This document shows, in pieces, positions 1 to 35,138 of a stretch of DNA of 35,138 bases (position 1 is the first letter of the stretch; the number at the start of each line of letters is the position of its first letter). Origin of the DNA: Oscillospiraceae bacterium (GTDB taxonomy: Bacteria > Bacillota > Clostridia > Oscillospirales > Oscillospiraceae). Below the pieces are notes generated by a model. The model made no database searches, was not told the DNA's origin, and worked only from the letters and a program-made list of their open reading frames with translations. The translations under genes and the position numbers were made by a program. Location: positions 1 to 35,138 of the forward strand of contig JAFTVV010000021.1 in assembly GCA_017465625.1 (NCBI GenBank), in the 5' to 3' direction.

Positions 1-312
1 GATCATAACGGAGGTGAAGCCGCCGTCGATGCAGGACTTGCAGGTCTCGAAGCTGTCGCCGTGGTCCAGGTGCAGAGCGATGGGAATTTCGGGGCATTCG
101 ATTACAGCAGCTTCCACCAGCTTCACCAGATAGGTGTGGTTGGCGTAAGCGCGAGCGCCCTTGGAAACCTGCAGAATCACGGGAGCCTTTTCTTCCTTAC
201 AAGCCTCGGTGATAGCCTGAACGATTTCCATGTTGTTGACGTTGAAAGCGCCGATGGCGTAGCCGCCGTCGTAGGCCTTCTTAAACATCTCGGTAGTTGT
301 TACAAGAGCCAT
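1..312 (-). CDS. fba: Class II fructose-bisphosphate aldolase, N-terminal part (3' end outside window)
   Basis: This enzyme cleaves fructose 1,6-bisphosphate to DHAP and glyceraldehyde 3-phosphate in cytosolic glycolysis. The first 104 residues are visible. They contain GAFNVNNMEI near the N-terminus and HLDHGDS at 81-87; in class II aldolases the Asp-His pair of this motif (here D83, H84) is the catalytic Asp and a zinc ligand. The ATG at 312-310 follows AAAGGA on the minus strand. The gene runs off the left edge of the window. It is divergent from the PPi-phosphofructokinase gene, so two consecutive glycolytic steps share an intergenic region. Family assignment is firm; only the 3' end is unseen. 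Confidence 0.95.
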   Translation of the reverse strand, partial: MALVTTTEMFKKAYDGGYAIGAFNVNNMEIVQAITEACKEEKAPVILQVSKGARAYANHTYLVKLVEAAVIECPEIPIALHLDHGDSFETCKSCIDGGFTSVMI

Positions 313-365
313 TGGAATCAATCCTTTCTAATATAGGCGGCAATGCCGCAAATTTTTACAGCTAC

Positions 366-393
366 ATTATACCATAAAATCCTGTCTTTTCAA
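366..393 (-). promoter_or_regulatory. Predicted sigma-A promoter of fba
   Basis: On the minus strand a TTGAAA -35 box (388-393) and a TATAAT -10 box (366-371) are separated by 16 bp, upstream of the aldolase start. The leader also holds a small GCGGCA/TGCCGC hairpin near 341-354. Confidence 0.6.
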
Positions 394-442
394 TAGGAAA
401 CTTTAATTTTTCGTTTATTTTGAAAATAATTGGAAAAATCTA

Positions 443-471
443 TTTACCTTTAACAAAAAATAGAGTATAAT
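443..471 (+). promoter_or_regulatory. Predicted sigma-A promoter of pfp
   Basis: A TTTACC -35-like box (443-448), a 17-bp spacer and a perfect TATAAT -10 box (466-471) lie about 50 bp before the PPi-PFK start, in AT-rich intergenic DNA. Confidence 0.6.
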
Positions 472-519
472 GCCCAAAGAAAATCATTTTAAATGGTTAA
501 TACGAAGGAGTGTACAAAT

Positions 520-2178
520 ATGAAAATTTCCCCTTTGCAGATTGCACGTTATCAGTATAACCCCAAGCTGCCCGGTATGCTGCGCGGCGGTATTTCCGAG
601 ATTTGTGTCAAAAACGGCAACTCCACCCAGAGTGTAGCGGATCAGGAAAAGATTCAGGCACTGTTCCCCAACACCTACGGCAAAAATGAGATTACCTTCC
701 AAAAGGGTCAAAACACTGCCGAGGCAAAGAAGCAGGTGGTAGGCGTGATTCTCTCCGGCGGTCAGGCACCCGGCGGCCACAATGTTATTTGCGGTCTGTA
801 CGATGCACTGAAGGCCACCAACCCTGAAAATGTGCTTTACGGCTTCAAGGGCGGCCCCAGTGGTCTGCTGGAAGACAGCTACATTGTTTTTGATGATGAA
901 TACATCAATCAGTACCGCAACACCGGCGGCTTCGATATCATCGGTTCCGGCCGTACCAAGCTGGAGACGCAGGAGCAGTTTGCGGTTGTGGCACAGGTGT
1001 GCAAGAAGCACGGCATCAACGCCATCGTGATTATCGGTGGTGACGACTCCAATACCAATGCCGCTGTGCTGGCAGAATACTTTGCCGCCAACAATACCGG
1101 TGTGCAGGTCATCGGCTGCCCCAAGACCATCGACGGCGACCTGAAGAATGAAGATATTGAATGTTCCTTCGGTTTTGATACCGCCACCAAGACCTACGGT
1201 GAAATCGTGGGCAACATCGAGCGTGATGCCAACTCTGCCAAGAAGTACTGGCACTTTGTAAAGGTGATGGGTCGTTCTGCTTCCCACGTGGCACTGGAAA
1301 CTGCACTGCAGACCCAGCCCAACATCTGCCTGATCGGTGAGGAAGTGGCTGCCAAGAAGATGTCCTTGGCACAGATTGCCGATTACATTGCGGATTCCGT
1401 AGCCGGCCGTGCCGCCAAGGGCTGGAACTTTGGCGTTGCCATCATTCCTGAAGGCATCGTGGAGTTCGTGCCGGAATTCTCCGTACTGATTGCAGAGATC
1501 AACGAGCTGCTGGCAGGCGAAAAGACTGCACAGTTCAATGCACTGCCGACCTGGGCAGAGAAGTATGCCTTTATTCAGGCAGGTCTGACTGCAGAGTCTA
1601 TGGCTGTATTTGCAATTCTGCCCCAGGCAATTCAGCAGCAGCTGTTCCTGGAGCGTGACCCCCACGGCAATGTGCAGGTTTCTCTGATTGAGTCTGAGAA
1701 GCTGTTCTCCGCTCTGGTTGCCGACAATCTGGCCGCCCGTAAGAAGGCAGGCACCTACAGCGGCAAGTTCTCCCCCCTGCATCACTTCCTGGGCTATGAA
1801 GGCCGTTGCGCTTTCCCCTCCAACTTTGATGCAGACTACTGCTACTCTCTGGGCTACAACGCCTGTATGCTGATTCAGTACGGCTATACCGGTTATCTGT
1901 CCAAGGTATCCAACCTGAGCAAGCCTGCGGAAGAGTGGGTTGCCGGCGGTATGCCCATCACCAAGATGATGAACATCGAGCGCAGAAACGGTGAAGACAA
2001 GCCCGTCATCCGCAAGGCTCTGGTAGAGCTGGACGGCAAGCCCTTCTGCTTCTTCCAGGAAAACAGAGCGCTGTGGGCACAGGAGACCTGCTACGTCTAT
2101 CCCGGTGCTATTCAGTACTTTGGACCTTCCGAGGTTTGCGACATCACCACCCGTACCCTGGCTCTGGAAAAGGCCTGA
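520..2178 (+). CDS. pfp: Diphosphate--fructose-6-phosphate 1-phosphotransferase, long form (PPi-PFK)
   Basis: This enzyme phosphorylates fructose 6-phosphate with pyrophosphate instead of ATP, reversibly. The 552-residue length fits the long PFP clade seen in plants, spirochaetes and some Clostridia rather than the ~320-residue bacterial ATP-PFK. Diagnostic motifs are visible. GGDDSNTNAA carries a second Asp (D176) where ATP enzymes have Gly. PKTIDGDL holds K202 and catalytic D205. MGRSASHVALE is the substrate-binding motif. I chose the ATG at 520 because GAAGGAG sits 10 bases upstream; the in-frame ATG at 493 has no ribosome site. Only a weak hairpin follows the stop (about 2194-2205). Assignment is strong, and PPi dependence is inferred from the two motif residues. 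Confidence 0.95.
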   Translation: MKISPLQIARYQYNPKLPGMLRGGISEICVKNGNSTQSVADQEKIQALFPNTYGKNEITFQKGQNTAEAKKQVVGVILSGGQAPGGHNVICGLYDALKATNPENVLYGFKGGPSGLLEDSYIVFDDEYINQYRNTGGFDIIGSGRTKLETQEQFAVVAQVCKKHGINAIVIIGGDDSNTNAAVLAEYFAANNTGVQVIGCPKTIDGDLKNEDIECSFGFDTATKTYGEIVGNIERDANSAKKYWHFVKVMGRSASHVALETALQTQPNICLIGEEVAAKKMSLAQIADYIADSVAGRAAKGWNFGVAIIPEGIVEFVPEFSVLIAEINELLAGEKTAQFNALPTWAEKYAFIQAGLTAESMAVFAILPQAIQQQLFLERDPHGNVQVSLIESEKLFSALVADNLAARKKAGTYSGKFSPLHHFLGYEGRCAFPSNFDADYCYSLGYNACMLIQYGYTGYLSKVSNLSKPAEEWVAGGMPITKMMNIERRNGEDKPVIRKALVELDGKPFCFFQENRALWAQETCYVYPGAIQYFGPSEVCDITTRTLALEKA

Positions 2179-2231
2179 TCAAGGCTTTGAATACGGCAAA
2201 CCGTAAAAATTAAAAAATTGTGAATATGCTA

Positions 2232-2260
2232 TTGCATTTTCAGAAGCAATCGTATATAAT
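2232..2260 (+). promoter_or_regulatory. Predicted promoter of the glycine riboswitch transcript
   Basis: TTGCAT (2232-2237), a 17-bp spacer and TATAAT (2255-2260) lie about 28 bp upstream of the first riboswitch stem, which places transcription initiation just before the aptamers. Confidence 0.65.
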
Positions 2261-2287
2261 GACGAAAAATGAATAATATGGTTGAAA

Positions 2288-2444
2288 CCTACAGGAAAAG
2301 CAATGCTACCGAAGGAGTAACACTCTCAGGTGTCCGTTACGGATGAGGACTGTAGGCCGACATAACTTTGGAGAATCTCATTAAATTGAGTGCCGAAGGT
2401 GCAAGGTGCGCAGTCACTTAATCTCTCAGGCAAAAGGACAAAGT
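2288..2444 (+). ncRNA. Tandem glycine riboswitch (gcvT type), two aptamers
   Basis: Aptamer 1 is closed by CCTACAG (2288-2294) pairing with CTGTAGG (2350-2356) and contains the conserved TACCGAAGGAGTAA and CTCTCAGG-type core. Aptamer 2 is closed by ACTTTG (2365-2370) and CAAAGT (2439-2444) and holds TGCCGAAGGTGCAA followed by CTCTCAGGCAAAAGGACA, close to the textbook glycine-aptamer consensus. Two aptamers joined by a short linker are the classic cooperative arrangement. It precedes a transcription terminator and an AGCS-type amino-acid symporter, an established context for this RNA class. Whether glycine turns the gene on or off cannot be read with confidence. Confidence 0.95.
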
Positions 2445-2496
2445 ATTTTCTTTCATACACCGCTATAGGTGTGTGGATGTCCTATGCTGTTGATTG

Positions 2497-2528
2497 AACG
2501 AATCGCACTTTTGTGCGATTCGTTTTTT
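2497..2528 (+). terminator. Intrinsic terminator in the riboswitch expression platform
   Basis: A 12-bp stem (2497-2508 with 2513-2524), loop TTTT and a run of six T residues (2523-2528) sit between the aptamers and the symporter start. This is the expected switchable terminator. It also argues against any translation start upstream of it. Confidence 0.9.
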
Positions 2529-2550
2529 CATTGAAAAGGAGTGCATTACA

Positions 2551-4071
2551 TTGATCGAGAAAATCACGCAAATCAACAACGAGCTCAACAGCTTCATCTG
2601 GGGCATACCGGGTCTGGTCCTTTTGATTGGTACGGGACTTTTGATCACCTTCGGCTCCAAATTCTTCCAGCTGTCGCATATCGCCCACTGGTGGAAAACC
2701 ACCATCGGCAGTGTGTTTAAAAAAGGCAGCAAGGTCACGAAAAACTCGGATAAAAAGAGCATTTCCCAGTTCCAGGCGCTGTGTACCGCTTTGGCGGCAA
2801 CCGTCGGCACCGGCAACATTGCAGGTGTGGCGGCGGCGATCGTCATCGGTGGTCCCGGTGCAGTGTTCTGGATGTGGATTGCCGCATTCTTGGGTATGAT
2901 GACCAACTTTGCGGAAAATACGCTGGGCATTTACTTCCGCCGCCGCAATGCCGACGGTGAATGGTCCGGCGGTCCGATGTACTACCTGCGTGACGGCTTA
3001 GGTCGTAAAAAGGGTATGAAGAACGTCTCCAAGGTTCTGGCAGTTCTTTTCTCCTGCTTTGCAATTCTGGCATCCTTCGGCATCGGCAATATGGGTCAGG
3101 TCAATAAGATCGTGCTGAATATGGAAAGTGCCTTCTTCAGCACCACCACCTGGACACTGGGCGGCATCAATATGATCAACCTCTGCATTGGTGTTGTGCT
3201 GCTGGTGATTGCCGCGCTGATCATTGTGGGCGGCTTGCGCCGTGTAGCAACGGTTGCAGAACGGATTGTACCGTTTATGGCCGTGTCCTACGTGCTGCTG
3301 GGCATTGTTATTCTGGGCATCCACTATGACCGCATTGTTCCTGCATTTGCATCTATTTTCAAATTCGCTTTCGGTATCAAGGCAGTAGCAGGCGGCGTGG
3401 CCGGTGTTGCCATTAAGAAGGTCATTGTTCAGGGCTGTAAGCGTGGCGTGTTCTCCAACGAGGCAGGCTTGGGCTCTTCCGTTATGGTCCACTCTGCATC
3501 CGATGTCAAAGAGCTGGTGCGTCAGGGTATGTGGGGCATCTTTGAAGTGTTCTTTGATACCATGATCGTCTGCACCATGACTGCGCTGATTGCGCTGACC
3601 TCCGGTGTGATCGATCTGAATACCGGTATGGCAGCTCCCGGCACAAACGATGCGACTCTGATCAGTCAGGCTTTCGGCAGTGCGTTCGGCAAGCCGGGCG
3701 AGTGGTTCGTGGCCATCGCCATGCTGCTGTTCGCCTTTACCACCGTGTTGGGCTGGTCTCAGTATGGCTCCAAGGCAGTGGAATACCTGTTTGGTACCAA
3801 GGGTGTGAAGGTCTACAAGGTGATTTTTGTTGTAATGATTCTCAGCGGTGCGTTGATGACCTCCTCCTTGGCGTGGGATATTTCCGATACCTTCAACGGC
3901 TTTATGATGGTACCCAACCTGATTGGCGTGGTTGCGCTGTTCCCGTTGGTGATTAAGATTACCAAAAACTACGTGGATCGCCACATTAAAAAGAAGGATG
4001 TAAAACCCATCCTCTCCTACGATCCGGATCTTCAAAAGGAAATGGAAGATGCTTTAAATAAGGATCAATAA
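2551..4071 (+). CDS. Sodium:alanine/glycine symporter, AGCS family
   Basis: A 506-residue integral membrane protein with about ten hydrophobic segments. It carries the AGCS hallmark around TVGTGNIAGVA followed by GGPGAVFWMWIAA, and NEAGLGSS further on. The family imports alanine and/or glycine with Na+. I place the start at TTG 2551: AAAAGGAG lies at 2533-2540, and the alternative start at 2494 would put the riboswitch terminator inside the coding region. Upstream control by a tandem glycine riboswitch supports glycine as the physiological substrate. It forms a monocistronic unit with a strong terminator just after the stop. It resembles AlsT/GlyP-type proteins; exact substrate preference is inferred. 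Confidence 0.93.
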   Translation: MIEKITQINNELNSFIWGIPGLVLLIGTGLLITFGSKFFQLSHIAHWWKTTIGSVFKKGSKVTKNSDKKSISQFQALCTALAATVGTGNIAGVAAAIVIGGPGAVFWMWIAAFLGMMTNFAENTLGIYFRRRNADGEWSGGPMYYLRDGLGRKKGMKNVSKVLAVLFSCFAILASFGIGNMGQVNKIVLNMESAFFSTTTWTLGGINMINLCIGVVLLVIAALIIVGGLRRVATVAERIVPFMAVSYVLLGIVILGIHYDRIVPAFASIFKFAFGIKAVAGGVAGVAIKKVIVQGCKRGVFSNEAGLGSSVMVHSASDVKELVRQGMWGIFEVFFDTMIVCTMTALIALTSGVIDLNTGMAAPGTNDATLISQAFGSAFGKPGEWFVAIAMLLFAFTTVLGWSQYGSKAVEYLFGTKGVKVYKVIFVVMILSGALMTSSLAWDISDTFNGFMMVPNLIGVVALFPLVIKITKNYVDRHIKKKDVKPILSYDPDLQKEMEDALNKDQ

Positions 4072-4075
4072 GTTT

Positions 4076-4110
4076 AAGGAGGTATCTCAGGATTCTGAGA
4101 TACCTCCTTT
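4076..4110 (+). terminator. Intrinsic terminator after the AGCS symporter
   Basis: A 15-bp perfect stem (4076-4090 with 4095-4109) with loop GATT begins five bases after the symporter stop. Its right arm ends in a short T run. Confidence 0.88.
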
Positions 4111-4119
4111 GCAAATTGT

Positions 4120-4148
4120 TTGACTATTGGATCATCCTTTGATATGAT
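4120..4148 (+). promoter_or_regulatory. Predicted sigma-A promoter of the galactose operon
   Basis: TTGACT (4120-4125), an exact 17-bp spacer and TATGAT (4143-4148) lie 46 bp before the galM start and directly after the previous terminator. No obvious operator palindrome is visible. Confidence 0.7.
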
Positions 4149-4193
4149 AATAAAAATACGCATTTCCCAATCACGATGCAGGAGAGATTCAAG

Positions 4194-5183
4194 ATGAAAA
4201 AGACGTTGTTTGGAACGATTGACCAATGTCCGGTATACAAATACACACTCACAAACGGTGTGATGGAGGCAGACATTCTTACCTACGGCGGCACCATTAC
4301 CGCAGTGCGTGTGCCGGATGCTGCAGGAAGGCTGACCGATGTGGTCGCAGGCTGGGAAACCTTAGAGGATTATCAGACGAAAGGCGGCTATCTGGGCGCC
4401 ATTATCGGCCGCTTCGGAAACCGCATCGAAAATGGCCGCTTTACTTTAAACGGTGTGACCTATCAGGTGGGAATCAACGAAGCCCCCAATTCCCTCCACG
4501 GAGGCGTCAAGGGCTTTGACCGTCAGATTTGGGAGGCAACCGAGGCAGGGGAAAATACCCTGATTCTGAACTACCTGAGCAAGGACGGTGAGGAAGGCTT
4601 CCCCGGAAACCTGAATGTGACCGTGACCTATACGGTGACAGCGGAAAACGGGCTGTCTATAGATTATAAGGCGGTATCCGATCGGGATACGGTGGTGAAC
4701 CTGACCAACCACGCCTACTTTAACGTGGCAGGACCGGAAGCGACTACTGCAGAATGTATTTTGTGCATTGATGCAGACCGGATTACACCGGCAGACAGTG
4801 CCTTGATTCCCCATAATACATACAAGGATGTAGCGGGCACACTGTACGATTTTCGTACCCCTTCCCCCTTTGTAAAGGACTTGTCTGCTGACGAGACCTT
4901 GGGAAAACGAGGCTGTTACGACGAAAACTATGTATTAAACGGTGAGGGTTTGCGTGCGGTTGCGCAGGTGTATGCCCCGAAAAGCGGCATTTGCGTAACG
5001 GTGGTGACCGACCAGCCCGGTATGCAGATTTACACCGGCAATCCACTGGGCATTGCATTGGAAACCCAGAATTTCCCCAATGCGGTGAACTGCCCGGATT
5101 ATCCCAGTGCGGTGTTGCGATCAGGAGCGTGCTATCATACCCAAACCATCTATCAGTTTGCGATAAAGGAGAATGTACTGTGA
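4194..5183 (+). CDS. galM: Aldose 1-epimerase (galactose mutarotase)
   Basis: Interconverts beta- and alpha-galactose in the cytosol, giving the alpha anomer used by galactokinase. 329 residues, normal for GalM. NSLHGGVKGFD (H102), LTNHAYFNV (H173) and ALETQNFPNA (E290) match the two active-site histidines and the catalytic glutamate of the family in order and spacing. I chose the ATG at 4194 because CAGGAGAG ends eight bases upstream; the ATG at 4176 would lie upstream of that site. First gene of galM-galK-galT. The stop overlaps the GTG start of galK. Confidence 0.95.
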   Translation: MKKTLFGTIDQCPVYKYTLTNGVMEADILTYGGTITAVRVPDAAGRLTDVVAGWETLEDYQTKGGYLGAIIGRFGNRIENGRFTLNGVTYQVGINEAPNSLHGGVKGFDRQIWEATEAGENTLILNYLSKDGEEGFPGNLNVTVTYTVTAENGLSIDYKAVSDRDTVVNLTNHAYFNVAGPEATTAECILCIDADRITPADSALIPHNTYKDVAGTLYDFRTPSPFVKDLSADETLGKRGCYDENYVLNGEGLRAVAQVYAPKSGICVTVVTDQPGMQIYTGNPLGIALETQNFPNAVNCPDYPSAVLRSGACYHTQTIYQFAIKENVL

Positions 5184-6376
5184 AGATTGAAAAGGATATG
5201 CGGGCGCAGCTTTGCGCAGGCTTTATGGCTGCTTTCGAAGAAACACCTGTTCGCTTTTTCTCTGCCCCCGGCAGAACGGAGATTGGCGGCAACCACACGG
5301 ATCACCAACGGGGTCGTGTGTTGGCAGGTGCGGTGAATTTGGATACGGTTGCGGCTGTCCGTCCCAACGGCACGGATACCATTCGGGTGCAGTCCAAGGG
5401 CTACCCTATGAGCGTGGTAGATCTGAATTTGCTGACCCCTGTGGAAAGCGAAAAAAATACAACGCCCTCTTTGATTCGGGGTGTTGCCGCCCGATTTGCA
5501 CAATTGGGCTGTAAGGTGGAAGGCTTTGATGCCTATGTAGAGTCCACGGTTCTGCCCGGCTCAGGATTAAGCTCTTCTGCGGCCTTTGAGGTGCTGATCG
5601 GCACGATCATCAACTGTATGTTCTTTGAAAAAAAGCTGACCCAGCCGGAAATTGCTATGGTCGCCCAGTATGCGGAGAACGTGTTTTTCGGCAAGCCCTG
5701 TGGCCTGATGGATCAAATGGCATCCGCAGTAGGTGGAATGGTGACCATCGACTTTGCCGACAAGGAGCATCCTGTGATTGATCCGGTGGAATTTGATTTT
5801 GCCGCCTGCGGTCACGCGCTGTGCATTATCGACAGCGGTGCAGACCACGCAGACCTGACAGATGAATATGCCGCCATCACCGAGGAGTTTAAAGCTCTTT
5901 GTGCTTACTTTGGGAAGGAAGTGTTGACCCAGGTGGCAGAGGAGGACTTCTACCGCTGCATTCCTGCGCTGCGTCAGCAGTGCGGTGACCGCGCAGTGAT
6001 GCGGGGCATCCACGAATATGAGGAGAATAAACGGGTTGTAAAACAGGTGGAAGCGCTCCGCAAGGGCGATTTTGATGCGTTTTTGAAGCTGATCAAGGAA
6101 AGCGGCTATTCTTCCTATATGTACTTGCAAAACGTCATTCCTGCAGGCTACATTGCCCATCAGGATGTGGCGGTTGCCCTTGGCTTGTGCGCTCATTTCC
6201 TGAAGGACAGAGGCGCATACCGTGTCCACGGCGGCGGTTTTGCCGGCACAGTGCAGGCTTTTGTACCTCTGGATATGCTGCAGGAATTTAAGACGGGAAT
6301 AGATGACGCACTGGCACCCAACGCCTGTCATATTCTTTCCATCCGTCCCGAGGGCGGCGTTGAGCTGGAGGATTAA
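5180..6376 (+). CDS. galK: Galactokinase
   Basis: Phosphorylates alpha-D-galactose to galactose 1-phosphate with ATP. 398 residues of the GHMP fold: sugar-binding signature GRTEIGGNHTDH near the N-terminus, ATP loop LPGSGLSSSAAFE, catalytic Asp in GLMDQMASAVGG (D178) and the C-terminal GHMP motif HGGGFAGTVQAF. It starts at GTG 5180, overlapping the galM stop by four bases, with AAAGGAG at 5165-5171. The usual Gly-Glu-His-Thr-Asp of the signature is here Gly-Asn-His-Thr-Asp, so the sugar-contacting Glu is replaced by Asn. I believe this variant occurs in other clostridial galactokinases, but I cannot check that here. Confidence 0.93.
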   Translation: MKIEKDMRAQLCAGFMAAFEETPVRFFSAPGRTEIGGNHTDHQRGRVLAGAVNLDTVAAVRPNGTDTIRVQSKGYPMSVVDLNLLTPVESEKNTTPSLIRGVAARFAQLGCKVEGFDAYVESTVLPGSGLSSSAAFEVLIGTIINCMFFEKKLTQPEIAMVAQYAENVFFGKPCGLMDQMASAVGGMVTIDFADKEHPVIDPVEFDFAACGHALCIIDSGADHADLTDEYAAITEEFKALCAYFGKEVLTQVAEEDFYRCIPALRQQCGDRAVMRGIHEYEENKRVVKQVEALRKGDFDAFLKLIKESGYSSYMYLQNVIPAGYIAHQDVAVALGLCAHFLKDRGAYRVHGGGFAGTVQAFVPLDMLQEFKTGIDDALAPNACHILSIRPEGGVELED

Positions 6377-6378
6377 AA

Positions 6379-7869
6379 ATGCAAATTGAAACCTATATTG
6401 ATTCTTTGGTGTCTTACGGAATGAACTGCGGCCTGATTCAGCCGGAGGATCATACGTTGATCGTCAACCGCCTGCTGGAGGCACTGCACAAGGATGATTA
6501 TACGCCCTCCGATGAACCTCAGACCGAGGATTTGGAGGAAATACTGGAGGGCTTGCTGGACTATGCCTGTTCCAACGGTGTATGTGAAGACAATATCACC
6601 GCACGGGATTTGTTTGATACCAAGCTGATGGGGCTTTTGACCCCTATGCCCCGGGAAGTGATTGCTTCTTTCCGTGAAAAATATGCGCAAAACCCTGTGG
6701 AGGCCACAGACTGGTACTATAAACTGTCCTGCGATAGCGACTATATTCGCCGCTACCGCATCCAAAAGGATATGCGCTGGAAGTACGAAAGTCCTTACGG
6801 ACAGATGGATATTACCATCAACCTGAGCAAGCCGGAAAAAGACCCCAAGGCCATTGCGGCGGCAAAAAATGCACCCCAGTCCGGCTACCCCAAGTGTCAG
6901 CTGTGCTGTGAAAATGAGGGCTACGCAGGACGGATGAATCATCCTGCACGGCAAAATCACCGCATCATTCCCATTGAAGTGGCAGGGCAGGAATGGTGCC
7001 TGCAGTACAGTCCCTACGTGTACTATAACGAGCACTGCATTGTTTTCAACAAGAAGCATATCCCAATGAAAATAGACCGTTCAGCATTTGAAAAGCTATT
7101 AAGCTTTGTGACAGCTTTTCCCCATTATTTCGTAGGCTCCAATGCGGATTTGCCCATTGTGGGCGGCTCGATCCTGAGCCACGAGCACTTCCAGGGCGGT
7201 CACTATACCTTTGCAATGGAGACTGCGCCCATTCGAGAGGAAGTGTCCTTTGCAGGCTTTGAGGATGTGCAGGCCGGTATTGTAAATTGGCCGATGAGCG
7301 TCATCCGTTTGACCGGTGCAGACCCTGTGCGTATTGCGGATTTGGCGGAAAAGATTCTCGACTGTTGGCGCGGTTATTCCGATGAAGCGGTGGGTGTGGT
7401 GGCCTTTTCCGATGGAGAACCCCATAATACCATCACCCCCATTGCCCGTCGCAGAGGCGCAGATTTCGAGCTGGATTTGGTATTGCGCTGCAATATTACA
7501 AGCGGAGAGCATCCTTTGGGTGTATTCCATCCCCACGCTGATAAGCACCACATCAAGAAGGAAAACATCGGATTGATTGAAGTGATGGGTCTTGCGGTGC
7601 TTCCCAGCAGATTGAAAGGGGAGCTGAGCAGCTTGGCATATGCCATTACTGAGGGCAAAGATCTGACGTCAGATGAAACCCTTTCCAAGCACGCAGCTTG
7701 GGTAGAGGAGCTGAAAAAGTGCTACTGCTTCACCAAGGAAAATGCATTGGAAATTCTTCTGCAGGAAACAGGCAAGGTGTTCTCAGCGGTATTGGAGGAT
7801 GCAGGCGTTTATAAAAATACGCCCCAGGGTGCAGAGGGCTTCCGCCGCTTTATTGCATCTGTGCAATAA
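6379..7869 (+). CDS. galT: UDP-glucose--hexose-1-phosphate uridylyltransferase, class II
   Basis: Transfers UMP from UDP-glucose to galactose 1-phosphate, giving UDP-galactose and glucose 1-phosphate. The 496-residue length and the regions YPKCQLC..NEGYAGR and NEHCIVF match the long Gram-positive (class II) GalT family rather than the ~350-residue E. coli type. SHEHFQGG contains H268-E-H270 before a Gln, the HxHxQ active-site motif in which the second His is the nucleophile uridylylated in GalT. The start lies two bases after the galK stop, with GGAGG at 6366-6370 inside the galK 3' end. No galE is present in the window, so the epimerase must be encoded elsewhere. Confidence 0.94.
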   Translation: MQIETYIDSLVSYGMNCGLIQPEDHTLIVNRLLEALHKDDYTPSDEPQTEDLEEILEGLLDYACSNGVCEDNITARDLFDTKLMGLLTPMPREVIASFREKYAQNPVEATDWYYKLSCDSDYIRRYRIQKDMRWKYESPYGQMDITINLSKPEKDPKAIAAAKNAPQSGYPKCQLCCENEGYAGRMNHPARQNHRIIPIEVAGQEWCLQYSPYVYYNEHCIVFNKKHIPMKIDRSAFEKLLSFVTAFPHYFVGSNADLPIVGGSILSHEHFQGGHYTFAMETAPIREEVSFAGFEDVQAGIVNWPMSVIRLTGADPVRIADLAEKILDCWRGYSDEAVGVVAFSDGEPHNTITPIARRRGADFELDLVLRCNITSGEHPLGVFHPHADKHHIKKENIGLIEVMGLAVLPSRLKGELSSLAYAITEGKDLTSDETLSKHAAWVEELKKCYCFTKENALEILLQETGKVFSAVLEDAGVYKNTPQGAEGFRRFIASVQ

Positions 7870-7895
7870 ATATGAAGCCGTAAAGGAGATATAAA

Positions 7896-8459
7896 ATGCT
7901 TACACTTTTTAGAGCGCAGGAACTGCTCAATACAACAACGACCGAGGAACATCTGTTCCTCCACGCCAAAAATGTGATGGTGGCGATGGGCGGTTTGGCT
8001 GAGCACTTTGGCGAGGACAAGGAGCATTGGATGGCAATCGGTTACCTGCACGATTATGATTATGAGCAGTATCCGGAGGAACATCTGCAGCATACGGAAG
8101 CTCCGCTGCAGGCGGCAGGACTGACCGATGAGGAAGTACGGGCGATTTTGGCCCACGGTTATGGCCACTGTAACGATGTAAAGCCGATAACCATTTTGGA
8201 AAAATCCCTGTTCACCGTCGATGAGCTGACAGGGATCATTCAGGCCGCCGCAAGAATGCGTCCTGCAGGCATTACGGATATGGAAGTAGCCAGCTTTATG
8301 AAGAAATTTAAAGACAAGAAGTTTGCAGCCAAGTGTGACCGTGAGGTCATTCGGCAAGGCTGTGAAATGCTGGGTATGGAAGTAAAGGATGTTGCCGGTA
8401 TCTGCATTGAGGCGATGAAAGAATATGCCGGGGAATTGCAACTCGGCCCGAAGGAATAA
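7896..8459 (+). CDS. HD-domain hydrolase
   Basis: A 187-residue soluble protein with an HD phosphohydrolase domain. LFLHAKNVMVAMG gives the first His, GYLHDYDYEQ gives the H52-D53 metal pair, and later His residues (LQHTEAP, LAHGYGHCN) complete the pattern. Members hydrolyse phosphate bonds in nucleotides or similar metabolites; the substrate is unknown. AAAGGAGAT precedes the ATG. It is the last gene of the galactose operon (26-nt gap), followed at once by a terminator, but its link to galactose metabolism is not evident from sequence. Confidence 0.85.
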   Translation: MLTLFRAQELLNTTTTEEHLFLHAKNVMVAMGGLAEHFGEDKEHWMAIGYLHDYDYEQYPEEHLQHTEAPLQAAGLTDEEVRAILAHGYGHCNDVKPITILEKSLFTVDELTGIIQAAARMRPAGITDMEVASFMKKFKDKKFAAKCDREVIRQGCEMLGMEVKDVAGICIEAMKEYAGELQLGPKE

Positions 8460-8460
8460 A

Positions 8461-8491
8461 AAAAGGGGCTGTAAAATAACAGCCCCTTTTT
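8461..8491. terminator. Bidirectional terminator between convergent genes
   Basis: A 12-bp stem (8461-8472 with 8479-8490) flanked by A and T runs on the two sides lies between the HD-domain gene and the convergent glutaredoxin-like gene, so it can serve both strands. Confidence 0.88.
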
Positions 8492-8497
8492 GTGCCT

Positions 8498-8815
8498 TTA
8501 ACAGCCCTTTTTTCCGTTTCGGTGATCCTCCAGAGAACAGGAAGCACCGCCCATTGCACCTGCCGATATAAGGCCTGCATCCTCTTCCTTTAAGCTGACT
8601 TGCCCGTCTTCCAACACAAAACAGGGCACACCGGCAAGCCCTTTTTCCTTGGCTTCGCGGAATGCACCATCCGTATCCCGAAGATGCAGAAATTCCTTTA
8701 AAATGCGGATATGCGACCCAATATCCCGGTACTCAAATTCTGTTTCTCTGCCCTGAATCTGCTCTTTCACTGCCGCACAATCCGGGCAGGTATCCATACC
8801 GTAAATGATAATCAT
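8498..8815 (-). CDS. Glutaredoxin-like thioredoxin-fold protein
   Basis: 105 residues. The N-terminal beta strand is followed by TCPDC, a CxxC redox motif at C10-C13, and the cis-Pro segment GVPCFVLEDG, both typical of glutaredoxin-like proteins. CPDC differs from the CPYC of classical glutaredoxins, so the partner thiol is uncertain. The C-terminus holds two further Cys residues in a short Gly/Lys-rich tail (ASC and a terminal C), which could bind metal or form an extra disulfide. AGGAGG precedes the ATG. It is transcribed alone, convergent with the galactose operon. Confidence 0.82.
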   Translation of the reverse strand: MIIIYGMDTCPDCAAVKEQIQGRETEFEYRDIGSHIRILKEFLHLRDTDGAFREAKEKGLAGVPCFVLEDGQVSLKEEDAGLISAGAMGGASCSLEDHRNGKKGC

Positions 8816-8843
8816 AAATGCCTCCTGTTTATTTTATAATTTC

Positions 8844-8871
8844 ATTATAAATTTTTTACTTTAAAAGTCAA
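8844..8871 (-). promoter_or_regulatory. Predicted promoter of the glutaredoxin-like gene
   Basis: On the minus strand, TTGACT (8866-8871), a 16-bp spacer and TATAAT (8844-8849) precede the gene in very AT-rich DNA. Confidence 0.65.
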
Positions 8872-8882
8872 CATATACGCAG

Positions 8883-8910
8883 CAAAGCTCCCTCTGACGA
8901 GGGAGCTTTG
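8883..8910 (-). terminator. Probable terminator of the AraC-type regulator gene
   Basis: A 12-bp perfect stem (8883-8894 with 8899-8910), loop TGAC, ends three bases past the regulator stop. The U tract on the minus strand is poor, so termination efficiency is uncertain. Confidence 0.6.
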
Positions 8911-8912
8911 TG

Positions 8913-9743
8913 TTATTTCTGATTTTTGCGGAAGTATTTGGGTGAGACGCCGTAGGTCTGCTTAAACAGCTTGTTGAAATAGGAAACCGAGGAAAAGCCC
9001 ACGTTGTTGCATACGGACAAGATGGTATTGTCGGTATATTGCAGCTGAAAAGCTGCCTGCTGCAGGCGGATCTGGTTGAGGTACTCGGTCATGGTATAGC
9101 CGGTGTACTGCCGGAAACGGCGGCACAAATAGGATTTATTAAAATGGAAGGGCTTCAGAATGTCATCAAGACCTACCCGTAGAAATTCATTCATATGGAA
9201 TCGACCCAAAAGCTCACGGAACCACATGGGATAATAGGTGTCGTTGTGGCGAATCCGTTCCTCCACCAAGTGGTTCAGCAGGCAGACACAAAGCGCCCGG
9301 ATGGAGGCTGTGCGGTATTCGGATTTTATGCTGGCGGTCAAAATGGCATTGGTGATGCGGTGCTCATAATCCTCCATTTGCTCCAAAGAGAGGGAAAGAA
9401 CCTTGGGCAGGAGGTTGTTGTGGTAGGCATGTTTGAAATCGTCACCTAAAAAGCTTGAGAGGGAATCAAAGAAATCGGTGTGCATAATGATATCCCGATG
9501 CTTGCAGGTATTGCCCTCCACGCGTTCGAAATAATGAATGTCATCCAAATTCAAAAAGACCATATCACCGGCGTGCAAGGTACGACTTTCACCGTTGAGC
9601 ACGTGGTCGATGGAGCCTTCGAGGATGTAGAAAATCTCATAAAATTGGTGCTTGTGCACCACTTCATCGCCATATTCTGTAATTTTAGAATTAAAGGGAT
9701 GCTCCGATGTGGTCATCCAGTCATCCAGGATCACGTAATCCAA
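8913..9743 (-). CDS. AraC-family transcriptional regulator (cupin sensor + double HTH)
   Basis: 276 residues. The N-terminal half is a cupin-type sugar-sensing domain (HKHQFYEIFYILEG; AGDMVFLNLDDIHYFE). The C-terminal ~100 residues are the AraC/XylS DNA-binding domain with two helix-turn-helix units, including FHFNKSYLCRRFRQYTGY and VGFSSVSYFNKLFKQTYGVSP. The start is TTG at 9743 with AAGGAGG upstream. It is divergent from the glycan operon beginning at 10024, the usual position of a local activator of a carbohydrate locus. The inducer is probably a sugar released from the target glycan (inference). Confidence 0.92.
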   Translation of the reverse strand: MDYVILDDWMTTSEHPFNSKITEYGDEVVHKHQFYEIFYILEGSIDHVLNGESRTLHAGDMVFLNLDDIHYFERVEGNTCKHRDIIMHTDFFDSLSSFLGDDFKHAYHNNLLPKVLSLSLEQMEDYEHRITNAILTASIKSEYRTASIRALCVCLLNHLVEERIRHNDTYYPMWFRELLGRFHMNEFLRVGLDDILKPFHFNKSYLCRRFRQYTGYTMTEYLNQIRLQQAAFQLQYTDNTILSVCNNVGFSSVSYFNKLFKQTYGVSPKYFRKNQK

Positions 9744-9768
9744 CTGCCCACCTCCTTATGTTAAGGAT

Positions 9769-9798
9769 ACTATATACCGAATGAAGCAAAAAATTCAA
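9769..9798 (-). promoter_or_regulatory. Predicted promoter of the AraC-type regulator
   Basis: Minus strand TTGAAT (9793-9798), an 18-bp spacer and TATAGT (9769-9774), followed by the AAGGAGG of the TTG start. Confidence 0.5.
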
Positions 9799-9830
9799 GA
9801 GGAAGTGTATAAAGAGGTCAATATAGAGCA

Positions 9831-9842
9831 AGTTGTGGCAAA
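9831..9842 (+). promoter_or_regulatory. Candidate AraC-regulator binding site, copy 1
   Basis: The 12-mer AGTTGTGGCAAA recurs as AATTGTGGCAAA at 9921-9932, exactly 90 bp downstream and in the same orientation, in the divergent regulator/operon intergenic region. Direct repeats of this kind are typical AraC-family sites. Binding is an inference. Confidence 0.4.
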
Positions 9843-9920
9843 TAAATATACAGAATGGTAGGGGAGGTGTGTGGTATCTTATAGTTAAATAGTACAAAAG
9901 TATATTTGGGGAAGTGTCCC

Positions 9921-9932
9921 AATTGTGGCAAA
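9921..9932 (+). promoter_or_regulatory. Candidate AraC-regulator binding site, copy 2
   Basis: AATTGTGGCAAA differs from copy 1 at one base. It lies about 34 bp upstream of a TATACT -10-like box (9966-9971) that lacks a recognisable -35 box, which is the layout expected of an activator-dependent promoter for the operon starting at 10024. Confidence 0.45.
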
Positions 9933-10023
9933 ATGTGCATAAGCAGTTGGGAGATGGCCTGATTTTATACTGAAATTACCCCATCGGGTCAACTAAGAGC
10001 ATTATATAATAGTGAGGTACAAT

Positions 10024-11244
10024 ATGACACTTAAACAGTACATCGAAGAAAATCTGCCCAAAAGTATCCGTTATCAGGCGCAGGACAGCGAAAGCCTGTA
10101 TGCATTGCCGCATCCGTATTTGATTCCCAGCGTGAAGGGAATGTTCCAGGAAATGTATTACTGGGATACCTACTTTGCCAATACTGCTCTGCTGATGCGG
10201 GGGGATCTGGAGCAGGCAAAAAACAATATTGATAACCTGTTATATATGATCGACCGTTTCGGTTTTGTGCTCAACGGCAGCAATACCTATTTCTTATATA
10301 ATTCTCAGCCGCCGGTACTGGCACTGATGGTACGGGAGTATTACGATCGGGTGCAGGATCAGGCGTGGCTGGCCGGTGCGTATGAACGGCTGAAAAAAGA
10401 GAACGCCTTTTGGATGGAACGCCGTCGGAATGAAAGCGGTCTGAACCGCTACGACTGCGAACCTCTGCCGGAGGCATGGGTGAAACATTCCAGCAAATCC
10501 GCCATTGGCAGACTGGGCTTCCATCCGGAGGGAATGAGTGAGGAGGATATGGCAAGAGCCAATCACGCTGCCGGTGAAAGCGGCTGGGACTTTACCCCCC
10601 GAATGGGCTGGGAAGTGTTCAACTATGCGGCACTGGACCTGAACAGCTGGCTGTATGCTCAGGAGGATCAGCTTGCTTACTTTGCCGGTGTGCTGAAGCT
10701 GGCAGACGAGCAGAAGCACTGGGAAGATGCCCGGGATCACAGAGCCGCGCTGTGCCGCCGGTACTTAAAGGGTGAAGACGGCGTATTTTACGACTATCAC
10801 GAGGTTAAAAAGGAAAGAAGCAATCTGGTCAGTGCCGCAACCTACTATCCGTTGTATGTGGCAATGGCAACGCAGGAAGAAGCGGATGCGGCAGTCAAGG
10901 TTTTGCACCGCGTGGAAGAAGCATACGGCGTTGCCTGCGTGGAAAAATGCGACAAACCGGGCAACTACCAGTGGGGGCATCCCAACGGCTGGCCTCCCAC
11001 ACAGCGCATCATCGTGGACGGCTTAATGCGCTACGGTTACGAAGAAGATGCACGACGCATTGCCAACAAGTATTGCGACCTGGTGGAAAGCTGTTACGCT
11101 GAAACCGGTCATCTGTGGGAAAAATATAATGTAGTGAAGGGTAATGCAGAAGTGGTGGATGAGTATGAAATGCCCACTATGCTGGGTTGGACATTTGGTG
11201 TGTACCATTATTTCTGCCATTTATTAGGAAGAGAGTTAGCATGA
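10024..11244 (+). CDS. GH37 (trehalase-type) family glycoside hydrolase, cytosolic
   Basis: 406 residues with no signal peptide. It carries trehalase-family signatures: GMFQEMYYWDTYF corresponds to signature 1 and YQWGHPNGWPP to signature 2. The family catalytic acid lies in ESGWDFTPRM (D189) and the base in LWEKYNV (E366). Classical trehalases are about 500-560 residues, and signature 2 normally reads QWDxPxGW, so the Asp is Gly here. In this operon, beside a rhamnosidase and a glycan importer, a substrate other than trehalose is likely (inference). I chose the ATG at 10024 because GAGG lies six bases before it; the GTG at 10012 has no site. The stop overlaps the next start as ATGA. Confidence 0.85.
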   Translation: MTLKQYIEENLPKSIRYQAQDSESLYALPHPYLIPSVKGMFQEMYYWDTYFANTALLMRGDLEQAKNNIDNLLYMIDRFGFVLNGSNTYFLYNSQPPVLALMVREYYDRVQDQAWLAGAYERLKKENAFWMERRRNESGLNRYDCEPLPEAWVKHSSKSAIGRLGFHPEGMSEEDMARANHAAGESGWDFTPRMGWEVFNYAALDLNSWLYAQEDQLAYFAGVLKLADEQKHWEDARDHRAALCRRYLKGEDGVFYDYHEVKKERSNLVSAATYYPLYVAMATQEEADAAVKVLHRVEEAYGVACVEKCDKPGNYQWGHPNGWPPTQRIIVDGLMRYGYEEDARRIANKYCDLVESCYAETGHLWEKYNVVKGNAEVVDEYEMPTMLGWTFGVYHYFCHLLGRELA

Positions 11245-13844
11245 ATTTAAACCTCAAGTGCTGTGGGAAAGAAAATCCCATAGGTGTTGATCAGGAGCGT
11301 GTTCGACTGCATTTTGAAACGGACGGCAGTGGGAAAATCGTCTCCTATACAATAGAAATAAAGGAGCAGGCAACGGGAAAAAGCATCTGTACCTTATCCG
11401 GAGATGGCTTTACTGTCTGGGTGCCTTCTGCAGTTCTGCAGGAGAGAACAGCCTATACCTGGCAGGTTTCCGCAAAGCTTTCGGACGGTGCAGCGGTGCA
11501 GTCTCATACTGCTTGTTTTGAAACCGGTGTGCAGATGTGGCAGGGCAAGTGGATCGGCACGGATGCCCAGTCCGGTCGGGTACTGGAATTTCGGAAGAAA
11601 TTTGCTGTAAAAAACTCGCTGCGCAAAGCAAGACTGTACATCTGTGGCTTGGGATATTTTCAGCCGAAGCTGAACGGTCAGAAGCTGACGGACAGCTATT
11701 TTATCCCACCGGTAACGGATTATGCGACCCGGCCGCAGCTGCCCCACGCCACCAGCGGTCATCACATCACGTATTACACCTATGATGTGACGAAGCTGTT
11801 GCAGGCAGGCGAAAATGTTTTGGGTGCAGAGGTCGCAGACGGCTACTACAGCAACTGGGAAAAGGCGCATTATGAACCGCAGCCGGATATGAGTTTTGGG
11901 CAGTCGGGACTGATCTATGAGTTACATATAGAGGACGAAGACGGCACACATTGCATTTTCAGCGATGAACAAACCGGTGTTCGTTCCACAAATGCAGTTT
12001 CCCGTTTGTATTCCGGAGATGAAATTGATTTTAATCGGGAACCGGAAGCATTTCAGCCGGCGGTACAGATTCCTGCGCCGGATGGATTGATGACCTCTCC
12101 GGTTTGTGCGGATGATCGGCTGTATCAGGTTTTGCGCCCTGTAAACTCATGGAAAACACCGGAAGGCACGGTTTATGACTTTGGTGTAAACCATTCCGGA
12201 GGACTGCAATTTACCGCACTGTCTGCCGGAAAAGAGACGTTGCGTATCCGGTTTGCGGAAGTGCTGCACAATGACGGCACATTGAATTTTGAAACCGGTA
12301 CCTGGCATTCTGTCCATATTGAAACCGGCAAGCCCAGAAGCATTTATCAGGGCAACACCTATCATCTGCAGGAAGGCAGTAATGTGATTGCGCCCGGTTT
12401 CAGCTGGTTCTGTTATCGATATGCGCTGATCGAGAGCAAGGAAAATGTTGAAATTCAGGATGTAAAATCCCTGTTTATCTGTATGGATCTGGAGCAAAAC
12501 GGCGAATTTTCCTGCGCAGATTCTACGCTCAACCGCATCAACGAAATGTTCCTGCACACTTTGCGGTGCAATATGCATTCCGGCATTTTGTCCGATTGCC
12601 CCCACAGAGAGCGTCTGCCCTATACCGGTGATGGCGGCGTGGTTATGAAGTCTGTTTGCTACAATTTGTCCGCATTGGATTTTTATTACAAATGGTTTCG
12701 GGATTTGCTGGATGCCCAGCACGATAACGGCCTGATTCCCAATACCGCTACCCATTTGGGCGGTGGCGGCGGCTATGCCTGGGGCAATGCGCTTTGTGTC
12801 GTCACGAAAGAGCTGTACGCCTTGACGGGAGATCTGACCGTGGCTACCGAGGGCTATGAGGCCATTAAAAAGTGGCTGAACTACTACGAAAGCAAACGGG
12901 ATGCGGATTATATCATCCGAAGCAACAGCCACAACTGGCTGTTGGGTGATTGGCTTGCACCGGAGGTTGTCACCTCCAATGTTTACTACATCAGTACCGT
13001 GTGCTATTTGCAGGCGGTGAAAACAGCACTGTTTCTTGCAGAGATTTTAGAGCCTGCGGCCTGTCAGAAGTGGAAAGACCTGCAATCGTCCATTGCAGAC
13101 GGCATCAATCGGGTATTTTTTGACCGGCAGAAGCTGACCTACGGCAACGGTGTTCAGGGCGAAAATATGCTGGCACTGGCAGAAGACATTGTACCGCAAG
13201 CATATCAGCAGCAGATGGAGCAAAAGGTTCGCCACCACTATACCGAGGAAACAGATTACCATTTGGATACCGGCATTGTGCTGACCCCGGTGCTGATCAA
13301 CTATTTGACGGACCGTGGATTCCGGGATGTTGCATTTCGGATTATGACCGCAGAAACATACCCGTCCTATTTCAGCCTGATGGAGGGGGAGACCACCTTC
13401 TCGGAGCATTGGAGCAAGAAATGGCCGGATTATTATATCGGCGAAATTGGAAAAAGTGAGCTTGTAAAGGGCGGTGGAGATCTGTCCCACTGTCATCCCA
13501 TGTATGGCTCGGTGGTTGCGTGGCTGTATGAGCGCGTGGCCGGCTTGGATTTGTGTGAGCTGTACCGAAAAACCGTGCATATCAAGCCCTTCTTTATGGA
13601 CTGTCTGGATTTTGCGGCAGCAAAGAAGCAAACGGCTTTTGGTGAAGTGTCTGTGGCGTGGCGGAAAGAACAGGACCGTTATGCCATGGAAATTACAATT
13701 CCCCACGGCCTGACAGCGCAATGCTGTTTCCCGGCGACGTGCCGATATTTGCAGATTAAGGGAACAAAACAGTGCTATTATCCGGATGAACAGGGATATT
13801 TCCGATTCTCCCTGGATGCCGGGCAATGGGAACTGACCAACTGA
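11241..13844 (+). CDS. Alpha-L-rhamnosidase-like protein (GH78), cytosolic
   Basis: 867 residues, no signal peptide. Order: Fn3-like domain (about 1-90); an N-terminal lectin-like rhamnosidase domain with a GLGYFQPKLNG core and EVADGYYSNW; then an (alpha/alpha)6 catalytic barrel. DCPHRERLPYTGD has D452, E457 and D464 in the spacing of the three conserved GH78 acids, and TTFSEHW (E722) matches the fourth, catalytic position. A short C-terminal beta domain follows. The ATG at 11241 overlaps the upstream stop and AGGAAGAG precedes it. It would release terminal alpha-L-rhamnose from imported oligosaccharides. Sub-specificity cannot be read; a non-rhamnose activity remains possible. Confidence 0.87.
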   Translation: MNLNLKCCGKENPIGVDQERVRLHFETDGSGKIVSYTIEIKEQATGKSICTLSGDGFTVWVPSAVLQERTAYTWQVSAKLSDGAAVQSHTACFETGVQMWQGKWIGTDAQSGRVLEFRKKFAVKNSLRKARLYICGLGYFQPKLNGQKLTDSYFIPPVTDYATRPQLPHATSGHHITYYTYDVTKLLQAGENVLGAEVADGYYSNWEKAHYEPQPDMSFGQSGLIYELHIEDEDGTHCIFSDEQTGVRSTNAVSRLYSGDEIDFNREPEAFQPAVQIPAPDGLMTSPVCADDRLYQVLRPVNSWKTPEGTVYDFGVNHSGGLQFTALSAGKETLRIRFAEVLHNDGTLNFETGTWHSVHIETGKPRSIYQGNTYHLQEGSNVIAPGFSWFCYRYALIESKENVEIQDVKSLFICMDLEQNGEFSCADSTLNRINEMFLHTLRCNMHSGILSDCPHRERLPYTGDGGVVMKSVCYNLSALDFYYKWFRDLLDAQHDNGLIPNTATHLGGGGGYAWGNALCVVTKELYALTGDLTVATEGYEAIKKWLNYYESKRDADYIIRSNSHNWLLGDWLAPEVVTSNVYYISTVCYLQAVKTALFLAEILEPAACQKWKDLQSSIADGINRVFFDRQKLTYGNGVQGENMLALAEDIVPQAYQQQMEQKVRHHYTEETDYHLDTGIVLTPVLINYLTDRGFRDVAFRIMTAETYPSYFSLMEGETTFSEHWSKKWPDYYIGEIGKSELVKGGGDLSHCHPMYGSVVAWLYERVAGLDLCELYRKTVHIKPFFMDCLDFAAAKKQTAFGEVSVAWRKEQDRYAMEITIPHGLTAQCCFPATCRYLQIKGTKQCYYPDEQGYFRFSLDAGQWELTN

Positions 13845-13860
13845 TGATCGGAGGAACACT

Positions 13861-15303
13861 ATGAAAAGAAGCATATGTTTGCTGCTTGTGACCGTGATGC
13901 TGGCAGGACTTTTGGCGGCCTGTAATGGCGATGCCGGAAAGAAAACAGCTGAGCTGAATCCGGCAGATTACGAAACAGATGAGCAGATGATTTTGATCGC
14001 AGATATGCCTCCCAGCCCCTTTGTTGCGGAGGATGTGCAGCTTTACAAGGATTTGGGCTTTACCCATTGGATTCTGACGGAAGACCATACCCCTATGGTT
14101 TCTGACGGCACACTCCACGATAACTACAAAGAGGCCATTGAGATTTTGTCGGATGAGGGGTTTGAGGTTTGGATTCGTAATATGCAAAATGACCCCCATT
14201 ATTTCCAGTTGGAAGAGAGCAAAAAGGGCAGCAACTACGGCTATCCCTATGTTCTGGAGCCTCGAAACATCACCGATGAGTTTTCTGCATTCCCGGCAGT
14301 CACCGGCTTTTATATGATGGACGAGCCTTTCCAGAATACCAAAGAAGATCTTCCCGGCACAGAGGACAATGAAAGCCTCCATCCTGCCTTTGACCAGTTG
14401 GATGCGATGATTGCGTGGAAGAATACCCATTATCCCGACGCGTTCTGGCATATCAATCACATTGGAAGCGGCTCTTGGGATCATTGGCCTGCAGGCAGTA
14501 CTTATGCCGATTTTATTGATGCCTATGTGGAGAATGTCCTCAAAAAGGTGGAAGGCGGCGGCAGAAGCATCTGTATGGACAACTACCCCTTGCCTGAGGG
14601 TGGCGGTGTAATCAAGGAGGCTTTCCTCCACGATGTGTTGGTGCTGGCGCACGCCACCAAAAATTACAACGAAACAGCACCTGCAGGACAGGAAGCCACA
14701 ATGGGCATCTGTCTGCAGACCTTCCAGGATGTGAATCTGAAGCTGCGGGACATTACATCGCCCAATGATGTAACGATGCAGATGTATACGGGTATGGCTT
14801 GCGGCGCGCGGCTGTTTGAGTACTTCTGCTACAGAAGTATTGACGGCATCGGCTTGTACGGCATTATTGATATGACCGGTCAGCCCAGAATTTATGAGCA
14901 TATTCAAAAAGCAAACGAAAGAGCGCTTCCTTTCCAAAAGGTTGTCTGTGCCTTTGACTGGCAAGGCACCACCGTCAATCACGGCAGTGAAAGCGGAATG
15001 GAAAACATCTTTGAGATTGTAGAGCCTATGCTGGCAGAGGACACCGGTGTGCTGACCAATATGGAAAGCCGCTACGATGCCATTGCCGGTCATTTCAAAA
15101 AGGATCAGCAGGATGGCTATATGGTGGTCAACTATACGGCACCGGATCTGAACCTGACCAATGTGATTACCCTGACCTTCCGGGACTGTGAAAATGTGCT
15201 GATTTACACCGAAAACGGTGTTCGTCAGCAAAACCTGGTGGATGGCGGGCAGCTACGTCTGATACTCGGTAGCGGTGAAGCTGCGTTTGTGATTCCTGTT
15301 TGA
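13861..15303 (+). CDS. Lipoprotein with unrecognised TIM-barrel-like putative glycosidase domain (paralogue 1)
   Basis: 480 residues. A lipoprotein signal ends in LLAAC (C21). The rest, from about residue 43, is one domain shared with two other genes of this operon (the C-terminal part of the 1567-residue protein, and the 28221-29564 gene). Shared motifs: IADMP, LTEDH, VWIRN, GFYMMDE (D154, E155), NHI, DNYP (D240), GICLQTF, RDITS and a TGMA..LFEYF block (E320). Alternating strand-like motifs ending in acidic residues suggest a (beta/alpha)8 glycosidase with E155 and D240 or E320 as candidate catalytic residues. This is inference; I do not recognise the family. A beta-rich tail follows (about 380-480). 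GGAGG precedes the ATG, 16 nt after the GH78 stop. Confidence 0.75.
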   Translation: MKRSICLLLVTVMLAGLLAACNGDAGKKTAELNPADYETDEQMILIADMPPSPFVAEDVQLYKDLGFTHWILTEDHTPMVSDGTLHDNYKEAIEILSDEGFEVWIRNMQNDPHYFQLEESKKGSNYGYPYVLEPRNITDEFSAFPAVTGFYMMDEPFQNTKEDLPGTEDNESLHPAFDQLDAMIAWKNTHYPDAFWHINHIGSGSWDHWPAGSTYADFIDAYVENVLKKVEGGGRSICMDNYPLPEGGGVIKEAFLHDVLVLAHATKNYNETAPAGQEATMGICLQTFQDVNLKLRDITSPNDVTMQMYTGMACGARLFEYFCYRSIDGIGLYGIIDMTGQPRIYEHIQKANERALPFQKVVCAFDWQGTTVNHGSESGMENIFEIVEPMLAEDTGVLTNMESRYDAIAGHFKKDQQDGYMVVNYTAPDLNLTNVITLTFRDCENVLIYTENGVRQQNLVDGGQLRLILGSGEAAFVIPV

Positions 15304-15320
15304 TGTAGGGAGAGCAGAAA

Positions 15321-16247
15321 ATGAAACAAAAAACATACCGGCTAACTTCTGATGCGGACATCAAGAAAAGCAAGCGCAGATCCAAGCTGAATCGAAACAT
15401 TTTTATTTTTGTGATGATTATCCCGGCAATGTACGGTATTTTCCGCTATCTTGCAGTAAATATGTACTCTATTTTGCTGGCATTTTCAGACGGCACGCCC
15501 TTTAAAGAGCCCTTCACCTTCCGAAACTTCAGTATGTTCTGGACGGAAATGCAGGGCAACGGCACACTGGCTATGGCGCTGAGCAACACCTTGAAATATT
15601 TTCTTGTGGGCATTGTTCAGCAGTTTTTGTGCTATGTGGTGGCCTATTTCCTGTATAAAAAGATTCCCGGACATAAGATCTTCCGGTTTGCATTCTATCT
15701 GCCCTGTCTGATTGCACCGGTTATCTCCACAGCGATCTTTATGGAACTGATTCGGGTAGGCGGACCGATCTATAAGCTGGCTCACGAGCTGTTTGGCATT
15801 ACCTACAACGACCTGTTATCCAGACCGGAATCGGCGACCCACACCATTATCACCTATATATTCCTGTCCGGCATTGGCACCAGCTACCTGATTTTCCTGG
15901 GTGCCATGAACCGCATCCCCAAGGAGATCATTGAAGCCGGCAAGCTGGACGGCTGTTCCACATGGAGAGAGTTCTGGTCGCTGGTGTTCCCTCTGACCTT
16001 CAGCACCTATTCCACCTTCTTCCTGATGAGCTTGTGTGGCATATTCGCAGCCAGCGGCCCTATTTTGTATATGACACAGGGCGGTGCCGATACCACCACC
16101 TTGGGATACTGGCTGTTTAGTCAGGTAATGGGTGATTCCTACAATTATCCTGCGGCTGTAGGCTTGGTATTTACAATGCTGGGCATTCCCATATTGCTGC
16201 TGAGCCGACACATCATCAACAAAGTGAATCCGGAGGTGACGTACTGA
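15321..16247 (+). CDS. Carbohydrate ABC transporter permease, MalF/LplB-like
   Basis: 308 residues with about six transmembrane helices. The cytoplasmic EAA loop reads EAGKLDGCSTWREFW, followed by VFPLTF, the contact surface for the ATPase. The family imports oligosaccharides as a heterodimer with the next gene's product. AGGGAG precedes the ATG, 17 nt after the lipoprotein gene, and the stop overlaps the next ATG by one base. No ATP-binding subunit is encoded in the window. Confidence 0.93.
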   Translation: MKQKTYRLTSDADIKKSKRRSKLNRNIFIFVMIIPAMYGIFRYLAVNMYSILLAFSDGTPFKEPFTFRNFSMFWTEMQGNGTLAMALSNTLKYFLVGIVQQFLCYVVAYFLYKKIPGHKIFRFAFYLPCLIAPVISTAIFMELIRVGGPIYKLAHELFGITYNDLLSRPESATHTIITYIFLSGIGTSYLIFLGAMNRIPKEIIEAGKLDGCSTWREFWSLVFPLTFSTYSTFFLMSLCGIFAASGPILYMTQGGADTTTLGYWLFSQVMGDSYNYPAAVGLVFTMLGIPILLLSRHIINKVNPEVTY

Positions 16248-17107
16248 TGAAGAAAAATCGCTTGTCTATGCCCAAGGCGGCGTGGCTGATCTTCGCATTG
16301 TGTGCCGTTTACCTGCTGATTCTGCTGATCCCTTATGTGTATGCGTTCTTTGCCTCTGTTTCCGATTATAAGGAGTATTATTTCAGCGTATTTCCCTTCC
16401 CGAAAAACGGTCTGAAGCTTTATAACTACATTGATGCGTGGAATAATCTGAGCTACGAAGGCAACGGCATTCCCCAGATGATTCTGCACAGCCTTTGGTT
16501 TGCCGGCGGCGGTGCAGTGCTGGGTGTGACCCTTTCCACCTGTGGCGCGTATGTTTGCGCAAAGTACAAATTTTTCGGCAGAAAGTTTTTGTACTGGTTT
16601 GCGCTGATCACCATGATGATTCCCGTTGTGGGCAGTATGCCCAGTATGCTCAAGTATGTTTCTGCATTGGGCGTATACGATTCTCCTTTGTATGTACTGG
16701 CGATGTGCCAAACCATCAATGCGGCCTTCATTATTATGTATAGCTGCTTCCAAAGCGTGGATTGGGCGTATGCCGAATCGGCCTTTATTGATGGTGCCGG
16801 ACATTTCCGGGTGTTCTTCAAAATTATGCTGCCGCAGGTCATTTCACCGATGACAGCGCTGATTTTGTCGGACTTCATTTTGTTCTGGGCGGATGTGGAA
16901 AGCTCACTGGTCTACTATCCCAATCTGCCCACCCTGTCCACCGGCTTGTATCACTTCCGCAGTGACGTGATCACCGTGGCAGGTATGCAGCGGTATCCGG
17001 CTTATTTTGCCGCCATCTTGCTGTGTGTAATTCCCACCGTAACTTTGTTCGCCGTGTTCCAGAAAAAGCTGATGGATATTCAGATGTCCGGCGGACTCAA
17101 AGGATAA
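16247..17107 (+). CDS. Carbohydrate ABC transporter permease, MalG/YtcP-like
   Basis: 286 residues with about six hydrophobic segments. The EAA motif is in AESAFIDGAGHFRVFFKIMLP. It is translationally coupled to the preceding permease (one-base stop/start overlap, GGAGGTGAC upstream). Together they form the membrane channel for substrate delivered by the solute-binding lipoprotein encoded next. Confidence 0.93.
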   Translation: MKKNRLSMPKAAWLIFALCAVYLLILLIPYVYAFFASVSDYKEYYFSVFPFPKNGLKLYNYIDAWNNLSYEGNGIPQMILHSLWFAGGGAVLGVTLSTCGAYVCAKYKFFGRKFLYWFALITMMIPVVGSMPSMLKYVSALGVYDSPLYVLAMCQTINAAFIIMYSCFQSVDWAYAESAFIDGAGHFRVFFKIMLPQVISPMTALILSDFILFWADVESSLVYYPNLPTLSTGLYHFRSDVITVAGMQRYPAYFAAILLCVIPTVTLFAVFQKKLMDIQMSGGLKG

Positions 17108-17132
17108 ATTTGGAAAAGGAGTATTTATCTGT

Positions 17133-18767
17133 ATGAAAAAATGGTTTAGTTTCCTGCTGGCAATTGTGATGCTGCTGAGTCTGGCAGCTTGCGGCGGCGG
17201 CAGCGGTGCCGGCAATGGCGACAACGCAGAAAATGAAGAAAAGTATGCAAACCGCAGCAAAAGATTTACCTTGTGCTACTATGAGGGCGGTTACGGTGCG
17301 GATTGGCTTCGTGCCGTGGTAACAGACTATATGGATAACGTCAATCAGGATGTCTATATCAGTCTGAAGAACAGTACCGACAATGCGGTAGCAAGAGAAA
17401 AGATTACTACCCAGACCGGTACTTACGATATGTACTTTATCGAGGTGGATATGTTCCAAAAAGCCAGTGTGCTGGAGGAGCTGTCCGGCCTGCTGGATAT
17501 GGAAGTTCCCGGTGAAGCCGGTGTAAAGGTAAAAGACAAGATCGATCCCCAGTGGCTTTCCTACTATGAAGAGGACGGCAGTTACTATCAGATGCCTGCT
17601 ACCAACTTTATGGGCTGGAACTGGACCTACAACAAGACCCTGCTGGACAGCAAGCTGGGTGAGGGCAACTGGGCACTGCCCAGAACCACCGAGGAGCTGT
17701 TCGCACTGGGTGAACAGCTGTTTGAAAAGGATGTGTTCCTGACCGCTTTTGCCGGCAAGGATACCACCGGCGGTGCCGACTACCTGCGTTACTGCTACGA
17801 GGTTTGGTTTGCACAGATGACCGGTATGGAAGGCTATGATCACTACTTTAACTGTCTGTATAACAATAACGGCACTTATGAGCTGGCCAAGGATTATCCC
17901 CACAACATCGTGGAGAACAAAAATGCCATCGAGAAGACCTATGCCACTGCGCAAACCCTGTGCCAGGGTCGTAACGGTATGGAGTTTATCCACTCCAAAT
18001 CGGAAAGCCTGACCTTCCTGGATGCCCAGTTTCTGCTCAATCAGGGCAGCTTCCGCGGCGCACAGGAGTACCCCATCGCATTTTACTATAACGGCGCATC
18101 TGCACAGCAGGAAATGACCGACTACGTGAAAGACGGCATCATCCAGCAGCAGGATGTGCGGATGATGAAGATGCCGGTCATCAGCGCCATCATCGACAGA
18201 ACCCCCAGCATCAAAGACGATGCAACCCTGGCCGCTGTGGTAGATTACGCAGACGGCAAGGGTCAGCTGCCTGAGGGCGTCACACAGGAGGATGCCGCCA
18301 TCGTGACCGAGGCCCGGAATATGATGGCTGAGCTGGTGTGCCGTGAGTTTGTGGTCACCAAAAACGCCCAGAATAAAGAAGACATCCTGCACTTCATGGC
18401 TTACCTGACATCCGACAGAGCACAGCTGATCGCCGCACAAAACTGCAACGGTCTGCCGGTGCTGAACTATGGCTTTGTGCCCACCGAGGAAGAGCTGGGC
18501 TTTGCCTTCACAGAGTTCACACGGAGCGTTTACGACATTTTGGATACCGCCATTGTGGTGGATATTGCCAAGTTCGACAAGCCGGTGCATCTGTCTGTGG
18601 GTCTGAGCTGGTACAAAGATACCACCGTCAGCGGCGGCACGCTGTCCGGCAATCTGTACATCAAAAATGCTCTGACCGCAGAGGAAATCTATGAGAGCAC
18701 CCTGCAGGCCTATGCAGGCACGTGGCAGGATCGGATCGAGCAGTTCCTGATTCAACAGGGGCAGTAA
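17133..18767 (+). CDS. ABC transporter solute-binding lipoprotein (extracellular, family 1-like)
   Basis: 544 residues. The signal ends in SLAAC (C20), followed by a Gly/Ser/Asn linker, so it is lipid-anchored to the outer face of the membrane. The mature part has a two-lobed solute-binding layout: DMYFIEVDMF early, PATNFMGWNWTYNKTLL in the hinge region, and aromatic-rich segments such as QWLSYYEEDGSYYQMP that suit sugar stacking. The length exceeds typical ~420-residue sugar binders, consistent with the larger LplA/oligosaccharide group. AAAAGGAG precedes the ATG. It follows both permeases (25 nt) and probably hands them glycan fragments. Confidence 0.9.
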   Translation: MKKWFSFLLAIVMLLSLAACGGGSGAGNGDNAENEEKYANRSKRFTLCYYEGGYGADWLRAVVTDYMDNVNQDVYISLKNSTDNAVAREKITTQTGTYDMYFIEVDMFQKASVLEELSGLLDMEVPGEAGVKVKDKIDPQWLSYYEEDGSYYQMPATNFMGWNWTYNKTLLDSKLGEGNWALPRTTEELFALGEQLFEKDVFLTAFAGKDTTGGADYLRYCYEVWFAQMTGMEGYDHYFNCLYNNNGTYELAKDYPHNIVENKNAIEKTYATAQTLCQGRNGMEFIHSKSESLTFLDAQFLLNQGSFRGAQEYPIAFYYNGASAQQEMTDYVKDGIIQQQDVRMMKMPVISAIIDRTPSIKDDATLAAVVDYADGKGQLPEGVTQEDAAIVTEARNMMAELVCREFVVTKNAQNKEDILHFMAYLTSDRAQLIAAQNCNGLPVLNYGFVPTEEELGFAFTEFTRSVYDILDTAIVVDIAKFDKPVHLSVGLSWYKDTTVSGGTLSGNLYIKNALTAEEIYESTLQAYAGTWQDRIEQFLIQQGQ

Positions 18768-18782
18768 TCTGAGGACTTCCTT

Positions 18783-21700
18783 ATGAAAAAATATACGACA
18801 TCGGCCATCAAATGCGGAATTCTGCTGGTTCTGACGGTGTGCCTGATGCTGTGCTGCGCTGCCTGCGGCCAGTCGCCGCAGATCCGGATTGAGGATGATT
18901 TTGCAGACGGCACAGTGATTGAGTATACCGGCGAACCCATCCAGTTTCCCATGGCTTGCGTACAGGATCAATCGGGCACAATTGTTTCCTACGATGTGCG
19001 TTATCAGGTGATCAGCCTGGCAGATGACAGCACTGTGGAAGACGAATATGCCACCTTTGACCTGAAAACCGGCGAATATCAGATTAAATATACCTATATG
19101 AAGGATAAGTCCGTATCCAAAACGGTGAATTTCTCCGTTCAGGACACGGTCAGTCCCTCTGTGGAATTTTTGGATATTCCCAACGGCCTGTTTTTGCAGA
19201 ACATCACCGAGGATGCAGTCAACAAGCTGCCCCTTTACAGCATTGAGGATGCTTCTGCCAACGACGGCATTGATTTGGTCTGCAAGCTGACCTTCAAGGG
19301 TGAAACGGATGCGCAGTTCAGGGAGTATCCCTACCGTCAAATCAACAATTCCTATGAAATTACCGAATTCGGCACTTTCCGCTATGAGCTGACGGCCACC
19401 GACGTCTACGGCAATCAAACCGTAGAGGTCGCCCAGTGGAAGGTGAAGGATCGGCAGTGGCAGCCTGCCCAGATGCCCGATGAGGGCATACTGGCCGACT
19501 ACTCCGTTGAAGGCTACTGCAATATGGTAGAAGGCGGCGATGCCAACCAGTACTACAAGATCGGCAACGATTATGCCGATGAATGGCTGGCAGAGTTTCA
19601 GGGCGCACAGGGCGTGCTGAAAGTGGAGCTGCCCTTCAATAACGCTGTGGGCTGGGGCAACAACACGGTTCGGCTGAGAGTGCCCAAAACCTTTACCCAG
19701 GCAGATTTGGCAGGCAAGTACCTGGCAGTGCGTATGTATGTGGAAGGCGCGCACCTGAAGCCCAACTTCCTCTTCGGCGGCAACAATGTCCAATTCTGGG
19801 CAGAGGATGCCACCACCAGAGCCTTCACCACTGCCATTACCGGCTTGGAGACCGGCGTGTGGAAGACCTACTATCTGGAAGCAGATATGGTAGAGCACAT
19901 CGGTATGTATCCCAACGCCACCTACAATCCCAATACCACCTTCTATGAAGGCGGCGATCCTGCTGATGCCATCCAGCTGTGCTTCCACAGAGAGGCCGGA
20001 TACTTTAACGATATGGTGCTGTATGTAGACAGCATCTCCATCGCAGACTTCCTGCCGGATACAGAGCTGACCGTTTCCGGCACACAGGCCAGCTGGACAC
20101 CGGTGGCAGGTGCGGTGGGTTACCGGATTGACCTGAACGGCACACAAAGTGTGACACAGGAAACACAGATTCAACTGCCCGGTGAAAAGGGCTTTGTGCG
20201 CGTGACCCCCATGGGCAACGGTGTGACCACACTGGATGCCCAAACCGTGACCGGTGTTTACGGTCTGGATGCCGGCGACAGCCTTGCGAAATTCGACGAT
20301 GCACTGTATGTTGATCTGTTCAGCGACATTTTGAAATTCAGCACCGAATCCGAGCATAACGGATACCGTCCGGTATCTTTAAGCGGTATGCTGTTGGGAG
20401 AGGGCGTGCAGATGGATATCGGCACCGGCTCTTGGGGCGTGGTCACCGGCGTGCGGTTCCTGTTCCCCAACGCCCGGCAGAAGGGCAATAATACCACCAT
20501 GGTGCTGAATATGATGGTCAGTAACGCAGATTATGACCAAATTCGTGTCTATGACTATCACGGCACACTTTTGGGTGTTTTGAAGCTGGAGGATGCCCAT
20601 GCAGGGCAGTTCCATCAATATGAGCTGGACATTTCGGCCTACAACCGAAAGCTGGAAGGCGTACAGCTGATTTTTGGACCAAACAGCAGCTTCAGCTCCG
20701 TCAATGGCGGTGTTTCCGTCACGTTCAAGGAGATCAGCCTGAAAAACACCTACTATCCCATTAGCGTCAACGGTCAGAGCCTGATGTGCGCAGGAAACCG
20801 GAAATTGATTCCCGGCTTCAGCAATAAGGATCTGGTGCAGTTTACCACATTCTATAACTTCGGCGTAGGCTACAGTGATACCCCTCTGAGCTTCTCCGGC
20901 ACGGTGCTGGTAGACGGCAAACGGGTTCAGGACGGTGCAATGACCGTCGTAGGATATCCGGGCACGGATACCATCTGCTTTAAAGTGCCCCATAACGGCA
21001 AGATTCTGACCATTATGAAGGATTCTGTGATCTATTATAACGGCATTGCCGTCAAGGTAGAGGAAACCTTCAATGCCTATTGGGACGGCAGTAAGTGGGT
21101 ACGCGTAGCCAATATTCCGTCACCGCCCACCACGGAGTACGTCACGGTCAGTGACGGCACCAGCAAGGTGGTGGAAAACAAGGGCGCACTGGAACAGGGC
21201 TATACAGCCAACGGTGTGGTACAGTTTTTGAATGTCCACGATTTCGGCGTTACCGCCGATGATATACCGTTGCAATTTGACGGAACGGTGATGCTGGACG
21301 GTCAGATTCTCCGTTCTCCGCAGTTTGTGGGTTACCCCAAGAATACCACCATCGCCCTGAAAGCACCCCATCAGGGCAAGCTGCTCACCATTATGCAGGA
21401 TTCTGTGATCTACTATGGCGACGCGGCCTTTGTGGTCACCAAAACCTTCAATGCCAAGTGGGACGGAAGCAGCTGGAATGCCGTTTCTGAAATTCCTCCC
21501 ATCCCGGAAACCCAGTACATCACTTTAGATGACGGCACGACCCGGGAATTGATGGCAACTGTCACCCTGATCCCCGGCTACACCGCGGATACATTGGTGC
21601 AGTTTCCGGATATTTATGACTTTGGCGCACCGGCAGACAGCACACCCATCGGATTCCAGGGTACGGTGTTGCTGCAAGGCGTAAAGGTGGAAAATCCTGC

Positions 21701-23348
21701 CTTCAATGCGTACCTGAACTCTACAACAGTCGGTTTGGAAAAAATCAACCACAAGGGCAAGGTCGTTACCATTGTGGAGGGTTCTTACATCTATAACGAT
21801 ACTGCCGCTGTGCAGGTGCAGACCACCTTCAACGCAGTATGGGATGGCACAAGCTGGACTGCTGTGGATGAGATTCCCGAACCGGAAGCACCCAAGGAGG
21901 GAACAGTCCGCTTCGAGTACCGCTACGGCGCGGCCAATGTGATCCAGGTCAATACCAATTTGCCTGCGTCCATTCCCTGTGCCAACTTCCTGACAACCGA
22001 TCACGGCAGCAACATTGATCAAAGCGCCAACCAGTACCAGCAGGTAGGCTGGATTGGTATGACCAATGCCGATGGCGTGATTGTCCTGTCCTTGAACTTC
22101 AACAGCAACTTCTCTGCCGGACAGACTTATTTCCTGCCTGCAGGCTGTGTGTTTGGCTTTGCTGACGGCAGTAAGTTCACACTGGATCAGGATTATACCT
22201 TCCTGTACGATGGCACAGTCTGGACCTTGAATGAAACCCCGGAGCCCCCGGTCATCGAGCCTACCGATCCTCCCACACCGGAGGAAGGCGTGATGAATCT
22301 GCAGTACCGTTACGGTACAAACAACCTGATTCAGGTCAACACCGACTTGCCTGCCACCACACCTTGCGTCAACTTCCTGACAACCGATAACGGCAGCAAC
22401 ATTGATCAGAGCGCCAACCTCTATCAGAACATTGGCTGGATCGCGATGGAAAAGGTGGACGGCGTGATCGTTCTGACCTTCCACTTTAACGGCACATTCA
22501 GCGCAGGACAAAACTACACCCTGCCTGCAGGCGCAGTCTTCGGCTTTACCGACGGCAGCACCTACACTTTGGATGAGGGTTACGAGTTTACCTTCGACGG
22601 CAGCAGCTGGAGTATGACCACCACTGGGGAAGAAGAACCTCCTGTTATTGATCCGGAGCTTCCGGTGCTGAGCTTTACCATGAAGGGCGGCAGCAGCAAG
22701 ATCATTCAGGTATACACCGATCTGCCTGAAAACACACCCTGCGCCGACTTTACGGCAGAAGACAATGGCTGTCAGATTGATGAAACCGGCAATGTGCAGG
22801 CGCTGAAAAACATTAAAATGCGGCTCAGTGACGGTCAGATTTACTTTATGATCTGGTTTAACGATGCATTTAAAAACGGTGAGACTTACACTTTGCCTGC
22901 CGGTTCTGTCTTTGGCTTCACCGATGGCAGTAAGTATGTGCTGGATAAAAACTACATCTTTACCTACAATGACGGCTGGTCTATGGAGGTGACAGAGCCG
23001 GCTGAAAACACCCTAAGTTTTCAGCTGCGCTACGGCACTGCCAACCTGATTCAGCTGAACACCAATCTGCCGAAAGAAACACCCTGCGTCAACTTCCTGA
23101 CAACCGATAACGGTTGCGTCATCGATGAGAGTGCAAACCAGTATCAGCGCATTGGCTGGATCGGTATGGATCAGGCAGACGGCACTGTGATTCTGACACT
23201 GCATTTCAACGCGGCGTTCAAAGCCACACAAACGTATTTCCTGTCCGCAGGCAGCATCTTCGGCTTTACCGATGAAAGCACCTATGCGCTGGACAAGGAC
23301 TACACTTTCACCTTTGACGGCAGCAGCTGGTTGGTGAATGAAACGTAA
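18783..23348 (+). CDS. Giant modular surface lipoprotein with three A-type and four B-type repeat modules
   Basis: 1521 residues. The signal ends in CCAAC (C28), so a lipoprotein is likely, although the -3 position is Cys instead of the usual Leu. About residues 30-245 look Ig-like (SVQDTVSPSVEFLD; TATDVYGNQTVEVAQWKV). Residues ~245-440 and ~510-650 look like jelly-roll carbohydrate-binding domains, with VDSISIADFL and VTFKEISLKN at their ends. Three ~126-residue A modules (about 658-1040) and four ~105-residue B modules (about 1042-1521) follow, joined by Pro/Glu-rich linkers. No catalytic motif is apparent. A role as a glycan-binding protein presenting substrate to the importer and enzymes is inferred. 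It starts 15 nt after the solute-binding protein gene. Confidence 0.8.
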   Translation: MKKYTTSAIKCGILLVLTVCLMLCCAACGQSPQIRIEDDFADGTVIEYTGEPIQFPMACVQDQSGTIVSYDVRYQVISLADDSTVEDEYATFDLKTGEYQIKYTYMKDKSVSKTVNFSVQDTVSPSVEFLDIPNGLFLQNITEDAVNKLPLYSIEDASANDGIDLVCKLTFKGETDAQFREYPYRQINNSYEITEFGTFRYELTATDVYGNQTVEVAQWKVKDRQWQPAQMPDEGILADYSVEGYCNMVEGGDANQYYKIGNDYADEWLAEFQGAQGVLKVELPFNNAVGWGNNTVRLRVPKTFTQADLAGKYLAVRMYVEGAHLKPNFLFGGNNVQFWAEDATTRAFTTAITGLETGVWKTYYLEADMVEHIGMYPNATYNPNTTFYEGGDPADAIQLCFHREAGYFNDMVLYVDSISIADFLPDTELTVSGTQASWTPVAGAVGYRIDLNGTQSVTQETQIQLPGEKGFVRVTPMGNGVTTLDAQTVTGVYGLDAGDSLAKFDDALYVDLFSDILKFSTESEHNGYRPVSLSGMLLGEGVQMDIGTGSWGVVTGVRFLFPNARQKGNNTTMVLNMMVSNADYDQIRVYDYHGTLLGVLKLEDAHAGQFHQYELDISAYNRKLEGVQLIFGPNSSFSSVNGGVSVTFKEISLKNTYYPISVNGQSLMCAGNRKLIPGFSNKDLVQFTTFYNFGVGYSDTPLSFSGTVLVDGKRVQDGAMTVVGYPGTDTICFKVPHNGKILTIMKDSVIYYNGIAVKVEETFNAYWDGSKWVRVANIPSPPTTEYVTVSDGTSKVVENKGALEQGYTANGVVQFLNVHDFGVTADDIPLQFDGTVMLDGQILRSPQFVGYPKNTTIALKAPHQGKLLTIMQDSVIYYGDAAFVVTKTFNAKWDGSSWNAVSEIPPIPETQYITLDDGTTRELMATVTLIPGYTADTLVQFPDIYDFGAPADSTPIGFQGTVLLQGVKVENPAFNAYLNSTTVGLEKINHKGKVVTIVEGSYIYNDTAAVQVQTTFNAVWDGTSWTAVDEIPEPEAPKEGTVRFEYRYGAANVIQVNTNLPASIPCANFLTTDHGSNIDQSANQYQQVGWIGMTNADGVIVLSLNFNSNFSAGQTYFLPAGCVFGFADGSKFTLDQDYTFLYDGTVWTLNETPEPPVIEPTDPPTPEEGVMNLQYRYGTNNLIQVNTDLPATTPCVNFLTTDNGSNIDQSANLYQNIGWIAMEKVDGVIVLTFHFNGTFSAGQNYTLPAGAVFGFTDGSTYTLDEGYEFTFDGSSWSMTTTGEEEPPVIDPELPVLSFTMKGGSSKIIQVYTDLPENTPCADFTAEDNGCQIDETGNVQALKNIKMRLSDGQIYFMIWFNDAFKNGETYTLPAGSVFGFTDGSKYVLDKNYIFTYNDGWSMEVTEPAENTLSFQLRYGTANLIQLNTNLPKETPCVNFLTTDNGCVIDESANQYQRIGWIGMDQADGTVILTLHFNAAFKATQTYFLSAGSIFGFTDESTYALDKDYTFTFDGSSWLVNET
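20756..21885 (+). repeat. Three tandem A-type modules (coding repeat)
   Basis: Units start near 20756, 21136 and 21513. Each begins with a strand such as YVTVSDGTS or YITLDDGTT, has a core with VQF, DFG, GTV and TIM.DSVIYY-type motifs, and ends in FNAxWDGxxW. The period is about 126 residues. The first unit is the most divergent at its start. Confidence 0.8.
21906..23345 (+). repeat. Four B-type modules in the modular lipoprotein (coding repeat)
   Basis: Units start near 21906, 22291, 22669 and 23011. The consensus runs RYGTxNLIQVNTxLP, then TPCxNFLTTDNG, IDxSANQYQ, a GWIGM core, DGxIVLTxHFN, AGQTYxLPAGxVFGF.DGS, and ends YTFTFDGSSW. The third unit is divergent, with MKGGSSKIIQ in place of RYG. 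Confidence 0.85.
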
Positions 23349-23392
23349 TTTTGGAAGGCAACTTCCTAAAATATAAGAAATGAGGGAACACT

Positions 23393-26300
23393 ATGCAAAC
23401 CGGTAAAAAACTGTGCGCAATTCTCTTAACCCTGTGTATGCTGGTGGGCGTACTGCCTGCAAGCGTACTGGCTACAGGTACAGACACTGCGGTCCTGGGT
23501 CGGCAGCTGATGCTGGGCGATGACCTGTGTATGCACCTGCACACCAATGTCAGCCAGGAGCTGGCAAACCCGGTGGCCACCATTTCCGTAGCCGGAGTGG
23601 TTGCTGAAACCTACAACATTCGGGAAATGACTGCGCAGGAAAACGGCAGTTATGACCTGTCCGTTCATTTAGGCGCACCGCAGATGACCGATATCATCAA
23701 TCTGCGAATCGTCGACGGTGAAACGGAAGTTCTGAATGCAGACTATACCATTCAGGGCTATATCCAGTATTTGCTGGATAACAACTACACCGATGAAACC
23801 AAAGCATTGGCAAAGAGCCTGCTGCACTACGGTGCAAAGGCACAGTTGTATTTCGACTACAACACAACGAATCCGGCAGATGCCGGCAACGAGATCGAGG
23901 TAGAAAACACCATTTCTGCCGAATCTCCCAACGTGGTAGTGGACGGAGCTGTTGAGGGAATCAAGTACTACGGCAGTTCGATGGTCTTCCGTTCCAAGAT
24001 CGCGATCCGTTACTATTTTGCAACCGATGCGGTAACAGGCTACACCTATAAGGTGAATGGCAAGGAAATTCAGCCTGCCATCAAGGAAGGACAGTGCTAC
24101 ATCGAGGTTGCTGATATCAACCCGGATCAGATGGATCAGGAAATGCTGGTAGAAGTATCTGACGGCACTTCCCAGCTGAGCTTCCGCTATAGCCCCAATG
24201 CATTTATCACCCGTATGTACAACCGGGATACCACCGATCAGGAATTAAAGGACCTGCTGGTTGCCGCCAAGCACTATTTTGATGCGGCAAAGGTCTTTAC
24301 CGGCGTGGCAGAAAACCGCACCGGTGCTTTGAGCCTCCAGTACCGTTACGGTACAAGCAACCTGATTCAGGTCAATACCAACCTGCCTGCAGACACACCT
24401 TGTGTCAACTTTACTGCCGGCGACAACGGCAGCTCCATTGACCAGTCTGCCAACCAGTATCAGCAGTTTGGCTGGGTTGGTATGGACAATGTGGACGGCA
24501 CCATCGTGCTGACCTTCCATTTCAATGGCGCTTTTGAAGCCGGTCAGACCTATGTGCTGCCCAAGGGCGCAGTCTTCGGCTTTACCGACAACAGCAAGTA
24601 CACCCTGGATAAAAACTACACCTTTACCTTTGACGGCTCCGGCTGGACGATGGTGGCTGCAGAGCCTGCCATTACCCTGGAATACCGTTGGGGTAATGCC
24701 AACACCATCCAGTACAACACCAATCTGCCTGTAGAGACCGTCGGCGGCGACTTCCTGGCCGATGCCAACGGCTGTCAGCTGGCTCAAAGCGGCGATCAGA
24801 ACGTGGGCTGGATCTCTATGGTAAATGCAGATGGCACCGTCGTGTTGACCTTCAACTTTAACGCAGCCTTTGCAGTTGGCGGCAGCTATACCCTGGCTGC
24901 GGGCTCTGTGTTTGGCTTTGCCAACGGCAGCAAGTATCAGCTCAACGAAGATGTCACCCTGTACTGGGACGGCACCAGCTGGGGCACTGAACCTCCTGCT
25001 GTGGAGCCGGAAGTGGGCAGTCTGAGCTTTAGCTACCGTTACGGCACAGAAAAGCTGATCCAGGTCAACACCGACCTGCCTGCAACCACGCCGATCGCCA
25101 ACTTCCTGGCAACCGACAACGGCTGTCAGATCGATCAGTCTGCCAACCAGTATCAGCAGGTGGGCTGGTTCAGTATGGTCAATGCAGAGGGCACCATCGT
25201 ACTGACCTTCAACTTCAATAGTGCTTTCAGCGCAGGACAGACCTACTTCCTGCCCAAGGGCGCGGTCTTCGGCTTCACCGATGGCAGCAAGTATGCGCTG
25301 GATAAAGATTACACCTTCATCTTTGACGGCAGCAGCTGGAGCATTGTGGAGCCGCAGCCTGAGGTTCAGAATATCAACCTGACCTACCGCTGGGGTAACA
25401 ATAACACCATTCAGTATAACACGGATCTGCCCGCGACCACACCTTGCGCAAACTTCCTGGCAACCGACAACGGCTGCAGCCTGACGCAGAATGTGCAGGC
25501 CGGATGGATCGGCATGGAAGCAGTGGACGGCGTGATCGTGCTGACCTTCCACTTTAACACCGCGTTCAATGCAGGCGAGCAGTACACCCTGTCTGCCGGC
25601 TCTGTGTTTGGCTTTACCGATGGCAGCAGCTACACACTGCCTGCCGATGTCACCCTGTACTGGGACGGCACTGCATGGAGTGCAAATGAGCCTGCAAAGC
25701 AGATCACCCTTGCATACCGTTGGGGTAATGAAAATACCATTCAATACAACACGGACCTGCCTGCAACCACTCCGATCGCCAACTTCACCGCTTCCGAGAA
25801 CGGCAGCAACCTGATTCAGACTGCCAACCAGTATCAGAATGTGGGCTGGATCGGTATGGACAATGTGGATGGCACCATCGTTCTGACCTTCCACTTTAAC
25901 GGCACATTCAATGCAGGCGAAAATTATGTACTGTCTGCCGGCTCTGTGTTCGGCTTCACCGATGGCAGCAGCTATACACTGCCTGCAGATGTGAACCTGT
26001 ACTGGGACGGCGCTAATTGGGGCGTAGATGTTCCTGTGCTGCAGGATGTGCTGGATGAAGAAAATTTCACAGGCGGCAAGGAGTTCATCACTTTTGCCGA
26101 CCTGCCGGTGGACGGCAACAACGCCACCAAGCTGGCTGAGTATGTGGCCCTGGGCTTCAATACTTCCTTGCTGACTGAGGATCACACCGATACAAAAGGC
26201 CCGGATGAGCGTTACAGTGTCTCCTTGCAGACCGCCAATGAGCCCTCCGACAGCCTGAACTTTACTTACCGCTACGGCACAAACAACCTGATTCAGGTCA

Positions 26301-28096
26301 ATACCAACCTGCCCTCCGATACACCCTGTGTCAACTTCACCGTTGGTGACAACGAGTGTGATATTGATCAGTCCGGCAATACGGTACAGTGGGTTGGCTG
26401 GATCGGTATGGACAATGTGGACGGCACTATCGTGCTGACCTTCCACTTCAACAATGCCTTTACAGCCGGACAGAGCTATGTACTGCCCAAGGATGCACTC
26501 TTTGGCTTTACCGATGGCAATATGTACCTGCTGGATGGCGACTACACCTTCACCTTTGACGGCACCAACTGGAGCACCGACTGCTCTGTGCTGAAAATGT
26601 CCCTCAATGCCGGTGACGCCAAGTATATGCAGCTGAAGACCAACATTCCCACAGGCCTGACCTATGGTGACTTCCTGCTGGGCGATACCGCAAAGGGCAA
26701 CCTGATTTTGGAGACCACCGAAGGCGCTCAGAGCGTTGCATGGTTCAGCTACAGCGAGCTTTCCGGTGCAGTTTATCTGACTTTCAACTTCACCGGCTAC
26801 AACAAGCCCGGCACCCAGTACATCCTGAAGGCCGGTACATCCCTGAAGGCCGCCGACAAGGTCTATACCACCGATCGGGATTACATCCTGACGGTGCAGA
26901 ACGATTATTTGACCGCTTTGGAGAATCTGGACAAGGCCGGTTTGAAGGTATGGATTCGTAATCACCACAACAAGGCAAATTACTTCACCTCCGATTTGAC
27001 CAGCACCTTGCTGCTGTACAAGGACGTCATTGACGGCTTCTATATGGTGGATGAGGCATTCCAGACCAACGCATTGCTGACAGCCGCCGGTCAGGAAAAC
27101 AAGACCAGCGACTTTGAATCCATGATGGTGGTCAGAGACTGGTTCAACCAGAACTTTGCCGACAAGTATTACCACTCCAACCACGTGCCCATTACCTCCA
27201 TTGACCACTATACCGTTGCAAACGGCAGCACGCAGGTTGAAGATCTGGCAAGGGGCTATGTGGCATTCCTGCAGGATTACAAGACGAAATACAACGATCA
27301 GCTGACTGCCGCCTCCGGCACTTCCATCAGCTTCGACAACTATCCCTTCGTCCACGCACAGGGTGATTACAAGTACGGCACACTGAACCTGAAGACCAAA
27401 TTTGAAAGCGGCATCCAGAGCACTTATTTGGCAAACTGTCTGATTGCCGCACAGGTAGCAGCTGAGGATGACCTCGGCTTGTGCATCCAGACCTTCGAGG
27501 CCACCGACATGACCTACAAGGTTACCCGTGACATCACCTCCGCTGCGGAAGTTTCCCTGCAGCTGTATACCGGTATGGCAATGGGCGCAGACCTGTTCGA
27601 GTACTTTGCATACAACTCCAACAGCGACTTTGATGCCATTATGAATCTCGATGGCAGTAAGCGCATCTATGACCTGGTCAAGAAGGGCAATGAGGCTCTG
27701 TGCTTCGCTGATGTGGTCAACACCTTCTCCTGGAAGGGCATTATGACCAGTGCCGGCTCTGCCAACAGCCACAACACGGTCGGCTTTGGCTATGTTGCCG
27801 GTATGGTGCTGAACGACAGCAATAACGGTGTGCTGAGCAGTGTATCTTCCACCGATGACGCCATCGTTGGCTGCTTCGCCAAGGATGACCTGAACGGCTA
27901 TATGGTGGTCAACTTCAACGACCCCGTTGCCGTTACCGGCAATAACACCGTTACACTGACCTTTGCCGGTTGCACCCGTGCAAGAGTCTACACCAATGCA
28001 GACGGCGTTCTGACAAGCCAGCTGGTAGACCTGACTGACGGCACTTATACCGCCACCTTGGTTCCCGGCAGCGCTTGCTTCGTCATCCCCGCATAA
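23393..28096 (+). CDS. Giant secreted modular protein: YGA-type domain, seven B modules, and a split putative glycosidase domain (paralogue 2)
   Basis: 1567 residues. A signal peptide with probable cleavage after SVLA (about residue 27) and no lipobox, SLH domain or LPxTG sequence means it may be released. About 30-305 is a domain containing LLHYGAKAQLYFDYN, also found at the C-terminus of the protein at 30627. Five B modules follow (about 312-890). Residues ~896-936 match the start of the unrecognised enzyme domain (FADLP, LLTEDH). Two more B modules (about 954-1168) interrupt it, then it resumes (VWIRN, GFYMVDE with E1221, DNYP with D1315, LFEYF with E1403) and runs to the end. Probably a glycan-degrading enzyme with binding modules; activity is inferred. 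GAGGGA precedes the ATG. Confidence 0.8.
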   Translation: MQTGKKLCAILLTLCMLVGVLPASVLATGTDTAVLGRQLMLGDDLCMHLHTNVSQELANPVATISVAGVVAETYNIREMTAQENGSYDLSVHLGAPQMTDIINLRIVDGETEVLNADYTIQGYIQYLLDNNYTDETKALAKSLLHYGAKAQLYFDYNTTNPADAGNEIEVENTISAESPNVVVDGAVEGIKYYGSSMVFRSKIAIRYYFATDAVTGYTYKVNGKEIQPAIKEGQCYIEVADINPDQMDQEMLVEVSDGTSQLSFRYSPNAFITRMYNRDTTDQELKDLLVAAKHYFDAAKVFTGVAENRTGALSLQYRYGTSNLIQVNTNLPADTPCVNFTAGDNGSSIDQSANQYQQFGWVGMDNVDGTIVLTFHFNGAFEAGQTYVLPKGAVFGFTDNSKYTLDKNYTFTFDGSGWTMVAAEPAITLEYRWGNANTIQYNTNLPVETVGGDFLADANGCQLAQSGDQNVGWISMVNADGTVVLTFNFNAAFAVGGSYTLAAGSVFGFANGSKYQLNEDVTLYWDGTSWGTEPPAVEPEVGSLSFSYRYGTEKLIQVNTDLPATTPIANFLATDNGCQIDQSANQYQQVGWFSMVNAEGTIVLTFNFNSAFSAGQTYFLPKGAVFGFTDGSKYALDKDYTFIFDGSSWSIVEPQPEVQNINLTYRWGNNNTIQYNTDLPATTPCANFLATDNGCSLTQNVQAGWIGMEAVDGVIVLTFHFNTAFNAGEQYTLSAGSVFGFTDGSSYTLPADVTLYWDGTAWSANEPAKQITLAYRWGNENTIQYNTDLPATTPIANFTASENGSNLIQTANQYQNVGWIGMDNVDGTIVLTFHFNGTFNAGENYVLSAGSVFGFTDGSSYTLPADVNLYWDGANWGVDVPVLQDVLDEENFTGGKEFITFADLPVDGNNATKLAEYVALGFNTSLLTEDHTDTKGPDERYSVSLQTANEPSDSLNFTYRYGTNNLIQVNTNLPSDTPCVNFTVGDNECDIDQSGNTVQWVGWIGMDNVDGTIVLTFHFNNAFTAGQSYVLPKDALFGFTDGNMYLLDGDYTFTFDGTNWSTDCSVLKMSLNAGDAKYMQLKTNIPTGLTYGDFLLGDTAKGNLILETTEGAQSVAWFSYSELSGAVYLTFNFTGYNKPGTQYILKAGTSLKAADKVYTTDRDYILTVQNDYLTALENLDKAGLKVWIRNHHNKANYFTSDLTSTLLLYKDVIDGFYMVDEAFQTNALLTAAGQENKTSDFESMMVVRDWFNQNFADKYYHSNHVPITSIDHYTVANGSTQVEDLARGYVAFLQDYKTKYNDQLTAASGTSISFDNYPFVHAQGDYKYGTLNLKTKFESGIQSTYLANCLIAAQVAAEDDLGLCIQTFEATDMTYKVTRDITSAAEVSLQLYTGMAMGADLFEYFAYNSNSDFDAIMNLDGSKRIYDLVKKGNEALCFADVVNTFSWKGIMTSAGSANSHNTVGFGYVAGMVLNDSNNGVLSSVSSTDDAIVGCFAKDDLNGYMVVNFNDPVAVTGNNTVTLTFAGCTRARVYTNADGVLTSQLVDLTDGTYTATLVPGSACFVIPA
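24327..26895 (+). repeat. Seven B-type modules in the secreted protein (five tandem plus two inserted in the enzyme domain)
   Basis: Units start near 24327, 24670, 25021, 25373, 25702, 26254 and 26590. Units 1, 3 and 6 are Y-type (RYGTxxLIQVNT, ending FTFDGxxW or similar). Units 2, 4 and 5 are W-type (RWGNxNTIQYNT, ending LYWDGxxW). Unit 7 is strongly diverged (LKMSLNAGDAKYMQL). Nucleotide identity between units is high in places, so recombination between copies is possible. Confidence 0.85.
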
Positions 28097-28108
28097 TTTG
28101 TTTCCGAT

Positions 28109-28182
28109 AAGGGAGGGGAATCCCCCCTCCCTTACAGAATCGTATAGCGGTCTGCTCCTACCGTTTTGGTGGAAACAGACCG
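28109..28182 (+). other. Two consecutive RNA hairpins in the only long gap of the operon
   Basis: Hairpin 1 is AAGGGAGGGG pairing with CCCCTCCCTT around AATCC (about 28109-28134). Hairpin 2 pairs CGGTCTG (28148-28154) with CAGACCG (28176-28182), with an inner CTACC/GGTGG stem. No T run follows either, so they are not clean intrinsic terminators. They may cause partial termination or protect an mRNA end. Confidence 0.55.
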
Positions 28183-28220
28183 GTATGCGATTACCAAAAT
28201 TAAGCCGGAGGTTTTTTGCT

Positions 28221-29564
28221 ATGGAAAATAAGTTTATCAGACTGGCAGATCTTCCCCCGAATCCCACAAACGCAGATGCCCTGAAGCACTACAGGGAATT
28301 GGGGATGAATGTATGTTTGCTGACCGAGGATCAGGTGAAGCTGGTATCTGATGGGGTACTCAGCCGGGATTATCAGCAAGCTATCCAAAATATTTCCGAT
28401 GCCGGTATGCAGATTTGGATTCGGAATATGTTCAACGATGCGGATTATTTCCAATGTGAGGAGAAAAAGATCGGCTCTAATTACGGTTGGACTTATGAGA
28501 TGGATCCACGGAACATTACCGATGAATTTCAAAAATTCCCGGCGGTGACCGGATTTTATATGGCAGACGAAGCATATATGTACCGCTTGCCGGAAAAAGT
28601 GAGCATTGACTGGATGGTGAAGGAGAACCACTTATTTGCTTCTTTTGATCAGCTTACCAAGCTGGTGGACTGGAAAAACAAGTACTATCCCGATGCCTTT
28701 TTCCATATGAATCACGTACCCGGTCAAAGCTGGGATCACTATCTGCCCCGTGACGGAAAAATCTACAACTACGAGGATTTCTTAACGGAGTATGTCAACG
28801 TGATCCTCAAACGGCTGAAAGGTTGCGGAAGAAGTCTCTGCCTGGATAATTACCCCTTCATTGGCGAAAATTATCTGGAAAAGGACTATCTTTTTGACCT
28901 GATGACTGCCGCAAAGGTGACCAGAGCCTACAATGCGGAAGCGGCGCAGGAGGATCAGGCGGTATTCGGCATCTGTATCCAGACCTTCGAGGCCAAGTCT
29001 ATGTTTGACGATCGAAAGCGGGATATTACCTTACCGGAAGAGGTCACATTGCAAATGTATACCGGTATGGCGTTGGGTGCCCGACTTTTCGAGTATTTCT
29101 GCTATCGCAGCTATAATCGGGAGATGTTCGGCATTCTGGATCCGGATGGCAACGATCGGATTTATGACATTGTCAAAGCTGCCGGTGATCGCGTGGCATA
29201 CTTTGAACCCATAATCAGTCAGTACGATTCTGTCGGTGGATATATGGTTCCCGGCAGTCTGTACAGCTATAATACAGCCGCCATGGTGATGGCGAAGGAC
29301 TTGTTCTGCAAACCCTTCGACATTGGGGTGGAAAGCCAGTATGATACGTTGGTAGGCTGCCTGACCCGGGGCAGTGAAAAGGCCTATATGCTGGTAAACT
29401 ATACCGATCCCATCCGCAAAGCCACCAGTCAGGTGAAGTTGCAGGGGAACGGTGTGCAGCAGCTGCGGCTTTATAAAGACGGAAAGGAAACAATGCTGCA
29501 GGCAGAAAACGGCCGTTTTACCGTCACGCTGGAGCCGGGCAACGCCGCACTTGTTATATGGTAA
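28221..29564 (+). CDS. Cytosolic TIM-barrel-like putative glycosidase (paralogue 3)
   Basis: 447 residues, no signal peptide, so predicted cytosolic. It is one full copy of the unrecognised domain found in the 13861 lipoprotein and the 1567-residue protein: LADLP, LLTEDQ, IWIRN, GFYMADE (E117), NHVPGQSWDHY, DNYP (D209), GICIQTFEA, RDIT and LFEYFCYRS (E291), then a beta-rich tail ending ALVIW. It resembles the lipoprotein copy most closely (shared SNYG, DPRNITDEF-type stretches and WDH). I chose the ATG at 28221 with GGAGG at 28207-28211; upstream in-frame ATGs at 28098 and 28185 lack sites. It is the last gene of the operon, 124 nt after its neighbour, followed by a hairpin terminator. Confidence 0.77.
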   Translation: MENKFIRLADLPPNPTNADALKHYRELGMNVCLLTEDQVKLVSDGVLSRDYQQAIQNISDAGMQIWIRNMFNDADYFQCEEKKIGSNYGWTYEMDPRNITDEFQKFPAVTGFYMADEAYMYRLPEKVSIDWMVKENHLFASFDQLTKLVDWKNKYYPDAFFHMNHVPGQSWDHYLPRDGKIYNYEDFLTEYVNVILKRLKGCGRSLCLDNYPFIGENYLEKDYLFDLMTAAKVTRAYNAEAAQEDQAVFGICIQTFEAKSMFDDRKRDITLPEEVTLQMYTGMALGARLFEYFCYRSYNREMFGILDPDGNDRIYDIVKAAGDRVAYFEPIISQYDSVGGYMVPGSLYSYNTAAMVMAKDLFCKPFDIGVESQYDTLVGCLTRGSEKAYMLVNYTDPIRKATSQVKLQGNGVQQLRLYKDGKETMLQAENGRFTVTLEPGNAALVIW

Positions 29565-29585
29565 GAAACTTCATACTACAACAAA

Positions 29586-29613
29586 AGGGAGCTGCGTTGA
29601 AACGCGGCTCCCT
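29586..29613 (+). terminator. Probable terminator at the end of the glycan operon
   Basis: An 11-bp stem (29586-29596 with 29603-29613, one T-G pair), loop TTGAAA, followed by AATTTTA. It lies 22 nt past the last stop of the 19.5-kb operon. Confidence 0.75.
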
Positions 29614-29778
29614 AATTTTATATAAAATGCTGCATCTTACGAAAAACGCCCTATTATGATAAGAACCCTGAGGGAAGGAGGATGCGGCAATCTATGCTCC
29701 CGTGCCGTAATGGACAGCATTGACTGAATAAACAAAACAGGCCAATGCTTTTTGTGCAAAACATCCCGAAACCTGTTC
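29614..29778 (+). other. Intergenic stretch with a possible tiny leader reading frame
   Basis: No gene of normal size. AAGGAGG at about 29675-29681 is followed by an ATG that overlaps it and a second ATG 12 bases on, in one frame that ends after 13 codons (TGA near 29723). Nothing else recognisable; it may be a leader peptide or chance. Confidence 0.2.
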
Positions 29779-29806
29779 TTGACAAATTGGGATAATTCTG
29801 TATACT
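29779..29806 (+). promoter_or_regulatory. Predicted promoter of the TetR gene
   Basis: Consensus TTGACA (29779-29784), a 16-bp spacer and TATACT (29801-29806). The palindromic operator starts four bases downstream of the -10 box. Confidence 0.75.
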
Positions 29807-29809
29807 AAA

Positions 29810-29827
29810 ATTAGCATACGTGCTAAT
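29810..29827 (+). promoter_or_regulatory. TetR-type operator palindrome
   Basis: Perfect 7-bp inverted repeat ATTAGCA-TACG-TGCTAAT immediately downstream of the -10 box, where a bound dimer would block transcription. A partial repeat (ACACGTGCAA) follows at about 29831. Autoregulation is inferred. Confidence 0.65.
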
Positions 29828-29863
29828 AGTACACGTGCAATTAAGAGGAGAGGGGAACTGTAT

Positions 29864-30589
29864 ATGCCTCACATCTATCATAAACGGCCCGATACACGGT
29901 TACAGATTGTTCAGTTGGCGGCAAAGTTGTTTATAGAGGAGGGATATTCCAAGACGCCCTTTTCCAAAATTGCCAAAACGCTGGATCTGAGCACCGGCAA
30001 CATTACATTTTACTTCAAATCCAAGGAAGATTTACTGGCACAGCTGGTTGCCGAATTGTTCGATTTCCAAAGACTGCTGATCGAACACGCCGCAGACGAG
30101 GGAAAGTCCTCACTGCTGGCCTACTGCCTGGAGCTGACCTCCATTGCGGCCATCTGCGAGGAGGATGAACCGATTCGGGACTTCTTCACTGCGTCGTATA
30201 TCTCCCCGGTTACACTGGCGCTGATTCGGGAAAACGACACAGAGAAGACCAAAGAGGTGTTTGGGGCGTTCCGTCCGGATTGGACGGATGAGCAGTGGAC
30301 TGCTACGGAGAATATTGTTTCCGGCATCGAATATGCCACCATTATGACCCGTGAAGCAGATACACCCCTTCCAATGCAGATTGAGCGGACGCTCAATGCG
30401 ATTATGCTTCTGTACGGTGTGCCGGAAGAGCTGCGCAGAGCGAAGATCGAAAAAGTGCTTCAAATGGACTATCGTGCCTTGGGACGGCGCATTCTGGCGG
30501 AGTTCAAGCAGTATATTGAAGAGGTGAACGAACAGAACCTCAAAAATGCAATACAAAAAAAGAAAAATCAAGGTCATACCGACCTTTAA
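29864..30589 (+). CDS. TetR/AcrR-family transcriptional regulator
   Basis: 241 residues. The N-terminal HTH is typical: QIVQLAAKLFIEEGY, then TPFSKIAKTLDLSTGNITFYFKSKEDLL. The ligand domain (about 60-215) is not recognisable by sequence. A charged tail rich in Lys/Gln/Asn follows. GAGGAG precedes the ATG. The promoter overlaps a perfect palindrome, so it probably represses itself and the following surface-protein gene (37-nt gap, no terminator between). Confidence 0.88.
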   Translation: MPHIYHKRPDTRLQIVQLAAKLFIEEGYSKTPFSKIAKTLDLSTGNITFYFKSKEDLLAQLVAELFDFQRLLIEHAADEGKSSLLAYCLELTSIAAICEEDEPIRDFFTASYISPVTLALIRENDTEKTKEVFGAFRPDWTDEQWTATENIVSGIEYATIMTREADTPLPMQIERTLNAIMLLYGVPEELRRAKIEKVLQMDYRALGRRILAEFKQYIEEVNEQNLKNAIQKKKNQGHTDL

Positions 30590-30626
30590 GCTAAAAACAA
30601 AAAATCCCCCTGAAGGAGGAAACTGT

Positions 30627-32639
30627 ATGAAAAAAAGAATTGTATGTTTATTACTGACCCTGTGTATGGTGGTATCTTTGCTGCCGCTGACCGCTTTGGC
30701 AGCAACGGAAACGGCCCAAATTACCGGCATTTCCATTACGGTGGACGGTGTGACCTACACCGAGGGCAATGTATACATTAAACCGGACAGCACGGTTATT
30801 TACACCGCCACCGGTGCCAATCTGGATAAGTTGGGAAATGAATACGTGCTGGAGTACACAGAAGGTATTACATCCATCATCAGCTGGGGCACCGGATGGG
30901 AGCTTAATGCGGATAATACGACTGCTACCCGGGATTATTCCGAGATGAACCATCGTTTTCTCAAATGCGAGAATTACCGGGTTCGGTATAAATGCCCATC
31001 CGGTGAATATGTATATACCGACATTTATCTGTCCTATGATGATGGCAGCACCGAGACGGATCAGGCCGAGATTACCGGACTGACCTTGATCGTAGATGGC
31101 GTGACACATACCGAAGGGAATGTGGTGATTATGCCTGATAGTGAGGTGCTGATGATCGTTCACGGCAAGTACCTTCGTAAGGCGGATGAGAACATAATCA
31201 TTGATACACCAGCGGTTTATATTTATGTTGAACGTATGACGCTTGAAGCAAATGATCGTTGCATCCAATATACAGCAGGCACGTGGTATGCAGATGTAAC
31301 CGATTACCCGATTACATATACCAACGATGGCTGGGCAAGCACAGTGGAATCCGGTATTACAGTCACGTACGTGGATCCGGAAAAAGGCACGCCAATGATC
31401 ACCGATATTTCCATCACGGTGGACGATGTGACCTATACAGAAGGCAATGTGATCGTCCGACCCGACAGCACGGTTTACTTTACCGTTACCGGTGAGCATC
31501 TGGGGTATGTGGATCAAAATCAAATCATCGATACACCGATAGCGTATTTGCCGCTGCATTGCATTCCGCTACAGGACGACGGCACTTATATTTACACGAC
31601 GGATGCATCTGTTTTTAGGGGTGGAAACAATTACAACATCAGCTATACCAACGACCATTGGGCAACTTCTGTGGCTACCGATCTTTACGTGACCTACCAC
31701 GATGGCTTGAATTGCGAAATGAACGATTGGATCGTTTCGATACCGCCCACGTTCACAGCTCCCGGAGAACAATATCGTGTGTGTCCCGTTTGTGGAAAAA
31801 CGGAAACAGAAACCTTAGAAATGCTTGTAGGGAAGGTGGATCGCTGGAACATTGTTCTGGAGGACGATTTTAAGGTTCAATTCTGTCTGCAGGTCAGTCA
31901 GATCATCGAAAACACCGCAAAGGTGCAGCTGACCATTGGCAGTTATACAAAAACCTACGATGTAAAAGCATTGGAGCAGGATGAGGAAGGATACTATCTG
32001 CTCAGCGCGGATGTTTCAGCGGCCCAGATGAACGATCAGATTACCGTGACAGTTCTGAACGGCACAGACATCGGCAGTACAGAAACCTACTCTGTCCGGC
32101 AGTATTGTGACACCATTCTTGCAGATGATACGCATAGTGAGTACCACACATTGGTCAAGCAAATGCTGCATTACGGCGCAATGGCACAAATCTATTTTAA
32201 CTACAATACGGACAACATCTCCAATCTGTGCATTACGGATGCAGCCGGGGAGGAGATTCCGGAAAGTGTAGAGGATGTGACGGTTTACGATTGGCTTCGT
32301 GACGTGGATTTCTATGGTGCCAGTCTGGTGCATCGGGACAGAATTGCGGTGCGGTACTATTTTACCGGTGATATCACTGGATTGACCTTCGTGGCGAACG
32401 ACAGCATTTATACACCGGTTACGGAGGGCACAATACACTATATTGAAGTGCCCGGCATCCGTCCGCAGGACCTGGATCAGCAAATTACGCTGACAGTCTC
32501 AGATGCGGAGGGCAATATTCTAATGGTTACCTACGGACCGATGCATTATATTGTCCGTATGTATGACGGCGGCAGTGACGCGCTGAGAAACCTGCTAAGC
32601 GCACTTTATAATTATCATTTAGCGGCCAAAGCACTGTAA
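30627..32639 (+). CDS. Secreted surface-type protein with three repeats and a C-terminal YGA-type domain
   Basis: 670 residues. Signal peptide with probable cleavage after ALA (residue ~24). Three ~90-110-residue repeats begin TGISITVDGVTYTEGNV, TGLTLIVDGVTHTEGNV and TDISITVDDVTYTEGNV, each followed by PDS and an Ig-like core. A short CPVCGKTETET segment links to the C-terminal domain (about 400-670), which contains MLHYGAMAQIYFNYN and matches the N-terminal domain of the 1567-residue protein. No LPxTG sequence or SLH domain is seen, so anchoring is unknown. AAGGAGG precedes the ATG at 30627; the in-frame ATG at 30546 overlaps tetR and has no site. Function unknown; adhesion or matrix binding is possible. 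Confidence 0.8.
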   Translation: MKKRIVCLLLTLCMVVSLLPLTALAATETAQITGISITVDGVTYTEGNVYIKPDSTVIYTATGANLDKLGNEYVLEYTEGITSIISWGTGWELNADNTTATRDYSEMNHRFLKCENYRVRYKCPSGEYVYTDIYLSYDDGSTETDQAEITGLTLIVDGVTHTEGNVVIMPDSEVLMIVHGKYLRKADENIIIDTPAVYIYVERMTLEANDRCIQYTAGTWYADVTDYPITYTNDGWASTVESGITVTYVDPEKGTPMITDISITVDDVTYTEGNVIVRPDSTVYFTVTGEHLGYVDQNQIIDTPIAYLPLHCIPLQDDGTYIYTTDASVFRGGNNYNISYTNDHWATSVATDLYVTYHDGLNCEMNDWIVSIPPTFTAPGEQYRVCPVCGKTETETLEMLVGKVDRWNIVLEDDFKVQFCLQVSQIIENTAKVQLTIGSYTKTYDVKALEQDEEGYYLLSADVSAAQMNDQITVTVLNGTDIGSTETYSVRQYCDTILADDTHSEYHTLVKQMLHYGAMAQIYFNYNTDNISNLCITDAAGEEIPESVEDVTVYDWLRDVDFYGASLVHRDRIAVRYYFTGDITGLTFVANDSIYTPVTEGTIHYIEVPGIRPQDLDQQITLTVSDAEGNILMVTYGPMHYIVRMYDGGSDALRNLLSALYNYHLAAKAL

Positions 32640-32650
32640 ACCAAAAGAAC

Positions 32651-32702
32651 ATCCCCCGTGGAGGGCCACACGTTGTGGCCTCCACGGGGGATATTTTTGT
32701 TT
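32651..32702. terminator. Strong bidirectional terminator
   Basis: A long GC-rich stem (about 32651-32670 with 32674-32692, one bulged G), then ATTTTTGTTTT. It ends the surface-protein transcript and also faces the 3' end of the convergent gene at 32721. Confidence 0.9.
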
Positions 32703-32720
32703 TAAGAGCACAGGGGACGG

Positions 32721-33494
32721 TTAATGCGCAGCATCTTCCCATAGTTTCCCCTTGTTCACCGCATAGGTAATTACAGGGGAATTTATATCCATAAGTAGTG
32801 AAAAAACATAGGCCTTGGTATTGGTATTTCTAAATTCTATCGTAAAAGAAATATATGGGCTGGGTAAACTGTGTATGTCTGACAGGTCTTCCTTACTATA
32901 ATAAATCTTATCTAATGGATGACCGTCCTCATTAAAGGTACTGCAATGACACCTCGTCATAACTACTTCATCAGTTTCAAAGAACGCGATGATATCCGAA
33001 ATAGCGTCTGCTTGAACATTATTGCTCAATGTGTAGTTTTTGGTAAAATACCGGGTATTATCAAAAACCTCAACTTTTTCAATCGTATGTGTTCCGATCT
33101 GTTTGCCTGTATCTAATGCTCCATCTTCCGTCTCGTTCATACACAGCCCTAATCTTTTGCAGTGATCAATCAGCTGCTGATATTTGAATTGTGGACACCC
33201 GGCTTTTTTCAGTGTGATCAAGACAGCTTGTGCGGCTAAGGCTACCGTAGTTCTTGATACGATCGTTACGGTTGTTTTGTAGCCGTGATAAAGATTGCCG
33301 GTTATCTCCAGACAGCAGTATTTATTTGTAGCGGGAATATAAAAGTAACTACAATTACTGTGCCGTTCAAAGAGAAATTCCGCATACGGCGTACAGTTTT
33401 GCAGCCCCCGTGTGGAGTATGCAGATTCAATCGAATATTCGGATAGAGCCTTTAACGCAGATGTTTCCTGTTCCTTCGGTGATAATTTTTCCAT
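32721..33494 (-). CDS. Hypothetical protein
   Basis: 257 residues, soluble, with no signal peptide or membrane segment. I do not recognise a family. It contains a Cys-rich central part (NKYCCLEI; ITLKKAGCPQ; DHCKRLGLC) and a beta-rich second half with aromatic residues. I chose the ATG at 33494 (GAGGAG eight bases upstream), seven codons inside the longest frame. It has its own promoter and converges on the terminator at 32651. Base composition is more AT-rich than the glycan operon, which may indicate separate acquisition. Confidence 0.75.
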   Translation of the reverse strand: MEKLSPKEQETSALKALSEYSIESAYSTRGLQNCTPYAEFLFERHSNCSYFYIPATNKYCCLEITGNLYHGYKTTVTIVSRTTVALAAQAVLITLKKAGCPQFKYQQLIDHCKRLGLCMNETEDGALDTGKQIGTHTIEKVEVFDNTRYFTKNYTLSNNVQADAISDIIAFFETDEVVMTRCHCSTFNEDGHPLDKIYYSKEDLSDIHSLPSPYISFTIEFRNTNTKAYVFSLLMDINSPVITYAVNKGKLWEDAAH

Positions 33495-33523
33495 ATTAAT
33501 TACTCCTCTGTACATTTAAAAAT

Positions 33524-33552
33524 ATTGTAGCATAACCGCACAGAAAAAACAA
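33524..33552 (-). promoter_or_regulatory. Predicted promoter of the hypothetical gene
   Basis: Minus strand TTGTTT (33547-33552), a 17-bp spacer and TACAAT (33524-33529). Confidence 0.55.
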
Positions 33553-33576
33553 CGAAATCGTATTTGCAGAAAGTCG

Positions 33577-33605
33577 TTGACAATATTATAGAACATATGT
33601 ACAAT
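33577..33605 (+). promoter_or_regulatory. Predicted sigma-A promoter of the gene at 33661
   Basis: Consensus TTGACA (33577-33582), an exact 17-bp spacer and TACAAT (33600-33605), divergent from the promoter at 33524. Confidence 0.75.
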
Positions 33606-33660
33606 AATAGAAACGATGTAATAGCATTCGCATTTGTGAAAGCATAGAGGAGGAACGAAT

Positions 33661-34389
33661 ATGACAGAGCTGGAAACCTTGCAACGCGCGAAAATGTATA
33701 TGGAAAATTTAGCCAATGGAATTAACCCCATTGACGGATCCATGATTCCGGATGAGGACATTGTCAATAACGTTCGTCTGTCTCGCTGCTTCTTCTATGT
33801 TGCCGATGTGCTGGGGAAAGCCATCGAAAACGGTGGGGTCATGCCCCAGTCAAAGGCCAAAAAGGAACGCTTTGCCCTTCCTGCAGAGAAACGTACGGAT
33901 TTTGCCTTTTCGGAGGAGCCACTCACAATCACCGAAATTGTAAAGCGGATGAACGACCTGGTTGCCGACGAGAATATGGTCAAACTGCCGACCTCTGTGA
34001 TGCTGGAATGGTTGCTTAGTATAGAGGCGTTAAAAACCGAAACTACAGCAGAGGGACGATCCATCAAAAGACCTACAAACCGGGGTGGTATGTTGGGAAT
34101 CTGCATCGAAACACGCAACGGTATGAACGGACCCTATTGTGTGGTAGTATACAACCGGGAGGCTCAGCAATTCCTTCTCGACAACATAGATGCAGCCATA
34201 GAAATGTACCTGCAGAAGACAGAAAACCAAGGTCAGCCATGGAGTCCGGAACAGGATCAGTGCTTACGGGAACTGCACCAAAAAGGTGTGGATATGAAAG
34301 AAATTGCTGCAACATTAAAGCGCAACACCGGAGCCATCCGGGCAAGGCTCAAAAAACTTGGTATTACCACACCAACAGCAATGAAATAA
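33661..34389 (+). CDS. Hypothetical protein with SANT/HTH-like C-terminus
   Basis: 242 residues. The N-terminal ~65 residues contain LANGINPIDGSMIPDEDIVNN followed by VRLSRCFFYVADVL-type helices, a pattern I recall from uncharacterised clostridial proteins. The C-terminal ~50 residues (PWSPEQDQCLRELHQKG, then MKEIAATLKRNTGAIRARLKKLG) resemble a SANT/Myb or sigma-70 region 4-like helix-turn-helix that could bind DNA. GGAGGAACGAAT precedes the ATG. It is transcribed alone with its own promoter and terminator. Function unknown; a regulator or nucleic-acid-linked role is a guess from the C-terminus. Confidence 0.75.
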   Translation: MTELETLQRAKMYMENLANGINPIDGSMIPDEDIVNNVRLSRCFFYVADVLGKAIENGGVMPQSKAKKERFALPAEKRTDFAFSEEPLTITEIVKRMNDLVADENMVKLPTSVMLEWLLSIEALKTETTAEGRSIKRPTNRGGMLGICIETRNGMNGPYCVVVYNREAQQFLLDNIDAAIEMYLQKTENQGQPWSPEQDQCLRELHQKGVDMKEIAATLKRNTGAIRARLKKLGITTPTAMK

Positions 34390-34424
34390 AGTCAAAACCT
34401 CCGGCCTAGCCGGAGGTTTTGACT
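34390..34424 (+). terminator. Intrinsic terminator
   Basis: A 16-bp perfect stem (34390-34405 with 34409-34424) with loop CTA begins at the end of the preceding gene; TTTT lies inside the right arm. Confidence 0.85.
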
Positions 34425-34684
34425 AACAATTCAGCCTAACGAACAGTGGCAAGAGGGAATAAGAGAGATCAAATCGCTGACATCTTGAATGCCATGGCCT
34501 CAGGAGGTGGACAGAATGAATACATATGGATAAAGTGGACTAAACAGCACCAAAATCACGAATAAAAATACATTATGTGTCAGTTGGTATACAGTGTTTC
34601 GTCGTAATTCAAGATTTATTCAAGATAAAAGTGTTGCGGGTAACGCAGGTGTTGCGGGCTACTCGCACAAGAAAGGACGAAACT
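34425..34684 (+). other. Gene-poor stretch with short repeats and possible gene remnant
   Basis: No credible gene. AGGAGG (34502-34507) stands eight bases before an ATG at 34516 that reads only MNTYG before a stop, like the first residues of a truncated serine recombinase. GTGTTGCGGG occurs at 34631-34640 and 34649-34658 (18-bp period). Confidence 0.3.
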
Positions 34685-35138
34685 ATGAAGTACTTATCAA
34701 CCAGAGAAATGGCAGAAAAATGGGGCGTTTCCATAACCTTAATTAAGAGATTGTGCAATCAGGACAGAATTCCCGGAGCAGTATACAGAGAGGGTGTTTG
34801 GCGCATCCCAGAGGACGCAATCCGTGTGTCACGGACAGATTTGGAGTATACATCGGAGGTAGAGTTGCCGGAACTGGCCAAAAAGCTGCAAAATCAGAAG
34901 AAAAAGCGGAATTTTCACGGTTTGTATGATTTCACTGTAATTGACCTGACTTACTCGTCTTCCCGGATGGCAAGCGTCCGTTTGACCCGCCAGCAGGTGG
35001 AGACCATCTTCAAAAAGGGCAAGGTTCGGGAGTCCTTTGAGCCTTTGAAAGTATCCGATGTGATCGAGGTGCTGAACCATATCCATTGCGTGGACTATAT
35101 CCTTGACCACGTGATGGAACCTCTGACCCAAAAGTTCA
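34685..35138 (+). CDS. HTH-Fic/DOC family protein, N-terminal part (runs off window)
   Basis: 151 codons are visible. The first ~50 residues form a DNA-binding-like helix-turn-helix (STREMAEKWGVSITLIKRLCNQ; WRIPEDA). A Fic N-terminal region follows: DLTYSSSRMAS, RLTRQQVETIFKKG, and a helix DVIEVLNHIHCVDYI. Fic enzymes usually transfer AMP to proteins through an HPFxxGNGR loop, which would lie beyond the edge. The inhibitory motif normally reads [S/T]xxxE[G/N]; here the Glu position is A96. AAGGAC precedes the ATG. Accessory context fits a toxin or mobile-element gene. Family assignment is good; activity is unknown. Confidence 0.8.
   Translation, partial: MKYLSTREMAEKWGVSITLIKRLCNQDRIPGAVYREGVWRIPEDAIRVSRTDLEYTSEVELPELAKKLQNQKKKRNFHGLYDFTVIDLTYSSSRMASVRLTRQQVETIFKKGKVRESFEPLKVSDVIEVLNHIHCVDYILDHVMEPLTQKF

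Follow-up and report, generated by a model that had tools for sequence, protein, structure and literature searches.

The locus described here raises the question of what kind of enzyme is encoded three times within one gene cluster, in three predicted compartments, and by what chemistry it might act. It occupies much of a window (the whole stretch of DNA that was analysed) of 35,138 nt from an Oscillospiraceae gut bacterium, in which the genes from 10012 to 29564 lie on the same strand with intergenic gaps of -4 to 124 nt. The relevant features are as follows.

8913..9743, minus strand: divergent regulator, which we take from its sequence to be of AraC type; it adjoins the locus in relatives too
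10012..11244, plus strand: GH37-like (trehalase family) protein (PF01204, E 3.5e-77); no leader by eye
11241..13844, plus strand: GH78 alpha-L-rhamnosidase-type protein (PF17389, E 2e-69); no leader by eye
13861..15303, plus strand: enzyme copy predicted to be a lipoprotein, P0001, 480 aa (D154-E155, D240, E320)
15321..16247, plus strand: ABC transporter permease 1 (PF00528, E 1.6e-12)
16247..17107, plus strand: ABC transporter permease 2 (PF00528, E 4.2e-15)
17133..18767, plus strand: solute-binding lipoprotein (closest in NCBIfam to TIGR03850 at E 9e-17 and to NgcE at E 1.1e-8, neither reaching cut-off)
18783..23348, plus strand: large lipoprotein, its lipobox judged by eye, carrying four of the 105-aa repeats also found in P0003
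23393..28096, plus strand: predicted secreted modular copy, P0003, 1567 aa, with a leader, five 105-aa repeats and an interrupted enzyme domain (D1220-E1221, D1315, E1403)
26081..26188, plus strand: first enzyme-domain piece of P0003 (BLASTP), residues 897-932, up to LTEDHT
26189..26890, plus strand: insert of about 234 residues with two 105-aa repeats (about 956-1060 and 1068-1172; ends approximate)
26891..28093, plus strand: second enzyme-domain piece of P0003 (BLASTP), residues 1167-1567
28221..29564, plus strand: predicted cytosolic copy, P0002, 447 aa (D116-E117, D209, Y211, Q254, E291)

A preliminary description of this DNA had proposed that the products of the genes at 13861, 23393 and 28221 have one domain of about 400 residues in common, and this was upheld: each protein contains all eight motifs in the proposed order, with its acids exactly where they had been placed, at E155/D240/E320 (P0001), E1221/D1315/E1403 (P0003) and E117/D209/E291 (P0002). 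By BLASTP, P0001 and P0002 are 40% identical (E 2e-116), P0001 and P0003 34% (E 1e-56), and P0002 and P0003 32% (E 2e-57), an extra N-terminal segment of the last pair matching separately at E 1e-6. The assignment to three compartments within a single cluster was also recovered, P0001 having a lipobox (LLAAC), P0003 a Sec-type leader and P0002 neither, with leaders and compartments judged by eye. The start codon of P0002 is supported by four orthologues that begin alike, at the same Met-[Glu/Gln]-Asn-Lys-Phe; the gap before its gene gave no RNA family at gathering score (best E 0.24). What had gone unnoticed is that the enzyme domain of P0003 is split, the two 105-residue repeats being inserted directly after the LTED motif. 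Judging from the GH42 alignment described below, the insert would fall within the loop that follows strand 2 of the barrel, and it is of about equal length in the three P0003 orthologues that were read (L005, L007 and L008).

The domain had been thought to represent an unrecognised family of barrel glycosidases. A search of Pfam and NCBIfam found no match above curated cut-offs for P0001-P0003, and in that sense the family is unrecognised, but profile comparisons (hhalign, HMMER) link it to GH42 and bear out the barrel-glycosidase relationship. A superfamily set of 49 sequences was used, comprising 18 core and 31 distant sequences; the latter form profile A3, from which other ORFs, e.g., at L025, L032, L039, L044 and L048, were omitted, and 28 of 30 distant members share less than 25% identity with the first sequence in their set. 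A Pfam scan of the 18 core sequences had as its best result E 0.0018, for one sequence; PF02449 (GH42) was listed for none of them at E up to 1, and for 3/31 distant members (best E 6.3e-7), two members passing the cut-off. PF14488 (DUF4434) stayed below cut-off in two of the 18 core members (best E 0.032) and four of the 31 distant ones (best E 0.00036), while PF13320 (GH123) was absent from both sets, at E up to 1 and 0.1, respectively. It is rather unlikely, whatever the mechanism, that the family is already in CAZy and that only the local arrangement is new: CAZy often adds families, but none of the Pfam-A or NCBIfam models reaches its cut-off with the three proteins, and by sequence no solved structure matched (best E 0.15 and 0.52).

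The barrel of the three proteins is very probably related to that of GH42. Against 16 sequences of GH42, the family of beta-galactosidases and alpha-L-arabinopyranosidases (from L079-L094; weaker matches at L095-L103 were omitted), the merged 49-sequence profile aligned by hhalign over 297 columns, the whole barrel, at E 3.4e-13, and A3 at E 1.2e-12; the core profile alone gave E 2.7e-7 with GH42 trimmed to the barrel and 6.7e-4 untrimmed, all hhalign values being those of single comparisons. Negative controls ranged from 0.30 to 0.46 for reversed profiles and from 0.04 to 0.61 for GH78, GH37-like, solute-binding and GH29 proteins. In the PDB, A3 matched 5xb7 at E 3.6e-9. E117 aligns on the GH42 acid/base and D116 on the Asn preceding it, and the strand-6 DxYP motif and the G-A...YF region of strand 8 are also alike. 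The fold is thus a predicted barrel, deduced from a profile alignment in which the residue expected at strand 4 is found and that at strand 7 is not. Unlike GH42, the superfamily has Asp in place of Asn before the acid/base in 49/49 sequences and no acid at the strand-7 position in 48/49, where Gln is usual, whereas the GH42 set has the Asn in 15/16, the acid/base Glu in 16/16 and the nucleophile Glu in 14/16; the 447-aa core protein also appears to do without the trimerisation domain of GH42, no such Pfam domain being listed for it.

Other families resemble the group less closely or in part. DUF4434 gave the second closest profile (E 1.1e-7; 17 sequences), with its acid/base Glu aligned and Asp before it in 9/17, but it keeps the strand-7 Glu in 17/17; since these occur together, Asp preceding the acid/base is not by itself a sign of a lost nucleophile. 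We found no paper linking DUF4434 with glycoside hydrolases. GH123, a family of beta-N-acetylgalactosaminidases, shares the consecutive Asp-Glu, aligned residue for residue and present in 25/25 GH123 sequences and 49/49 of the superfamily, and likewise has no need of a strand-7 nucleophile; however, the match is weak (residues 16-157 only, E 4.8e-5; core alone 0.036), and a GH123-type N-terminal sandwich is absent, because the barrel begins at residue 3. GH5 was rejected as the closest family (E between 3.2e-4 and 6.5e-4, reaching no further than residues 9-176; 5-9 sequences per seed), its profiles placing Asn-Glu on D116-E117 in 3/3 seeds. GH20 (15 sequences) and DUF4838 (20 sequences), which we take to be GH163, were also discarded, the profile similarity not being significant (E 0.0048 and 0.026); they are nevertheless amino-sugar glycosidases that adjoin several distant members.

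Across the 49 sequences D116, E117 and Y211 are kept in all and D209 in 48. The proposed triad of E117, D209 and E291 did not survive this comparison: E291 is found in 22/49 (18/18 in the core) and aligns with a GH42 Gln, for which reasons it was dropped from the catalytic set, while the invariant D116, beside E117, had been missed. D116-E117 is the likely catalytic pair. For strand 7 the alignments leave a one-residue ambiguity in register, the position falling on Q254 (HMMER against 5xb7, hhalign against DUF4434) or I253 (hhalign against GH42, 8/8 settings). An acid occurs once in 49 in the Q254 column (Glu, L030), which is Gln in 23/31 distant members, and never at I253; in all likelihood the strand-7 position has no acid. 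A near-invariant Gln also occurs in an R-x-Q helix motif, distinct from the strand-7 position.

With the strand-7 nucleophile absent, the chemical route is therefore probably different from that of GH42. GH20, like GH123, uses the N-acetyl group as nucleophile. In the GH123 DE motif, according to one study, the Asp stabilises the 2-acetamido group and the Glu is the acid/base (PMC11087588). Because an Asp-Glu pair without a strand-7 nucleophile is the GH123 plan, the best reading, to which we give a probability of roughly 45%, is that of a GH42-like family that relies on substrate assistance to cleave 2-acetamido sugars. Homology, residue conservation and synteny are observed, and the fold, catalytic roles, substrate and compartments are predicted from them. 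The group would be an undescribed branch of the barrel glycosidases resembling GH42 (clan GH-A type), one in which the nucleophile of strand 7 has been lost. E117 would serve as acid/base, D116 (in place of Asn) and D209/Y211 would bind the substituent at C2 of the sugar, and a beta-linked 2-acetamido sugar would be hydrolysed with retention through attack by its own N-acetyl group, the route taken by GH123 and GH20. D209 and Y211 match GH42 residues that contact O2 and the anomeric oxygen, D209 falling on the GH42 Asp in six of eight alignment settings; in the GH42 enzyme BiBga42A, as described in one study, Asn159 and Asp285 bind O2 of galactose, and Asp285 and Tyr287 its alpha O1 (PMC10688820).

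The same residues bear on three other accounts. The domain could descend from a GH42-like enzyme yet have no catalytic role, binding sugars or acting as a scaffold, as the missing nucleophile and the many loci in which copies adjoin transporter genes and repeat proteins might suggest, but this is very improbable: the acid/base Glu and its Asp persist in 49/49 despite the low identity among distant members, and one copy is leaderless both in the window and in four orthologues. A retaining enzyme with a relocated nucleophile, either D209 on strand 6 or, in the core family, E291 on strand 8, is doubtful. Clan GH-D, with its carboxylates on strands 4 and 6, offers a precedent, and both candidates are well kept (48/49 and, in the core, 18/18); yet E291 is missing in 27/49 and lies on a GH42 Gln, and D209 aligns with a GH42 column that has Asp in 6/16 and Asn in 7/16, another GH42 residue being the nucleophile. 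The third account, of an inverting enzyme, holds that E117 acts as general acid while D209, as general base, activates an alpha-face water, on a glycan of ordinary (possibly deoxy) sugars linked to rhamnose. This is unlikely, since it leaves the invariant Asp in place of Asn unexplained and would set the enzyme apart from clan GH-A, whose mechanism is retaining, although the conservation of D209 agrees with it, as does its likely GH42 counterpart Asp285, which with Tyr287 binds the alpha-anomeric O1 where the water would sit, according to the same study (PMC10688820).

Gene neighbourhoods speak to both sides. Core-locus neighbours that were scanned are of GH78, GH37-like, GH29 and GH30 type, with no recognised amino-sugar enzyme among them, which favours the inverting account; the link to rhamnose is drawn from the GH78 gene in the cluster. 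A GH29 gene lies downstream in two relatives, one of which also has a class II aldolase. Among 112 neighbours (of 117 selected ORFs), mostly of distant members, GH20 was found in three, DUF4838 in two and GH38 in two, as raw counts among the families listed (25 of 100), and GH109 in one. Two of the three GH20 genes (L177, L156), one of the two DUF4838 genes (L180) and one of the two GH38 genes (L181) could be placed, and the counts are not independent, because L156/L183 and L181/L187 are apparently syntenic pairs from one genus. The binding proteins match TIGR03850 in 9/9 chosen loci and NgcE (GlcNAc/diacetylchitobiose) in 7/9, all below curated cut-offs; NCBIfam may contain few such binding-protein models.

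If cleavage of a 2-acetamido sugar is accepted, extracellular cleavage of the glycan would fall to the lipoprotein and to the secreted protein, the ABC transporter encoded alongside would take up the fragments, and their breakdown would be completed by the cytosolic copy together with the enzymes of GH78 and GH37-like type. That the three copies process one glycan in series, as first proposed, is plausible. A fuller scenario is more tentative: the whole superfamily would have arisen from a GH42-like barrel through two coupled active-site changes, Asn to Asp ahead of the acid/base and loss of the strand-7 Glu, by which a double-displacement glycosidase became a substrate-assisted one, and one lineage would then have come to possess surface, secreted and cytosolic forms in one operon, with two sugar-binding-like repeats built into the secreted barrel. 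If right, it would join a clan GH-A barrel to the Asp-Glu, nucleophile-free plan of GH123 and GH20, normally found in separate clans, and Asp-Glu with no strand-7 acid could become a sequence rule for amino-sugar enzymes among barrel proteins that lack a family model. The three paralogues would be a natural set for the study of how an enzyme adapts when it acts on one glycan at the surface, in secreted form and in the cytosol.

No paper on the family was found in titles and abstract openings among the matches listed. A viral origin was rejected: a first IMG/VR scan gave no relative, and a second gave L017 only (residues 30-143, E 2e-5), with no profile match. Two distant members have no annotated plasmid relatives. 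The three copies are absent from four genomes of the same genus. Superfamily members occur in Clostridia and other Bacillota genomes, all three copies are also found in four ruminant-gut MAGs, and the five genus-level copies of the 13861 lipoprotein form a clade with support of 100/100.

The domain that the preliminary description had recognised in a lipoprotein, a secreted protein and a cytosolic protein stands as a feature of all three, their homology being beyond doubt (E-values 2e-116, 2e-57 and 1e-56), and the motifs and residue numbers given for it were exact on checking. The genes lie in contig C22 (the window) of a draft genome of 1.70 Mb, 80% complete, within a single-strand run at 10012-29564 that has intergenic gaps of -4 to 124 nt and is preceded by a divergent AraC-type gene. 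The gene order is:

10012-11244 (+), GH37-like protein
next (+), GH78
13861-15303 (+), lipoprotein enzyme
next (+), two ABC permeases
next (+), solute-binding lipoprotein
18783-23348 (+), 1521-residue repeat lipoprotein
23393-28096 (+), secreted enzyme
28221-29564 (+), cytosolic enzyme

The trehalase signature reads QWD; the GH37-like protein has QWG at this position, so its specificity may have changed.

None of the three proteins had a Pfam or NCBIfam match above cut-off or a PDB match by sequence, and the lowest Pfam E-value among 18 core sequences, from a single member, was 0.0018. Searches with a profile of these 18 sequences (A2) recruited distant members. An alignment of 31 of these (A3) showed 16-32% identity to its first sequence; Pfam GH42 was listed for three of the 31 and DUF4434 for four. 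Compared with the PDB, A3 matched 5xb7, a beta-galactosidase that we take to be a GH42 member (E 3.6e-9, mostly in the strand 7-8 region), followed by dockerins, because some rows carry extra domains, and then by GH5 entries across the first half. Reference family sets were drawn from public genomes for profile-profile comparison by hhalign. The merged 49-sequence profile matched GH42 at E 3.4e-13 over 297 columns, spanning strands 1-8, then DUF4434 (1.1e-7), GH123 (4.8e-5), GH5 (3.2e-4 to 6.5e-4), GH20 (0.0048), DUF4838 (0.026), GH29 (0.041), GH78 (0.32), SBP (0.39), GH37-like (0.61) and reversed profiles (0.30-0.46). The core profile alone matched GH42 at 2.7e-7 on the trimmed barrel and 6.7e-4 on the untrimmed set. 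The description that suits the family best is that of an undescribed branch related to GH42, having an altered catalytic centre and belonging to neither GH42 nor GH123. The main weight of the finding lies in the apparent loss of the nucleophile throughout the superfamily, together with the three-compartment enzyme set.

Conservation was scored across 18 core and 31 distant sequences together (49 in all), with residues numbered as in the cytosolic copy. Three carboxylates are near-universal, D116 (49/49), E117 (49/49) and D209 (48/49), accompanied by Y211 (49/49), N164 (44/49) and E291 (22/49). The GH42 acid/base aligned with E117, and the Asn preceding it with D116, in all eight alignment settings, the GH42 DNYP motif aligned with D209-x-Y211 in six of the eight, and E291 fell on the strand-8 Gln of GH42. 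Among 16 GH42 sequences, the Asn was present in 15, the acid/base in 16, the DNYP Asp in 6 (Asn in 7) and the nucleophile in 14. The strand-7 register is uncertain by one residue, the catalytic Glu falling on Q254 in the 5xb7 and DUF4434 alignments and on I253 in the GH42 hhalign alignment. Neither is acidic, the Q254 column holding Gln in 39 sequences, Leu in 5, Arg in 2 and Met, Glu and Lys in 1 each, and no other strand-7 column of the 49 sequences has a conserved acid.

The predicted chemistry is substrate assistance, and the predicted substrates are 2-acetamido sugars. In the GH42 enzyme BiBga42A, galactose O2 is described as bound by Asn159 and Asp285 and the alpha O1 by Asp285 and Tyr287, with Glu160 as acid/base and Glu318 as nucleophile (PMC10688820); the present family has Asp at both O2 contacts, retains the Tyr and has lost the nucleophile. 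GH123 is described as having the same consecutive Asp-Glu, in which the Asp stabilises the 2-acetamido group and the Glu is the acid/base (PMC11087588), and the two motifs align. GH164, also GH42-like, is reported to retain both Glu residues (PMC7105311), unlike the present family. An Asp before the acid/base is also often present in DUF4434, where the strand-7 Glu is retained, so the Asp by itself proves nothing.

Gene context agrees with substrate assistance in part. Binding proteins of nine loci matched TIGR03850 (9/9) and the GlcNAc/diacetylchitobiose model NgcE (7/9), all below cut-off. The 112 neighbours, in raw counts that include syntenic pairs, included GH20 (3), DUF4838, presumably GH163 (2), GH38 (2), GH29 (2), rhamnosidase (2) and ABC permeases (10), and a GH109 gene adjoins a three-member row in locus L175. 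GH163 is described as acting on N-glycan GlcNAc (PMC10154615). The neighbours scanned at core loci count against substrate assistance: they are GH78 and GH37-like genes, joined by GH29 in two relatives and by a class II aldolase and a GH30 in one each, and no amino-sugar enzyme was found among them.

The domain of the secreted copy is in two pieces, residues 897-932 corresponding to the beginning of the cytosolic enzyme and 1167-1567 to the remainder, separated by two copies of a 105-residue repeat; five further copies lie upstream in this protein and four in the 18783-23348 lipoprotein. In each of the three orthologues examined (L005, L007, L008) the insert is of similar length (~234 residues). 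From the GH42 alignment the break would fall after barrel strand 2, in which case the repeats would flank the active-site mouth. The repeat had no Pfam match above cut-off in the window proteins and may be a new sugar-binding module. It was found with the enzyme family in three lineages (23393-28096 and 18783-23348 of the window, L010 9357-12182 and L185 6468-9911).

Family distribution is patchy. Searching genome contigs gave 12 loci in eight genomes, four of which (RGIG8730, RGIG381, RGIG3076 and RGIG4139, from the gut of deer, goat and cattle) carry the complete set of three with the same neighbours, the other four having one or two close members. The locus is divided between two contigs in two of the three-copy genomes, and in two a copy is split over two frames (the lipoprotein copy of RGIG4139, L014 8001-9149, and the secreted copy of RGIG381, L008 2990-7725), either genuinely or by assembly error. 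In loci L009, L015 and L016 the lipoprotein enzyme remains next to the two permeases, the binding protein and a protein homologous to the 18783-23348 lipoprotein; a search of this homologue for the 105-residue repeat found none. An Erysipelotrichaceae MAG (L010/L186) carries these genes too, arranged as two divergent blocks, along with a leaderless enzyme copy. None of four same-genus genomes searched (G049, G135, G195, G523) had a match. A single-protein query matched 1/200 genomes sampled from the GTDB family, the window's own, and the profile matched 13/394 at order level and 2/398 at phylum level, own genome included and the others being distant members.

In a maximum-likelihood tree of 26 rows, for which the program warned of long branches, the five genus-level lipoprotein copies, four secreted and five cytosolic copies formed separate clades (100/100 each). 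The Erysipelotrichaceae leaderless copy grouped with the cytosolic clade (97/96), and the lipoprotein-type copies from L009 and L061 fell outside the three clades without fixed placement. This topology suggests that the inside/outside enzyme pair is probably older than the genus or moved as a cassette, and the tree fits both.

Two additional distant members occur in the window's own genome, on C42 (L156 7034-12472) and C1 (L187 6161-7771); one, of 1813 aa, adjoins a GH20 gene, and the other a gene of the same size as the GH38 gene of L181. DUF4838 matches were also present on contigs C1, C11, C14, C25 and C27. The row in L175 (167-4787) consists of three distant members beside GH78-like and GH109 genes.

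Just upstream of the enzyme locus, at 4176-7869, are what we take to be galM, galK and galT-like genes; galK and galT are also present in L012. A glycine riboswitch (2358-2451, +; Rfam RF00504, E 1.3e-10) directly precedes the gene at 2494, presumably a sodium/amino-acid symporter. The gap before the cytosolic gene (28097-28220, +) had no Rfam match and no second full copy in its own genome, and folds strongly (z -5.6) into two hairpins. The second, just upstream of the cytosolic start, has counterparts in L005 (z -2.9) and in L008 (z -1.8), where each strand of the stem, as judged by eye, carries changes, and the corresponding gap in L007 has a different hairpin (z -4.0).
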